This document shows, in pieces, positions 1 to 53,763 of a stretch of 53,763 nucleotides of DNA. The stretch is taken from NCBI GenBank assembly GCA_009840735.1, contig VXNF01000058.1, positions 1 through 53,763 of the forward strand, read 5' to 3'. The stretch's first letter is position 1. The number at the start of each line of letters is the position of its first letter. The translations under genes and the position numbers were made by a program. The DNA comes from Acidimicrobiia bacterium (GTDB lineage Bacteria; Actinomycetota; Acidimicrobiia; Acidimicrobiales; CATQHL01). The notes under the pieces are model-generated. The model was not told the origin of the DNA. It made no database searches and was given only the letters and a program-made list of their open reading frames with translations.

Positions 1-2
1 TC

Positions 3-538
3 ACCGAGGGCGGCGGCACCGTGCGCGCTGGGTTCGTCACGGAGTTCCGCGACCGCCTGACCCGCTCCCAGCGCCTCGAGCAGATCGCCGGCATGAGCCT
101 CAGCGTCCTCGCCCGCCGCCTCCCCGCCCCCTCACGTCGAGCTGTCGGCGGTGATGCGCTTGGAGGCCGACTATCTCCCACCCGGCCCGAGGGCCAAGCT
201 TCTCCGCCTCGCCGACGAACTGGATTCCAACGGAGAACCGGTCGGCGTCTCATGCGGCACCCTGCAGGACGCCATCGCCGCAGCCACAGCCCAGCATCAC
301 TCCGATGGGGGCAGCCACCGAGGGGGGGCCGAGTTCGGTCGATCCAGGCGGCGAAGTGCCGTTCCACATCTCGACGCCCCCGCACCTGCGCCGGACTGCG
401 CGCAGGCGACCCGACGGCCCCGATCGCGATGCACTGCTTCGCTACGCCGACGAACTCGAGGAAAAGGGGGACGCCTCGCTCGTCTCGTCCGCCGTCTTCC
501 GGGCCGCCTTGAGAGCCCACGGAACCGAGGACGATTAG
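3..538 (+). pseudogene. Decayed ORF fragments of unknown origin
   Basis: No intact gene is visible here, only protein-like stretches that change frame. Around 3-120 one frame reads as a helical segment (...EFRDRLTRSQRLEQIAGM...). Around 130-300 a second frame contains HVELSAVMRLEADY and KLLRLADELDS. Around 420-538 a third frame contains ALLRYADELEEKGDASL and ends in a stop at 536-538. The paired LLRxADEL phrases in different frames suggest a duplicated or frameshifted small gene. I do not recognise the family. The neighbouring hsdM remnant suggests a decaying restriction or mobile locus, but that is inference. The first fragment also runs off the window start. Confidence 0.3.
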
Positions 539-586
539 CCGGTTGACCCCCGTCCTCGGCCCCGAAGTCTCGGCTCGGGCGCGGAC

Positions 587-782
587 ATGTTGGGTGTGGT
601 GTTTCGCAAGGCCCGTAATCGGGTGCAGGATCCGGCGAAGTTGGAGCGGCTCATCAAGGAGTTCGTGCGTCCTCGCCGCCGAAATCGCCGAAGACCTCCA
701 AGCAGCCCTGGAAGAAATCCAAGCCCTCGCCGAAAGCCTCGCTGCCGCCGACGCCGCAGGCAGGAGGCAGATCGGCGACTGA
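587..782 (+). pseudogene. Internally deleted type I restriction methylase (hsdM) remnant
   Basis: Two pieces typical of the type I restriction-modification M subunit lie side by side in different frames. Frame A from the ATG at 587 reads MLGVVFRKARNRVQDPAKL and then ERLIKE, the segment near the HsdM N-terminus where the family has (G)xIFxKAQNKIQDPAKLxRLI. Frame B from about 672 to the stop at 780-782 reads AAEIAEDLQAALEEIQALAE, which resembles the extreme HsdM C-terminus. The whole catalytic core (SAM-binding and NPPF motifs, several hundred residues) is missing and the junction near 660-672 shifts frame. This is therefore a scar of an hsdM gene. No hsdS or hsdR is visible in the window. Assignment is by motif memory, not a search. 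Confidence 0.55.
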
Positions 783-888
783 CATGACTCCTTCCACCTG
801 ATGCCCATCGCACTGCCATGACTGCGTACTCGTTTCCGAGTTCAGGAGCGTCCAACAAACCCAGGGCGCTCCACAGGTGGGCGTCTGG

Positions 889-2202
889 TCAATGGCGATC
901 TTCGTCGAAGTCGTCCAGTCGGGCGTCGGCGTCGGGTCTCGTCCCGCGCGCCTGCGCGATGCGCTCCGAGGCACCTTCGGCGCCAAGTGCGCCGGCCAGG
1001 TCGCTATCGGTGGCTTGCCACAGCGCGAACACGTCGCGGGCCTCGAAGACGCGATAACGCCGACGGCCGATCTGGCGCGGTGAGATGACGCCCGCTGCGG
1101 CGAGCGTGTTGAGCGCTGGGCCGACCCGGTCGGGGGACACGCCGAGGAGTCTGCTTGCCGAGTCGACGGTCACGACGGGTGAGCCTGGTAGGCGGCGCAT
1201 CAGGCGCACCGCGCTGGAGTCGGCGCGCAACGGGCCGACTTGTTGCCGCCACCGGTGCTGCAGGTCGAGCACGGCGTCCCGGTAGTCGGCGGTGCGGGCA
1301 CAGGCGTGGCCCATGGCTGAGGTGAAGCATTCCAGCCAGGCCACGGCCGCTGCCTGGCGGTCCGCGCTGTCGGGCGGACCGACATGCGCGAACTCCTGCA
1401 GGGCGTCGGTGTACTGCGTCGAGCGGCGGGCCAGGACGACGCTGACCGGCGGCACGAACCGCGGTGCGAGACTCCGGCGCGCTAGGACGACGTGTATCAG
1501 CCCCCGCCCGGTGCGACCGTTGCCGTCGCCGAAGGGGTGGATCGTCTCGAATTGCGCGTGCGCCAGTGCGGCCTGCGTCAGCGGCGAATGCTCCCCGCTG
1601 GCCATGTAGTCGATCAGGTCCGCAATCAGCGGGGCGACTTTCTCCGGTGGCGGCGGTACGAACCGCGATCCGATGGGCGTGTAGGCGCTGCCGCCGATCC
1701 AGTTCTGGTTGATGCGGAGGACGCCTGCCACCTCCGGGGTGGTGGAGTGGCGCATCAACGCCCGATGGGCCGCCAGTAGGTCCGAGCCCTCGAAGCGGTC
1801 GCCGCGAGTCGCCGTTGCGGTGGCTTGCTGCAGAGCCTCGATGTTGGCCGCCACCTCTGCCGCCAGGCGGTCGCCGACGTCGAGGCCCTGTTCGCTCGCG
1901 GCTGCCGCCGCCGCCAAGCGACGAGGGCTCACGGCCAGACCCTCCAGCCAAGATGAACCGACCGCCTCGGCGCGCAGCAAGAACCGGCCCAGGCCCTCCA
2001 ACCCGGCCACGTCGACGGCGCCGTTGAGGGCCAGAATCCGATGCTCCACAGCAGCGATGTCGCCGGCCAGGCTCGCAGGGACAGAGAACTCCCAGCCGCA
2101 TAGAGGATCCGGCACGAACGCGCGGTAATCGCCCCAGCGGCGATCAGCGCGAGTCGGACCTTCGAATCGGGCCTCCCAATGCCGCTCCACCAACTCGCCC
2201 AC
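889..2202 (-). CDS. Fic family protein with N-terminal inhibitory motif and C-terminal winged helix
   Basis: A 437-residue Fic/DOC-family enzyme, probably transferring AMP from ATP to a protein hydroxyl in the cytosol. The catalytic loop HPFGDGNGRTGR sits at residues 222-233 with the expected His, Asp/Asn and two Arg. An N-terminal [S/T]xxxE[G/N] motif, SSWLEG at 83-88, marks a self-inhibited class II Fic protein. About residues 340-415 look like a winged helix-turn-helix (VDSASRLLGVSPDRVGPALN). The start is GTG, preceded by a GAGAGG-like ribosome site about 9 bases upstream. It lies beside an hsdM remnant; Fic genes are often found in type I restriction loci, so it may be the survivor of one. 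Target unknown. Confidence 0.9.
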   Translation of the reverse strand: MGELVERHWEARFEGPTRADRRWGDYRAFVPDPLCGWEFSVPASLAGDIAAVEHRILALNGAVDVAGLEGLGRFLLRAEAVGSSWLEGLAVSPRRLAAAAAASEQGLDVGDRLAAEVAANIEALQQATATATRGDRFEGSDLLAAHRALMRHSTTPEVAGVLRINQNWIGGSAYTPIGSRFVPPPPEKVAPLIADLIDYMASGEHSPLTQAALAHAQFETIHPFGDGNGRTGRGLIHVVLARRSLAPRFVPPVSVVLARRSTQYTDALQEFAHVGPPDSADRQAAAVAWLECFTSAMGHACARTADYRDAVLDLQHRWRQQVGPLRADSSAVRLMRRLPGSPVVTVDSASRLLGVSPDRVGPALNTLAAAGVISPRQIGRRRYRVFEARDVFALWQATDSDLAGALGAEGASERIAQARGTRPDADARLDDFDEDRH

Positions 2203-2243
2203 GGCACCCTCTCGCTCACTAGACCGCGGCTCGCAGCCAGTCT

Positions 2244-2273
2244 AACCCGCGCTCTAGAAGTAAACCGCGGGTT
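2244..2273. promoter_or_regulatory. Inverted repeat between two divergent genes
   Basis: The arms AACCCGCG (2244-2251) and CGCGGGTT (2266-2273) are perfect complements separated by 14 AT-richer bases. They lie between the divergent fic and AceE-like genes, so an operator is plausible. A simple RNA hairpin is the alternative. No -10/-35 pair could be assigned with confidence. Confidence 0.3.
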
Positions 2274-2331
2274 CCATTGTGGGGCTCGCGGGGGTGGGGC
2301 GTAGGATCGGAGCGTGCTTAGGGAGCCTGCT

Positions 2332-4683
2332 GTGAAGACGGCGCCGGTCGGGGCGGTGCCAGACCTGGAGGTTCTTGACACCATCCAGCGGCGGCTGCTG
2401 TGGCTGGCGACGCGGATCGTGGACGTGGCCAACCGCCGGGAGGGCCTCGAAGTCAAGGTCGGGGGCCATCAAGCCTCCTCCGCCTCGATGGTCTCGATCA
2501 TGACGGCGCTGTGGTTCGCCCATATCGACGGCAACGACAAGGTGGCTGTCAAGCCGCACGCCTCGCCCGTGTACCACGCCATCAAGTACCTCACCGGCGA
2601 GTTGGACCGCTCGTACCTCACCACGCTGCGCAAGCGGGGCGGCCTGCAGGCCTACCCGTCGCGCACCAAGGACCCCGACGTGGCCGATTTCTCCACCGGC
2701 TCGGTGGGCCTGGGGGCGGTGGCGCCGCTGTTCTCGGCACTGGTGCGGCGCTACGCCGACGCCCACTTCGAGGCGTCCCCGCAGGCCCGCTTCATCGCAA
2801 CCGTCGGCGACGCCGAACTGGACGAGGGCAACGTCTGGGAGGCCATCGCCGATCCGGTTACCCACGGGCTCGGCAACTTCACGATGGTGGTGGACCTGAA
2901 CCGCCAGAGCCTCGACCGAGTAATCCCCGACATCGCCGCCATCCGCCTGAAGAGCTTCTTCGGCCATGCCGGCTGGCATGTGGCGGAGGCGAAGTACGGC
3001 ACCCGGCTGCGACGGCTGTTCTCCGAGCCCGGCGGCGACGCCCTGCGCGCCCACATCGACGACATGCCCAACGAGGCGTACCAGGCGCTGTTCACCTTCA
3101 CCGGCGCCGAGCGGCGCAAGAAGTTCCTCCAGGGTGCCGACGCGGCGGTGCGCCGCCTCACCGACGGCTTCGACGACGAGGAGCTCTTCGCACACGTCAC
3201 CGACCTCGGCGGCCACGACCTCGGCCAGCTCATCGACTGCTTCAAGGCGTGCGACATCGAAGCCGACCGGCCCAGCGTGGTCTTCGCCTACACCATCAAG
3301 GGCTGGGGCTTGCCCATGGCGGGCGACCCGCTGAACCACGCGGTGCTGTTGAGCCCCGAACAGATCGACGCCCTGCGGGCCGAGGCGGGCCTGACCGTCG
3401 AGACCGAATTCGACCGGTTCGACCCCGACAGCCCCGAGGGACGCGTCTGCGCCGCCGTCGGCTCGGACATCAACAACCCGCCGCCGGTGCCGCGGCCCCG
3501 CCTGGACGTTCCTTCGGCGGCGGGCCCGGCGACGCTGCGCGGCAAGGTCTCCACCCAGGAGGCGTTCGGGCGCACGCTCACCCGCCTGGCGGACGTGCCC
3601 GAGGTCGGCAAGCGGCTCGTGACCACCGCCCCCGACGTGTCGATCTCCACCAACCTGGGCGGCTGGGTGAACAAGCGGGGCGTGTACTGGCACGAGCACC
3701 GCGACGACCATGGCGGCGCCGAGCGTCTCCTGCGTTGGGCGCCCTCGCCGGAAGGCCAGCACATAGAACTGGGACTCTCGGAGATGAACATGTTCATGCT
3801 CTTGGGCCAACTCGGCCTGTCGCATGACCATCACGGTCAGCACCTGCTGCCCGTCGGCACGGTGTACGACCCGTTCGTGCTGCGGGGACTCGACGCCTTC
3901 ATATACAGCCTCTACAACGACGCCCGTTTCGTGGTGGCCGGCACGCCGTCGGGAATCACCCTGGCCCCCGAGGGCGGCGCCCACCAGTCCACCGTCACCG
4001 CCGGGGTGGGCGCCGAACTGCCGGGCCTCACCTACCTGGAGCCGGCCTACGCCACCGAGGTGGACTGGCTGCTCTGCGCCGCCCTCGACGGGCTCAGCCG
4101 CCCCGACGGCGAGAGCGCCTACCTTCGGCTCAGCACCCGCCCGCTCGACCAGGCGCCGTTCGCGGCGGCGGCCGAACGGCTCGGTGCCGACGAGCTGCGC
4201 CGCCAAGTGCTCTCGGGCGGCTACCGGCTGCGCCCCGCGCCGCTGACCGACCGACCCGGGGTCACCATCGTCACGACCGGGGTGATGGCGCCGGAGGCTC
4301 TGGCCGCCGCCGACGCACTCGGGGAGGAAGGCGTGGACGCCGCCGTGGTACACCTCACTAGCCCCGACCTCGTGTACCGCAGCTGGCAGGGCACCTACCG
4401 GACCGCCGCGGCGACGGCGACGGTGGTGCGCCGCCCCAGCCGGATGCACCAGCTCATCCCCCCCGAGGAGCGCCACCGGCCCGTGGTGAGCGTTCACGAC
4501 GCCTCCAGCCATGCGCTGGCCTGGCTCGGCGCGGCGGTGGGCGCGCGGCACATTCCGCTGGGGGTGGACCGCTTCGGCGAGTCCGGCACCATCGCCGACC
4601 TGCACGCCATTGCCGGCATCTCCGCCGGCGACATCGTCAACGCCGCCCTCATCGCCATCTACGAGAGCACTGACTCCGCCTAG
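2332..4683 (+). CDS. AceE/transketolase-like thiamine diphosphate enzyme (pyruvate dehydrogenase E1 type)
   Basis: A thiamine-diphosphate enzyme of 783 residues from this start. It resembles the homodimeric pyruvate dehydrogenase E1/transketolase superfamily but is shorter than classical AceE (about 890-920). N-terminal landmarks are [24 protein letters not shown] and [10 protein letters not shown]. The cofactor-binding segment reads [10 protein letters not shown]...NRQSLD, with GDA in place of the usual GDG. The C-terminal half has the pyrimidine-binding and transketolase C-terminal regions ([18 protein letters not shown]). GTG 2332 is preferred because AGGGAG lies 6 bases upstream; GTG 2314 in the same frame is the alternative. 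Substrate is uncertain: pyruvate, another 2-oxoacid, or a ketose. No lipoyl E2 or E3 gene is adjacent. Confidence 0.8.
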
Positions 4684-5008
4684 CGGGTCAGATCGGGGTC
4701 CCGACCCTCCGGGCTGTCACAGGGAATGGTTATCCTGCGGCACGGTGATCGCTGGGTGCTGCCCGCTGTCTCCGGCTTGGCCTGTTCGCCGATGTGGCGC
4801 CGCCGACTTGTCAGGATTCGCCAGCGCCGACCCGCGCGGATCTGAGCCCTCGCCCGATCGCCGCGTCGCTGGACCGCCCATGCCTCATCCGGCCTCGTCG
4901 TCTCCGGCCACCTGCTGCGATGCTCAGCAGCCCTCGGGGCGTCGACCCGCAACCACCCGACAGCGCCCGCCCCTGGGGTGCGCCCGCCCTACCGATAGGG
5001 AGAGAAGA
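4684..5008. other. Intergenic stretch without a recognisable gene
   Basis: This 325-base gap separates the AceE-like gene from the YgjP-like peptidase. Open frames cross it, but their composition is Arg/Pro/Ser-rich and they look like GC-rich noise. No tRNA, terminator with a U-tract, or repeat was seen. It probably carries the promoter of the downstream gene. Confidence 0.5.
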
Positions 5009-5683
5009 ATGAGAACCATGCCGCAGCCCGTCCCTCCTCAGACCAACGGATCCCAGGACGCCGCCGGCGGCGAGTCCGCCGAGGGGTGCGGGCCGCTGCC
5101 GGGGGAGCGAAGCGGCGACGATCTGGGGCCACCCCCGGTCGTCATGCCGTTCCGCGTGAACGTCATCCGCAGTGCCAACCGGCACAAGACCGTGTCCTCT
5201 CGGCTGGCGGGCGGAGTCCTGGAGATCCGGATACCGGCCTGGATGTCCGACGTCGACGAGGCCGCGGTCGTCAACAAGTTCTGTCGACGGTTCGAGGAGC
5301 GCCACCGTTGCCGGGAGGTCGATCTCTCCGCCCGCGCACGCGATCTCGCCGCCCGTTACGACCTTCCCACAGCGCGCGCCATTCGCTGGTCCACCCGGCA
5401 GCGCAGGCGTTGGGGTTCCTGCAGCACATCGAAGGGCGAGATACTGATCTCGCATCGGCTGACCGAGGTGCCTCCCTGGGTGCTCGACTACGTCATCGTC
5501 CACGAGTTGGCCCATCTCGTCGAGGCGGATCATTCGGTCGCCTTCGACGCACTGGTGGCGCGCTACCCGCTCACCGAGCGGGCCATCGGCTACCTGGAGG
5601 CCTTCGGGGCGTGGACAGACGGAGTCCCCGAGCGCGGTCCCGCTGGTCGAGCCGCCGCGCGGACCGGCCCGCGGCACGATTGA
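5009..5683 (+). CDS. YgjP/SprT-like (DUF45, M48-type) zinc metallopeptidase
   Basis: A 224-residue protein. The first ~45 residues are low-complexity (Pro, Gly, Ser). The rest matches the YgjP-like family: WGSCS at about 135-139, then the zinc-binding HELAHL at 165-170, with His175 (EADHSVAF) as the likely third ligand. It is predicted to be a cytosolic zinc protease; family members often have unknown substrates. ATG 5009 is chosen because AGGGAGAG lies just upstream (4997-5004). The open frame continues upstream, but that part is not protein-like. It stands alone, with the VOC gene about 50 bases downstream. Confidence 0.85.
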
Positions 5684-5684
5684 C

Positions 5685-5714
5685 CGCCCGCGCGGGCGCC
5701 TTTAGGGTTTGGCG
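5685..5714 (+). terminator. Possible weak hairpin terminator
   Basis: A perfect palindrome CGCCCGCGCGGGCG (5685-5698) follows the peptidase stop at once and is followed by CCTTTAGGGTTT. The hairpin would be short (5-bp stem, 4-base loop) and the T-run is broken, so this is only a candidate. Confidence 0.25.
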
Positions 5715-5735
5715 GACCGCCAGGCGAGGAGCGAC

Positions 5736-6152
5736 ATGACTATCCGGTCACTCGACCACTACAACATCCAGACGTCTCGGCTGGACGAGACCGTGGCGTT
5801 CTACGTCGACGTGCTCGGCTTCTCGGCGGGATATCGGCCCGGTGTCAGGGGAACGGGGGCGTGGCTCTACGCCGGCGGTCGCCCGTACGTACACATCAAC
5901 GTGGTTGGCGATGACATGGCCGGCCCCACCGGGCCGATCAATCACGTCGCTTTCGAGACGGCCAATGAGCCTGGTGACTACGAGGCCATGCAGGATCGGC
6001 TGACCGAGCGGGGACTGCCCTTCGAGCTGAACGACAGCAGGCCCGGAATCCCGTTGCGGCAGATCTTCCTGCACGACCCCAACGGCATACGCCTCGAACT
6101 CAACTACCGAGACGCCCCACTGGTCCCCGAAGCAGGCGAGACCGGAACGTGA
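5736..6152 (+). CDS. VOC-family (glyoxalase/dioxygenase fold) protein
   Basis: A 138-residue vicinal-oxygen-chelate protein with paired betaalphabetabetabeta modules. His8 (LDHYN), His70 (INHVAFE) and the Glu in the C-terminal IRLELNY are likely metal ligands. FYVDVLGF (residues 22-29) and FLHDPNGIRLEL are typical of the family. ATG 5736 is preferred over ATG 5709 because GAGGAG lies 4-5 bases upstream. It overlaps the following SDR gene by 4 bases (GTGA), so the two are probably co-translated. The substrate cannot be read from sequence; members include glyoxalases, ring-cleavage dioxygenases, epimerases and resistance proteins. Confidence 0.85.
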   Translation: MTIRSLDHYNIQTSRLDETVAFYVDVLGFSAGYRPGVRGTGAWLYAGGRPYVHINVVGDDMAGPTGPINHVAFETANEPGDYEAMQDRLTERGLPFELNDSRPGIPLRQIFLHDPNGIRLELNYRDAPLVPEAGETGT

Positions 6153-6937
6153 CCTGGGTTCCTGAGTGCGCGCTCGTGACGGGTGCGACCAGTGGCATCG
6201 GCGAGGCTGCCGCTCTGGCGCTGGTAGAAGCAGGGGTGGGCACCGTCATCGTGGTGGGCCGCGACGCCCGGCGGGCCGAGGGGGTTTGCGCCCGCATCGA
6301 GGAGCTGGGGTCCTCCGGGGAGATCGTGCTGGCCGACTTGTCTGAGGCCGCCGCGGCGGACGCCATCTTCGCCGAGATCGACCGGCGGGGGCTGCTGGTG
6401 GACTCACTCGTCAACGCCGCCGGGCTCACGACCCGCACCGAGATTCTCGACATCGACCTAGCCGACTATGAGGCGCTGTTCGCCGTGAACGTGCGCTCGC
6501 CGGTGCTGCTGTTCGGGCGCTTCGCCAAGCGGCTGCGGCGGGCGGGGGCGCCGGGCACGGTCGTGGACGTTCTGAGCAACGCCATGCACGGCGGCGCCCC
6601 CGACATCAGCGTGTACTCCATGACCAAGGCGGCGCTCGGCATCCACACCCGCAACGCCGCCTACGCCCTGCAGAACGACGGGATCAGGGTCAACGGCTTG
6701 GCCATGGGCTGGACCCTCACCCCCGGTGAGGACACCGTCATGCGCAGCACCCACGGCGCCGGTGACGGCTGGGAGACCGACTACGCAGGCCGTCGCCCCC
6801 TCGGCCGGCTGATGCGCTCTGCGGAGGTGGCAAGGGCGATCCGCTTCCTCGCCACCGGGGAGTCGTCGCCCATGACCGGATCGATCGTGACCTTCGATCA
6901 GGTGGCCACCGGAATCACCGACCTGCACCCGCACTGA
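6149..6937 (+). CDS. Short-chain dehydrogenase/reductase (SDR)
   Basis: A classical SDR of 262 residues, NAD(P)-dependent and cytosolic. The nucleotide-binding TGATSGIG is at residues 11-18, NAAG (89-92) follows, and the catalytic Ser143, Tyr156 and Lys160 (YSMTK) are all present. The start GTG overlaps the stop of the VOC gene, suggesting a two-gene operon that oxidises or reduces a small hydroxyl or keto compound. The C-terminal ending (MTGSIVTFDQVATG) is typical. Substrate unknown. A role as the 3-ketosterol reductase missing from the sterol locus is possible but nothing in the sequence supports it. Confidence 0.88.
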   Translation: MTWVPECALVTGATSGIGEAAALALVEAGVGTVIVVGRDARRAEGVCARIEELGSSGEIVLADLSEAAAADAIFAEIDRRGLLVDSLVNAAGLTTRTEILDIDLADYEALFAVNVRSPVLLFGRFAKRLRRAGAPGTVVDVLSNAMHGGAPDISVYSMTKAALGIHTRNAAYALQNDGIRVNGLAMGWTLTPGEDTVMRSTHGAGDGWETDYAGRRPLGRLMRSAEVARAIRFLATGESSPMTGSIVTFDQVATGITDLHPH

Positions 6938-6955
6938 GCCGCGGCGCCACACGGA

Positions 6956-7513
6956 TCAGTCCAGCGGCCAGAGGCGGCGGGCCAGACGGCCCAACACGGT
7001 GCCGGTGAGCAGACCTCCGACCACGTCGGAGGCGTGGTGGATGCGCACGTGGATGCGGCTGAGCGCCACCGTGGCCCCCAGCAGCCACAGGACACCCCGC
7101 CAGCGGCGCCCCCCCAACTCGCCCAGCAGCATCGCCGCCACCACCGCGCTGGAGGCGTGGCCGCTGGGGAAGGCGGTGGTGAGCGGCTGGCGGAGGTAGT
7201 GCAACCGCGCGCCGTCATCCACCGTCGGTCGGGACCGTCCGATGAGCGACTTCAGGAGGCCGTTCACGAACATCGAGTCCAGACCTAGCACGGCGGCCAG
7301 CCGCAGCAGGTTCCGCTCGGCGCGCCCCGCGCCCCCGAGGGCCGCCAGCGCGCCCAGCAGCAGCCACAGCAGGCCCCAGTCTCCGAGTTGCGAGGCGGTG
7401 TAGAACGTCCGGTCCGCCCAGCGGCGGCCACGCAGTTTCTCGAACAGCAATTCGACGCGGTCGTCGAAGCGGTTCACGAACCCCAGTGCCCGGTCGACGT
7501 CGGCGCCGTCCAC
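6956..7513 (-). CDS. PAP2-family membrane phosphatase
   Basis: A PAP2 phosphatase (about 186 residues from this start). The three signature motifs are present: KSLIGRSRP, the PSGHASS motif, and SRIHVRIHHASDVVGG. Hydrophobic segments (LLWLLLGALAAL; GVLWLLGATVAL) support an integral membrane protein that dephosphorylates lipid phosphates such as undecaprenyl pyrophosphate or phosphatidic acid. The start is uncertain. GTG 7513 fits the family N-terminus, while ATG 7687 and GTG 7585 are in frame but add an Arg-rich stretch that looks non-coding. It is transcribed divergently from the glutaminyl-tRNA synthetase gene. Confidence 0.8.
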   Translation of the reverse strand: MDGADVDRALGFVNRFDDRVELLFEKLRGRRWADRTFYTASQLGDWGLLWLLLGALAALGGAGRAERNLLRLAAVLGLDSMFVNGLLKSLIGRSRPTVDDGARLHYLRQPLTTAFPSGHASSAVVAAMLLGELGGRRWRGVLWLLGATVALSRIHVRIHHASDVVGGLLTGTVLGRLARRLWPLD

Positions 7514-7810
7514 GGGTTCCAATCGTAAAGGTCGCTGGCCTGCGGCACGATTCGGGCGAGCCTCGCGCCGGAAGCGGTGCCTCACCGGCGCGCGCCAGGT
7601 GCCCTCGCTGCGAGTTCGGATTCGCTGGGTGCCGAGGTCGCCCACCCAGGACCTGACCGACTCCCGCTGGCGTCGTTGGTCCTGCATCGAGCCGCTGGTA
7701 GATGTAGGCCCGTGGTCGCCGCCGCGGATGCAGCCCCCGCCGGGCTCGAAGCCGACGTTGCGGGCGAAGCGATTGCGGGCGACGCCACCTCGGGCGCAGA
7801 GCCAGCCGAG

Positions 7811-9496
7811 GTGCCCGCGGGTGCCCGGCCGCTGGATTTCATTCGCAAGCAGGTCATCGCCGACGGCGAGACGGGTGCCTTCGGGGGGCGGGTGCAGACC
7901 CGGTTCCCACCCGAGCCCAACGGTTACCTGCACATCGGCCACGCCAAGTCGATCTGCCTGAACTTCGGGGTGGCCGCCGAGGCCGGCGGCGTGTGCAGGC
8001 TGCGTTTCGACGACACGAACCCCGCCGCCGAGAACGCCGCCTACGCGGCCGGCATCGCCGAGGACATTGCCTGGCTCGGCTTCGAGCCCGGCGCGCCGGC
8101 CCATGCCTCGGACTACTTCGAGCAGCTCTACTGCTGGGCGGAGCAGCTAGTGCGCCAAGGCCTCGCCTACGTGGACGACCAGGACGCCGCGGCGATCTCG
8201 GCCAACCGGGGCGACTTCACGACCCCCGGCGTCGACAGCCCGTGGCGCGACCGCAGCCCGCAGGAGAACCTGGCGCTGCTGGCGGAGATGCGGGCGGGGC
8301 GATTCGGCGACGGCGAGAAGGTGCTGCGGGCGCGCATCGACATGAGCCACCCGAACATGCTGATGCGCGATCCGGTGATGTATCGGATCCGCCACGTCCC
8401 GCACTTCCGCACCGGCACCCAGTGGTGCATCTATCCCACCTACGACTGGGCGCACGGTCAGAGCGACGCCATCGAGGGAGTCACGCACTCACTCTGCACG
8501 CTGGAGTTCGAACCGAACCGCCAGCTCTACGACTGGTACCTGGAGCACCTGCCGCTGCCGGGGGACCGGCCGCGCCAGACCGAGTTCGCCCGCCTCAACC
8601 TCACCCACACCGTCATGTCCAAGCGGGCGCTGGGCGCGCTCGTCGACGGCGGGCTCGTGGACGGCTGGGACGACCCTCGCCTGCCGACCTTGCGGGGCCT
8701 GCGCCGCCGCGGCTATCCGCCGGAGGCGATCCGGGCCTTCTGCGCCCACATCGGGGTGGCCCGCCTCAACGGCACCCACGAGGTGGAACTGCTGGAGTCG
8801 TTCGTGCGGACGCACCACAATCGATTCGCCCAGCGCCGCATGGCTGTGCTGCGACCCCTCGAGGTGGTGATCCAGAACTGGCCGGTCGGCCACACGGAGT
8901 ACCGCCGGGCCGTCAACAATCCCGAAGATGCCAGCGCCGGGGAGCGTCAGGTGCCGTTCTCGGGGCGTCTGTGGATCGAGCGGGACGACTTCATGATCGA
9001 CCCGCCCCGCAAGTTCTACCGGCTGGCGCCAGGCCGGGAGGTGCGTCTGCGGGCGAGCTACTTCCTGCGCTGTGACGACGTGGAGACCGACGCCGGCGGC
9101 GAGGCGGTGCGGCTGCACTGCAGCTATGACCCGGCCACCGGCGGCGGCCACGCCCCCGACGGGCGCAAGGTGCGCGCCACGGTCCACTGGGTGTCGGCCG
9201 AGCACGCCCGCGACGCCGCCGTGGCGCTCTACGACCGGCTGTTCAGCGACCCGGCGCCCGGCGCCGACGGCCGCGACCCGCTGGAGTCCTACAACCCGGC
9301 GTCTCGGGAGCTGATCGCCGCCGCCAAGGTCGAGCCGGCGCTGCTGGACACGCCGCCGGGGGCGGTGGTGCAGTTCGAGCGCCTGGGCTACTTCGCCCGC
9401 GACACCGCCGCGGGAGCTGCCCCTCTGTTCCATCGCACCGTCGGTCTGCGCGACGAGTGGGCAAACATCCGACGGCGCCGCGGAGGAGGCGCATAG
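7811..9496 (+). CDS. glnS: Glutaminyl-tRNA synthetase
   Basis: Charges tRNA-Gln directly with glutamine. At 561 residues it is close to the E. coli enzyme (554) and collinear with it: RFPPEPNGYLHIGHAKSICL holds the HIGH signature at 41-44, and VMSKR is the KMSKS equivalent. QTGTQWCIYPTYD-like and THSLCTLEF segments and the two C-terminal anticodon-binding beta-barrels (VPFSGRLWIERDDF, RTVGLRDEW) are present. GTG 7811 is chosen because it gives the family's N-terminal length; GTG 7712 is in frame but adds an Ala-rich leader. Ribosome site weak at both. Most actinobacteria instead use GluRS plus GatCAB, so this gene was probably acquired. Confidence 0.95.
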   Translation: MPAGARPLDFIRKQVIADGETGAFGGRVQTRFPPEPNGYLHIGHAKSICLNFGVAAEAGGVCRLRFDDTNPAAENAAYAAGIAEDIAWLGFEPGAPAHASDYFEQLYCWAEQLVRQGLAYVDDQDAAAISANRGDFTTPGVDSPWRDRSPQENLALLAEMRAGRFGDGEKVLRARIDMSHPNMLMRDPVMYRIRHVPHFRTGTQWCIYPTYDWAHGQSDAIEGVTHSLCTLEFEPNRQLYDWYLEHLPLPGDRPRQTEFARLNLTHTVMSKRALGALVDGGLVDGWDDPRLPTLRGLRRRGYPPEAIRAFCAHIGVARLNGTHEVELLESFVRTHHNRFAQRRMAVLRPLEVVIQNWPVGHTEYRRAVNNPEDASAGERQVPFSGRLWIERDDFMIDPPRKFYRLAPGREVRLRASYFLRCDDVETDAGGEAVRLHCSYDPATGGGHAPDGRKVRATVHWVSAEHARDAAVALYDRLFSDPAPGADGRDPLESYNPASRELIAAAKVEPALLDTPPGAVVQFERLGYFARDTAAGAAPLFHRTVGLRDEWANIRRRRGGGA

Positions 9497-9596
9497 CGCC
9501 AGAAGCCGTCGGAGGTCAATCCGGGCCTCGCCGCTCACGGATCGGGCGCCCAGCGTCATAGAGTCCCACCGAGTGTCCTGCAGGGAGGTTTCAGCA

Positions 9597-12134
9597 ATGC
9601 GCGTGATGATTCGAGAGTCGCGGTCCCGCCGGTCCATTGTCGTTGGGTTGGCCGTCGCCTTGATCGCCGGCGTCCTGGCGAGTGTCGGAACCGGCGTCGC
9701 CTCCGGACAGCAAACGGCCTCCGGGCAGGAGGTGCCGGACTGCCCGGTCACACCCATGGGTGGGCTCGGCGCCCCGGCCGGCAGCGCCGTGCGGGCAGAA
9801 GGTAGCTGGAGCACCGAGGACTGCGAGTCGCGGTTCCGCCCCGGCAACGACGCCCACACCTACCGCTTCGAAGTCCACAGCCCGGGCCGGATCCGCATCG
9901 AGTTGTCCTCGCCCGACGCCGACCCGTACCTCTACCTGCTCGCGGCCGACGGCTCCCGCCTGGCGGACGACGACGACGGCGGCGCGGGCCTCGCGGCGCG
10001 CGTCGAGCGCGACCTCGCACCAGGTGTCTACCTGGTGGAGGCCACGACCGTCGGCGGCCGCGGACGCGGCCCGGCGGACTTCACGCTGACGGTGAGCCGT
10101 GTCGCCGGCTGTGACGTCGTGCATCTCGGGGCGCTGACGCCCGATGCGGACCTGAGCGCCGAGGGCTCCTGGTCGCTGGACACCTGCGGATCCCGGATCG
10201 TGGCGACCCACCCTGCCCACAACTACTCGTTCGTCCTCGCGGTCGACGGGCGTGTGCGCATTGACTTGAAGTCGGAGAATGGCGACGGCGTACTGTCGTT
10301 GGCGTCACTCGAAGGTGCGGTGATCGGCGCCAACGACGACGGCGGCGACCCGCCTGACTCGCGCATCGAGCAGTACCTGCCGGCTGGCGTCTACCTCATC
10401 GAAGCCACCACCTACCTGGCGCGCGACCTCCAGCCGCTCCGGGCCGGCTTCACCCTCACCGTTCACCTCGTTGACGAGTTGGCGCAGCAGCAGGACTTCC
10501 AGCTCAAGGTCGAGAAGGTCCACATCCCCGCCGAGGTGGTGGCGGGGGACCCGGTGCCGGTGGACTATCGGGTGGGCAATGCCGGCGGCGGCGACCTGCC
10601 CGGCGGCGGGAACCTCACCTTCGTCTACACGGTGGGCCGCGTCGAGGGCGGGTCCCGCGTCATTGACTTCCCCGGCCCGGTCGCCGCCGCCGAAGGCTGG
10701 CCTGCGAGGACCTCCTACCACACCGATGATGCGGTGGCGAGCGCCACGAGTGCGCCCAACCCCGCCATGAGACCTCTGGAGATCACCTTTGAGGACTTCG
10801 GTCCGGCCTGGCTGTTCGTCGGCATCTTCACCGAGGACGAAGACGAGAACGAGCTCGGCTTCCACGGCGTCTGGAACAACCTGATGGTGCTCAGCGGCCC
10901 GACCTTCGACCCGGTCGAGGTGACCGTCGACGGGGCGCGCTACCGGGTGTCCGCTGAGGCCGACGCCGAGGGCATGGTGACGACATCGGTGACATCCGTC
11001 GAGGACCCCGCAGCGGAGATCGACGAAGCGGTCCGGGCGAGGGCGATCTACACGGCGGGCGTGCGCACCGGGCTGCTTGACGGCGCCTTCGAGCGGCCCG
11101 CAGTGGCCGCCCTGGCCGGCGCGGCACCCTCGCGCATGCCGGTCGTGGCATTGCCTGGAGATCCGTCCTCGGGCAGCTTCCTCGAGGCGTTCGGGACGGC
11201 CTACGCGGCACTGGTCGGCTCATCGGCTCTGGCCGAGTCGGTGGCCGCGGGCGAGGCGATCAACCCCACCGCAGCGGAAGAGTTAGTCCTCGCGGTGGCG
11301 GGGCGGGCGACGGGCCGTTTCGCTGCGCTCGTGTCCTCTTGGAGCGAGCTGCTGGAGAGCCTGGAGCAGGGCGCGGCGCTGGGCTTCGGCGAGGCGTTGT
11401 CGTTCCATTCCGAGCTTGCCTACGCCGAGGCGGTGCTGGCGCCGATGGCGACGGCGGGGACGGTCCACGAGGCGGCCCGCGAGGCCGAGACGGGCTGGGA
11501 GGATCCGGGCGTTCGCGCCATGATCGCCGAGTTGGGCGCCTGCGGCGGCGCCGATCTTGCAGCCGCCCTCGCAGCGGCCAGGGTGGCCGATGCCGAGCAC
11601 ATGGCGATGCTCGACACCGAGATGAGTGCGGCGGCGCCGGTCTGGGGCGCGGCCGTCGATAGCGCGCTATGTGCCGCCGCCGCGGCCGACTCGGCGAACC
11701 GCCGGTTCCTGGAGCGGCTGGCGCTGGGAGAGAGCGAAGAGCTGCTCGAGCTGCTGGTCTCCGAGGCGCCCGCCGAGGACCCGGCCCCGCAGACGTACCG
11801 GCTGCGCGTCATTGCCCGTCAGGGCGCCGACGGGCGCGTCGAGCACGGCGTCGAAGTTGCCGGCGGCACCCAGGTCCTGCCCGACGTCCGCTACTTGCGG
11901 GCGGACGCCCCCGTCGGCGCATGGCGGGAGAGCAGCGACGTGCTGTCGGGCGAGGACACCCTCGGGCGGGTCCGCGCCCGGCGGCTGGCCGACGGTCGCA
12001 TCGAGATGGGCTTCGTGGCCGCTGGCGAGGAGCACGATCTCCACATCCGCTACCTGCCCGCCGACCTCCCTGAGGGCGTCTGGTTCCGCAGCAGCGAGAT
12101 CGAAGTGACGTCCGCCCCTGCTCTCTCCGGGTAG
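9597..12134 (+). CDS. Large secreted protein with two PPC-like repeats and a CARDB-like domain
   Basis: An 845-residue exported protein. Residues ~1-40 form a signal peptide (Arg-rich start, then IVVGLAVALIAGVLASVGTG). Two tandem beta-sandwich repeats follow, each about 110 residues and resembling bacterial pre-peptidase C-terminal domains: LYLLAADGSRLADDDDGG...APGVYLVEATT and LASLEGAVIGANDDGG...PAGVYLIEATT. Each repeat carries two Cys, which may form disulfides. About residues 300-430 look like a CARDB-type domain (VDYRVGNAGGGDLPGG). The Ala-rich middle and helical C-terminal half are unrecognised. The start ATG follows GGGAGG by 8 bases. It is probably a surface or extracellular adhesion/binding protein; no catalytic motif was found. 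Confidence 0.75.
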   Translation: MRVMIRESRSRRSIVVGLAVALIAGVLASVGTGVASGQQTASGQEVPDCPVTPMGGLGAPAGSAVRAEGSWSTEDCESRFRPGNDAHTYRFEVHSPGRIRIELSSPDADPYLYLLAADGSRLADDDDGGAGLAARVERDLAPGVYLVEATTVGGRGRGPADFTLTVSRVAGCDVVHLGALTPDADLSAEGSWSLDTCGSRIVATHPAHNYSFVLAVDGRVRIDLKSENGDGVLSLASLEGAVIGANDDGGDPPDSRIEQYLPAGVYLIEATTYLARDLQPLRAGFTLTVHLVDELAQQQDFQLKVEKVHIPAEVVAGDPVPVDYRVGNAGGGDLPGGGNLTFVYTVGRVEGGSRVIDFPGPVAAAEGWPARTSYHTDDAVASATSAPNPAMRPLEITFEDFGPAWLFVGIFTEDEDENELGFHGVWNNLMVLSGPTFDPVEVTVDGARYRVSAEADAEGMVTTSVTSVEDPAAEIDEAVRARAIYTAGVRTGLLDGAFERPAVAALAGAAPSRMPVVALPGDPSSGSFLEAFGTAYAALVGSSALAESVAAGEAINPTAAEELVLAVAGRATGRFAALVSSWSELLESLEQGAALGFGEALSFHSELAYAEAVLAPMATAGTVHEAAREAETGWEDPGVRAMIAELGACGGADLAAALAAARVADAEHMAMLDTEMSAAAPVWGAAVDSALCAAAAADSANRRFLERLALGESEELLELLVSEAPAEDPAPQTYRLRVIARQGADGRVEHGVEVAGGTQVLPDVRYLRADAPVGAWRESSDVLSGEDTLGRVRARRLADGRIEMGFVAAGEEHDLHIRYLPADLPEGVWFRSSEIEVTSAPALSG

Positions 12135-12135
12135 G

Positions 12136-12157
12136 TCGGGCGGGAGCGCCCGCCCGA
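12136..12157 (+). terminator. GC-rich hairpin directly after the secreted-protein stop codon
   Basis: A perfect 9-bp stem TCGGGCGGG/CCCGCCCGA with a 4-base AGCG loop begins one base after the stop codon. There is no U-tract, so it is an L-shaped (U-less) terminator candidate of the kind common in GC-rich actinobacteria. It lies between two convergent genes and could serve both. Confidence 0.55.
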
Positions 12158-12262
12158 GCGGTGATCCGGACGAAGCGAATGCGGCACCGGCGTGCGCTCA
12201 GAAATCCGGGACGGCGGTCCGGTCCGCGCGGAGGGCAACGGCGCCGCCGGTCGGCTGGCAGC

Positions 12263-12919
12263 TCAGCGCAGCGTGATGACCGTCAGCCCGTCGCCGACGG
12301 GCAGCATCGCCACCTGTGATCGAGGATCGGCTGCTGCATGGGCGTTGAAGGCGCGCAGCGACTCTGTGGTGTCGTCGTTCTGGTCGGGGTCGGCCACGCC
12401 GCCTCCCCAGAGCACATTGTCCACCAGAATCACGCCCCTGGGCGTCAGCCGAGGCAGCAGCTCCTCGTAGTAGTTGATGTAGTTGGCCTTGTCGGCGTCT
12501 ATGAAGGCGAAGTCCACGTCGGGCTCAGGCGGCAGGGCTCGCAGCGTCTCCAGCGCCGGAGCGATGCGCATCTCGATGCGGTCGGCCACGCCGGCGCGCT
12601 CCCAGTACGACCGGGCGATGGCCGTCCACTCCACCGAGACGTCACAGCACAGCAGCCGCCCACCCGCCGGCAGCCCCCTCGCCACCGCCAGCGCCGAGTA
12701 GCCGGTGAAGGTGCCCACCTCCACCGCCAGCGAGGGCTGGAGCAGCCTCACGAGCATCGTCATGAACGAGCCCTGCACGGCACCGATCTGCATCCGGCCG
12801 GCGTCACCCAGCGCCCCGGTGACCGCGATGAGGTCGCGCTGCAGTGCGTCGGGTTCGCTGGAGTGCGCGTCCATGTAGGCCAGCAGGGCCTCGTCGATCT
12901 GCGTGATCTGCGAACTCAC
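12263..12919 (-). CDS. Class I SAM-dependent O-methyltransferase (family 3)
   Basis: A 218-residue O-methyltransferase of the catechol/caffeoyl-CoA type. The SAM-binding VEVGTFTGYSAL is near residue 67, the acidic DVS... and DFAFIDADKANY segments (metal/catalytic Asp region) near 135-145, and DNVLWGGGV near 165. The family needs a divalent metal and methylates vicinal hydroxyls of small aromatics. GTG 12919 is used as the start. It lies 10 bases downstream of the DUF1295 gene on the same strand, so the two are likely co-transcribed. It is convergent with the secreted protein gene. Substrate unknown. Confidence 0.88.
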   Translation of the reverse strand: MSSQITQIDEALLAYMDAHSSEPDALQRDLIAVTGALGDAGRMQIGAVQGSFMTMLVRLLQPSLAVEVGTFTGYSALAVARGLPAGGRLLCCDVSVEWTAIARSYWERAGVADRIEMRIAPALETLRALPPEPDVDFAFIDADKANYINYYEELLPRLTPRGVILVDNVLWGGGVADPDQNDDTTESLRAFNAHAAADPRSQVAMLPVGDGLTVITLR

Positions 12920-12929
12920 CGGGCCGATC

Positions 12930-13739
12930 CTACGAGGCGCCGCCCTCGGGGGGACCGCCGGGGCGGCGGGGCGGCAACGGCACGAAGGCGCTGGTGCGGC
13001 GCACGTAATCGGCGTAGCCGGGGCGCCGATCGGTGATCGTGCTCTCCAGCATCGCCACCCCCGACACGCGCAGCAGCAGAATCGACATCACCAGGGGGCC
13101 GGCGATCGTCCAGGCGCCGCCGGCCGAGGCGGCCACCAGGTAGCTGCCCCACCAGACGCAGAAGTCTCCGAAGTAGTTGGGGTGACGGGTGTACCGCCAG
13201 AGCCCCCGCTGGAGCACCGCGCCGCGGTTGGCGGGATCGGACTTGAAGCGTCGAAGCTGCTCGTCGCCGGTGGTTTCGAAGGCCAACCCCACGGCCCAGA
13301 CGGCGCAGCCCAACCAGTCGAGGGGCCCCAGCGCTGACGGACCGCCCGAAGCGCCCACGACCGCCTGCACGGGCAGCGAAACCACGACGATCAGCGCGCC
13401 TTGCAGGCCGAAGACCATCACGAGGCTCCACCAGGTGAAGGCCCGCGGTCGCCGGCCGCGCATGGCCGCGTAGCGGTAGTCCTCGGGCTCGCCCCATTTG
13501 CGCGCCGTCAGATGGACGCCGAGGCGGAGTCCCCAGACAGTCACCATCGCCAGCATGAGCCAGGTGCGGGCCGCCGTCGATGCCTCGTCGCCCCAGGCCA
13601 AGAGCATCCAGGCGACCGCCACGTAGCTGAGCCCCCACAGCGGGTCGACGATCGAGGCGTCTCGAAGCCGCAGGCTCACCAGCCAGCCGGCGAACATGAT
13701 CGCCCCCGCGGTCGCCGCGGCCACAGCCAGCGCGTTCAC
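12930..13739 (-). CDS. DUF1295 integral membrane protein (steroid 5alpha-reductase/ICMT-like)
   Basis: A 269-residue polytopic membrane protein with about six hydrophobic segments. GLWRYTRHPNYFGDFCVWWG (residues ~184-203) is the hallmark of DUF1295 and the wider steroid reductase/isoprenylcysteine methyltransferase superfamily, which binds NADPH or SAM near the C-terminus. RPGYADYVRRTSAFVPLPP is the usual C-terminal motif. Family members in bacteria are mostly uncharacterised. It is followed by an O-methyltransferase 10 bases downstream. It shares the superfamily fold with sterol reductases, but it is 10 kb from the sterol operon and no link is shown. ATG 13739 has no obvious competitor. Confidence 0.85.
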   Translation of the reverse strand: MNALAVAAATAGAIMFAGWLVSLRLRDASIVDPLWGLSYVAVAWMLLAWGDEASTAARTWLMLAMVTVWGLRLGVHLTARKWGEPEDYRYAAMRGRRPRAFTWWSLVMVFGLQGALIVVVSLPVQAVVGASGGPSALGPLDWLGCAVWAVGLAFETTGDEQLRRFKSDPANRGAVLQRGLWRYTRHPNYFGDFCVWWGSYLVAASAGGAWTIAGPLVMSILLLRVSGVAMLESTITDRRPGYADYVRRTSAFVPLPPRRPGGPPEGGAS

Positions 13740-13964
13740 AGGCCCGACGCTACGGGTGCCGCCGTCGGTCGCGCCCGTCCGACGACGGCTACCGGGACGG
13801 CGGCGGCGGCGAGCAGCCCGGCGGCAGCGGCCAGGGCGCCGGCGGCGGCCACGATCAGCAGTCGGGCGAGCAGCCGGGCATCTCGTCGGTCACCCACGCT
13901 GTCGCCGCGCCGCTCTGCATGCGATGGGGCTCGGTGCCGGTGGGCTGGCGCGTAGACTGGTTTC

Positions 13965-14963
13965 ATGGCGGTTTTTGCGCCACCTGGAGTACCGACTCGG
14001 GAGGATGCGGAGGCCGCGGCTGAGGCGCTTGTGGCTGTTGGTGTCGACGAGGTGCTGCTGTTCGGGTCGGTTGCTCGCGGGACGGCGAGTTCGTTCAGTG
14101 ACATCGACCTGGTAGCGATCTTCGCCGACTTGGATTACGCCGAGCGCCAGAGGTGCCGACACGAGTTGGAGGCGACGGCCGAGGCGGCCGTGGCGTGGCC
14201 GGTGCAGGTGCACGTGACGGATCTCCCCGAGTGGCGGGCCCGCGTGGGCGGGGTGTCCGCATCCTTCGAGCACAGGATTGCCGGCGAGGCGGTTCCGGTG
14301 GCGACCGCCGCCGACAGGCGCCCCGTGGACTGGGGCAAGGAGATGGTGTTGCCGATGAGCGATCCGCTGGAGGCGCTGAGCTACTTCGACGCCCGGGTCA
14401 TCCCGCGGCTGCGGGACGTTGCCGCCGCCGCGACCCGTGACCACGCCGAATCGGATCCGCACCTGTCGCTGGCCCGCCAGGAACGCGCGCGCCTCCAACG
14501 TCTAACCACGCTGTGTACCGCAGCAGCGCTGACCGCCGAGACCTCGCTGAAGGCCCTCGCCGTGCTGGGTGGCGAGACCGCTCCGACCGAGGCGGACATG
14601 AAGCGCGCCGGCCACAGCATCGCGCGGGGCCTCGCCCTCCTGGCCGACACAGCGCGCGCAGAGGCGGCGGCTGTGTTCGACCGCCACGGCGTGGACCTCG
14701 ACGTGCTGTCCACATGGCGTGAGCGCAGCACTTACCCGGACGACGCGGAGGTGCTCCACGCCGACGCCGAGCGGCTCGCGTCCGCCTACGCGGCGATGGC
14801 GGCGGAGATCACCGCGCTCCTGGCGGCGCACTTGCGCCGGCGCGTGGACCCCGGCCCGGCGCTCGAGGAGGCCTTGGCGCAGCGGGACAGTCACGCTTGG
14901 CTGATCGGCGCGGTCGACGTGCGAGCGGGCATGCCGACGCCCCCGGAGGGCATCTACTCCTGA
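13965..14963 (+). CDS. Single-chain nucleotidyltransferase (MNT) plus HEPN-domain protein
   Basis: A 332-residue protein that joins two domains usually encoded separately. Residues ~10-125 are a minimal nucleotidyltransferase: LLFGSVARGTASSFSDIDLV has GS (34-35) and the metal-binding Asp46 and Asp48. Residues ~130-310 are helical and HEPN-like, with AGHSIARGLALL and WRERSTYPDDAEVLHADAERL. I see no clear Rx4-6H RNase motif, so the HEPN part may recognise or bind the substrate and not cut RNA. Related MNT-HEPN pairs are toxin-antitoxin systems in which the MNT adenylylates the HEPN partner. ATG 13965 follows a spacer with no strong ribosome site. It stands alone. Confidence 0.78.
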   Translation: MAVFAPPGVPTREDAEAAAEALVAVGVDEVLLFGSVARGTASSFSDIDLVAIFADLDYAERQRCRHELEATAEAAVAWPVQVHVTDLPEWRARVGGVSASFEHRIAGEAVPVATAADRRPVDWGKEMVLPMSDPLEALSYFDARVIPRLRDVAAAATRDHAESDPHLSLARQERARLQRLTTLCTAAALTAETSLKALAVLGGETAPTEADMKRAGHSIARGLALLADTARAEAAAVFDRHGVDLDVLSTWRERSTYPDDAEVLHADAERLASAYAAMAAEITALLAAHLRRRVDPGPALEEALAQRDSHAWLIGAVDVRAGMPTPPEGIYS

Positions 14964-15145
14964 AGGCGCAGCGACCGCCCCCGGTGGCCGCGATCTGAAG
15001 GCGGCGGAAGTCGCCGCCCGCGCCGGTCGGGTTGGCCCCGGTTGTCGCAAGCCGGAAGTTGCCGAAGAACCTGGAACGGTGCGCCAAGCCGGTGCGGCCA
15101 GCGGCATAACCCCTCCGAGGTGGCTGGCTCGCTGCGGGGGCGGTG

Positions 15146-15216
<71 letters not shown>

Positions 15217-15369
15217 AGGTCCGCTCAGGCTAGCGAGGCCGCGAGCGCTCCCCGGCGGCGGCGCCGATCCGGCTCGGGGAATTTACGCCGACGCGATCCG
15301 TGGGAGGCGGATGCCCGGCATCCGGAAACGGCGAGCCCGACCGGGCCGAAGCGACACGCCCTGGGCCGC

Positions 15370-16992
15370 ATGATTGAGGCGACCCTTAGACTTTCGGGCG
15401 TGGAGAGCGCGCTGGCACCAGCCGACGACGGCAAGGTTCGACTCTCGATCCGCCTCGACAGCTACGAGATGGCTGAAGCCGAGGACGCCGCCTACCGCCG
15501 GATCGTCCGCCAGGTGCGCCTACCCGGGTTCCGGCCCGGTCGGGCGCCGCGCAAGGTGCTGGAGGCCCGCCTCGGCGTCGGATACATCCGTGCCGAGGCG
15601 ATGCAGGACGCCCTCGGGGACTACTACCGGCAGGCGGTGGTCCGCCACGACGTGGACGTCATCGCCCCGCCCGAGATCGACATCACCGCCGGGCGCGACG
15701 ATGGGCCGGTGACCTTCGAGGCGCTCGTGGAGGTGCGCCCCGAGGTCACCGCCGACGGCTACGACGCGCTGACCGTCGAGCTCCCCGACCCGCGCCCCAC
15801 CGAAGAGGAGATCAACGCCCGGCTCGACGCTCTGCGCGCCCAGTTCAGCGAGCTCGAGACCACGAGCCGCCCGGCCATCGACACCGACCACGTCACCATC
15901 GACGTGTTCGCGACCCACAACGGCGTCGAAGTGGAGGGCCTGACGGTCTCGGACTACACCTACGAACTGGGGTCGGGCGCGGTCGTGCCGGAGATCGACG
16001 AGAACCTGCGCGGCGCCAAGGCGGGCGACATCCTGGAGTTCAACGCCCGCCACCCCGATGAGACCGTCGAGGACCTGCTGCGTTTCCGCATCCTGGTCAA
16101 GGAGGTGCAGGCGCGGATCCTTCCCGACCTCGACGACGACCTGGTCCGCTCGGCCAGCGAGTTCGAGACCGTCGATGAGTTCCGTGCCGACGTCACCGAC
16201 CACCTGACCGACCTGAAGCGCGCGCAGGTCAGGATGCTGCTGCGGGAGAGCGTCTCGAAGGCGGTGGCGGACCTCGTCGTGGCCGAGGTGCCCGGTGCGC
16301 TCATCGAAGCCGAGACCGACCGACGACTCGAGGACTTCGAGAAGGTGCTGAAGCACCAGGACGGCACCCTGGAGGGGTACCTCGCCGCCAGCGGCCAGAG
16401 CCTCGAGGAGCTGCGGGCGCAAATGGACGAGGCCGCCGAGCAGAGCGTGCGCCTGGACTTGGCGCTGCGGGCGGTTGCGGTGGCCGAAGCGCTGGACGTG
16501 GACGACGCCGACCTGCGAGCCGAGGCCGAGCGCACCGCCGAGCGGATGGAGCTCGACCCCGCAACGCTGCGCGACCGCCTTGACCGCAGCGGCGGCTGGT
16601 CGGCGCTGCGGGCCGAGCGGCGCAAGATGCTGGCACTGCGCTGGCTGATGGACAACGCCACGGTGACCAATGCGGACGGCGTTCCCATCGCCGCTGAGCA
16701 CCTGGCCGAGCCGGAGCCGCCCAGCGACGGCACCGAGGCAGGCGAAGCTGGCGAGGACCATGCTGCCGCGACCGCCGGGCACACAACCGACGGCGAGGCC
16801 GATCCCGCCCCCGCCGCCGGCGCCCGAGACGCTGGCATCGATTCCGCATCGGATTCCGAGGTGGGCGCCGGGCTTGACGCCCCCGAGGTGAACCCAGCCG
16901 GAGACGCCGACGCGCCGCAGGCGGGCACCGAGGCCGTATCCTCAGATCCCGGCACGACCCGGCGCCGACGCCGCTGGATTCCGAGGCCCTAG
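15370..16992 (+). CDS. tig: Trigger factor (ribosome-associated chaperone and prolyl isomerase)
   Basis: Binds the ribosome exit tunnel and folds nascent chains. The 540-residue product has the N-terminal ribosome-binding domain with the signature LPGFRPGRAPRKVLEARLG (about 46-64), an FKBP-type PPIase domain (~155-235, TDHVTIDVFATHNG...LEFNARHPDE) and the helical C-terminal domain. After about residue 440 comes an atypical tail of ~90 residues rich in Ala, Glu, Asp and Gly that ends in TTRRRRRWIPRP. ATG 15370 is used; GTG 15400 in frame would suit the family N-terminus equally. It leads the tig-clpP-clpX group, a conserved arrangement. Confidence 0.95.
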   Translation: MIEATLRLSGVESALAPADDGKVRLSIRLDSYEMAEAEDAAYRRIVRQVRLPGFRPGRAPRKVLEARLGVGYIRAEAMQDALGDYYRQAVVRHDVDVIAPPEIDITAGRDDGPVTFEALVEVRPEVTADGYDALTVELPDPRPTEEEINARLDALRAQFSELETTSRPAIDTDHVTIDVFATHNGVEVEGLTVSDYTYELGSGAVVPEIDENLRGAKAGDILEFNARHPDETVEDLLRFRILVKEVQARILPDLDDDLVRSASEFETVDEFRADVTDHLTDLKRAQVRMLLRESVSKAVADLVVAEVPGALIEAETDRRLEDFEKVLKHQDGTLEGYLAASGQSLEELRAQMDEAAEQSVRLDLALRAVAVAEALDVDDADLRAEAERTAERMELDPATLRDRLDRSGGWSALRAERRKMLALRWLMDNATVTNADGVPIAAEHLAEPEPPSDGTEAGEAGEDHAAATAGHTTDGEADPAPAAGARDAGIDSASDSEVGAGLDAPEVNPAGDADAPQAGTEAVSSDPGTTRRRRRWIPRP

Positions 16993-17004
16993 GAGTCACC
17001 GCCC

Positions 17005-17649
17005 GTGAGCGCAGCGCGCAACTATCTAGTCCCGACGGTCATCGAGCAGACCTCCCGCGGCGAGCGGGCCTTCGACCTGTATTCCCGGCTGCTCAAGGAG
17101 CACATCGTGTTCTTGGGCACGCCTATTGACGACACCATCGCCAACCTCACCTGCGCGCAGCTGCTGCACCTCGAGTCGGAGAACCCCGACAAGGACATCA
17201 GCCTCTACATCAACTCACCCGGCGGCGACATCAACGCGCTGTTCGCCGTCTACGACACGCTGCAGTACATCCGCCCAGATGTGACGACCATCTGCTTCGG
17301 CCAGGCGGCCTCCGCCGCCGCGGTGCTGCTTGCTGCCGGAGCGCCCGGCAAGCGGCTGGCGCTGCCGCACTCCCGCATCCTCATCCACCAGCCCTACGCC
17401 GGGGCGCACGGCCAGGTCTCAGACATCGAGATCGCCAGCCGGGAGATTCAGCGCCTCAAGACCCAACTCGAGGAGGTCCTCGCCCGCCACACCGGCCAGA
17501 CCCTCGAGAAGATCCAGACCGACACGGACCGTGACTACGTCATGACCGCCGCCGAAGCGCAGGAATATGGGATAATTGACGAGATCATCGAGTCTCGCGG
17601 CCTCACGACCAGCGCGGACGGGATCCCAAGGATCAGCGCCGTGCCCTAG
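17005..17649 (+). CDS. clpP: ATP-dependent Clp protease proteolytic subunit
   Basis: The 214-residue serine peptidase of the Clp complex, acting in the cytosol with Clp[12 protein letters not shown] (70-80) forms the oxyanion region; the catalytic Ser103 lies in [14 protein letters not shown], where many ClpPs have GQAASMGA; the catalytic His128 is in RILIHQP; the Asp is in the [14 protein letters not shown] segment. The start is GTG 17005, 12 bases after the tig stop. ClpX follows 54 bases downstream. Many actinobacteria carry two clpP genes in tandem; only one is here. Confidence 0.97.
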
Positions 17650-17703
17650 ACGGGCGCGGCGAGACGATCCGATCTATCAGCACGAGCAGCAGGAGGAGGA
17701 CTG

Positions 17704-18969
17704 TTGGCCAAGCTTGGTGAGGGAGAGCTCCTCAAATGCTCTTTCTGCGGCAAGACTCAGAAGCAGGTCAAGAAGCTCATCGCTGGACCCGGCGTCTATA
17801 TCTGCGACGAGTGCATCGACCTCTGCAACGAGATCATCCGCGAGGAGTTCGAACCGCCGGAGGTCCCGATGGGCGACCTGCCGAAGCCGGCGGAGATATT
17901 CGAGTTCCTGAACGACTACATCGTGGGCCAGGAGAGGGCCAAGAAGATCCTCTCCGTGGCTGTCTACAACCACTACAAGCGCCTCCAGCTGGGCTCAGCG
18001 GCCGGCAGCGACGACGTGGAACTGGCCAAGTCCAACGTGCTCCTCATCGGTCCCACTGGCTGCGGTAAGACCCTCATGGCCCAGACCTTGGCGAAGATCC
18101 TGAACGTGCCGTTCGCTATCGCCGACGCCACGGTCCTCACCGAGGCCGGCTACGTGGGCGAGGACGTCGAGAACATCCTGCTGAAGCTCATCCAGGCCGC
18201 CGACTACGAGGTGAAGCGCGCCGAGACGGGCATCATCTACATCGACGAGATCGACAAGATCGCCCGCAAGAGCGAGAACCCCTCGATCACCCGAGACGTG
18301 TCCGGCGAGGGTGTGCAGCAGGCTCTGCTGAAGATCCTGGAGGGCACCACCGCCTCGGTGCCGCCCCAGGGCGGGCGCAAACACCCGCACCAGGAACTCA
18401 TCCAGATCGACACGACCAACATCCTGTTCATCTGCGGCGGGGCCTTCGCCGGCCTCGACGAGATCGTGGAGAACCGCATCGGCCGCAAGGGCGTGGGATT
18501 CGGCGCTGACGTGCGCCCGCTGGAGGAGAAAGACCTCGGCGAGCTCTACAGCAAGGTCCAGCCGGAGGACCTGCTGCGCTTCGGCATGATCCCCGAGTTG
18601 GTCGGGCGGCTGCCGGTGGTCGGCGCGGTGTCGAACCTCGAGCAGGACGCCCTCGTGCGCATCCTCGTGGAGCCCCGCAACTCGCTCACGAAGCAGTACC
18701 GCAAGAAGTTCGAGTACGAGAACGTCGAGCTGGAGTTCACCCCCGAGGCTCTTGAAGCCGTGTCCGAGGTGGCCATGGCCCGCGGCACCGGGGCGCGGGG
18801 CCTGCGCGCCGTCATGGAAGAGGTGCTGCTGGACCTCATGTTCGAGCTTCCAGGGCGAAGCGACGTCGAGCGCTGCGTCATCGACGCCGCCACCGTGCGG
18901 GCCAACGCCAATCCCACTCTGGTGCCGCGACTGCGGCCCGCCGAGGCTGCACGGCGCGCCGCGTCCTGA
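17704..18969 (+). CDS. clpX: ClpX, AAA+ unfoldase of the ClpXP protease
   Basis: A 421-residue ATPase that recognises, unfolds and feeds substrates into ClpP. The N-terminal zinc-binding domain shows CSFCGK and CDECIDLC (residues 12-15 and 36-42). Walker A is GPTGCGKT, Walker [11 protein letters not shown], and the pore and RKH-loop region reads [12 protein letters not shown]. The ClpP-docking loop reads KGVGFGADV, a VGF in place of the usual IGF. The start is TTG 17704, fixed by the strong AGGAGGAGG immediately upstream (about 17690-17699) and by the family's N-terminal length. Confidence 0.97.
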
Positions 18970-19053
18970 GCCTGCGCTCGCTGCTGTCCGCCGCCGTCGT
19001 CTTCCCGGGCCGCAGGGCCCCCGACGCTGCGGCCCGTTCGCCCAACCTCCTCG

Positions 19054-20361
19054 ATGACGCTGCGTGAGGCGATCGCCTGGCTGGACGGCCACGTCAACCT
19101 GGAAGCCACCGCGGGCAAGGTGCATGGGTTGTCTTTGGAGCGGATGCGCTCGCTGGCCGCGGTGTTGGGGGACCCCCAGCGCGACTTCCCGTCGGTTCAC
19201 ATCACCGGCACCAACGGGAAGGGCTCGGCCGCGCATCTAATCGGCCGCCTCTTCGCGGCGCAGGGCCTGCACGCGGGCACCTACGCCAGCCCGCACGTCA
19301 GCAGCATCAACGAGCGCATCAGCCTGGCGGGCGTCCCCGTCGGCGACGAAACGCTGGCCGAGCTGCTCAGCGACGTGCGGCGGGCAGTCGAGGCGGCCGG
19401 CATCGACGCGTCCTGGTTCGAGATCATGACCGGCGCGGCGCTGCGCTGCTTCGCGGACGCCGCCGTGGACGTGGCAGTCGTCGAAGTCGGCAAGCTGGGC
19501 CGCTACGACGCCACCAACGTCGTCGATGGCCAGGTGGCGGTGGTCACGAACGTGGGCGAGGACCACACCGACGGCGGCCCCGGATGGCGGGCGGCCGTGG
19601 CCTGGGAGAAGGCCGGGATCGTCAAGCCCGGCGCCACCCTGGTGCTCGGCGAGACGGATCCGGCGCTGCGGGAGGTGTTCGGTGAGGCAGGGCCGTCCCG
19701 CACGTTGCTGCGGGAGGAGGACTTCGCTTGCTGCCGTAACGATCTCGCCGTCGGCGGCAGGCTGCTGGACATCGCCGCCGCCGGCCGCTATGAGGACGTG
19801 TTCTTGGAGCTGCACGGGCGGCATCAGGGCGACAACGCCGCGTTGGCGCTGGCCGCCTGCGAGGCGTTCTTCGACGCCCCCCTGGCCCCGGAGTCGGTGA
19901 GCGAGGCGTTCGCCGGTGCCGGGCTGCCCGGTCGCCTGGAGATTCTCCGGCGAGCCCCCCTCGTGGTGGTGGACGGCGCCCACAACCCCGACGGGGCCTC
20001 GGCCGCCCGGCTGGCGTTGGATGAGGACTTCGCCGGCGCGGCTCGCACGTTCATGGTGCTCGGCATGATGCGCGAGCGTGACCCGCGGCGCATCTTCGAC
20101 GAGTTCGGCGCCGGTGGCTGCGAGCTTCTCGTGACCACCACCGCCCCGTCGCCCCGCGGCATTCCCGCCGTCGAGCTGGCCCGGCTGGCGAGGGAGGCCG
20201 GGATCCGTTGTGAGGCTGTCGAGGACCCCGCCGCCGCGGTCGCCCATGCCACGGCGCTGGCGTCGCCCGAGGACCTCGTCTTTGTGTCGGGCTCGCTGTA
20301 TGTGGCCGGTGCGGCCCGCGTGGCCGAGACTGCCCCGCCGGCTGCCGCTTCGAGCCGCTGA
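19054..20361 (+). CDS. folC: Bifunctional folylpolyglutamate/dihydrofolate synthase
   Basis: Adds glutamate to folates (and to dihydropteroate) using ATP. The Mur-ligase-like P-loop HITGTNGKGSAA is at residues 49-60 (GTNGKGS at 52-58). Family landmarks YASPHVSSINERI, VVEVGKLGRYDATNVV and VVDGAHNPDGA follow in order. A 435-residue length is normal. ATG 19054 is 84 bases after clpX; no strong ribosome site is visible. The neighbours clpX and ndk are usual companions in actinobacteria, although valS often lies between clpX and folC elsewhere and is absent here. Confidence 0.95.
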   Translation: MTLREAIAWLDGHVNLEATAGKVHGLSLERMRSLAAVLGDPQRDFPSVHITGTNGKGSAAHLIGRLFAAQGLHAGTYASPHVSSINERISLAGVPVGDETLAELLSDVRRAVEAAGIDASWFEIMTGAALRCFADAAVDVAVVEVGKLGRYDATNVVDGQVAVVTNVGEDHTDGGPGWRAAVAWEKAGIVKPGATLVLGETDPALREVFGEAGPSRTLLREEDFACCRNDLAVGGRLLDIAAAGRYEDVFLELHGRHQGDNAALALAACEAFFDAPLAPESVSEAFAGAGLPGRLEILRRAPLVVVDGAHNPDGASAARLALDEDFAGAARTFMVLGMMRERDPRRIFDEFGAGGCELLVTTTAPSPRGIPAVELARLAREAGIRCEAVEDPAAAVAHATALASPEDLVFVSGSLYVAGAARVAETAPPAAASSR

Positions 20362-20463
20362 AGCCGCTCCGGCCTTCCGCTGGGGGCGAGCGCCCGCCGG
20401 TAGCCTGAGCGTCGGTCCCCGGGGCAACGAACGGGACATTCTGGAGCGAATCGGAGCCGGAAG

Positions 20464-20877
20464 ATGGGTGCAACGCTGGTCCTTTGCAAGCCCGATGCCG
20501 TAGAGCGCGGCCTCGTGGGCGAGATCGTGAGCCGCTTCGAGCGCAAGGGTCTGCGGATCGCAGCCGCCCGGCTGCTGCGGATCGACGAGGAGTTGGCGGC
20601 ACGCCACTACGCCGAGCACACCGACAAGCCGTTCTACCCCGAGCTGCGCGACTTCATCGGCCGCTCGCCGACGCTGGCCCTCGTGCTGGAGGGACCTGAG
20701 GGAACCTACGCCATCGTCCGCTCGCTCATGGGCCCGACGAACCCCGCGGACGCCCCGCCGGGCACGATCCGCGGCGACTTCGGCCTGGAGGTCACCGAGA
20801 ACCTCGTCCACGGCAGCGACAGCGAGGCCGCCGCGGCCCGGGAGATCGCCCTGTTCTTCGGTGACCTGGGAACCTGA
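20464..20877 (+). CDS. ndk: Nucleoside diphosphate kinase
   Basis: Transfers the terminal phosphate from ATP to other nucleoside diphosphates through a phosphohistidine. The 137-residue protein has the N-terminal [18 protein letters not shown] (4-21) and the active-site His116 in [11 protein letters not shown] 20464 follows GGAGCCGGAAG. HisS begins 5 bases after the stop, so ndk and hisS are probably co-transcribed. Confidence 0.97.
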
Positions 20878-20882
20878 GCGCC

Positions 20883-22181
20883 GTGTCGCCGCAGGCGCCG
20901 CGGGGCACCCGCGACATCCTCGCACCGGAGTCGGCGCGGCTGCGGGCCCTCGTGGAATCCTTCGCTGCCGCCGCCGAGCTTGCAGGCTACGGCCAGGTCG
21001 TCTCGCCCATGTTCGAGCAGATCGAGGTGTTCCAGCGGGTGGGTGAGGCCACCGACATCGTCTCCAAGGAGATGTACCAGTTCCGGGATCCGGGCGACCG
21101 GCATCTGGCGCTGCGCCCCGAGCTGACCGCATCGCTGGCTCGGGCCTTCGTGCAGCACCGCCCGCCGCTGCCGTGGAAGGCGTGGTACGAGGGACCGCAG
21201 TTCCGCTACGAGAAGCCCCAGGCGGGGCGCTTCCGGCAGTTCCACCAAGTCGGCGCCGAGCTGTTCGGCAGCGACGACCCGCAGGCCGACGTGGAAGTGA
21301 TCGCCCTGGCGTGGCGGTTCTGTCGGCGCCTCGGCCTCGGTGAGCTGCGCCTGGTGGTCAACTCGCTGGGTGACCGCTCCGACAGGGAGACCTATCGGGC
21401 GGCGCTGTCCGATTACTTCCAGCGGCGGGCCGGGGAGCTGTCGGCGCCGGGGCGGGAGACGCTGAGGCGCAACCCGCTGCGCCTGCTGGACTCCCGCCGC
21501 CCCGAGGATCGGGCCGTCCTGGCCGGCGCGCCGGTCATCGACGACTACTGGTGCGAGTCGGCGACCGAGCACTTCGGGGCGGTGCGCTCGGGGCTGGAGG
21601 CGCTGGGAATCCCGTTCGAACGCGACCCCCGGCTGGTGCGCGGCCTGGACTACTACCGGCGCACCGCCTTCGAGCTGGCCTCAGATGCGCTCGACGGGGC
21701 ACAGGACGCCGTGGGAGGCGGCGGACGCTACGACGGGCTCGTCGCTGACCTGGGCGGCCCGGAGACGCCGGGCGTGGGGTTCGCGCTCGGCAGCGACCGG
21801 CTGCTTCTGGCCTGCGACGCCGAAGGGACGTTCCCGGCGCCGGCGGCGGCGGCGGACGTGTTCGTGGTGGACACCACCGGCGGCGCTGCGGCCACGCTGG
21901 TGGCCGAGGAACTGCGCGGGGCGGGCATCCGGGCCGGGCGGGCCTTCGACGGTCGCTCCATGAAGGCCCAGATGAAGGCTGCGGACCGCTCCGGGGCGCG
22001 CTGGGCGCTGCTCATCGGCCCCGACGAGCAGGACGCCGGCGAGGTGTCGCTGAGAGAGATGCGCGGGCACGGGGCCGCGGCGTCCGCGGAGTCGGTGCAG
22101 CGGCGGGTGCGGCGCGCGGAGGTGGCGGCGGAGATCACTCGCCTGCTGGTGGCCGCCGCCGCAGAAGGGAGCGCGCCGTGA
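20883..22181 (+). CDS. hisS: Histidyl-tRNA synthetase
   Basis: A class II synthetase, 432 residues. Motif 1 region (YGQVVSPMFEQIEVFQRV), motif 2 (WYEGPQFRYEKPQAGRFRQF, residues ~101-120), the histidine-binding LVRGLDYYRRTAFE and motif 3 (GVGFALGSDRLLL) are all present. The C-terminal anticodon-binding domain ends at TRLLVAAAAEG. GTG 20883 is the start. The gene overlaps aspS by 4 bases (GTGA), giving translational coupling; hisS-aspS pairs are common in bacteria. Confidence 0.97.
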   Translation: MSPQAPRGTRDILAPESARLRALVESFAAAAELAGYGQVVSPMFEQIEVFQRVGEATDIVSKEMYQFRDPGDRHLALRPELTASLARAFVQHRPPLPWKAWYEGPQFRYEKPQAGRFRQFHQVGAELFGSDDPQADVEVIALAWRFCRRLGLGELRLVVNSLGDRSDRETYRAALSDYFQRRAGELSAPGRETLRRNPLRLLDSRRPEDRAVLAGAPVIDDYWCESATEHFGAVRSGLEALGIPFERDPRLVRGLDYYRRTAFELASDALDGAQDAVGGGGRYDGLVADLGGPETPGVGFALGSDRLLLACDAEGTFPAPAAAADVFVVDTTGGAAATLVAEELRGAGIRAGRAFDGRSMKAQMKAADRSGARWALLIGPDEQDAGEVSLREMRGHGAAASAESVQRRVRRAEVAAEITRLLVAAAAEGSAP

Positions 22182-23926
22182 ACGAAGCGCGAGGCATGCG
22201 GACCCACTACTGCGGCGAGCTCGGCGTCGCCGAGGCGGGCGAGCAGGCGGTGGTCTGCGGCTGGGTGGACCGGCGGCGCACCCACGGCGAGCATCTGGCG
22301 TTCCTCGACGTGCGCGACCACACAGGTGTGGTGCAGTGCGTCGTGGACGAACGCATCGACGCCCGCGCCGAGTACGTGGTGCGCATCGCCGGGGCGGTGC
22401 GGATGCGGCCCGAGGGCACCGCCAACCCGGCGCTGGCAACCGGCGAGATCGAGATCGGCGACTGCCGCGTGGAGATCCTCAAGCGGGCCGAGCCGCTGCC
22501 GATCCCGCTGCATGCCGACGTGGACGAGAACCTCCGCCTTCGTTACCGCTACCTCGACTTGCGCCGCGCCCGCCTGCAGCGCAACCTGCGCATCCGGGCC
22601 AGGGTCAACGCCGCCATCCGGGAGGCGATGGACGCCCAAGGCTTCGTAGAGATCGAGACCCCGATGCTCGTGGCCTCCACCCCCGAGGGGGCGCGTGACT
22701 TCGTGGTGCCCTCGCGGCTGCATCCGGGCGAGTTCTACGCCCTCCCGCAGAGCCCGCAGCTCTTCAAGCAGCTCTGCATGGTGGGCGGGCTGGACCGCTA
22801 CTACCAGATCGCTCGCTGCCTGCGCGACGAGGACCTGCGGGCGGACCGGCAGTTCGAGTTCATGCAGCTCGACGCCGAGGCCGCCTTCGTGGGTGCCGAG
22901 GAGATCATCGACTTCATCACCGCGGCGGTCAGCCACACCGTGGAGGCGGTGACCGGCGACCCCCTCGGCGAGGTGCCGGTCATCACCTGGAACGAGGCGA
23001 TGGGCCGCTACGGCAGTGACAAGCCCGACACCCGCTTCGGCATGGAACTGATCGACTGCACCGACCTCTTCGCCGCCACGGCGGCACGCGTCTTCCAGGT
23101 TCCCTGCGTGAAGGGGATCACCGTCGCCGGCGGCGCCGAGATGGGCCGCAACCGGATCGACGAGCTGACCGCGGCCTGCAAACGCTGGGGGGCCAAGGGC
23201 CTGGCCTGGTTCCGGGTGGGCGCCGCCGCCGACGGCTCGCCGGTGCTCGACGGCGCGCTCTGCAAGTTCATGTCACCGGAGGAGCAGGCGGCTCTGCCGC
23301 AGCGGCTGGAAGCTGCTCCCGGCGACATGGTCATGCTCATCGCGGACGCCCAGCGGCTCGCTGAGCGGGTGCTCGGGCTGCTGCGGTTGGAGTTGGGGCG
23401 GCCGCCGGTCAGCGAGGGCGCCCTGGCGCCGCTGTGGGTGGTGGACTTCCCGCTGTTCGAGGACATCGACGAGGACGGGAACCCGCAGCCCGCCCACCAT
23501 CCGTTCACGATGCCGCACCCCGACGACCTGGACTACCTGGTGCGGGACGGCGGCGAGTCTCTGCTGCGGGTGCGCTCGCAGGCCTACGACCTGGTCATCA
23601 ACGGCTGGGAGCTGGGCTCGGGCAGCGTGCGGATCCACGACGCCGACACCCAGAAGCAGGTCTTCGCCGCCCTCGGAATCGACGAGGCAGAGGCCGAGCG
23701 CCGCTTCGGCTTCCTGCTGGAGGCCTTCGGCTACGGGGCGCCGCCCCATGCCGGGTTCGCCTTCGGAATCGACCGGCTCGCGGCACTGCTGGCGGGCGAG
23801 GAGAACATCCGCGAGGTGATCGCCTTCCCGAAGACCCAGTCGGGCGCCGACCCGCTCACCGGCGCCCCGGGACCCATCGAGCCTCGGCACCTCACCGAAC
23901 TGGGACTGCGACTCCGCCCGGCCTGA
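22178..23926 (+). CDS. aspS: Aspartyl-tRNA synthetase
   Basis: A class IIb synthetase of 582 residues: OB-fold anticodon domain first (VVCGWVDRRRTHGEHLAFLDVRDHTG), then the catalytic core with motif 2 (YYQIARCLRDEDLRADRQFEFMQLD) and the bacterial insertion domain, and motif 3 (GFAFGIDRLAALLAG). The start is GTG 22178, overlapping the hisS stop. Whether it charges tRNA-Asn as well cannot be decided here; if the genome has GatCAB and no AsnRS, it would be non-discriminating. It converges on the end of the sterol operon, 27 bases away. Confidence 0.97.
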   Translation: MNEARGMRTHYCGELGVAEAGEQAVVCGWVDRRRTHGEHLAFLDVRDHTGVVQCVVDERIDARAEYVVRIAGAVRMRPEGTANPALATGEIEIGDCRVEILKRAEPLPIPLHADVDENLRLRYRYLDLRRARLQRNLRIRARVNAAIREAMDAQGFVEIETPMLVASTPEGARDFVVPSRLHPGEFYALPQSPQLFKQLCMVGGLDRYYQIARCLRDEDLRADRQFEFMQLDAEAAFVGAEEIIDFITAAVSHTVEAVTGDPLGEVPVITWNEAMGRYGSDKPDTRFGMELIDCTDLFAATAARVFQVPCVKGITVAGGAEMGRNRIDELTAACKRWGAKGLAWFRVGAAADGSPVLDGALCKFMSPEEQAALPQRLEAAPGDMVMLIADAQRLAERVLGLLRLELGRPPVSEGALAPLWVVDFPLFEDIDEDGNPQPAHHPFTMPHPDDLDYLVRDGGESLLRVRSQAYDLVINGWELGSGSVRIHDADTQKQVFAALGIDEAEAERRFGFLLEAFGYGAPPHAGFAFGIDRLAALLAGEENIREVIAFPKTQSGADPLTGAPGPIEPRHLTELGLRLRPA

Positions 23927-23953
23927 GTCGGCACAACCGGGCGCCGGCGTGGC

Positions 23954-26900
23954 CTACCGCGGCGTCGCCAATGCGCCCTCAGCGGCCCTCGTCGCCGGTT
24001 GGGCCTGTCGCCGCTGCTCGAACAGAGCGAGGGCGTGCAGCGGGAAGTGTTGCCGGTACATCACGTAGTCCAGCAGAGCGGTTCGGAAGAACACACCGGC
24101 GGCATCCTGGGCGGGCCACCGTCCCTGGCTGTCCTGCGTGTCGATCAGGAACCGCGCCCCACGGGAGATCGCCGCCCAGTCCGGGTCGCCGGCCTCCAGC
24201 AGGGCGATCAGTGCCCAAGCCGTCTGAATGACCTGACTCTCGGAGTGCGCCACGTAGCGTCCGCTCGCACAGCCGCTGTGGTGCTCGCCCCAACCGCCGT
24301 CAGCCAGCTGGCGCTCAGCCAGCCAACCACAGGCCGACCGCAGCGCCGGATCCGCAGCGCCAGCGCCGGCGGCCAGCAGTCCCCTGATCCCGAAGAACGT
24401 GCCGTAGATGTACTGGACGCCCCAGACGCCCCGCCAGGAGCCGTCGCGCCGCTGGGTGCGGCGCAACCACGCCTCCGCCCGCTTCACGGCTCGGGCGGCG
24501 TCGCTGCCCAGCACCTGCGGGGCCCGCTCCGCGCAGGCGGCGAACGCCGCGAGGCACGACGCCGTGCATTCCACATGGGAATGCTCGGTCATCGACTCGC
24601 CGAACATCTCCGCCGGGTTCAGCCACTCGAGGCCCACAGCCGAGCGGCGTGACTCGTAGCTGCCGAAGCCCCCGTCGCGGTTCTGGCCCCGCAGCATGAA
24701 GCGCACGGCCTCCCCGAGCGCCTCGGCGTTGGCCCAGTCAGCGTCGGCGGCGAGCAAGCCGCGGACCGCCTCGGCCGTGCAGTCCGTCACCGGCCAGCCG
24801 TGCCACGCCCCGGCGAAACACCAGCCACCCCTCGGGTCGATCCGGTCGGCCGCGGCGAACCCGTCGAAGGAGGCGCCGATCTGTTGGCGGATGAGGAAGT
24901 CAGAGCCGCGCCGCAAGGCGGGCGCGACCTCCCCAGAGGGCGCTGCGAGCGCTAGGGCTTGCAGGGCGAACCCGGTGTCCCAAGAACCGCTCCGGGCGCC
25001 GGCGATGCGGGTTCCGGCCTCCTCGTCCTCCCAGATCCAACCGTCGAGGCGGGCGAGCGCCTTGGCGCAGTCGGCGTCCTCGGGGTCTCGCAGCCACAGG
25101 GCCAGAATGTTCAAGAGGCCGCTCACCGGCGAGATGCTGGTGTGGTCGGTGGTTCGCAGCTCCCACCGAATGCGGTCGAGAAGCGACTCGGCGCAGCGGC
25201 CCCTCAGCCGCTTGCCGCCGAGGCGTCCGTGCAGTCGGGCCAACAGGTAGCCCGCCCGGACACACGCGCTGGGCCGGGCGAACAGGTCGCCTCGGCGCAG
25301 GCGGTTGCGGGAAGCGGCGAAGTGTACGTTCTCGAATCCTTGCGGGTACAGCTCCTCCCGCACGGACTCGATAACAGGCGTCACCGGCGCCTGAGGTTGC
25401 AGGGGGTACACCGCCGCCATCGCCATGTAGATGAGCCGGGTGTGGCAGTACCAGTTCGAGGGATGCAGCGGCAGCCAGCGCGGCAATCGCCACAGCTCCG
25501 CGGGAAGTGGATTGACGCCCCGCCAGTCGTAGAGGTTCAACAGCGCCAGCCAGAACTTCCCCCAACTCGGGATGCCCGTCACGCCCTCAGCGCGCAAGAA
25601 CTTCCCAGCCGGCGCCACGAGGGGATCGTCCCGCTCGACGCCCAGCAGCCGCGCCGCCACATAGACGAGGGCGGTAACGAACAGGTGAGGCGGTGAGTGG
25701 GCGTGCAGGCCCCAGGTGCCGCCCTCTAGGCGAGTGTGCTCGAAGGAGCGCAGCACGAGCCGGCGGCGGTCCGCTTCGAGAGGCTGACCGATGATGTGGT
25801 GCAGCAGCGCGTACTGGGCGGTGAGCATGGGGCACCACACCATCTCGCCTTCCCAGGAGCCGTCGTCTCGCTGGAGGCTCACCAGGTGATCGACGGCGCG
25901 CCCCATGGCGTCGGCGCCCTCGGGCGGCTCGCTGCGGTCAACCTCGAGACTGGGGTCTGGCCGCGGCATGGAGATCAGGAAGGCGTTGGACAGGGTCGCC
26001 CGCGCCCGCTCGGTCTTGGCGGTGACGCCTCCCGATCTGCGCATCTGCAGCATCCCGCGCCACAGCCACAGGAAGCGAAGCGACAGCGCGTTCAGGATGC
26101 CCCCCGCCCGCCGCCAAGCAGACGGCCGATAGGTCCGGGCCGCCTCGGTTGCGGCCGCCCGCAGCGCTGTGGCGCCGCACGCCCAACTCAAGCTGGCGAC
26201 CGACGTGTCCTCACACGCCAGCAAGCGGATCGTGCGGTCGCGGATCGACGGCTTGGAGCGCCACTGCCGGTAGATGGCGCGCCGCAGCGCCGCGGACTCC
26301 GCCCGGGGGTCTGCGAACACTTCGTAGAGGCCCATGGCGAGCAGCTCCGGCGCCCGGGTCGCCCGCAGCCGCTTGCGGGTGAAGTCTCCGAAGCTGCCGC
26401 TTTCGGCCAGCGTGAAGGCGTCGCCGAAGCCGAGGGTCATCCCCACCGCCGTTAGCGGGTGGTAATGGCCGGCGGCGTCGCCGATGAGGACGCGGTAAGG
26501 GTTGCCGTAGGTGTGGCGGGGCCGCAGCGCATTGTTGGCGGCCAGGAAGCGTCGCTGCTGCAGGGCGTCACAGAAGGCGGGCCTCAGGGCGGCGGGCAGC
26601 CAGTCGGCGTAGGAGTCCGCTAGGGCATCGGCGCCCTCCCGAGCGGTGCGCCCCAACGGGATGTCGGCGATCAGCCGGACCGAGCCCGAGTCGAGGCGGT
26701 AGATCAGGATCGGGCCGACTTCGGTGCAGATGACGTGGCCGTAGCCCTCGAAGGGCAGTTCCACGTCGTGCAGGATCACCCCGAGCATGCGCGAGCAGGT
26801 CTGCGGCTTGGCGGGCAGCCCCAAGGACCGGCGAACGACCGAGGCTCGGCCGTCGGCGCCCACGACGAGGCGGGCCGAGACCGACCCGGACTCGCCGTCG

Positions 26901-27325
26901 CGGCTGTAGGTGACCTGCTCGGCGGCGACGCCCCGCACGCGCGCCCTCATCAGCAGGTCCACGCCCGGCTCGCGCGCCACGGCTTCGCGCAGGCGTCTGA
27001 CGAGCCGTTCGTGCTCGGTCGCCAGCCCGTGCAGCCCGTCCGGGTAGGGCAGCAGGATCGGCTCGGAGCGGTCCTCGGGGTACACGACGAACCCCTGCCC
27101 CCGGGCGGTGCGCGCGTCTTGTTCGACTTCGATGCCGAGCCGGCTGAGGATCCGCAGCGCGGGCGGGTGCAGCCATTCGCCGGCCAGCCGCTTGGAGGTG
27201 TTGGGGTTCGCTTCGAGCAGGGCGACCGACGCGCCCCGCCGGGCGTGAGCCAGGGCGCACAGGCTCCCGACCGGCCCGGCGCCGACGACGGCGACGTCGT
27301 AGCGGCGGTCGGCGGCGAGGCTCAC
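23954..27325 (-). CDS. Squalene epoxidase-oxidosqualene cyclase fusion protein
   Basis: One uninterrupted 1123-residue frame encodes two consecutive sterol enzymes. Residues 1-~430 are an FAD monooxygenase of squalene-epoxidase type: GAGPVG at 15-20, VVGADGRASVVR (154-165) and IGDAAGHYHPLTAVGMTLG (281-299), then a hydrophobic helix (409-425) that could anchor it in the membrane. Residues ~470-1123 are an oxidosqualene cyclase: DCTAE at 848-852 (Asp848 protonates the epoxide; hopene cyclases have DXDD instead) and several QW repeats (QRDDGSWEG, QNRDGGFGSYE, QRRDGSWRG, QLADGGWGE). The start GTG overlaps the CYP51 stop (GTGA). M453 is a possible internal start but has no ribosome site, supporting a true fusion. 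Last gene of the operon. Confidence 0.92.
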   Translation of the reverse strand: MSLAADRRYDVAVVGAGPVGSLCALAHARRGASVALLEANPNTSKRLAGEWLHPPALRILSRLGIEVEQDARTARGQGFVVYPEDRSEPILLPYPDGLHGLATEHERLVRRLREAVAREPGVDLLMRARVRGVAAEQVTYSRDGESGSVSARLVVGADGRASVVRRSLGLPAKPQTCSRMLGVILHDVELPFEGYGHVICTEVGPILIYRLDSGSVRLIADIPLGRTAREGADALADSYADWLPAALRPAFCDALQQRRFLAANNALRPRHTYGNPYRVLIGDAAGHYHPLTAVGMTLGFGDAFTLAESGSFGDFTRKRLRATRAPELLAMGLYEVFADPRAESAALRRAIYRQWRSKPSIRDRTIRLLACEDTSVASLSWACGATALRAAATEAARTYRPSAWRRAGGILNALSLRFLWLWRGMLQMRRSGGVTAKTERARATLSNAFLISMPRPDPSLEVDRSEPPEGADAMGRAVDHLVSLQRDDGSWEGEMVWCPMLTAQYALLHHIIGQPLEADRRRLVLRSFEHTRLEGGTWGLHAHSPPHLFVTALVYVAARLLGVERDDPLVAPAGKFLRAEGVTGIPSWGKFWLALLNLYDWRGVNPLPAELWRLPRWLPLHPSNWYCHTRLIYMAMAAVYPLQPQAPVTPVIESVREELYPQGFENVHFAASRNRLRRGDLFARPSACVRAGYLLARLHGRLGGKRLRGRCAESLLDRIRWELRTTDHTSISPVSGLLNILALWLRDPEDADCAKALARLDGWIWEDEEAGTRIAGARSGSWDTGFALQALALAAPSGEVAPALRRGSDFLIRQQIGASFDGFAAADRIDPRGGWCFAGAWHGWPVTDCTAEAVRGLLAADADWANAEALGEAVRFMLRGQNRDGGFGSYESRRSAVGLEWLNPAEMFGESMTEHSHVECTASCLAAFAACAERAPQVLGSDAARAVKRAEAWLRRTQRRDGSWRGVWGVQYIYGTFFGIRGLLAAGAGAADPALRSACGWLAERQLADGGWGEHHSGCASGRYVAHSESQVIQTAWALIALLEAGDPDWAAISRGARFLIDTQDSQGRWPAQDAAGVFFRTALLDYVMYRQHFPLHALALFEQRRQAQPATRAAEGALATPR

Positions 27326-28731
27326 CGGAGGGCGGTCGGTTGGGGTCGCCGCCGGTAACCCAACCTGCACGGCTCGGTGGGGCCGGTCACCCAACTGCCG
27401 TAGTGGGGAGCGGGGACCGGCGTGGTCGCCTCGAAGTCGAAGCGGTCCAGCAGCACGGTCCAGATTGCCTTGAGCTGCAGGTAGGCGAAGCGTTTGCCCA
27501 TGCAGCGGTGCTTGCCGCCGCCGAACCCGATGAGGGCGTAGGTGTGCTGCTTGTCCTCCTGCGCGGGTGGCGCGAACCGGTCCGGGTTGAACCGGTCCGG
27601 GTCGCTGAACACCTCCGGCAGGCGGTGCGAGGCGGCCGGGGACACCATGGCCATGGCCCGCGCCGGCACGACGCGGTCCCGATAGCGCAGCGGCGCCAGG
27701 ACCTTGCGGATCAGCAGGATCAGCGGCGGGTGCAGGCGCTCGCACTCCCGCACGGCGTTCTCGAGTACTGCCTGGCGAGAGAGGCCTGCCAGGCTCACGG
27801 TCCCTGAGTCGCCGTACACCTCGGCCGACTCGGTTCGGATCCGGTCTGCGTACGGCCCGTGGTGCGCCAACTCCAGGCCGATCCAGGTGGCGAGCACCGC
27901 GCTGGTGTGCTGGCCGGCGAACAGCACCGTCAGCAGGATGCCCGCGATCTCCTCGTCGTTGAGGCGTCGCCCGTCGGAGTAGCGGGCGCCCATGAGCGTC
28001 TGCATGAAGTCGTCCGGCTCGACGCCGGCGCGGCGGCGCTCGGACATGACCCGCTCGAACATGGCCGCGATCTGCCGCCGCGCCCGGTCGCGGCTGCGGT
28101 GGGCTGCGGTGGGCAGGCGAGGGAAGAAGAACCCCAGCGTGTTGATGCCGTTCTGCAGGTCGTGGTAGGCGTCGGCGAACCCCTCGTCCACGAGGTCCCG
28201 GACTTCCTGTCCGATGAGGCAGCGGCTGGCGATGCGCACCGTGAGAGCGTTCATGGCGCGCGGCAGGTCGATCTCGCCCTCGGCGCCGAGCGCGTCGGCG
28301 AGGCGGCACGTCTCCTCGAACATGACCGGCGGAAAGGTCTCCATCATGGACTCGCGCAGCGCCGGGTACAGGAAGCCGAGTTGCTCGTCCATGAGCTCGG
28401 TGGAGACGTCATAAGCCACGCCGCGCCCGAAGATCGGCACGGTGAACTGATAGACGTCCTTGGCGCTCAGCTGCGTCTCCGGCGCTCTGAAGTAGGCGTC
28501 GTGCGCCTCGGGCCCGCTGAAGATCACGAACTGCCGCGGCCCTAGCCGGAAGCGGACCAGGTCGCCGTGGTCGTGGGCGGCGCGCCGCAGCATCGCAACC
28601 GGTTCTCGCTGGAACTCCCGCAGATGCCCGACCAGGGGCTGCGCCCCGGAGAGTTCGGGAGGCGCTGCGCCGGCCGTCGCCCCCGCGCCGTTCGAGGGCG
28701 CCGTGGTCGCTTGGGGCGGTGCCTGTGCCAT
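27322..28731 (-). CDS. cyp51: CYP51-like sterol 14alpha-demethylase cytochrome P450
   Basis: A 469-residue P450 that should remove the 14alpha-methyl of a lanosterol/cycloartenol-type sterol, using O2 and a reductase. The I-helix FAGQHTSAVLATW (271-283) has the AGQHTS typical of CYP51; ExxR is E329-R332; the heme loop FGGGKHRCMG has Cys410. The B'-C region VYQFTVPIFGRGVAYD (93-108) also matches CYP51. The first ~28 residues are low-complexity and no transmembrane anchor is seen, as in other bacterial CYP51s. ATG 28731 lies 7 bases from the reductase stop. It overlaps the fusion gene by 4 bases. No ferredoxin gene is in the cluster. Confidence 0.92.
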   Translation of the reverse strand: MAQAPPQATTAPSNGAGATAGAAPPELSGAQPLVGHLREFQREPVAMLRRAAHDHGDLVRFRLGPRQFVIFSGPEAHDAYFRAPETQLSAKDVYQFTVPIFGRGVAYDVSTELMDEQLGFLYPALRESMMETFPPVMFEETCRLADALGAEGEIDLPRAMNALTVRIASRCLIGQEVRDLVDEGFADAYHDLQNGINTLGFFFPRLPTAAHRSRDRARRQIAAMFERVMSERRRAGVEPDDFMQTLMGARYSDGRRLNDEEIAGILLTVLFAGQHTSAVLATWIGLELAHHGPYADRIRTESAEVYGDSGTVSLAGLSRQAVLENAVRECERLHPPLILLIRKVLAPLRYRDRVVPARAMAMVSPAASHRLPEVFSDPDRFNPDRFAPPAQEDKQHTYALIGFGGGKHRCMGKRFAYLQLKAIWTVLLDRFDFEATTPVPAPHYGSWVTGPTEPCRLGYRRRPQPTALR

Positions 28732-28738
28732 CGCGGGC

Positions 28739-29845
28739 TCAGTAGAGGTAGGGGACCATGGAGTAGCGGACCCGCTCGGTGTAGCGCCGCCAGAGGTCCC
28801 CGTACTTGGCGGCGCAGCGACGGTCGTCCCGCCGGGAGCGGTGTACCAACAGCCCGGCCAGCCAGGCAGGGAGCAGGAAGGGCACCCACGACCTGCCGCC
28901 GGCACACAGCGCGAAGGACAGGTACACGCAGATCTCCCCGGTGTAGTTGAGGTGCCGGCCGAGCCCCCAGAACCCCGAGACCAACAGCCGACCGTCCAGC
29001 GCCTCCGCCGGCCGTCCCCACACGGCGCAGGCAGGGTCGTTCTTGAAGCGATGCTTCTGGTCGTTGGCACCCCGGAACATCCAGAACCCCAGCGAGAACA
29101 GCACGCAGATTCCTGCGGCGGCGAGCGGGGTGAGCGTCTCTGGCTGGTGAATGAGCGACCAGCCCACGATGCAGTAGAAGAAGGGGACGAGGACGTAGTC
29201 GCCCCAAACCAGCATCCAACCGAACCGCTCGCTCAGCATGTCCCAGGTGTTGACCATTCCCTGCTCGAACTGGAAGTAGTTGAGAACGTAGGCGAACGCC
29301 AACACCTGATAGAGGACCATGCCGAGGGTGAGCCGACCGTAGGTCTCGTGTTGCACGACAGCGAAGGACACGTTGAGCAGGGCGAGGCCGATGAGCGACG
29401 GCCGGTAGCTGAACAGCTTGAGGTCCACGCCCGCCAGCGCGGGGTTCAGCTCGGTGCCGAAGAAGTATCCCCGCCACAAACCAGCGGGGCGGTTCGGTGA
29501 GCGTCGGCCACGCGCGTACAGCCAGCCCGACAGCCCGAAGGCGAACACGTTGGCTGCCACGAACAGAGCGGTGAAGTGAGAATGCAAGCCTGCCAAGGGC
29601 GAGCGGTAGAGCAGGCCCAAGAGGATCGCCGCCAGCATGGTCGCCAGGAAGACAACCATGCCGTTGACCTTGTAGACGCACCGCTTGCCGTTCAGCGGCG
29701 GCCCCTCGATCCTGCGCCCCGGCAGAACTGCGGACGCGGCGAAAAGCGCAGCGACGAAGCCGCCGAGGACGGCCGCGGCGACGGCCAGGGTCGCCGGAGA
29801 CACCCGAGAGAACGAGAAGTACCAGTCAGACAACTGCGGTGACAC
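28739..29845 (-). CDS. ERG24/ERG4-family sterol reductase (probable C14 reductase)
   Basis: A 368-residue polytopic membrane protein of the sterol-reductase family that includes Delta14-reductase (ERG24, TM7SF2), Delta7-reductase (DHCR7) and Delta24(28)-reductase (ERG4). The two family signatures are GTELNPALAGVDLKLFSYRP (~130-149) and LLVSGFWGLGRHLNYTGEIC near 285-304, with the C-terminal YSMVPYLY. NADPH is the expected donor. Being directly before the 14alpha-demethylase favours Delta14 reduction, because CYP51 creates the Delta14 bond. An ERG4-like role after C24 methylation is the alternative. GTG 29845 starts 20 bases inside the SdmA gene. Confidence 0.88.
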   Translation of the reverse strand: MSPQLSDWYFSFSRVSPATLAVAAAVLGGFVAALFAASAVLPGRRIEGPPLNGKRCVYKVNGMVVFLATMLAAILLGLLYRSPLAGLHSHFTALFVAANVFAFGLSGWLYARGRRSPNRPAGLWRGYFFGTELNPALAGVDLKLFSYRPSLIGLALLNVSFAVVQHETYGRLTLGMVLYQVLAFAYVLNYFQFEQGMVNTWDMLSERFGWMLVWGDYVLVPFFYCIVGWSLIHQPETLTPLAAAGICVLFSLGFWMFRGANDQKHRFKNDPACAVWGRPAEALDGRLLVSGFWGLGRHLNYTGEICVYLSFALCAGGRSWVPFLLPAWLAGLLVHRSRRDDRRCAAKYGDLWRRYTERVRYSMVPYLY

Positions 29846-30965
29846 CTTGGTCGGCTTGGCGGGCCAGATGTTCCTGCCACTTGCGCACGGTCACCGCCTG
29901 GAACTCCCGCACCACCGGATTCACCTCGATGGGCGGCGCGTGCCAGTGCTTCTCGTATCCCTCCTGCTCGGCCTCCACCGCTACCCGGTCCTGGCCGAGA
30001 AGGGGGCCGATGAGGGTCCGGTTGGCGATCTTGAGGACCAGCGTCATGAGCGTGCGGGGTATCCGCACCGGCAGTAGGGGAATCTTCAAGGAGCGGAAAT
30101 AGAAGAGGAAGAACGCTCGGGTGGTGCGCTCGTCGATCGGCAGCACGAACAGCCAGTGCTTGATGTCGTCGTCGGTGTTGGACCACTGGTACGGGTACTC
30201 GTAGCAGAGCTCCATGTGGTTTGTGTTCACGCGCCGGTGGTCCACGAACAGACCCGAGATGCGCCCGCGCCCGACGAGGGTGTTGTATTCCAGGTGAACG
30301 TTGTCGCCGACGGTCTCGCATCGTGTGAGGTCGGCACCGGTGAAGGGTCGGTAGCGGCGGTGAAGGTAGGCGTGGGAGAAGTCGCTCACGTTGTCGATTA
30401 TCACCGAGTGGTGCGCGGTGCATGTGAGGCTCAGCGGCACGCAGGCCCAGCGACCGTGGCCTTCGAGTTCGGGGATGTGGGGAATCGGGCGCGCCTCGGC
30501 CAACTCCGGGTCGCCGGGGAAGATCCACACCAGGCCGTAGCGCACCGTGACCGGGTAGGTCTCCAGTGACAGCTTCGGCGCCGAGCTACGTCCGAAGAGG
30601 TCCGGGACGTGGGCGACGCGGCCCTCTTCGTCGTACTCCCAGCCGTGGTAGCCGCACACCAGCCGGCAGTCCTCCACTTCGCCGAGGCTGAGTTTGATCT
30701 GGCGGTGCAGGCAGCGGTTCTCCACGGCGCGGAACTCGCCTGCGGCGGTGCGGTACAGGGCGATGGAGCGATTCCAGAAGACCACCTCGACCACCGAGGA
30801 GGGCTTCACGTTGCGCACTTCCTCCACGGCGTACCAGTAGTCCGGGTCGAGCCCGGCGGCGCGTGCCCGCTGGCGAAGCGTCGTGGCGCCCTCGAAGTCG
30901 CTCGGCGGGCCGGGCGCGGCGGCTGAGGCTGGCGCGGTCGGCCCGCGGCGGGTCCGGGTGCTCAT
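29826..30965 (-). CDS. sdmA: SdmA-like Rieske oxygenase (sterol C4 demethylation)
   Basis: A 379-residue Rieske non-heme iron oxygenase. The [2Fe-2S] ligands are Cys85-His87 (CLH) and Cys104-His107 (CGYH). The mononuclear iron site is in DNVSDFSHAYLHRRY, with His198 and His202 as likely ligands. The family is known from bacterial sterol C4 demethylation (SdmA of Methylococcus), where it oxidises a C4 methyl to a carboxylate; eukaryotes use the unrelated ERG25. The assignment rests on the domain plus the neighbours. ATG 30965 overlaps the SdmB stop by 4 bases (ATGA). No dedicated reductase or ferredoxin is seen nearby. Confidence 0.88.
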   Translation of the reverse strand: MSTRTRRGPTAPASAAAPGPPSDFEGATTLRQRARAAGLDPDYWYAVEEVRNVKPSSVVEVVFWNRSIALYRTAAGEFRAVENRCLHRQIKLSLGEVEDCRLVCGYHGWEYDEEGRVAHVPDLFGRSSAPKLSLETYPVTVRYGLVWIFPGDPELAEARPIPHIPELEGHGRWACVPLSLTCTAHHSVIIDNVSDFSHAYLHRRYRPFTGADLTRCETVGDNVHLEYNTLVGRGRISGLFVDHRRVNTNHMELCYEYPYQWSNTDDDIKHWLFVLPIDERTTRAFFLFYFRSLKIPLLPVRIPRTLMTLVLKIANRTLIGPLLGQDRVAVEAEQEGYEKHWHAPPIEVNPVVREFQAVTVRKWQEHLARQADQGVTAVV

Positions 30966-32101
30966 GGGGCTGCTCCTGTGCGCGGGTCGCCGGCGGGCGG
31001 CGAGGCTGCGTCGGACTGCCTCTCGCCGGCGGCCGGGGGATTGGCCTTGGGGTTGGTGATTCTGCCGCGCCCGCAGTGAAACGCGTACGCCTCGGCGACC
31101 GCCTCGGCGATGCTGGTGGGCTCGAATCCCAACTCCTCGCGTGCTTTGGCGGTGTCGGCGTGACGGCGCAGCTGCAGAAGCCGGACGGCGCCGGGCGTGA
31201 AGCGTTGGTTGACCTTGGGGTGGAAGCGGCTCAGGTAGTAGCTGGAGACCTCTGTCAGCCCGAGCATGAAGCGGGCGGGAATCCGCCGCCCCGGCCTCGG
31301 CAGGCCCGACACCGACTCGTAGAGGTCCAGGATCTCCGAGATGGTCTTGTACTCGCTGCTGAAGATGTACTTCTCTCCCGAGCGCCCCCGTTCCATGCAC
31401 AGCAGGTGGCCGGCGACGATGTCCCGGGCCGCCACGAACTCGAAGCCGCCGTCGACGTAGGCTCGGATCGTCCCCTTGGTGTAGTCGCACATGGTCCGGC
31501 CGAGCCGCGAAGGGAAGTAGTCGTGGCCCCCGACCACCGCGCAGCAGGTGGCGACGACCACTTCCTGTCCGGTGGCGGCGGCCCGCCAGCACTGGAGCTC
31601 CATGAGCGCCTTGCTGCGCTCGTATGGCATGGTCCGGGCCATCGGGTAGAAGGGCATCGTCTCGGTGCTCGCAGCGGACGGATCGTCGAGGTCGTAGCCC
31701 ACGGCGCTGAACGAGCCCGTCACGACGACCCGTCCCGCCTCGGTCTCCCGGGCGGCCTGCAGAACGTTGCGCGTGCCGAGGACGTTGGTCTCGAACAGCT
31801 CCCTGCGATGAGCCCGGTCGCCGTCGATCGTGGATATCTTGGCTGCGACGTGGTACACGCCCCGGCAACCGTCGATGGCGCGCCGCATGGCGTCGAGGTC
31901 TCGGATGTCGCCGAAGACCGCTTCGACGTCGAGGCCGTCGACAGCTTCGTTGTTGTCCGCATGTCTCAGCAACACCCGGACATTCACGCCGTCGCCGCGG
32001 AGACGGTGCAGCAGGTTGGCGCCCACGTGGCCGGCCGCGCCGGTGAGGAAGACCGGCGCTGCGCCTGAGCGAGGGGGGGCCGTAGATTCAGCGGCAGTCA
32101 T
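30962..32101 (-). CDS. sdmB: SdmB-like NAD(P)-dependent 3beta-hydroxysteroid dehydrogenase/C4-decarboxylase
   Basis: A 379-residue extended SDR of the 3beta-HSD type. The dinucleotide motif TGAAGHVGANL is at 20-30 and the catalytic pair Tyr160/Lys164 is in YERSK. In the bacterial Sdm pathway this enzyme oxidises the 3beta-hydroxyl of the 4-carboxysterol, leading to loss of CO2. ATG 32101 is supported by GGAGG about 8 bases upstream. It overlaps sdmA by 4 bases, so the pair is translationally coupled as expected for partners. The C-terminal ~30 residues (Asn/Ala/Pro-rich) look disordered. A separate 3-ketoreductase is not evident in the cluster. Confidence 0.88.
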   Translation of the reverse strand: MTAAESTAPPRSGAAPVFLTGAAGHVGANLLHRLRGDGVNVRVLLRHADNNEAVDGLDVEAVFGDIRDLDAMRRAIDGCRGVYHVAAKISTIDGDRAHRRELFETNVLGTRNVLQAARETEAGRVVVTGSFSAVGYDLDDPSAASTETMPFYPMARTMPYERSKALMELQCWRAAATGQEVVVATCCAVVGGHDYFPSRLGRTMCDYTKGTIRAYVDGGFEFVAARDIVAGHLLCMERGRSGEKYIFSSEYKTISEILDLYESVSGLPRPGRRIPARFMLGLTEVSSYYLSRFHPKVNQRFTPGAVRLLQLRRHADTAKAREELGFEPTSIAEAVAEAYAFHCGRGRITNPKANPPAAGERQSDAASPPAGDPRTGAAP

Positions 32102-32289
32102 ACTTCGGACCTCCGATCTGCGGTGCGCGCTGGGCCGCGCCCCGTCTCGCTGGATCTTGGCTTCACCCGGAATGATGGCTCTCGTGGCGCACAGTCAACT
32201 GCCCGAGTCCGTCGCGGGGTGGATGCACGATACTTCACGGAGTCTCAACGGTGGCGAAGGTGACTCTGGCGCGGGCGCTGTGGCCGCAG
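32102..32289 (-). promoter_or_regulatory. 188-base gap inside the sterol locus, possible second promoter
   Basis: This is the only sizeable gap in the cluster; other junctions overlap or are under 10 bases. It lies upstream of sdmB, whose ribosome site GGAGG is at its 5' edge. No protein-like frame was found. It may hold a second promoter for the five-gene sdmB-to-cyclase unit, but I could not define -10/-35 boxes. Confidence 0.3.
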
Positions 32290-32850
32290 TCAGAATCGAC
32301 CGCGCTGGGCGGCACGCAGCACGTTGCGCCCGTAGATCCGCAGCGTGCGGATCAGTGTCGTGAAGTCGAGCGTGCTGAAGATGGTGTCGGCCACCCCGAA
32401 CGGCAACATGGTGGGTATCCCGCCGCGGGCGTATTCGAGGATCCAGGCGCCGTCCACCATGCGGTACGACTTCGCCTGACCTCGGCCCAGGTGGAACGAC
32501 TCGCCGCGGCGGTACTCCTGGCGTCGCAGGTCGCCTTCTCCGAAGTACCACATCTCGCCGTCGAGGATCACCATGTCGTCGGCCGCCCAGCGATAGCGCC
32601 CGGTGTGGCCCATGTTCCCGATGGGGTTGCCGAAGAAGATTACGTACTCGCGCAGCGAGGCGTACAGGATGGCGATCTGGCCCATGGCGCCGCCGGCGTT
32701 GGACAGGAACCACTCCGGCTCGGTGTCGATGAGGCCCGGATAGCGTTCGGCCAGGTCTGCGATGATCGCCGGGAACATCTCCTCCAGCGGCAGATCGAGG
32801 TGGGTGTGGGCCACCTCCCGCAGCACCGCCGGGTCGAAGACGTACTTCAT
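32290..32850 (-). CDS. ERG2/sigma-1-receptor-type sterol C8 isomerase
   Basis: A 186-residue protein that matches the ERG2_Sigma1R family almost end to end: YVFDPAVLREVAHTHL (3-18), WFLSNAGGAMGQIAILYASL (47-66), EYVIFFGNPIGNMGHTGRY (68-86) and WILEYARGGIPTMLPFG (136-152). Glu139 aligns with the catalytic Glu of the Delta8-Delta7 isomerase/sigma receptor fold (Glu172 in human sigma-1, from memory). The N-terminal membrane helix of the eukaryotic proteins is missing, so it starts directly at the cupin-like domain. It should move the Delta8 double bond to Delta7. ATG 32850 is 3 bases after the methyltransferase stop. Confidence 0.9.
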   Translation of the reverse strand: MKYVFDPAVLREVAHTHLDLPLEEMFPAIIADLAERYPGLIDTEPEWFLSNAGGAMGQIAILYASLREYVIFFGNPIGNMGHTGRYRWAADDMVILDGEMWYFGEGDLRRQEYRRGESFHLGRGQAKSYRMVDGAWILEYARGGIPTMLPFGVADTIFSTLDFTTLIRTLRIYGRNVLRAAQRGRF

Positions 32851-32853
32851 CGC

Positions 32854-33873
32854 TCAGCCGGGCTTGCGGGCCAAGAAGCAGTACAGCGGCGTGAACACCC
32901 CGGCGCGGCCGCCGGCGACGAGCGCGTCACCCCCTGCGTTGAGGATCGTGCTGACCGCCGCGGCGCCTTCGGGCGCCAGCCGCAGCCGCTGCGCGACCCG
33001 CAGCGTCATGTTGATTAGGGCGCGCCCGGCGGGGGTGCGCGGAATGCTCGCCAGGCTGAGGTCCCGGCCTTGCAGGGCGCGGTACCAGGGAGTGTCGGGG
33101 TGCGACTCTGCGGCGCGGTCGCCCTCGGTCAGAATCTCGAACCCGGCGGCGGCCAGCGCGGCGCGGACCTCAGCGTTGTCCCCCAGGTCGGGCAGCCCAG
33201 CGCCGATGAGGATGTCTCGCTTGATCCGCTGGTGCTCGGGGTCCTGCGGGTCGAATCGTTCGGTCAGGCACCACTCCTGGCCCAAGAAGCAGGCGCCGGG
33301 TCGCAGCACGCGGAGTATCTCCGCGAACACCGCGCCCCGGTCGGGTGCATGGCACATTGACTCGATGGCGATCGCCGCGTCGAACCGGTCGTCCTCCTCT
33401 GGGATCTGCATGAAGTCGCCGTGGATGAAGCGGCACAACGAGGCGACGTCACGGGTGTGATGTTTGGCCCGTTCGATCTGGTAGGCGTTGAGGTTGAGGC
33501 CGACCATGGTGGCGCCGTAATGGCGGGCGAAGGTGCCCATCGGCCCGCCGACGCCGCACCCGGCGTCCAGCACCGTCATCTCGGGCCCCAGCGACAGCTG
33601 GGCGGCGAGCGAATGCTGGTGGCGCAGGAGGGACGCCTTGAGGTTCTCACCTCGTTCCCGCGGGGCGAAGTGGAACGAGGTGCCCCAGCCGAACTCGTAG
33701 AAGTCCGTGGCCAAGTCGTAGTACTGGGTGACGAGCGACCGGTAAAGCTCTCTTCTGCGCTCGGGGTCCGCGTCCTGGCTCTCGATGTACTCCTCGAGGA
33801 CCGGCCGCACCTGTGGAACGGTCAGCGCCGACCAGGTTCGTTGGCGCGGTCCTTTGGCGGTTGTCGGGGTCAT
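32854..33873 (-). CDS. Sterol 24-C-methyltransferase (ERG6/SMT type)
   Basis: A 339-residue SAM-dependent methyltransferase. The sterol-binding signature reads YYDLATDFYEFGWGTSFHFA (51-70), nearly identical to region I of ERG6/SMT enzymes. The SAM motif is LDAGCGVGGPM (102-112), and IAIESMCHAPDR (168-179) and GQEWCLTERFD (198-208) match later SMT regions. The expected reaction adds a methyl to C24 of a Delta24 sterol. It is the first gene of the locus, transcribed divergently from a secreted-protein gene, with only a weak ribosome site before ATG 33873. gamma-Tocopherol or other methyltransferases share the fold, but the YEFGWG segment and operon favour sterol. Confidence 0.9.
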   Translation of the reverse strand: MTPTTAKGPRQRTWSALTVPQVRPVLEEYIESQDADPERRRELYRSLVTQYYDLATDFYEFGWGTSFHFAPRERGENLKASLLRHQHSLAAQLSLGPEMTVLDAGCGVGGPMGTFARHYGATMVGLNLNAYQIERAKHHTRDVASLCRFIHGDFMQIPEEDDRFDAAIAIESMCHAPDRGAVFAEILRVLRPGACFLGQEWCLTERFDPQDPEHQRIKRDILIGAGLPDLGDNAEVRAALAAAGFEILTEGDRAAESHPDTPWYRALQGRDLSLASIPRTPAGRALINMTLRVAQRLRLAPEGAAAVSTILNAGGDALVAGGRAGVFTPLYCFLARKPG

Positions 33874-34156
33874 GGAATCCAGTCGGGCTCGGTCCGCCGC
33901 GTCGGGACAGGTCGCCCCTGTCGGGCGTGAGGCCTCATCCTACGGTCGGCTCGTGGCGCGGGTGCCGGAGGCCGCGGGCGCGGGCGGACCCTGCGCCAGC
34001 GAGCCGCGAGTGGGGCCGCCAGCTGGTATCACCCACCGCGGCGGCTGCTCGTGCAATGATCGCGGCGGGCATGGTGCCGCAGAACACCGACAGCCGCCGG
34101 GGCGGGCGGGCCACCGCACCGCACCGGCGCCAGATCGAGCACCGCAGGAGCATTCG
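33874..34156. promoter_or_regulatory. Divergent intergenic region upstream of the sterol locus
   Basis: These 283 bases separate the first sterol gene (minus strand) from a secreted-protein gene (plus strand), so both promoters should lie here. Reading frames through it are low-complexity and not convincing as genes. No clear inverted repeat or promoter boxes were identified. Confidence 0.4.
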
Positions 34157-35860
34157 ATGAGAATGCCAACCGACTCGAGGCGCCTCGGCCTCGGTGTCCG
34201 CCGGGGCATCCGCAATCCGGCGCGAACTCGTTTCTCGCGGCTCTCGGTGGGGTTGCTTGGCGTCTTGGGGGTGCTGCTCGTGGCGGCGGTGCTGGCCGAC
34301 GCGCCCGGCGGCGGGGTCGTGAAAGCCGCCGGCGCCACCGAGCTGCCCGACGGTGGCGCACCCTCGCTTGCGGGCTCGGCGTCGAATGCGCCCGCCGGTG
34401 AGAGCGCGGCCCCGGCGGTCGCCCCCGGCGCTGATGTCCAGGACGACGCGGCTCCATCGGAAGCCGCTGGCGGCGCGCCAGCCGAGCCGCCGCGCCGCTG
34501 CTTGCCGCGGTTTCCATCGGATCCCCAAGTCAGCGACCCGTCTCCCGCGGCGGTCGCCGTCGAGCTGTCTCGGGCGATGTATGACTGCGCGTCGGAGGTC
34601 GGTTTGGCGTTCGCCACAGACGCCGAGGCCATCGCCGCGCTGCTGTCGCGGGGCCTCGGTGGCCCGCTGCTGCTCGTGGATGGGTGGTTCGACGATGCTC
34701 TGATCGGAGAGATCGTCCGGCTCGCCCCGGAGCGGATCGTGCTCGCCGGGTTCCATGAGCGGATCCTGCCCCGCTCCCTCGCCGGTCTCGATGTCGAGCC
34801 GGTGCCTGTCGATCCGTCGGCCACCGTCGCCCCCGACGTCGCCGGACATGACCGACTCTGGATCGTGGACGACGCCGACGCGGCCGCAGCCCTCGCCGCC
34901 CTCGGCCATCCGATCGGCGTGGGGGCAGTCGCCGTGTCCGGTGACTTCCGAGCGGCCTCGCCTGAGATTCGAGCGAGGATCGCCGCGGCCGCCGAGGTGG
35001 AGTTGCTGTCGAACTTCGGCGAGGACGCGGCCTGGCAGCTCGAGGTGGTCCGCCGGGGCGAGGAACTCCCCGGCGGCGGGCTGCTCATGTTCGACATCGA
35101 CCCCGCCCGTCGCCTCGTGGCGATGTACGGCCATCCCGCCTCGTCAGGCCTCGGGGTGCTGGGCGAGCAAGGCGCCGCCGCTGGCGTCGAACGCCTCAAG
35201 CAGATCGTCGTCGGCTACGGCGAGGACGGCGCCCGGGTCGTGCCCACGTTCGAGATCATCACCACCGTCGCTTCGGCTCATCCCGGACCCGACGGGGACT
35301 ACTCCAGCGAGACCGCCCGCGACGTGATCCGCCCTTGGATTGAGATCGCCGCCGCTAACGAGATGTACGTGGTGCTGGATCTGCAGCCGGGACGAACCGA
35401 CTTCTTGACCCAGGCGAAGATCTACGAGGAGTTCCTCCGCCTGCCCCACGTCGGGCTGGCGCTGGACCCGGAGTGGCGGCTGAAGCCGCACCAGGTCCAC
35501 ATGCGCCAGGTCGGCACGGTGGACGCGGCGGAGATCAACCAGGTCTCGGAGTGGCTGGCCGCCCTCGTGCGCCGAGAGGCCCTTCCCCAGAAGCTTGTCG
35601 TCCTGCACCAATTCGAGTGGAAGATGATCACGAACCGTCACCTGATCGAGACGCCGCCGGAACTTGCGGTGCTGATCCACATGGACGGTTTCGGAACCCA
35701 AGGGGTCAAGCAAAGCACTTGGAACGTCTTAACCGCAGCGCCCGACGCCGACAAGTTCTGGTGGGGCTGGAAGAACTTCTACGACGAGGACACCCCGACC
35801 GCGCGGCCCGATCGAGTGCTGGGCCTCACCCCCCCAGCGCTGTTCGTGTCTTACCAGTAG
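34157..35860 (+). CDS. Secreted or membrane-anchored protein of unknown function
   Basis: A 567-residue protein. A basic N-terminus is followed by a hydrophobic segment (LSVGLLGVLGVLLVAAVLA, ~30-48), a signal peptide or anchor, then an Ala/Pro-rich linker to about 115. Residues ~125-290 resemble a cell-wall-binding-repeat-like alternating fold (VELSRAMYDCASEVGLAFATD; RIVLAGFHERILP). Residues ~330-567 look like an alpha/beta barrel (FEIITTVASAHPG, YVVLDLQPGRTDFL, HVGLALDPEWRL). No family name is certain. ATG 34157 follows GCAGGAG by 6 bases. It is divergent from the sterol operon; no functional link is evident. Confidence 0.7.
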   Translation: MRMPTDSRRLGLGVRRGIRNPARTRFSRLSVGLLGVLGVLLVAAVLADAPGGGVVKAAGATELPDGGAPSLAGSASNAPAGESAAPAVAPGADVQDDAAPSEAAGGAPAEPPRRCLPRFPSDPQVSDPSPAAVAVELSRAMYDCASEVGLAFATDAEAIAALLSRGLGGPLLLVDGWFDDALIGEIVRLAPERIVLAGFHERILPRSLAGLDVEPVPVDPSATVAPDVAGHDRLWIVDDADAAAALAALGHPIGVGAVAVSGDFRAASPEIRARIAAAAEVELLSNFGEDAAWQLEVVRRGEELPGGGLLMFDIDPARRLVAMYGHPASSGLGVLGEQGAAAGVERLKQIVVGYGEDGARVVPTFEIITTVASAHPGPDGDYSSETARDVIRPWIEIAAANEMYVVLDLQPGRTDFLTQAKIYEEFLRLPHVGLALDPEWRLKPHQVHMRQVGTVDAAEINQVSEWLAALVRREALPQKLVVLHQFEWKMITNRHLIETPPELAVLIHMDGFGTQGVKQSTWNVLTAAPDADKFWWGWKNFYDEDTPTARPDRVLGLTPPALFVSYQ

Positions 35861-35976
35861 GGCAAGCGAGGTATCCTCCCGGCGAGGTCGAGGGCGGGAT
35901 TGTCGAGGCGACGCGGCCAGTGCCGAGTGTCCGACGAACTGACGCCCCCGGGAGTCGGGAGTCGAGGAGAGTGCCC

Positions 35977-36570
35977 GTGAGTGGTGGCGAGCTTGCGGTG
36001 GTGCTGGCGAGTGTGGCGGTGGTGGTGGCCGCGGCGGTCCTCGGCGCCGTGGGGGTGAGCCTCAGCCGGTCACTGAAGGAGTTGCGCCGCCTGCTGGGTG
36101 AGATACGCCGCGACCTGCTGCCGGCTGTTGAGCGCATCGAGGCGGCATCGGGTCAGGTGACCGGCGAGGTGCGGCGGGTCGGAGGCCTGCTGGACGTGGC
36201 CGAGGCCACCTCCGAGCGGGCCGACGCCCTCTCGCGGGTGACCTACCGGGCGCTCGTGGAGCCCTTGGCTGCGGTCGCATCGATATTCCGCCGCGGAACC
36301 GCCGCCGAAACCGCCGCATCCGCCGACACCACAACCTCGCGCGCCGCTGCCGCCGGAGGCGGCCGGTCGCGCCAGCCGCCCTGGAGTCGCCGTCTGGCGG
36401 TGTCCCTGCTGCGATCCGGCTACCGGACCGCTGCGGTGCCCGTGGCCGCCGGCCTGGCCCGCTCGATCCGAGAGGTCACCCGCGAGATCGCCTCGGCCGC
36501 CGCTGAGGGCCGCCGGACTCCTCGGGATGATCGGCGCGCGGAGGGCGGCACAGGGGGCCGGCCCGAGTAG
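35977..36570 (+). CDS. DUF948 domain membrane protein
   Basis: A 197-residue protein. One N-terminal transmembrane helix (LAVVLASVAVVVAAAVLGAVGV, ~5-26) is followed by a coiled-coil-like region (SRSLKELRRLLGEIRRDLLPAVERIEAASGQV) typical of DUF948, then a low-complexity linker. GTG 35977 is preferred over GTG 35971 because GAGGAG lies about 7 bases upstream. In actinobacteria a DUF948 gene very often precedes alaS, as here, although the reason is unknown. Confidence 0.8.
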   Translation: MSGGELAVVLASVAVVVAAAVLGAVGVSLSRSLKELRRLLGEIRRDLLPAVERIEAASGQVTGEVRRVGGLLDVAEATSERADALSRVTYRALVEPLAAVASIFRRGTAAETAASADTTTSRAAAAGGGRSRQPPWSRRLAVSLLRSGYRTAAVPVAAGLARSIREVTREIASAAAEGRRTPRDDRRAEGGTGGRPE

Positions 36571-36608
36571 CGCCGCGGCGCCCGGGGGCAATACCCTCGG
36601 CTCGGAGT

Positions 36609-36626
36609 CCTGCTCCCGCGAGCAGG
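36609..36626 (+). promoter_or_regulatory. Hairpin in the alaS leader
   Basis: A perfect 7-bp stem CCTGCTC/GAGCAGG with a 4-base CCGC loop ends 30 bases before the alaS ATG. It could be an untranslated-leader structure or a weak terminator of the DUF948 transcript. No T-tract follows, and no T-box features (specifier loop, T-box sequence) were seen. Confidence 0.3.
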
Positions 36627-36656
36627 CCAGTTACGACACCCCGCGAGCCCCACGCC

Positions 36657-39251
36657 ATGTCCGGAGCCACAGCACGAGAGCTGCGCAGCAGTTTCACCGG
36701 GTTCTTCGCCGAGCGCGGCCACACGATCGTGCCATCGGCGAGCCTCATCCCGTATGACCCCACGCTGCTGTTCACCGTCGCCGGGATGGTGCCGTTCAAG
36801 GCCTACTTCACCGGCGCCGAGCCGTCGCCCTACAAGCGCGCTACGACGGTCCAGAAGTGCGTGCGGGCCGGCGGCAAGCAGAACGACCTCGACGAGATCG
36901 GCCGCACCAGCCGCCATCTCAGCTTCTTCGAGATGCTGGGCAACTTCAGCTTCGGCGACTACTTCAAGCCCGACGCCATCGCTTGGGCCTGGGAGTTCTC
37001 CACCGAACGCCTCGGTTTCGACCCTGACCGCCTCTGGATCACCGTCCACCTCAGCGACGACGAGGCCGCGGAGATCTGGCGTGACGGCGTCGGCGTGGCA
37101 CCGGAGCGCATCCAGCGCCTCGACGAGGACAACTTCTGGCGCATGGGCGAGGTCGGCCCGTGCGGGCCGTGCTCGGAGATCTTCTTCGACAAGGGCGAGC
37201 GCTACGGGCCAGGCGGCGGACCGGCCCACGGCGGCGACGAGCGCTACGTGGAGTTCTGGAACCTGGTGTTCATGCAGTTCGAGCAGCAGGCCGACGGCTC
37301 GATGGTGCCCCTGCCCAAGCCGAGCATCGACACCGGCGCCGGCTTGGAGCGGGTCCTGACGCTGCTGCAAGGCGTGGAGTCGGTCTTCGACATCGACGAG
37401 ATGGCGCGGCTCGTGGCCAAGGCCTCTGAGCTGTCCGGCGTGCCCCTCGGCGCCTCGGCGGCCGCCGACGTGTCGCTGCGCATCCTGGCCGAGCATGCCC
37501 GCACCATGACGTTCCTGATCGGCGACGGCACCTTCCCGTCCAACTCCGAGCGCGGTCACGTGCTGCGCCGGATCATGCGCCGCGCTGTGCGCCACGCCTA
37601 CCTGCTCGGCGTGCAGAGCGTAGTGACGCCGCTGTTGGTGGACGAGGTGACCGACATCATGGGCCACGACTACCCCGACCTCCCCGGCAATCACGCCTTC
37701 ATCCGCGACGTGGTCGAGCGGGAGGAGGTCCGCTTCCGCGAGACCCTCGGCCGGGGGTCGGTGCTGTTGGAGGAAGCGCTCGTGGGCCTCAGCGAAGACG
37801 AGCCTCTGGGGGGCGAGGTGACGTTCCTGTTGCACGACACCTACGGGTTCCCCTTCGAGGTGACAGAGGAGATCGCCCGAGAGCGCGGCGTGGCTCTGGA
37901 CCGCGAGGGTTTCGAGGCCGAGCTGGCCGAGCAGCGTCGCCGCGCCAGGGAGGACTTCGCCTCCCGCTCCACGGCGGCGGACGACCTGAGCGTCTACCTG
38001 GAGGTGCTGGAAGAGTTCGGCGAGACCGAGTTCGTGGGCCGCGACCGCGACGAGTCCACCGCCCGGGTGCTGGCCGTGACCGCCGAGGGTGTGGTGCTCG
38101 ACCGCACGCCGTTCTACGCCGAGGCCGGCGGGCAGATCGGCGACACCGGCAGGCTCTACCCCGACGGCGACGAGGCGGCCCTGGCGGTCACCGACACCAC
38201 CTACGTGGTGGCGGGCCTGCACCTGCACCATGTCGAGGGCGCGGTCGCCCGGCTGCGGGCTGGCCAGAGCGTGCGGGCGGTCATCGACGGCAGCCGGCGC
38301 GCCGCCATCCGCCGCCACCACACCGGCACCCACATCCTGCACTGGGCGCTGCGGGAGGTGCTGGGAACCCACGTCAAGCAGCAGGGCTCGCTGGTGGCGC
38401 CGGACCGGCTCCGTTTCGATTTCAGCCACTACGGCGGCCTCAGCGGCGAGGAGGTCGTCGCCGTCGAAGACTTGGCCAACGCGGAGATCCTGGCCAATCC
38501 CTCCTGCCGCCACTACGAGACCTCGATGGCTGAGGCCAAGGCGGCGGGAGCGATCGCGTTCTTCGGGGACAAGTACGGCGAGACCGTGCGGGTCTTGGAG
38601 GCCGGTCCCAACTCCATTGAGCTGTGCGGCGGCACCCATGTGCGGGCGCTGGGCGACATCGGGCCGCTGAAGATCGTCTCGGAGGGCTCCATCGGATCGA
38701 ACATCCGTCGTCTGGAGGCCGTGTGCGGGGACATCCCGATCCGGCGGCTGCGCCAAGCCGAGTCCCGCCTCGCCGAGGCGGCTGGCGTGCTCGGCGTGCC
38801 GCCCGAGGACGTCGTAGCGGGAGCGAGCCGCTGGGCCGGCGAACTGAAGGCCCTGCGCGACGAACTGAGGGAGCTGCGGCGGCGGGCCGCCGGCGACCGC
38901 GCCGGTGATCTGGCCGCAGCCGCCGAGGGCGGCTTGGTGGTGGCGCGCCTTGACGGCGTGGACCGCAACGAGCTGCGCGACCTGGCCGTGGCGGCGCGCG
39001 ACCGCGAGGGTGTGAGCGCTGTGGTGCTCGCCACCGCGCCGGGCAGCGGCGGCGTTGCGTTCGTGTCCGCGGTGGTGCCCGGGGCGGGCTGGCACGCCTC
39101 GGACCTGCTCAGCGACGCCCTCCGGCTCGTCGGCGGGGGAGGGGGCCGCAACCCCGACTTCGCCACCGCCGGAGGGAAAGACGCCGGACGCCTCGACGAG
39201 GCGCTCGACTTGGTGCGCCGAGCGGCCGAGGCCCAGCGCGCCGGGACCTGA
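36657..39251 (+). CDS. alaS: Alanyl-tRNA synthetase
   Basis: An 864-residue class II synthetase. The N-terminal catalytic core shows LLFTVAGMVPFKAYF and RHLSFFEMLGNFSFGDYFK; the editing domain has HHTGTHILHWALREVLG and CGGTHVRALGDIG, which carry the zinc/editing His and Cys; the C-Ala region closes with GGGGRNPDFATAGGKD. Length and order are typical of the family. ATG 36657 lacks a strong ribosome site. It begins the classical alaS-ruvX-mltG-aroE group, but the next three genes here are reversed and converge on it. Confidence 0.97.
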   Translation: MSGATARELRSSFTGFFAERGHTIVPSASLIPYDPTLLFTVAGMVPFKAYFTGAEPSPYKRATTVQKCVRAGGKQNDLDEIGRTSRHLSFFEMLGNFSFGDYFKPDAIAWAWEFSTERLGFDPDRLWITVHLSDDEAAEIWRDGVGVAPERIQRLDEDNFWRMGEVGPCGPCSEIFFDKGERYGPGGGPAHGGDERYVEFWNLVFMQFEQQADGSMVPLPKPSIDTGAGLERVLTLLQGVESVFDIDEMARLVAKASELSGVPLGASAAADVSLRILAEHARTMTFLIGDGTFPSNSERGHVLRRIMRRAVRHAYLLGVQSVVTPLLVDEVTDIMGHDYPDLPGNHAFIRDVVEREEVRFRETLGRGSVLLEEALVGLSEDEPLGGEVTFLLHDTYGFPFEVTEEIARERGVALDREGFEAELAEQRRRAREDFASRSTAADDLSVYLEVLEEFGETEFVGRDRDESTARVLAVTAEGVVLDRTPFYAEAGGQIGDTGRLYPDGDEAALAVTDTTYVVAGLHLHHVEGAVARLRAGQSVRAVIDGSRRAAIRRHHTGTHILHWALREVLGTHVKQQGSLVAPDRLRFDFSHYGGLSGEEVVAVEDLANAEILANPSCRHYETSMAEAKAAGAIAFFGDKYGETVRVLEAGPNSIELCGGTHVRALGDIGPLKIVSEGSIGSNIRRLEAVCGDIPIRRLRQAESRLAEAAGVLGVPPEDVVAGASRWAGELKALRDELRELRRRAAGDRAGDLAAAAEGGLVVARLDGVDRNELRDLAVAARDREGVSAVVLATAPGSGGVAFVSAVVPGAGWHASDLLSDALRLVGGGGGRNPDFATAGGKDAGRLDEALDLVRRAAEAQRAGT

Positions 39252-39322
39252 ACGGGAGCCCCGAACGTCCCAGCGACTCGCCGGGAGGCGCCGGCGGTCG
39301 CGCCCCGGGTCGACCGCGACTG

Positions 39323-40171
39323 TCAGCGCCGGGCCAGTGCCTCGCCGGTGGCGGTCACCATCGTCTCGACCGGCGCCTCGGTTGCGGTCCACAGCTCGAA
39401 GGCCCGCGCCGCCTGGTGGACCAGCATGCGCACACCGTTGAAGGCGCGCACGCCCCGCTGTCGGGCCGCGGCCAGCAGGGCCGTCTCGGCGGGCTCATAG
39501 ACGAGGTCCACGAGCAGCTGGCCTTTCCGCAGCCGAGCCGGGTCGAGAGGCATCGGCGGGCCGCCGTGGCCGATCATCCCCAGGGGCGTGGCGTTGACGA
39601 CCAGGTCGAAGTCCCCCACCTCGCCCGGCGCGGCGACCCGGCCCCGATCTCCGGCGAGCGCAGCGGCGGACGCGGCGTTGTGCGGGGTCCGGTTCAGCAC
39701 CGCGACCTCCGCCGCCCCGGCGTCGGCGAGGGCGAGGGCGACGGCCCGCCCCGCGCCGCCGGCGCCGAGCACCGCGCAGCGGGCGCCCGCGGGGGACCAT
39801 CCGGCCTCGCTGGCGAGCGCGTCGGTGAAGCCGTCGCCGTCGGTGCTGTGGCCCACGAGCCGGTCGCCGTTGCGGGTAACGCAGTTCACCGCGCCCAGCA
39901 GGCGGGCCGTCGCCGAGAGCTCGTCTACCGCCGCGGCCACGGCGGCCTTGTGCGGCATCGTCACCGAGAGCCCGTCGATCCCCAGCGCCGTCGCCCCCGC
40001 CAGAGCCTCCCGCACCCGCCCTTCGGGCACCTCGCAGGCCAGGAAGACCCAGTCCAGCCCGCACGCAGCGAACGCGGCGTTGTGGATGACCGGCGACAGC
40101 GAGTGGCGCACCGGGTCGCCGAGCACGATGGCCAGACGGGTGCGTCCGCTGAGATCGGCCCGTTGCGCCAT
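39323..40171 (-). CDS. aroE: Shikimate dehydrogenase
   Basis: Reduces 3-dehydroshikimate to shikimate with NADPH. The 282-residue protein shows GDPVRHSLSPVIHNAAF (18-34), the catalytic-Lys segment MPHKAAV, the NADP-binding VLGAGGAGRAVALALAD and NATPLGM. The ATG at 40169-40171 overlaps the mltG stop (TGATG), so aroE follows mltG in one operon. It converges with alaS across a 71-base gap. Confidence 0.95.
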   Translation of the reverse strand: MAQRADLSGRTRLAIVLGDPVRHSLSPVIHNAAFAACGLDWVFLACEVPEGRVREALAGATALGIDGLSVTMPHKAAVAAAVDELSATARLLGAVNCVTRNGDRLVGHSTDGDGFTDALASEAGWSPAGARCAVLGAGGAGRAVALALADAGAAEVAVLNRTPHNAASAAALAGDRGRVAAPGEVGDFDLVVNATPLGMIGHGGPPMPLDPARLRKGQLLVDLVYEPAETALLAAARQRGVRAFNGVRMLVHQAARAFELWTATEAPVETMVTATGEALARR

Positions 40172-41409
40172 CAGAACACCCCCCGGGCGCGGGCGTCGGC
40201 CGCCCGCACCAGGAACTCGTCGTAGTCCACGGTGAAGAACAGTGTGCCGTCCCGCTCGACGAGCACGAAATAGAGCCAGTCGCCGGGCTCTGGGTTCATG
40301 GCGGCGGTCAGAGACTCGCGGCCCGGCGCGGCGATCGGCGTGGGCGGCAGGCCCCCGAACTTGCGGGTGTTGTACGGCGAATCGACGTCGAGGTCCTCCA
40401 GCGTCAGGGAGCTCTTGCGCTGGCCGATGGCGTACAGCACGGTGGCGTCCATCTGCAGGGGCATCCCCTCGTTGAGGCGGTTGTAGATCACCCGCGCCAC
40501 CTTCGGGCGGTCCACGGAGCGGGCCGCCTCCGCCTCCACGATCGAGGCGGCCACGAGCAGCTGGTAGGGCGTGAGCCCGATGCGTTCGGGAGCTTCGTCG
40601 TAGCCGAGCTGGGTCGCCACCGTGTCGAACTGCTCCACCATGCGCCGGACGAGGTCGCGCTCGTCGCTCTCGCCCCTCTGGTCCACGCGGTAGGTGTCGG
40701 GGAACAGCACGCCCTCGAGGCTGGTGACGCCTGCGGGCAGGAATCTCGACCGGATCTGTCCGTCGCTGAGCGCCGCTTGCAGCTCGACGGGGTCGAACTC
40801 CGGCAGAGAGTCAGTGAGCCGGTCGGCGATCTCGCTGAGCCAAAGGCCTTCGGGGATTGTGATGCTCTCGCCCAGCGGCGGGATCGGGCCGGCCTCCAGC
40901 ACCGCCCGCGCCTCGTCCACCGACATGTTCTCAGCGAAGTAGTAGTCGCCGGCCTGCAGGTCCTCGGCGTCGCGCCACCAGAGACGGGCGACGGTGGCGT
41001 TGGCCACCACGCCCTCGTTCGCCAGGATGCGCGCGATTCCGTTGACGCCGGCGCCGCTGGGGATCTCCACCAGGAAGAGCCCCTGCGGCTCGCCGGGCGG
41101 GTCGAGCTGGCGCTGCAGCCACGAGTTGCCCCACCAGTAGGCGCCGCCCGCCACGAGCGCCAGCCCTCCGGCCAGCACCACCAGGCGGCGCCAGAAGCCC
41201 CACGGACGGCGGAACCGAATCCAGGCGTCGTCGCCGAAGAACAGAGCCTCGTCCTCGGCGATCGCCTCGGGGTCCAACAGCATGTCCCCGGGCGCAGGGT
41301 CGCGGTTCGGCGGCGCCTCGGCTCGCGACCGGCGAGCGAGCGGATCGACGCCGCCGGCTGGCTCGCCGATCAGCGGGTCGAGCCCGCCGCCGGGGCGGTC
41401 GTCGCTCAC
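40171..41409 (-). CDS. mltG: Endolytic murein transglycosylase MltG
   Basis: A 412-residue single-pass membrane enzyme that cleaves nascent peptidoglycan and helps end glycan strands. A cytosolic low-complexity N-terminus (~1-70) precedes a transmembrane helix (LVVLAGGLALVAGGAYWW, 76-93). The periplasmic-side YceG domain has the catalytic Glu292 in ASIVEAEA, plus LEGVLFPDTYRV and PYNTRKFGGLPPTPIAAPG. The GTG start overlaps the ruvX stop (GTGA). The long open frame upstream of 41409 overlaps other genes and is not used. Confidence 0.94.
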   Translation of the reverse strand: MSDDRPGGGLDPLIGEPAGGVDPLARRSRAEAPPNRDPAPGDMLLDPEAIAEDEALFFGDDAWIRFRRPWGFWRRLVVLAGGLALVAGGAYWWGNSWLQRQLDPPGEPQGLFLVEIPSGAGVNGIARILANEGVVANATVARLWWRDAEDLQAGDYYFAENMSVDEARAVLEAGPIPPLGESITIPEGLWLSEIADRLTDSLPEFDPVELQAALSDGQIRSRFLPAGVTSLEGVLFPDTYRVDQRGESDERDLVRRMVEQFDTVATQLGYDEAPERIGLTPYQLLVAASIVEAEAARSVDRPKVARVIYNRLNEGMPLQMDATVLYAIGQRKSSLTLEDLDVDSPYNTRKFGGLPPTPIAAPGRESLTAAMNPEPGDWLYFVLVERDGTLFFTVDYDEFLVRAADARARGVF

Positions 41410-41834
41410 GTCGGGGCGGCGTCGCGACGAGCGTCGAGCCACGACTGGAGGATCACCGCGGCGGCGGCCATGTCCACGACCTGCCGGCGCCGGGATCCTT
41501 TGACCTCGCCGAGGCGCAGCTGCCGCTCCGCTGCCGCTGTGCTGAGCCGCTCGTCGCAGGTCTCCACCGGCACCCCCACGGCCGCCGCCAGCCGCCGGGC
41601 CTCGGCGCCAGCGGCGCGGGCCGCCGGTCCCATCGTCCCGTCCAGGGAGATCGGAAGGCCGACCACCACGACCGCGACCTGTCGATCCGCCGCCACAGCG
41701 GCGATGGCGGCGTGGTCCTGCGCCTCCGAGCCGGAGCGCTCCAACACCTCCAGGGGCGTGGCGACACGGCCCTCGGAGTCGCTCAGCGCCAAGCCCACCC
41801 TGCGTGTCCCCAGGTCGACCCCCAAAGCTCGCAC
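41406..41834 (-). CDS. ruvX: Putative pre-16S rRNA nuclease / Holliday junction resolvase (RuvX/YqgF)
   Basis: A 142-residue RNase H-fold nuclease. LGVDLGTRRVGLALSD (4-19) carries the first catalytic Asp, VVVGLPISLDGTMG the middle region, and ETCDERLSTAAA and DMAAAAVILQSWLD the other acidic residues. The family matures 16S rRNA and may act on branched DNA. It normally follows alaS on the same strand; here ruvX-mltG-aroE point the other way. It is divergent from aroKB across 88 bases. Confidence 0.94.
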   Translation of the reverse strand: MRALGVDLGTRRVGLALSDSEGRVATPLEVLERSGSEAQDHAAIAAVAADRQVAVVVVGLPISLDGTMGPAARAAGAEARRLAAAVGVPVETCDERLSTAAAERQLRLGEVKGSRRRQVVDMAAAAVILQSWLDARRDAAPT

Positions 41835-41922
41835 GAAGCTGACCGTACCGCCTGCCGACGGGCAACCCGCGACCGCCGCCAGCGTCCCGAGTCGGCCCGC
41901 ACTGACCGGTAGCCTCGGATCT

Positions 41923-43554
41923 GTGCGTCACGTCGCGCTTGTGGGGATGATGGGCTCGGGGAAGTCTGAGGCGGGGCGGCAGCTGGCGCTGCTGCTCGGG
42001 CGGCGCTTTGTGGACTGCGACGAACTCGTGGCCGCCGCCGCGGGGCGCTCGATCCCGGAGATCTTTGAGGCCGAGGGAGAGGCTGGGTTCCGCCGGCGCG
42101 AGAGCGTGACCCTGGCCGAGACGCTGACTAGCGCCGAGCCCGCGGTGGTGGCCACCGGCGGCGGGGTGGTAACCGTGGCCGCCAACCGCGCCCTGCTGGC
42201 GGGCGCCGTGGTGTGTTGGCTGCGGGCGCGTCCCGAGGTGCTGGCTAGACGGATCTCCGACGGGTCGGGGCGGCCGCTGCTGGCGGAAGCAGAAGATGAC
42301 GAGGCGCTGGTCGCTCGGCTTCGGCAACTCACAGCCGAGCGTGACGGCTGGTACGACGAGGTGGCCGACATCGTCTTGGACGTCGACGAACTGTCGGCGC
42401 CTCAGTTGGCCTCGGCTCTGGCGGCACGCCTGTCCGGAGTCCACGGCTGGCCGGGGGCCGGCGAGGGCGGTGTCGATGACAGCAGCGACTGCGGCGCGGA
42501 GGGCGACGGGGCGGCGCGCGTCCGTGTCCGGCTGGCCGAGCGCTCCTACGACGTGCTGGTCGGTCCGGGCGTGCGGCATCGCCTGGCGGCGGAGTTGGCT
42601 GCCTGTTTGCCCGCGCCGCTGCGCCGGGTGGCCGTCGTCACCTCCGACGGGATCGGCGTGGACGCAGACCCCGGCGCCGGCATCGCCACCGAGACCTTCA
42701 CGATCCCGGCGGGGGAGCGGCACAAGTCGCTGGCCACCGTCGAGGACCTCTGCCGGCGCTTCTGTCGCTTCGGCCTCACGCGCGGCGACGCCGTCGTGGC
42801 GGTCGGGGGCGGTCTCGTCACAGACGTTGCGGGGTTCGCCGCCGCCGTCTACCACCGTGGCATCCCGGTCGTCTTCGTCCCCACCACGCTGCTCGGCCAG
42901 ATCGACGCCGCCATCGGCGGCAAGACCGGCGTGAACCTGCCCGAAGGCAAGAACCTCGTGGGTGCCTTCTGGCAGCCGTCGCTGGTGCTGTGCGACAGCG
43001 AAGTGCTGGTCACGCTGCCCGCAGCCGAGTATCGCTCCGGGCTCGGCGAGATGGCCAAGTACCACTTCCTGGGCCGCGACGGCTCGGGGGCGAGCGACGC
43101 CGCCGCCATGGCCGCCCTGCCGCTGGAGGGGCGCATCGCCCGCTGCGTGGCCCTGAAGGCCGAGATCGTGGCCTCCGATGAGCGGGAGTCGGGGCGACGC
43201 ATGCTGTTGAACTACGGGCACACGCTGGCGCACGCCCTGGAGATCGCCGGCGGCTTCGGGCTGCGACACGGCGAGGCCGTGGCCGTGGGCCTCGTCTACG
43301 CCGCCGAGGTGGCACGACGGCTGGGGCGCATCGACGGCGATAGGGTGGCTGAGCACCGGCAGGTCGTGGGCACCTACGGTCTGCCCTCGTCGCTGCCGGG
43401 AGGTGCCGAGCCCGACGAGCTCATCGACTTGTTCGGACGCGACAAGAAGGCCGTCGGCGGACTCACCCTCGTCCTCGACGGCCCGAGCGGGCCCGAGCCG
43501 GTGCGCGGCGTGGACCGGGCCGTTCTAGCCGAAGCCTTGGAGGCGATCAGATGA
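41923..43554 (+). CDS. aroKB: Fused shikimate kinase-3-dehydroquinate synthase
   Basis: A 543-residue bifunctional shikimate-pathway enzyme. Residues 1-~170 are shikimate kinase: P-loop GMMGSGKS at 8-15, DCDELV, FRRRES and ATGGGVV. After a Gly/Asp/Ser linker (~172-195), residues ~195-543 are 3-dehydroquinate synthase: PAGERHKSL, VGGGLVTDVAGFAAAVYHRGI, PTTLLGQIDAAIGGKTGVN and the metal-binding NYGHTLAHALE and RHGEAVAVG. The frame is continuous, so the usual separate aroK and aroB are one chain. GTG 41923 is required by the kinase N-terminus; its ribosome site is weak. It overlaps aroQ by 4 bases. Confidence 0.95.
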   Translation: MRHVALVGMMGSGKSEAGRQLALLLGRRFVDCDELVAAAAGRSIPEIFEAEGEAGFRRRESVTLAETLTSAEPAVVATGGGVVTVAANRALLAGAVVCWLRARPEVLARRISDGSGRPLLAEAEDDEALVARLRQLTAERDGWYDEVADIVLDVDELSAPQLASALAARLSGVHGWPGAGEGGVDDSSDCGAEGDGAARVRVRLAERSYDVLVGPGVRHRLAAELAACLPAPLRRVAVVTSDGIGVDADPGAGIATETFTIPAGERHKSLATVEDLCRRFCRFGLTRGDAVVAVGGGLVTDVAGFAAAVYHRGIPVVFVPTTLLGQIDAAIGGKTGVNLPEGKNLVGAFWQPSLVLCDSEVLVTLPAAEYRSGLGEMAKYHFLGRDGSGASDAAAMAALPLEGRIARCVALKAEIVASDERESGRRMLLNYGHTLAHALEIAGGFGLRHGEAVAVGLVYAAEVARRLGRIDGDRVAEHRQVVGTYGLPSSLPGGAEPDELIDLFGRDKKAVGGLTLVLDGPSGPEPVRGVDRAVLAEALEAIR

Positions 43555-44009
43555 ACCAGACCCCCGGCCCGGCCCCGGTGATCCTGCTGCTCTCGGGCCC
43601 CAACCTGCAGCTGCTGGGGCGGCGCGAGCCCGAGGTCTACGGCACCGACACCCTCGAGGATCACGTCCGCACGGCCACCGCGTCCGCCGCCGAGGCCGGC
43701 TTCGCCCTCGAGCACACCCAGTCCAACCATGAGGGCGACCTCATCGACGCGGTCGGCGGCGCCGTCGGACGGGCCGCCGCCATCGTCGTCAACGCCGGCG
43801 CGCTCTCGCACTACTCGCGGGCGCTGCAGGACGCCCTGGCGGCGTTCGCCGGCCCGGTCGTGGAACTGCACCTCTCGAACCCCTACAGCCGCGAGGCTTG
43901 GCGGCAGGCGTCGGTGGTGGGCCCCGTCGCCGACGGTCTGATCTGCGGTTTCGGCGGGTTGGGCTACCGGCTGGCCGTCGAGGCCGCCGCCGAGCTGGCA
44001 GGTAGCTGA
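43551..44009 (+). CDS. aroQ: Type II 3-dehydroquinate dehydratase
   Basis: Removes water from 3-dehydroquinate; dodecameric in the family. The 152-residue chain has GPNLQLLGRREPEVYG (18-33), where most members have GPNLNLLG; the Tyr in VYG is the catalytic base. QSNHEGDLID is the lid/substrate His region, and VELHLSN retains the Glu-His pair. The following NPYSREAWR replaces the common (V/I)HAREEFR but keeps the Arg. ATG 43551 overlaps aroKB (ATGA). It acts just after the DHQ synthase half of its neighbour. Confidence 0.93.
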   Translation: MNQTPGPAPVILLLSGPNLQLLGRREPEVYGTDTLEDHVRTATASAAEAGFALEHTQSNHEGDLIDAVGGAVGRAAAIVVNAGALSHYSRALQDALAAFAGPVVELHLSNPYSREAWRQASVVGPVADGLICGFGGLGYRLAVEAAAELAGS

Positions 44010-44010
44010 G

Positions 44011-45204
44011 ATGAAGGCGAGCGCCGCGGGCGGGTCGGGGCCGGTGGCGGCGGATTTGCCGCCGCTGCGGCTCGGCGGCCGGGCCAACAGCGTGCGGGGG
44101 GTTCTCGCTGCGGGCGTGACGATCGCCTCGGAGTCGGGGGCAGAGGGCAACGGCGCCGACGCCGCGCCGGTGGATGCCCTGGTGGTGACTGACCTGGCGA
44201 ACGGTCGCTGGCTCACCGGCTTCAGCGGCTCGGCCATGGTCGTGGTGATCACGGCCGACGATCTGCTGGTCATCACCGACGGGCGCTACGCCACCCAAGC
44301 GCCCGCCGAGCTGGAGGCCGCAGGGGTCGAGGGCAGAGTCACCATCGCCGACCGCGGCAGCAAGCAGCAGGAGGCGGCCACCGCCGCGGTCGAAGGGCTG
44401 GGGCGGCTCGCCTTGGAGGCCGACAACGTCAGCTGGTCCCGCTACCGGCGCTTCGCTGGCGAGTGGTTCCCCGACGCCGAGTTGGTGCCCTCGACGGGCG
44501 TGATCGAGCGGCTGCGTCGCACCAAGTCCCCAGAAGAGGTGGCCCGGATGGCCGCCGCCGCAGCCATCGCCGACGACGCCCTCGCCGAGGCGCTGCCGCG
44601 CCTGGCCGAGGGGCCCACCGAAGCCGAGGTGGCCGCCGAGCTGGACCACCTCATGCGCCGCCTCGGCGCCTCCGGCTCGGCCTTCGAGACCATTGTGGCG
44701 GCTGGGGAGAACAGCGCCCTGCCCCACGCCCGCCCAGGTCCGCGCCGCATCGAGCCCGGCGACCTCGTCGTCATCGACTTCGGGGCGATCGTGGACGGCT
44801 ACCGCTCGGATATGACCCGCACAGTCTGCGTGGGCGAGCCGCGGCCGCCCGGAGGGAAGGTCTACGAGGTGGTGCGGCAGGCGCAGCAAGCTGGCGTGGA
44901 GGCCGTGGCGGACGGCGTGTCGTGCGCGGACGTGGACGAGGTCTGCCGCGACATAATCAGCGAGGCCGGCTGGGGCGACGCCTTCATGCACAGCACCGGC
45001 CACGGCGTCGGGCTCGACATCCACGAGGCGCCCAGCCTCGCAAGCCGCTCCAGCGAAGTGCTGGCCGCCGGCGAGGTCGTCACCGTCGAGCCGGGCGTCT
45101 ACCTGGCCGGCAGCGGCGGCGTGCGCATCGAAGACACAGTCGTCGTGACCGGCGACGGGTGCCGGCGACTCACATGCGCGCCCAAGACGCTGGTCGTGGC
45201 CTGA
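44011..45204 (+). CDS. pepQ: M24-family Xaa-Pro peptidase (aminopeptidase P/PepQ type)
   Basis: A 397-residue cytosolic metallopeptidase that cleaves X-Pro bonds. After a creatinase-like N-terminal domain (ALVVTDLANGRWLTGFSGS) the pita-bread domain holds all five ligands: two Asp in DFGAIVDGYRSDMTRT, His in HSTGHGVGLDIHE, and Glu in TVEPGVYL and RIEDTVVV. ATG 44011 is one base after the aroQ stop. The pepQ-efp-nusB order is standard in many bacteria. The first ~20 residues are Gly/Ala-rich and may be disordered. Confidence 0.93.
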   Translation: MKASAAGGSGPVAADLPPLRLGGRANSVRGVLAAGVTIASESGAEGNGADAAPVDALVVTDLANGRWLTGFSGSAMVVVITADDLLVITDGRYATQAPAELEAAGVEGRVTIADRGSKQQEAATAAVEGLGRLALEADNVSWSRYRRFAGEWFPDAELVPSTGVIERLRRTKSPEEVARMAAAAAIADDALAEALPRLAEGPTEAEVAAELDHLMRRLGASGSAFETIVAAGENSALPHARPGPRRIEPGDLVVIDFGAIVDGYRSDMTRTVCVGEPRPPGGKVYEVVRQAQQAGVEAVADGVSCADVDEVCRDIISEAGWGDAFMHSTGHGVGLDIHEAPSLASRSSEVLAAGEVVTVEPGVYLAGSGGVRIEDTVVVTGDGCRRLTCAPKTLVVA

Positions 45205-45222
45205 GACCCGACGGAGGTAGCG

Positions 45223-45786
45223 ATGGTTGCCATCACCACCAACGACCTGAAGACCGGCATGACCCTCGACTTGGGCGAGGGGCTGTTCTCAGTCGTGGAG
45301 TTCCAGCACGTCAAGCCCGGCAAGGGCCACGCCTTCGTGCGCACCACGCTCCGCAACGCCCGCACCGGCGGGGTGCTGGAGCGCACCTTCCGGGCCGGCG
45401 AGAAGGTGGAGCGGGCCGTCATCGACAAGCGCTCCATGCAGTACCTGTACCGCGACGGCGAAGCCCGGGTGTTCATGGACGGCGAGACCTACGAGCAGAT
45501 CCACGTCGAGGAGGCCGCGCTGGGAGACGCCGGCAACTACATCGTGGAGGGCGACTCGGTGATCCTGCAGATGTACGGCACCGAGATCGTGGGCACCGAC
45601 CTTCCCGCCGCGGTCACCCTGGCGGTCACCGAGACCGAGCCGGGCATCCAGGGCGACCGGGTCGCGGGGGCCACCAAGCCAGCGCTCACCGAGACCGGCT
45701 TGACGGTGTCGGTGCCGCTGTTCATCGAGCCCGGCGAGCGCGTCAAGGTGGACACCCGCTCGGGCCAGTACATCGCCCGGGGGTGA
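45223..45786 (+). CDS. efp: Translation elongation factor P
   Basis: Rescues ribosomes stalled on polyproline. The 187-residue protein has the three beta-barrel domains; the loop HVKPGKGHAFVRT puts the tip Lys at position 34, the residue that is modified in some bacteria. GTEIVGTDLP and the C-terminal VKVDTRSGQYIARG are standard. ATG 45223 follows CGGAGG by about 6 bases. It overlaps nusB by 4 bases (GTGA). Confidence 0.97.
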   Translation: MVAITTNDLKTGMTLDLGEGLFSVVEFQHVKPGKGHAFVRTTLRNARTGGVLERTFRAGEKVERAVIDKRSMQYLYRDGEARVFMDGETYEQIHVEEAALGDAGNYIVEGDSVILQMYGTEIVGTDLPAAVTLAVTETEPGIQGDRVAGATKPALTETGLTVSVPLFIEPGERVKVDTRSGQYIARG

Positions 45787-46226
45787 GGGTCCGCCCCGAC
45801 CCCGACGCCACACCCGGCGCCCGCAGCGACGCCCGCCGGGCGCGCGAGCGGGCGCTGGCGCTGCTGTATGAGGCCGAGGCCCGCGACCTCGCCGTCCTGG
45901 ATCTGCTCAGCCGCCAGGACCTGCGGCCCGCACCGCTGGCCGTCGAGTTGATCGAGGGCGTCGCCGAGCACGGTGCGGCCATCGACGACCTGTTGGAGCA
46001 GGCGGCGGTGGACTGGTCGGTGGCGCGCATGGCGCCGGTGGACCGCGCCATTCTGCGCATCGCCGCCTACGAGCTGGCGCACCGCCCGCAGACGCCGGCG
46101 CCGGTGGTGTTGAACGAGGCGGTGGAGCTGGCCGACCTTTACTCCACGGCGTCCTCGGGTCGCTTCGTGAACGGCGTGCTCGCCACCGTGGCGCGTCGGC
46201 TCAGGCCTTCGGGGCCAGCTGGGTGA
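45783..46226 (+). CDS. nusB: Transcription antitermination factor NusB
   Basis: A 147-residue all-helical RNA-binding protein that joins NusE/S10 at boxA in rRNA leaders. ARERALALLYEAEARD (~18-33), MAPVDRAILRIAAYEL (~82-97) and VVLNEAVELADLYSTASSGRFVNGVL (~107-132) match the family. GTG 45783 overlaps the efp stop. The last 26 bases overlap the end of the convergent amine dehydrogenase gene on the other strand. Confidence 0.95.
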   Translation: MRVRPDPDATPGARSDARRARERALALLYEAEARDLAVLDLLSRQDLRPAPLAVELIEGVAEHGAAIDDLLEQAAVDWSVARMAPVDRAILRIAAYELAHRPQTPAPVVLNEAVELADLYSTASSGRFVNGVLATVARRLRPSGPAG

Positions 46227-48288
46227 CTTCGCGGCGGTAGGGGGTTGTGTCCGCGTCGTCGCTGGGCGCCTCGATCTCCTCGGCGAAGCGGCGGCCCTCC
46301 CAGACCGCCGCGGCGATCGTGCCGGGAGCGAGGGCGTCGCCGACGGCGCGGACGCTCCGCAGGCCCCGGTCGGCCCACTCGCCGCGGCGGGCTTCCAGTT
46401 CAGCCAGCAGCGACGTCTCTGACAGCCGGGCCGTGACCAGCACCGCCGCCTCGGCCTCCAGGCTGCTCCGACGCCCGGTGTAGGTGCAGGCCAGCTCCAG
46501 CCCGTCGTCGCCGATCGACTCCACGGTGCTGTTGCAGTGCAGGTCCACGCCCAGATCCATCAGCTTGGCCTGGATGCGGTGCTGGTCCATGGTGTTGATG
46601 GTCCAACGCGAGACGTAGGCCTGGGGCGTGACGATCGCCACGTCGTAGCCCTCGCCGGCCAGCAGCTCAGCCAGGACGCCGCCCATGTAGAAGTGGTCGT
46701 CGTCGAAGATCACAACGCGTCTGCCCGCAGGGCGATCTCCGGTCATCAGGTCGTCTGGGGTGAGGACCGGCAGGCCGCCGATCGGGACCCGATGGGTGTG
46801 CCAGCGGCCTACTCCGTCGCGCCGCCACGCCGAGCCGGTGGCCACAGCGACGTGCGCGAAGTCGTATTCCAGCAGCTCCGCGGCGGTCATCGGGCTCTCG
46901 AGATAGACCTCCACGTTGTCCATGCGGCTGATCTGGCCCTCCCGGTAGTCCAGGACGCGGATCCACTCCGCCAGTCCCGGCAGCCGTGCCTCGGCCGCCC
47001 CCCGGCCGCCGAGGCGGCGCGACCGCTCCACCAACACCACCTCGTAGCCCCGCTTGCCCGCCGCCATGGCGGCTTCGAGGCCGGCCGGACCGGCGCCGAC
47101 GACGAGGACCCTCTCGGCCGCGTGGCGCGCCCGGTAGACCTCGGGGTGCCAGCCGCGTCGCCACTCCTCGCCCATCGAGGGGTTCTGGGTGCAGCGGATC
47201 GGCGACATGGTGTGGTCGCCGGTCACGCAGATGTTGCAACCGATGCACTCTCGGATGTCCTCGAGGCGGCCCTCCTCGATCTTGCGGGGCAGGTACGGGT
47301 CGGCGATGGAGGGCCGGGCCGCGCCGATGAAGTCCAAGACGCCCCGCCGCACCATGCGCACCATCGTGTCCGGCGAGGTGAAGCGGCCCACCCCCACGAC
47401 GGGCTTGGATGTCAGCGCCTTGAGACCCGCCACGTACTGCTCCTGGTCTCCCTCGGCGCTGAAGCGCGAGGTCACGCTGTCGTCCTCCCAGGTGCCCAGC
47501 ACGAAGTCCCACAGGTCGGGAATCTCGCCCAGCTCGCCGAGCACGGCCTCGATGTCGTCGCGGGTGATGCCGGCGTCGCCGAGCAGCTCGTCCACAGTGA
47601 TGCGACAGGCCACCGCGGCCCGCCCGTCCACCTCCTCGACCGTGTCGGTCAGCAGTTCCCGCAACAGCCGCATCCGGTTGGTGAGGCTGCCGCCGTAGCA
47701 GTCGCTGCGCAGGTTGTAGCGGGGCGAGAGGAAGTGGTGGATGCCGCCGTAGGTGTGGGCGGCGTACACGTAGACCAGGTCGAACCCGGCCCGCAGCGCC
47801 CGGTCCACGGCTTGGCGGTGCCAGCGCCGCAGGTTGGCGATGTCGCGCTTGGTCATCTCCCGCGCCTGCACCGGGTCCACGAACCAGGAGGCCACCGGCA
47901 GGGCCGTCGGCGCCAGCGGGGCGGTGCGCGAGTAGAGGTTCGGGCCGTTGAGGCCGTTGTAGGCCAGCTCGATGCCGGCGATTGCGCCGTGCTCGTGGAT
48001 CCGCTCGGCCACGAGCGCCAACGCCGGAATGTCATGGTCGTCCCAGATCCTGGCCTCGATGTAGGGCGTGATCTCTGAGGAGTAGTGGATCTCGGCTTGC
48101 TCGGTGCAGATCACCGCCCAGCCGCCCTGCGCCTTGACAGCGCGCATCTCGGCGTGGGCGCTGGGGTCGCGGTAGCCCATGCCGTTGCAGTGCGGCACCT
48201 GGAAGAAACGGTTCTTGGCTGTGAGCGGGCCGATGCGCACCGGCTCGAACAGGATGTCGTAGCGGGGGTCGCGGGCGGGTTCAGCCAT
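46201..48288 (-). CDS. Dimethylamine/trimethylamine dehydrogenase-like flavoprotein
   Basis: A 695-residue iron-sulfur flavoprotein that matches Hyphomicrobium di/trimethylamine dehydrogenases over its length. It contains an old-yellow-enzyme-type TIM barrel with Cys34 (VPHCNGMGY), the site of covalent FMN in the family. A [4Fe-4S] site (Cys348, 351, 354, 366; CIGCNIC...IRC) and an ADP-binding Rossmann region (VLVVGAGPAGLEAAMAAG) follow. Such enzymes demethylate the amine to formaldehyde plus a lower amine and pass electrons to ETF. Gln64 aligns with the position that is Tyr in TMA and Gln in DMA dehydrogenase (from memory), favouring dimethylamine. Last gene of its operon. Confidence 0.9.
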   Translation of the reverse strand: MAEPARDPRYDILFEPVRIGPLTAKNRFFQVPHCNGMGYRDPSAHAEMRAVKAQGGWAVICTEQAEIHYSSEITPYIEARIWDDHDIPALALVAERIHEHGAIAGIELAYNGLNGPNLYSRTAPLAPTALPVASWFVDPVQAREMTKRDIANLRRWHRQAVDRALRAGFDLVYVYAAHTYGGIHHFLSPRYNLRSDCYGGSLTNRMRLLRELLTDTVEEVDGRAAVACRITVDELLGDAGITRDDIEAVLGELGEIPDLWDFVLGTWEDDSVTSRFSAEGDQEQYVAGLKALTSKPVVGVGRFTSPDTMVRMVRRGVLDFIGAARPSIADPYLPRKIEEGRLEDIRECIGCNICVTGDHTMSPIRCTQNPSMGEEWRRGWHPEVYRARHAAERVLVVGAGPAGLEAAMAAGKRGYEVVLVERSRRLGGRGAAEARLPGLAEWIRVLDYREGQISRMDNVEVYLESPMTAAELLEYDFAHVAVATGSAWRRDGVGRWHTHRVPIGGLPVLTPDDLMTGDRPAGRRVVIFDDDHFYMGGVLAELLAGEGYDVAIVTPQAYVSRWTINTMDQHRIQAKLMDLGVDLHCNSTVESIGDDGLELACTYTGRRSSLEAEAAVLVTARLSETSLLAELEARRGEWADRGLRSVRAVGDALAPGTIAAAVWEGRRFAEEIEAPSDDADTTPYRREVTQLAPKA

Positions 48289-48315
48289 GATCTTCTCCGA
48301 GTGGATGGGGTGCCG

Positions 48316-49653
48316 CTACGCGCCGGCGACCGCGCCGCCGATGCCCGGGCCGACGATGCCCGGGCCGACGATGCCTGGGCCGGCGATGACTCTGCCGCCG
48401 ATGACCACTTGGTCGAGCAGCGGCGCGCCGGGCGCCAGGAACAGCTCGTTGGGGTGCGGACAGTCGGCCACGACGAGGTCCCCCCGCTTGCCGACGTCCA
48501 GGGAGCCGCACTCGCCGCCGAGGTTCAGGCTGTAGGCGGCGTTGAGGGTGGCCCCCACGATGACCTCAGCGGGCGTCAGGCGGAACCAGGGCGCCGCCAT
48601 AGCCATCGTCGCCAGCAGCGAGGTGGCGTGGATGGAGGAGCAGTAGTCGGTGGCGACCGCAACCGGCACGTCGCTGTCGATGAGCAGGCGGGCGTTAGCC
48701 CGCCGGTCGGTCATGTAGATCAACTCCGCCACCGGCAGCACGACCGCCACGGTGTCGGTCGCCCCCACGTCGTGGATCTCCTCATCCGGTGTGTAGGTGA
48801 GGTGCTCGGCGGTGACGGCGCCCTCGCCGGCGGCCGTCGCCCAGCCCTCAGAGGAGTTCCAGGCGTCGGCGTGGACCCGCGGCTCCAGTCCCAGCTCCCG
48901 GCCCCGCCGCATCAGCCGACGGGCCTGGGCGGGAGTGAACAGGCCCTGCTCCACGGTCACGTCGTGGAACTCAGCGATGCCTTGGCTGACCACCGCCGGA
49001 AGCATCTCGCCGGCGATCAAGTCGGTGTAGGCCTCGCCGGCCTCGGGGCCGCCGTCGCCTGCGCCGATGTCCCTCGGCACCACGTGGGCGCCCAGGAAGC
49101 TGATCACCAGGCGCATGGGGCTGAGCGCCCGTGACTGCTCCAGCAGCGCCAGCTCGCGCAGCTCCTCTGCCACGGTCAGCCCGTAGCCGGACTTCACTTC
49201 CAGCGTCGTGACGCCGCCCGCCAGGATGCGCCGGTAGGCCCGCTCCAAGCGCGCCAGCAGCTCGTCGTCGCCGGTCGCCCGGCTGGCGGTGACGCTGGAC
49301 CAGATGCCCCCGCCGCGGGCAGCCACCTCGGCGAGGGTGGCGCCGCCGAGGCGTTCGGCGTACTCGTCGTGGCGCTCGCCGCCGAAGATGGGATGCGAGT
49401 GGCACTCCACGAGGCCCGGCAGGACCGTGCGACCGCGGGCGTCCAGCGTCGCCACGCCGGGCTCTCCCCAGTCGGCCAGCACGTCCGCGCTGGTCCCGAC
49501 GGCGACGATGCGCCCGCCGCGCACAGCCACGGCGCCGTCGGCCAGGAGGTCGAGCTCGCCCTGTGACCGCCCGGTGCGCGGCCCGCCGCGGTCGGTGACG
49601 CGGGCCAGCTGCGCGGCGCCGACGACGTTGAGGTCGCCCGACTCAGCGCCCAT
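48316..49653 (-). CDS. hutI: Imidazolonepropionase-like amidohydrolase
   Basis: A 445-residue metal-dependent amidohydrolase. The HxH metal motif is in ECHSHPIFGGERHDEYAERL, followed by VTTLEVKSGYGLTVAEEL, FLGAHVVPRDI, HADAWNSSEGW and VALATDY-like VAVATDYCSS, matching HutI, which opens imidazolone-5-propionate to N-formimino-glutamate in histidine breakdown. HutI usually has HTHxVFAG; the HSHPIFGG variant may mean a modified substrate. The C-terminus contains GPGIVGPGIVGPGIGG, from a 15-bp tandem repeat. ATG 49653 overlaps the Rid gene by 11 bases. No hutH or hutU is seen nearby. Confidence 0.85.
   Translation of the reverse strand: MGAESGDLNVVGAAQLARVTDRGGPRTGRSQGELDLLADGAVAVRGGRIVAVGTSADVLADWGEPGVATLDARGRTVLPGLVECHSHPIFGGERHDEYAERLGGATLAEVAARGGGIWSSVTASRATGDDELLARLERAYRRILAGGVTTLEVKSGYGLTVAEELRELALLEQSRALSPMRLVISFLGAHVVPRDIGAGDGGPEAGEAYTDLIAGEMLPAVVSQGIAEFHDVTVEQGLFTPAQARRLMRRGRELGLEPRVHADAWNSSEGWATAAGEGAVTAEHLTYTPDEEIHDVGATDTVAVVLPVAELIYMTDRRANARLLIDSDVPVAVATDYCSSIHATSLLATMAMAAPWFRLTPAEVIVGATLNAAYSLNLGGECGSLDVGKRGDLVVADCPHPNELFLAPGAPLLDQVVIGGRVIAGPGIVGPGIVGPGIGGAVAGA
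48338..48386. repeat. 15-bp tandem repeat inside hutI
   Basis: About three copies of a 15-base unit (GACGATGCCCGGGCC and variants) run in tandem and encode the GPGIV repeats at the protein's C-terminus. The unit is a multiple of three, so copy-number change would keep the frame. It is probably slippage-generated and not functional. Confidence 0.7.
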
Positions 49654-50077
49654 CGCCGTCGCCGCCCTCGTCGGGGATCACCGCGATCACGTCGATCTCC
49701 ATTAGCCATTCCGGCTGGGCCAGGCCGTCGATGACCACGCCCGTGGACACCGGGTAGACCCCCTTCAGCCAGCGGCCGATCACCCGGTAGACGGGCTCGC
49801 GGTAGCGGGGGTCGGTGAGGTAGACGGTGGTCTTGACGATGTGGCTGAGGTCGCTGCCGGCCTCGGCGAGCAGCTGCGCCACGTTGGCCATGGCCTGCTC
49901 GGTCTGCGCCGCCGGGTCGCCTGCCCCGATGATGTTGCCGTCGAAGTCCGAGCCCACCTGACCCCGCAGATAGACGGTGTTGCCGGCGATGACCACCTGG
50001 CAGAGGTCGTTGTCCAGCGACTGGTTGGGATAGGTGTCCCGCGTGTTGAACCGGCGCAGCCGGCGGTGGGTGACCAT
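49643..50077 (-). CDS. Rid-family (YjgF/YER057c/UK114) protein
   Basis: A 144-residue trimeric Rid-family protein (VVIAGNTVYLRGQVGSDFDG, AQTEQAMANVAQLLAEAG, VKTTVYLTDP). RidA hydrolyses reactive enamine/imine intermediates of amino-acid breakdown. The Arg that is catalytic in RidA (ARSCVEV in E. coli) is replaced here (VSTGVVI), so it belongs to a diverged Rid subgroup and deaminase activity is not assured. ATG 50077 is 2 bases after the flavoprotein stop, and its end overlaps hutI. Its place in a catabolic operon suggests handling an unstable nitrogen intermediate. Confidence 0.88.
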   Translation of the reverse strand: MVTHRRLRRFNTRDTYPNQSLDNDLCQVVIAGNTVYLRGQVGSDFDGNIIGAGDPAAQTEQAMANVAQLLAEAGSDLSHIVKTTVYLTDPRYREPVYRVIGRWLKGVYPVSTGVVIDGLAQPEWLMEIDVIAVIPDEGGDGDGR

Positions 50078-50079
50078 CC

Positions 50080-51306
50080 TCAGGCCCCCGCGTGCGCTTG
50101 GCCGAGCTGGCCCTTGGTGCCCTCGAAGGGCGTGGATCCGCCTCGTCCGCCCTTGGCGGAGAAGCCGCGGCCGCGCGCCATCTCGGCCAGCCGCTCGACG
50201 TACAGGTCGTCGCGGAAGTGCAGCGGGAAGGTGCGGGCGTCGCGCATCATCTGCCCCAGCGGGTAGCGCTCGTGGCAGGCGCGGGCGCCCAGCAGGTCGA
50301 ACCCCTCGAAGGGGATGGAGAGCACGGCGTCCTTGGCTAGGTGCATGGTCCGGACCGCGTCGGCCTCGACCTCGTCGGGATCGTCGCCGCGGTCCAGCCG
50401 GGCCGCCGTGGCCGCCAGGCAGGCACGTGCGGCGAACAGCTTGGCGTCCATGCGCCCCAGGCGGACTCGCACCACCTCCGAGCCGTTGAGGTCGTCGCGG
50501 TCGCCGATGTAGCCGGCGATGAAGTCGAAGGCGCCTTGCGCCGAGCCGATGTGGTTGGCGGCGTAGGCGCAGGAGAACGTGCGCGGGTCCTTGCGGATCC
50601 AGTCGCCGGGTTCGCCCACGACGTGATCGGCCGGCACGAAGACGTCGTCGAAGCGCACGCCGCAGGAGACCGTGGAGCGCATGCCCAGCATCTGCCAGTC
50701 GTCCAGCAGCTCCACGCCGGGGGCGTCGCGCTCCACCACGGCGAACACCATGCGCTCGGCGTAGGGCTCGTCGCCCTCGACGGCCGCCCAGACCATGAGG
50801 TAGGTGGCGATGGCCGCCACCGAGGCGAAGCCTTTGCGGGCGGTGAGGCGGTACCCGCCGTCGCAGGCGGTCAGCTCGGCGGCCAGCACTTCGGCGCCGT
50901 TCTCATACAGGTGCGCCTCGGATCCCAGCGAGGCGCAGAAGGCACCGTCGGCGATGCGCGGCAGGAAGTGGTCGCGCTGAGACGGGGTGCTGTGCCAGGA
51001 GATTATGCCGGCGGCGTGGTTGTGGACTTGCAGCAGCTGGGCGGTGTTGGTGTCCCAGTAGGCGAGGCGCTCCAGCAGTTCGTACCAGCCGCTGTAGTTG
51101 CCGGGCAGCCAGAGCCCTGCCCCGCCGTATTCTTCGGGCAAACAGAGCGTGTGCAGTCCCGCCTCGGCCGCTTCGGCGAAGTTCTCGAACGGGAACGCCA
51201 CCTCGGCGTCGAGGTCGCGCATGCGCTGGCGGAACCGGGGCCCCAGTTCCTCTACGCGGGCTTTGAGGTCGTCCAGGGTGAGGGCGCGGGGTGGGGCGAT
51301 TGTCAT
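50080..51306 (-). CDS. Acyl-CoA dehydrogenase-family flavoprotein
   Basis: A 408-residue ACAD-fold protein: helical N-domain (LPEEYGGAGLWLPG), FAD-binding beta-domain (FCASLGSEAHLYENG, LTARKGFASVA, DDWQMLGMRSTVSCGVRFDDVFVP) and C-terminal helices. The usual GGxGY and ERxxRD endings are altered (FDLLGARACHERYPLGQMMRDART), and I could not place the catalytic Glu. It could be a true dehydrogenase or a diverged member such as a monooxygenase. ATG 51306 follows AGGAGG by 5 bases. It lies in a six-gene operon and probably oxidises an intermediate of the imported compound. Confidence 0.85.
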   Translation of the reverse strand: MTIAPPRALTLDDLKARVEELGPRFRQRMRDLDAEVAFPFENFAEAAEAGLHTLCLPEEYGGAGLWLPGNYSGWYELLERLAYWDTNTAQLLQVHNHAAGIISWHSTPSQRDHFLPRIADGAFCASLGSEAHLYENGAEVLAAELTACDGGYRLTARKGFASVAAIATYLMVWAAVEGDEPYAERMVFAVVERDAPGVELLDDWQMLGMRSTVSCGVRFDDVFVPADHVVGEPGDWIRKDPRTFSCAYAANHIGSAQGAFDFIAGYIGDRDDLNGSEVVRVRLGRMDAKLFAARACLAATAARLDRGDDPDEVEADAVRTMHLAKDAVLSIPFEGFDLLGARACHERYPLGQMMRDARTFPLHFRDDLYVERLAEMARGRGFSAKGGRGGSTPFEGTKGQLGQAHAGA

Positions 51307-51355
51307 GGGGCCTCCTGTGGGTTGGGGAGTCGATTCGGTTCGGGGATGGTGTCTG

Positions 51356-52507
51356 TCAAGCCGCGGCGCAGAACGACTCCACGGCCGCCTCGAGCACGGC
51401 GCAGCAGCGGGCGAGTTGCTCGGGCGCCACGAACTCGTCGGGACGGTGGGCGTCGCTGATGTGGCCGGGGCCGAGAATCGCCGCCGGCGCGCCGAGGCGC
51501 TGGGCGTAGAGCCCCGCTTCGCAGCCGAACTCGATCCGCCCGGCCTCTCCGTCGCCGGCCAGCCCTTCCAGGCGCGCCAAGGCCTCGCTGCGGCGGGCGC
51601 CCAGCGCCGGGTAGCTGGCGGTGCGCTTGATACGCACGCTGCCGCCGATGGCGCCGAGCTCCTGATCCACCCGCTGCAGCTCCGAATCGAAGCCCGCCAG
51701 CAGCGCCTCGGGTTCCACCGCGGCGTGGTGACGGACCTCGAAGCTCAGCTCGCATGACGGCGCCAGCACGTTCACGCCGACCCCGCCCGCGATGGTGCCG
51801 ACGTTTGCCGACACCGAGCCGGTGTCCTCGCTCGGCGCCGAGCGGTTCACGGCGTCGATCTCGCTCGCCAGGCGGATGGCCGCCGAGACGGCGCTGGGGC
51901 GGCTGCAGGCCAGGCTGGAGTGCGCGGCGGGGGCGCGTATCTCGAGGCGGTGCGCCACCTTGCCGCTGTGGGCGTTGCAGACCCGCATGCCGGTGGGCTC
52001 GCCCACCACGACCAGGTCGGGCCTGCAGGTCGCCGAGCCTTCCAGCACCTCCAGCAGGTCGCCGACGCCGGCGCAGCCGACCTCTTCGTCGTAACTCAGC
52101 GCCAGGTGCAGGGGCCGCGCCAGGCGTCGCTGGTCAGCGGCGCTCGCCACCGCCAACGCCGCCGCCAGGAACCCCTTCATATCGGCGGTGCCCCGGCCCG
52201 CCAGCCGGCCGTCAACCTCGGTGAGAGCGTAGGGGTCCGTGGTCCAGCCGTCGCCGGCGGGCACCACGTCGCTGTGGCCGGCCAGCATGAGGCCTCCGGC
52301 GCGGTCGGGTCCGAAGCGGGCGTGCAGGCTGGCGCGCCCGGGCGGACCGGGGATCACCGCAGCCACCGCGCCCGCCTGCTCGGCCTGCTCGGCGTAGGTC
52401 TCGATCAGGGCCACGTTCGGCGTCCGGCTCTCGGTCGGCAGGGCGACCAGCCGGGCGAGCAGGTCCAGGACCGACTCGCCCGGCCGGCCGCGCGGCGTCG
52501 CGGTCAT
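51356..52507 (-). CDS. M20-family deacylase (ArgE/DapE type)
   Basis: A 383-residue zinc amidase. Metal and catalytic landmarks are present: GHSDVVPAGDGW (His78), GRGTADMKG (Asp109), YDEEVGCAG (Glu141/142), GEPTGMRV and the C-terminal GPGHISDAHRPDEF. The family includes acetylornithine deacetylase, which removes acetyl from an N-acyl amino acid. In this operon an N-acyl or N-formyl amino acid is as likely a substrate as acetylornithine. ATG 52507 overlaps the solute-binding protein stop (ATGA). An upstream in-frame ATG at 52573 lies inside that gene and is not preferred. Confidence 0.88.
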   Translation of the reverse strand: MTATPRGRPGESVLDLLARLVALPTESRTPNVALIETYAEQAEQAGAVAAVIPGPPGRASLHARFGPDRAGGLMLAGHSDVVPAGDGWTTDPYALTEVDGRLAGRGTADMKGFLAAALAVASAADQRRLARPLHLALSYDEEVGCAGVGDLLEVLEGSATCRPDLVVVGEPTGMRVCNAHSGKVAHRLEIRAPAAHSSLACSRPSAVSAAIRLASEIDAVNRSAPSEDTGSVSANVGTIAGGVGVNVLAPSCELSFEVRHHAAVEPEALLAGFDSELQRVDQELGAIGGSVRIKRTASYPALGARRSEALARLEGLAGDGEAGRIEFGCEAGLYAQRLGAPAAILGPGHISDAHRPDEFVAPEQLARCCAVLEAAVESFCAAA

Positions 52508-53703
52508 CCGGAGGCGATGACCTCCGACCATGTGTCGGCGAAGATGGCGTGGGTCTCGTCGCGCACCTGCCACACCAGCCGCTCGCGCACGTCACTGGTG
52601 ATTGCCAGCCCGCTGGTGTCGATCACGTCGTAGTAGGCGTCGCTCAGCAGCTGCGGCACCTCCAGGTTGGGCGTGAAGGTGAGCAGGAACTCGGTGATCT
52701 TCGCTCCGACGTCCGGCTCCAGCATGTAGTTGATGAACACGTGAGCCGTGTACGGGTCGGGGGCGTCTGCGGGGATGACCATGCCGTCCTGCCAGATCGT
52801 GCCGCCCTCGTCGGGGATGACGAAGCGGACGTTCGGGTTGTCCAGGTAGGCGATGGCAGCGCCGAAGCCCCAGGCCGCCGCAACAAGCACCTCGCCGCTG
52901 GCGAGGTTGCCGATGTGGTTGGCCGAGTCGAACGCGGAGATGCAGTCCCGCGCCGCCAGCAGGGAGTCCAAAGCCAAATCGTGGGCCGCCGGGTCGCTCT
53001 CATTCCAGCCGTAGCCGTTGTACACCAGGGCCGCCCCGATGGCCTCGCGCTGGTCGTCCAGGATCGACGACTGGCCGCAGTGCTGGTTGTCGTCGAAGAG
53101 CGCGCTCCAACTCGTGGGGGGCTCGTCGAAGGCGGTGACGTCATAGGCCAAACCGGTGGTGGAGTACTGGAAGGGCAGCGAATAGCGGTTGCCCGGGTCG
53201 TAGTAGATGTCCATCTGGTTGGGATCCAGCAGGGCGCTGTTGGGAAGCAGGCTGTGGTCGAGTTCCTGCAGCAGCCCCTGGCTGTGGAGGATCTCGATGG
53301 CGTAGTCGGTGACGATCACCAGGCTGTAGCCGGAGTTGCCGGCGTCCACCTTGGCCACGGCCTCCTCGTTGGCGATGTGGGTGTCCATGATGATCTCCAC
53401 GCCGCACTCCGCCTCGAAGTCCGACAGGACCGACTCATCGATGTAGTCGGCCCAGTTCAGGAAGTTGATCGAATCGCCCAGCCGGTCCGGGTCGCCGCAG
53501 CGACCCGTCATCGGCTCGGCTGCTGGGGCCGGCTCGGCGGCGGGCGGCGGTTCGGGAGCGGGGGCCGGCTCGGCGGCGGGCGGCGGTTCGGGAGCGGGGG
53601 CCGGCTCGGCGGCCGGCGGCGGTTCGGGTGGTGGAGGCGCCGCCGCCGTCTCGCTGTCGTGGCCCCCCCCGCCCGCCCGCCCCCGCCGCCCCGCCGCCCC
53701 CAC
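52504..53703 (-). CDS. Extracellular polyamine-type solute-binding protein, 5' end not reliable
   Basis: A periplasmic-binding protein of the spermidine/putrescine (PotD/PotF) class: FLNWADYIDESVLSDFE, VEIIMDTHIANEEAVAKV, YSLPFQYSTTGLAYD and AHVFINYMLEPDVGA. It would capture a cationic amine for an ABC transporter. The N-terminal ~60 residues are Pro/Ala/Glu repeats, which look like the linker behind a lipoprotein cysteine. The signal peptide and true start lie in, or beyond, the homopolymer-rich end of the window and cannot be read. Transporter permease and ATPase genes are presumably outside. Its stop overlaps the M20 gene start. Confidence 0.8.
   Translation of the reverse strand: MGAAGRRGRAGGGGHDSETAAAPPPPEPPPAAEPAPAPEPPPAAEPAPAPEPPPAAEPAPAAEPMTGRCGDPDRLGDSINFLNWADYIDESVLSDFEAECGVEIIMDTHIANEEAVAKVDAGNSGYSLVIVTDYAIEILHSQGLLQELDHSLLPNSALLDPNQMDIYYDPGNRYSLPFQYSTTGLAYDVTAFDEPPTSWSALFDDNQHCGQSSILDDQREAIGAALVYNGYGWNESDPAAHDLALDSLLAARDCISAFDSANHIGNLASGEVLVAAAWGFGAAIAYLDNPNVRFVIPDEGGTIWQDGMVIPADAPDPYTAHVFINYMLEPDVGAKITEFLLTFTPNLEVPQLLSDAYYDVIDTSGLAITSDVRERLVWQVRDETHAIFADTWSEVIASG
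53528..53640. repeat. 36-bp tandem repeat encoding a Pro/Ala/Glu linker
   Basis: About three copies of a 36-base unit (CGGCTCGGCGGCGGGCGG...) encode the 12-residue repeat PAPAPEPPPAAE in the linker of the solute-binding protein. The last copy is diverged. Such linkers space a lipoprotein from the membrane. Confidence 0.8.
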
Positions 53704-53763
53704 CCCCCCGCCCCCCGCCCGCGAAGAGTGTGAGGGGCTAGCGGGATAAAAAAAAGAGCAAGC
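53704..53763. other. Low-quality homopolymer-rich window end
   Basis: Long C runs with AAAAAAAA near 53749 contrast with the rest of the window. This looks like assembly or read error at a contig end, so no gene call is made here. Confidence 0.6.

Follow-up and report, generated by a model that had tools for sequence, protein, structure and literature searches.

The window analysed here, a stretch of 53,763 nucleotides from an Acidimicrobiia bacterium, carries a gene for an ERG2/sigma-1-type protein inside a cluster of sterol genes (Table 1). The ERG2-like frame begins with an ATG at 32848-32850 of the minus strand; the plus-strand frame over 32290-32850 is presumably open by chance only. All members of the cluster lie on one strand, in the order of transcription SMT, ERG2, SdmB-like, SdmA-like, ERG24, CYP51-like and squalene epoxidase (SE) fused to oxidosqualene cyclase (OSC), and the SMT stop ends 3 bases ahead of the ERG2 start codon. 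The flanking genes (his-, asp- and ala-tRNA synthetases and shikimate dehydrogenase) are ordinary bacterial genes.

Table 1. Coordinates of the sterol gene cluster in the window, in order of transcription
Feature	Position	Strand	Basis
Sterol C-24 methyltransferase (SMT/ERG6-like), 339 aa	32854..33873	minus	Pfam Sterol_MT_C 1.3e-17 and methyltransferase domains
TGA: stop of the SMT gene and same-frame barrier to N-terminal extension of ERG2	32854..32856	minus	Frame inspection
ERG2/sigma-1-type sterol C-8 isomerase (predicted function), helix-less, 186 aa	32290..32850	minus	Pfam, PDB, alignment
SdmB-like C-4 sterol dehydrogenase, 379 aa	30962..32101	minus	NF052578 5.5e-87, 292.6 bits, below cut-off 600
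SdmA-like Rieske C-4 methylsterol monooxygenase, 379 aa	29826..30965	minus	NF052579 1.4e-115, 386 bits, below cut-off 600; Rieske domain
ERG24-like delta14-sterol reductase, 368 aa	28739..29845	minus	Pfam ERG4_ERG24 2.7e-70
CYP51-like P450 (part of open frame 27322-29070)	27322..28680	minus	Pfam p450 2e-56
Squalene epoxidase fused to oxidosqualene cyclase (part of open frame 23954-28309)	23954..27301	minus	Pfam SE 2.1e-22, SQHop_cyclase_N, SQHop_cyclase_C

Identity of the ERG2-like protein and its cluster

ERG2_Sigma1R (PF04622) is the sole Pfam family of the protein at E<=1e-3 (8.6e-61), with a score of 205.4 bits against a curated cut-off of 21 and coverage of profile positions 21-206 of 210. 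In line with this, a PDB sequence search returned sigma-1 receptor chains (E 2.2e-36 to 1.7e-34), and the two results together uphold the preliminary description of a 186-residue member of this family. A fifth PDB match, ribosomal, at E 0.0056, was taken as chance. An AlphaFold2 model built from 25 aligned sequences was of moderate quality (mean pLDDT 64.4, pTM 0.57). Against the PDB, Foldseek gave 42 matches for it at E<=0.001, all to sigma-1 receptor (E 4.8e-13 to 1.7e-11), with TMq 0.60-0.66 and an rmsd of about 8; the fold assignment is therefore sound, and the model unfit for geometry. No match to the EBP family was found by Pfam at E<=1e-3, and since PF04622 is the only family at that threshold, an EBP-type isomerase is ruled out. 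The protein is of a known kind, as a paper on Ircinia sponge symbionts already places ERG2 in several steroid clusters (PMC9531527).

Among the neighbours, the P450 contains YQFTVPIFGRGVAYD and GQHTS, and no CYP51 model in NCBIfam matched it; we take both motifs to be CYP51 signatures. The cyclase scored 687 bits with TIGR03463 (osq_cycl), below the cut-off of 851, and carries DCTAE, presumably an OSC signature. Epoxidase and cyclase were observed to share one continuous frame (window 23954-27301); the methods section of another study refers to such fusions (PMC10070321). Members of the fatty-acid-hydroxylase family, which might include a C-5 desaturase, occur in 4/10 cluster genomes, the window's own included, and the end product may be delta5,7 or delta5.

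Absence of the N-terminal helix in bacterial relatives

The protein had been described as lacking a membrane helix, and the reading frame confirms it: an in-frame TGA sits two codons upstream of the ATG, so that an N-terminal helix cannot be encoded in this gene. The extended ERG2 family match contains one TGA inside. Because the match of the window protein starts at profile position 21, the helix does not define the ERG2_Sigma1R domain family.

We applied a start-codon extension and hydropathy test to 45 bacterial rows, the window among them, taking the longest extension of at most 80 residues that starts with ATG, GTG or TTG and looking for 19 consecutive residues with a mean hydropathy of at least 1.6. 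None of the 45 had the capacity to encode an N-terminal helix by this test; the yeast ERG2 N-terminus, used as control, scored 2.3. A start codon lies no more than 12 residues from the core in 42/45 rows. L024 was retained in the count despite having no ATG, GTG or TTG before its core; the L002/L035 sequence, which stands outside the 45, starts two residues before the core and has no hydrophobic stretch (0.38). Absence of the helix is the norm among the sampled bacterial relatives. The notion of an unusual, trimmed form consequently fails, as no bacterial row could carry a helix and the window's own clade lies mostly in sterol clusters. In the open-licence literature we recognised, by title or abstract, no study that deals with bacterial ERG2 lacking its helix.

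The C-terminal segment 163-182 of the window protein is amphipathic (moment 1.55, mean KD 0.11), and the protein is probably attached to the membrane peripherally. Of the earlier suggestion of a soluble or peripheral ancestor, the peripheral attachment is probable, and the status of ancestor is conceivable only at the level of the entire family.

Bacterial relatives, their neighbourhoods and the family tree

Among close relatives, PF04622 was found in 2/60 genomes (the window's own and one of seven congeners), in the class in 1/395 (its own only) and across the phylum in 5/396, its own included. It occurs in 19/282 genomes of the phylum of a Myxococcales MAG (L027) and in 1/398 of the phylum of a Gammaproteobacteria MAG (L025), the one being L025's own. 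A contig scan with a three-sequence alignment, a six-sequence alignment having been judged too diverse, yielded 25 loci; these were reached through two peptide patterns only, so the sampling of loci is partial. Neither of two pattern stretches on viral contigs was a relative.

Twelve loci (L013-L024) encode proteins 68-76% identical to the window protein. All are bacterial, with titles naming Acidimicrobiia, Gammaproteobacteria, Opitutales, Rhodothermales, Alphaproteobacteria and one unassigned bacterium, and this level of identity across phyla suggests lateral spread. In nine of them OSC, SE, P450, ERG24, SdmA and SdmB lie beside ERG2 within the fetched flanks. SMT is directly upstream of ERG2 in seven (L014, L015, L016, L018, L019, L020 and L024) and was not found in the fetched flanks of the L017 and L022 clusters. 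The fetched stretches of L013, L021 and L023 held no sterol gene besides ERG2, and these three genomes carry OSC elsewhere (68-73% identity).

Within the genus, whose genomes are 75-96% complete, SE-OSC is present in 8/8 and ERG2 in 2/8, which suggests that the ERG2 step is dispensable there or done differently. In the ERG2-bearing congener the surroundings of ERG2 yielded no further sterol gene, nor were SdmA, SdmB, SMT, ERG24 or ERG2 found around SE-OSC in seven congeners (L038-L044), one of these stretches spanning no more than 4 kb. Five congeners and the window's own genome share another type of SMT, with about 40-44% identity to the window's, and a Rieske gene lies nearby in at least three congeners. 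The genus thus possesses a sterol capacity, the compact cluster of the window being a variant and ERG2 its variable part. The window OSC groups with those of the congeners (86/74, not starred), and the window SE is 65-67% identical to theirs, as against 53-59% in nine clusters of L014-L024; a recent transfer of the whole cluster into the genus as one block is therefore unsupported.

A second bacterial clade comprises eight rows of Actinomycetota and Spirochaetota (100/98). Queried with the window OSC, four of its eight genomes (G791, G793-G799) returned no match and one a 69-residue fragment at 32 bits; the remaining three gave 134-147 bits, the level of hopene-cyclase-like second matches elsewhere (105-163 bits), OSC-type genes giving at least 420 bits. 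As some of these genomes are incomplete MAGs, the absence of OSC is provisional. In this clade the ERG2-like gene has a protein kinase as neighbour in L030, a pectate lyase in L029 and, directly upstream, a short-chain dehydrogenase in an actinobacterium (L032:9128-10669) and a Treponema MAG (L034:1616-3624), two genomes with no OSC match. Divergent ERG2-like genes also occur in genomes with no OSC match: in G074 and G361 a P450 ends just before the gene. Among actinobacterial loci of this sort, three (L009:7160-8904, L010:8942-10722, L011:6905-8861) have the gene right after another, which is a P450 in L009 and L011. These three possibly serve steroid modification or catabolism.

Window-type sterol genes besides ERG2 were found in three of 14 Myxococcota stretches: CYP51-, SE-, ERG24- and OSC-like genes in L093, an SdmB-like gene in L094 and an ERG24-like gene in L102. 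With the window genes as queries and within the fetched stretch, ERG2 stood alone in the other 11, which reflects either a limit of the queries or scattered genes. In the single-contig genome of L093, a helix-less ERG2 lies within 9 kb of the CYP51-, SE-, ERG24- and OSC-like genes. The GGR motif YxWxFP was not found in the fetched region of the single-contig Myxococcota genome G977. A further observation concerns the Myxococcales MAG: next after its ERG2-like gene comes a Rieske gene whose product has the C-terminal domain of 3-ketosteroid 9alpha-hydroxylase (L027:9971-11652).

The family tree was built from 48 rows (45 bacterial, three eukaryotic) and 184 columns. Left out were L037 (a fragment), L002 and L035, which appear to be one contig, both being 67,400 long, and three rows regarded as duplicates: L006 of L013, L080 of L027 and L082 of L025. 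The yeast ERG2 row of alignment and tree is a sequence that we take to represent that protein. The window pairs with L013 (96/93) inside a 13-row clade from several phyla (100/99; 94/94 with L025 added). Yeast ERG2, like sigma-1 a long branch, groups with five helix-less Myxococcota rows (100/99). A single clade of the three eukaryotic rows was rejected (p-AU 0.008; 0.0085 without the four long branches L003, L004, L005 and L081), and so was a clade of the window group and yeast ERG2 that excludes the Myxococcota (p-AU 0.004). With only three eukaryotic rows, the direction of transfer is undecidable from the tree.

These results bear on the proposal that the gene was gained from a eukaryote and trimmed. 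A recently acquired host or fungal ERG2 stripped of its helix would accord with ERG2 being best known from fungi and with hosts being near at hand, the related clusters coming from MAGs probably of sponges or reefs. Yet the 12 other rows of the clade are all bacterial at 68-76% identity, SdmA/SdmB-like genes, a bacterial type of C-4 demethylation, are present at 9/12 clade loci, no bacterial row could encode the helix, and the tree places yeast ERG2 with Myxococcota and rejects its union with the window group. We regard such a gain as very unlikely. The preliminary description had also named, as a finding that would refute it, membership of a sizeable bacterial family whose role lies outside sterols. 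Half of this applies: the protein does nest among bacterial homologues, and another of their clades comes from genomes where no OSC was found, but its own clade is linked to sterols.

The family-wide pattern fits a helix-less bacterial form to which the anchor was added in eukaryotes. A wider scenario, which we put forward only tentatively and think rather unlikely, would have the whole ERG2/sigma-1 family begin in bacteria as a helix-less peripheral sterol isomerase, fungal ERG2 and animal sigma-1 going back to separate bacterial lines or to a duplication in the distant past. Yeast ERG2 would stem from a Myxococcota-like lineage, and the anchor of ERG2 and sigma-1 would be an addition made in eukaryotes. 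If so, the Actinomycetota/Treponema clade, where no OSC was found, would have a second use of the fold. In one source, Myxococcota are proposed as the origin of sterol synthesis in the eukaryotic ancestor (PMC12004948).

Proposed function and comparison with known systems

Glu139 of the window protein aligns with Glu172 of human sigma-1, as expected from its earlier designation as the key Glu. Its column holds E in 44/44 other bacterial rows, that of Tyr140 holds Y in 44/44 and that of Arg142 holds R in 43/44. Asp126, the partner of Glu172 in sigma-1, is absent from the window protein, where the column is Met93 and Asp91 stands two columns earlier. This sigma-1-124 column holds Asp in the window protein, yeast ERG2 and 18/44 other bacterial rows; 23/44 have Asp in the sigma-1-126 column, as sigma-1 does. 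By its Asp column, the window protein is of the ERG2 sort rather than the sigma-1 sort. Across the family we observed that the acid partner of the key Glu uses either of two columns two residues apart, most of the family being split into ERG2-like and sigma-1-like; since residues two apart on a strand face alike, the acid may have slid one step with the contact kept.

The window protein is in all likelihood a bacterial sterol C-8 (delta8 to delta7) isomerase that acts late in C-24-alkylated sterol synthesis and is held peripherally at the membrane. Its substrate would be a delta8 sterol made by the SE-OSC, CYP51, ERG24, SdmA/SdmB and SMT of the cluster. Glu139 and a nearby Asp (D91/D92) would protonate and deprotonate the sterol nucleus, moving the double bond to delta7, and the expected product would be a C-24-alkylated delta7 sterol, as when ERG2 follows ERG6 in yeast. 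The anchor-free protein would reach its substrate probably by lying on the membrane via its C-terminal helices. This reading is supported by the family match, the sigma-1 matches in sequence and fold, the one-strand sterol cluster, the conserved neighbourhoods of the clade, the invariant Glu column, the Asp column shared with yeast ERG2, the sterol genes near the helix-less ERG2 of L093 and the amphipathic C-terminal segment; our confidence is lowered by the patchy presence of ERG2 in the genus, the lone ERG2 of the congener, the scores of several pathway genes below NCBIfam cut-offs, the Myxococcota stretches with ERG2 alone and the model pLDDT of 64.

The fold, which matches sigma-1 receptors, would also suit a sigma-1-like binder of sterols or other ligands, or a chaperone, with no catalysis; to our knowledge, sigma-1 receptors have no isomerase activity. 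We find this highly improbable, as the Asp lies in the column of yeast ERG2 and not in that of sigma-1, the gene adjoins SMT within a biosynthetic cluster, and the tree joins yeast ERG2 to bacterial rows rather than to sigma-1. An isomerase with another outcome, for instance delta8 to delta8(14), or one acting on an intermediate before SMT, would agree with the L017 and L022 clusters, where SMT was not found, and with one paper's discussion that 8(14)-sterols of certain eukaryotes may be made by C-8 isomerase orthologues (PMC13277303). Against it speak the acid pair, which is that of yeast, and the delta14 reductase of ERG24 type in the cluster, and we hold it to be a slight prospect at most. 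Elsewhere among bacteria, a C-8 isomerase is reported in Methylotuvimicrobium (PMC13277303) and a C-8 isomerisation homologue in the Calothrix cluster (PMC10202945).

An ERG2/sigma-1 fold in a nearly complete bacterial cluster for C-24-alkylated sterols bears on the use of steranes as eukaryote markers. Small, naturally anchor-free proteins become available for assay and crystallisation of this family, and whether catalysis requires the anchor becomes directly testable. The finding is now most useful for asking how the family came by its anchor, the family context being more interesting than the lone protein.

With fungal ERG2 (yeast sequence), the window protein shares the fold family, the invariant Glu, the Asp column and the neighbouring SMT/ERG6 step; it differs in having no N-terminal helix and in belonging to a bacterial operon where C-4 demethylation is of the SdmA/SdmB-like kind. 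The second type of delta8-delta7 isomerase, EBP, catalyses the same reaction as proposed here with a fold unrelated to that of ERG2/sigma-1. An EBP-type isomerase is reported from Nannocystis (PMC10152446). The Ircinia symbiont clusters likewise combine a bacterial ERG2 with SMT, OSC, CYP51 and ERG24, and Acidimicrobiia are among their classes; by contrast, in the excerpted text SdmA/SdmB are not annotated by the pipeline used and the helix goes unmentioned (PMC9531527). The sigma-1 receptor (PDB 5hk1, 7w2b), presented in a 2023 paper as an evolutionary isolate with yeast ERG2 as its only known homologue (PMC10094450), has the same fold, its Glu172, Tyr103 and Arg175 corresponding to Glu139, Tyr69 and Arg142; the window protein differs from it in having no helix, in Met93 at the Asp126 column and in the place of its gene within a sterol cluster.

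Follow-up and report, generated by a model that had tools for sequence, protein, structure and literature searches.

The DNA analysed here, a stretch of 53,763 nucleotides (the window) from an Acidimicrobiia bacterium, carries on the minus strand at 32854–33873 a gene for a protein of 339 residues, which was classified by Pfam domains, tree position and key residues as a sterol C24-methyltransferase of the SMT/ERG6 type (hereafter SMT) and is the first gene of a sterol operon. The open reading frame (33873..32854) starts with ATG and ends with TGA, the plus strand contains two stops in the same frame, and the third-position GC of 0.88 is like that of the adjoining genes. Both the YEFGWGTSFHF sequence (residues 59–69) and the SAM motif of the preliminary description were read in this minus-strand frame, the latter as motif I, LDAGCGVGGP, at residues 102–111. 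In Pfam, the class I SAM domain (Methyltransf_11) was identified with an E-value of 1.3e-19, and the SMT-specific C-terminal domain (Sterol_MT_C) with an E-value of 1.3e-17, its 64.1 bits being well above the gathering score of 21.7. The ATG of the next gene, ERG2, is located at 32850, leaving the gap of 3 bp that had been described, and the upstream neighbor (about 34.0–35.9 kb), which gave no Pfam match and is also present in genus-mates lacking the cassette, is divergent, in agreement with the placing of SMT at the head of the sterol locus.

Besides SMT, seven sterol activities are encoded by six adjacent open reading frames on the same strand. The first, ERG2 (32290–32850; 186 residues), is a sterol Delta8-Delta7 isomerase related to the sigma-1 receptor (Pfam ERG2_Sigma1R, 205 bits), and was aligned to sigma-1 receptor structures with an E-value of 2e-36. 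After a spacing of 188 bp follow an SdmB-like short-chain dehydrogenase for sterol C4 demethylation (30962–32101) and an SdmA-like Rieske oxygenase for sterol C4 methyl oxidation (29826–30965; start read from the sequence), both assigned by NCBIfam with scores well under the cut-off of 600: the former matched the sterol demethylase protein SdmB (E-value of 5.5e-87, 293 bits; equivalog cut-off) and the latter the 4beta-methylsterol monooxygenase (1.6e-115, 386 bits). Next are a Delta14-sterol reductase of the ERG24 type (28739–29845; Pfam ERG4_ERG24, E-value of 2.7e-70), whose match to the solved structure 4quv, a Delta(14)-sterol reductase, scored 233 bits, and a CYP51 sterol 14alpha-demethylase (27322–28731), for which all the top solved matches are CYP51 (the first being 6mcw with an E-value of 6e-98) and which contains the motifs YQFTVPIFGRGVAYD and FAGQHTS. 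The last gene (23954–27325; 1123 residues) encodes a fused squalene monooxygenase–oxidosqualene cyclase (SQMO-OSC) as a single open reading frame without internal stop, carrying the Pfam domains SE, SQHop_cyclase_N and SQHop_cyclase_C. Overlaps of a few bases were observed between SdmB and SdmA (the ATG of SdmA lies on the SdmB stop), SdmA and ERG24, and CYP51 and SQMO. Among the cassette genes, none was recognized for the steps of ERG3, ERG5 or ERG4. Two SQS_PSY genes are present in the genome and could supply squalene.

The OSC part of the fusion protein contains the DCTAE motif and gave 423 bits to human lanosterol synthase as compared with 209 bits to squalene-hopene cyclase. In our own reading of the alignment, the positions of human T381, C449 and V453 are occupied by A, H and V, respectively. 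We take V at this position to favor lanosterol, and H to be the residue of plant cycloartenol synthases; the pattern is mixed between lanosterol and cycloartenol synthases, and by these residues the cyclization product may be of either type. A second cyclase, inferred to be of the hopanoid type and about 30% identical to OSC, was found in another part of the genome (L156, C96:33000–46000) near two squalene/phytoene-synthase genes, and the organism may make both hopanoids and sterols.

For comparison of the SMT residues, provisional reference sequences of yeast ERG6 and Arabidopsis SMT1 and SMT2 were used, and against these the identity is about 44% with Arabidopsis SMT1 (331 columns) and about 38% with yeast ERG6. 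Within region I, Y81, E82, G84, W85, G86, S88, F89, H90 and F91 (yeast numbering) are all kept, and the conservative change Y83F is the only one among the key positions listed; E98, H107, D125, C128, E195, H199 and E224 are kept as well. In place of D/E152, Y223 and E246 of the yeast and Arabidopsis SMT1 references, the residues are A, Q and L, respectively; within the SMT's own clade, A and M often occur at 152 and 246, while Q223 is not common. Matches of the SAM domain extend to CMAS, Ubie and numerous NCBIfam methyltransferases, and the best solved matches are MitM and rebeccamycin-type methyltransferases, as might be expected if the protein only resembled SMT and were some other SAM methyltransferase, acting on quinones, polyketides or small molecules or of the cyclopropane type. 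The solved non-sterol methyltransferases, however, align over the SAM domain only, and no equivalog cut-off of NCBIfam was reached, so that the affiliation with tocopherol or polyketide methyltransferases, which the preliminary description had named as the outcome that would speak against it, is not seen in the profile evidence. Given also Sterol_MT_C, the identity to the provisional Arabidopsis SMT1 sequence and the complete sterol operon around the gene, such another kind of methyltransferase has almost no probability, and it was rejected on domains and cut-offs. The predicted identity of the product of 32854–33873 as a sterol C24-methyltransferase is supported by the C-terminal domain, the mostly kept key residues, the operon and the tree described below.

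Genome contigs were scanned for relatives of SMT, giving a total of 271 stretches, of which the best 79 loci were kept. Among these best 79 of 271, ten close SMTs with 61–69% identity were identified, most with the same cassette nearby, and the cassette genes of the relatives are 55–76% identical; the titles of the records name Alphaproteobacteria, Nitrospira/Nitrospirales, Porisulfidus and Rariloculus. Since the nearest relative is 69% identical over 336 columns, the match is far beyond chance. In the tree, SMT falls with the SMTs of sponge-symbiont sterol cassettes in a clade supported at 100/100, the sister of which (90/84) consists of Myxococcota SMTs including Sandaracinus NAT131 (L018), which holds two SMTs, one of them 53% identical to that of the window. 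To judge from its title and its pair of SMTs, this record is probably the Sandaracinus metagenome-assembled genome (MAG) of Brown et al. (2023), from the pelagic North Atlantic, two SMTs of which were active in vitro, as were most of the sponge-symbiont SMTs tested (PMC10070321). The phylogeny with ERG6, SMT1 and SMT2 that had been proposed thus groups the protein with SMTs of bacterial sterol cassettes, whereas the forks toward the eukaryotic proteins, for which the provisional sequences were used, are weakly supported. No relative was found on the viral contigs searched, and among 396 genomes of the phylum, a draw that contained no genus-mates, Sterol_MT_C was detected in this genome only.

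Two records from the scan are described separately. An Alphaproteobacteria-titled record (L010:1162-4400) carries three SMT genes in a row, two of which group with L013, L048 and L078 in a small clade of their own. In Pseudomonas fluorescens ISL-62 (L027, NZ_JAGGOG010000028.1, 1644–18536), sterol genes are located near genes of a conjugative element: two integrating-conjugative-element genes at 1644–4036, an oxidosqualene cyclase at 7505–9523, an SMT with Sterol_MT_C at 9902–10948 and a CYP51-like P450 at 12853–14199. No match to the Pseudomonas SMT was found among plasmid records. If not a contamination, ISL-62 would be a cultured bacterium in which the synthesis of 24-alkyl sterols is testable; for a myxobacterial isolate, such synthesis is described as unconfirmed in PMC10070321.

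The same assembly contains a second SMT homologue (L002/L006, 254–1294, minus strand) of 346 residues, 38% identical to SMT, which adjoins an MMPL gene on a contig of 4.7 kb. It belongs to a large divergent clade, in which Y81 is replaced by M and F89 by L in 67 of 67 members (among the best 79 of 271 loci) and whose records are titled with many bacterial phyla. Near the members of this clade, a GPP34+P450 open reading frame recurs at 42 loci and a KshA-like Rieske oxygenase at 29; MMPL proteins that match the sterol-sensing domain are also among the recurrent neighbors.

The site of the cassette was examined by blastn against the orthologous regions of genus-mates. In these, aspS is followed by a 443-residue AAA gene of the rarA type, which carries MgsA_C and was read in L135 (2435–3763) and L137, and then by the divergent hypothetical gene and alaS. 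Within the aspS–alaS interval of the window this rarA/MgsA-type gene is missing and is replaced by the sterol cassette, which occupies 23927–34050 (the right boundary being approximate). The flanks, both on the plus strand and outside the system, are aspS (22178–23926; 86–92% identity in genus-mates) and alaS (36657–39251; 87–90% where whole), and the gene order in the genome is tig-clpP-clpX-folC-hisS-aspS-alaS-ruvX-mltG-aroE. All seven genus-mates carry elsewhere in the genome an OSC of 70–72% identity, fused to squalene monooxygenase where readable, and the OSC of the window lies outside this genus clade in the tree. No CYP51 was found at an E-value below 1e-40 in any of the seven, and ERG2 was found in one (G397), standing alone and 76% identical. 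Because CYP51 was not detected in the genus-mates though all seven have SQMO-OSC elsewhere, the cassette looks acquired, and, with the replacement of rarA and the position of OSC in the tree, it was probably acquired as a complete unit from elsewhere. The fused SQMO-OSC without detectable CYP51, together with a different ERG24-family protein located elsewhere (L145–L149, L150–L155), suggests that the genus may make other sterols, perhaps 14-methyl ones.

The genome is a MAG with 84% completeness, and foreign sequence from another sponge symbiont, mis-assembled or mis-binned, could also account for cassette genes that are absent at this site in all the genus-mates examined and for similar cassettes in co-occurring phyla. 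On either side of the cassette, however, the contig of 146 kb bears genes typical of the genus, with 86–92% identity in genus-mates; the most similar cassettes known reach only about 65–73% identity, so that there is no known donor for a chimera; and the base composition of the cassette fits the flanks. A foreign origin by mis-binning is therefore very improbable, and the flanks and the synteny led to its rejection. What the sequence itself shows are the identities and the order of the genes, the conserved residues and the insertion site. The genome holds four WhiB genes, which among 14 control genomes were matched in Corynebacterium only, and is therefore that of an actinomycete; the gene order given above points to Acidimicrobiales as the probable order. 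From its relatives, the bacterium probably lives in a marine sponge.

As to the activity of SMT, the order of steps, the product and the host, we infer them from the genes and relatives described above. Very probably, SMT methylates Delta24 of the sterol made by the same operon, which was probably acquired horizontally as a unit. The fused SQMO-OSC would epoxidize squalene and cyclize it to a sterol of the lanosterol type, the 14-methyl group would be removed by CYP51 and the Delta14-reductase, and the C4 methyl group(s) by SdmA and SdmB. SMT would then alkylate C24 with SAM and ERG2 would shift Delta8 to Delta7, an episterol-like Delta7 sterol with a 24-methyl or 24-methylene group being expected at the end. 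A 24-ethyl product is possible if SMT acts twice or if the second, divergent SMT takes part. Partial pathways do occur in the group, as the genus-mates have SMT homologues of the other clade and SQMO-OSC with CYP51 undetected, and the use of host sterols was proposed by Brown et al. for a Chlamydiae SMT (PMC10070321); SMT might likewise act on sterols of the sponge host, the operon being partial, silent or decayed and without de novo synthesis. This is unlikely, since the whole set of genes that leads from the epoxidation of squalene to the Delta7 sterol is intact and contiguous here, and methylation of a sterol made by the operon itself is preferred.

Remnants of ERG2 were detected behind the SMT gene of at least two Nitrospira-labelled cassettes, in the same place. 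Directly after the SMT stop of L012, 32 residues of the ERG2 N-terminus (11033–11128) were identified with an E-value of 2e-7 in a small search, and L011 retains 14 ERG2 residues just after 11014 (E-value of 0.002). Each of these two remnants ends at a stop; L015 appears similar by eye only (just after 11014). These observations faintly suggest that SMT-ERG2 is the older arrangement, lost in the lineages of L012 and L011. A wider proposal, that the locus is a near-self-contained mobile operon for fungal-style Delta7 24-alkyl sterols (ERG6 and then ERG2), with SMT-ERG2 as the ancestral head of the cassette decayed in other phyla, is tentative and rather doubtful. If true, some sponges would owe part of their 24-alkyl Delta7 sterols to bacteria.

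Methylation of the sterol side chain at C24 was for a long time regarded as peculiar to fungi, plants and algae, and 24-alkylated steranes serve as biomarkers of eukaryotes or sponges. Every bacterial lineage with a complete SMT-bearing operon makes this use less secure, and is one more candidate for a bacterial origin of sponge sterols. The biology of the preliminary description is right, but its statement that reported bacterial sterols are mostly unalkylated is dated and no longer makes the gene surprising: bacterial SMTs, the cassette (including that of Acidimicrobiia) and the fused SQMO-OSC are already published (PMC10070321, PMC9531527, PMC7074536), and bacteria as possible sources of 24-alkyl sterols were proposed in 2022–2023 (PMC10070321, PMC9531527). 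Because closely similar operons of other sponge bacteria are published, the locus is not a new kind of system, but a new, well-preserved example of a published operon type. The additions are modest: an ERG2 that is intact and follows SMT immediately on the operon strand, the site of the replacement, the ERG2 remnants and the Pseudomonas contig. As the operon is intact, includes ERG2 and has a readable insertion site, it should be a good construct for testing the synthesis of 24-alkyl sterols by bacterial genes only.

As in Brown et al. (PMC10070321), where sterol clusters with SMTs were described for sponge symbionts and marine Myxococcota, a bacterial SMT is located here within a sterol cluster, but the predicted SMT of this actinomycete stands first in the operon, on the strand of the other genes, with ERG2 next; neither ERG2 nor Acidimicrobiia is mentioned in the main text of that paper. 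For the clusters of steroid genes (CSGs) of Ircinia symbionts, horizontal transfer over 11 classes including Acidimicrobiia was reported by Kelly et al. (2022; PMC9531527). The locus shares with them the core of ERG24, CYP51 and LSS with an upstream reductase gene and SMT nearby, ERG2 being present in several CSGs, and the order SdmB-SdmA-ERG24-CYP51-fused SQMO/OSC on one strand is that of the sponge-symbiont cassettes (CSG/msb). In the CSGs, the 3' end is usually occupied by SMT or FDFT1 in opposite orientation, whereas here SMT and ERG2 are at the 5' end and run in the direction of the other genes; SMT at the 5' end on the operon strand was also found in L047. The msb locus of a gammaproteobacterial symbiont of Melophlus (msbA-F; PMC7074536) likewise encodes an oxidoreductase, a Rieske oxygenase, a sterol reductase, a C14 demethylase, a bifunctional squalene epoxidase/cyclase and a sterol methyltransferase, but differs in taxon and SMT position, and ERG2 is not described in the available part of that report. 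With the ERG6-ERG2 segment of fungi, the locus shares the same consecutive reactions as predicted here, C24 methylation and then Delta8-Delta7 isomerization, but is different from the fungal ergosterol route with respect to C4 demethylation, which is of the bacterial SdmA/B type.
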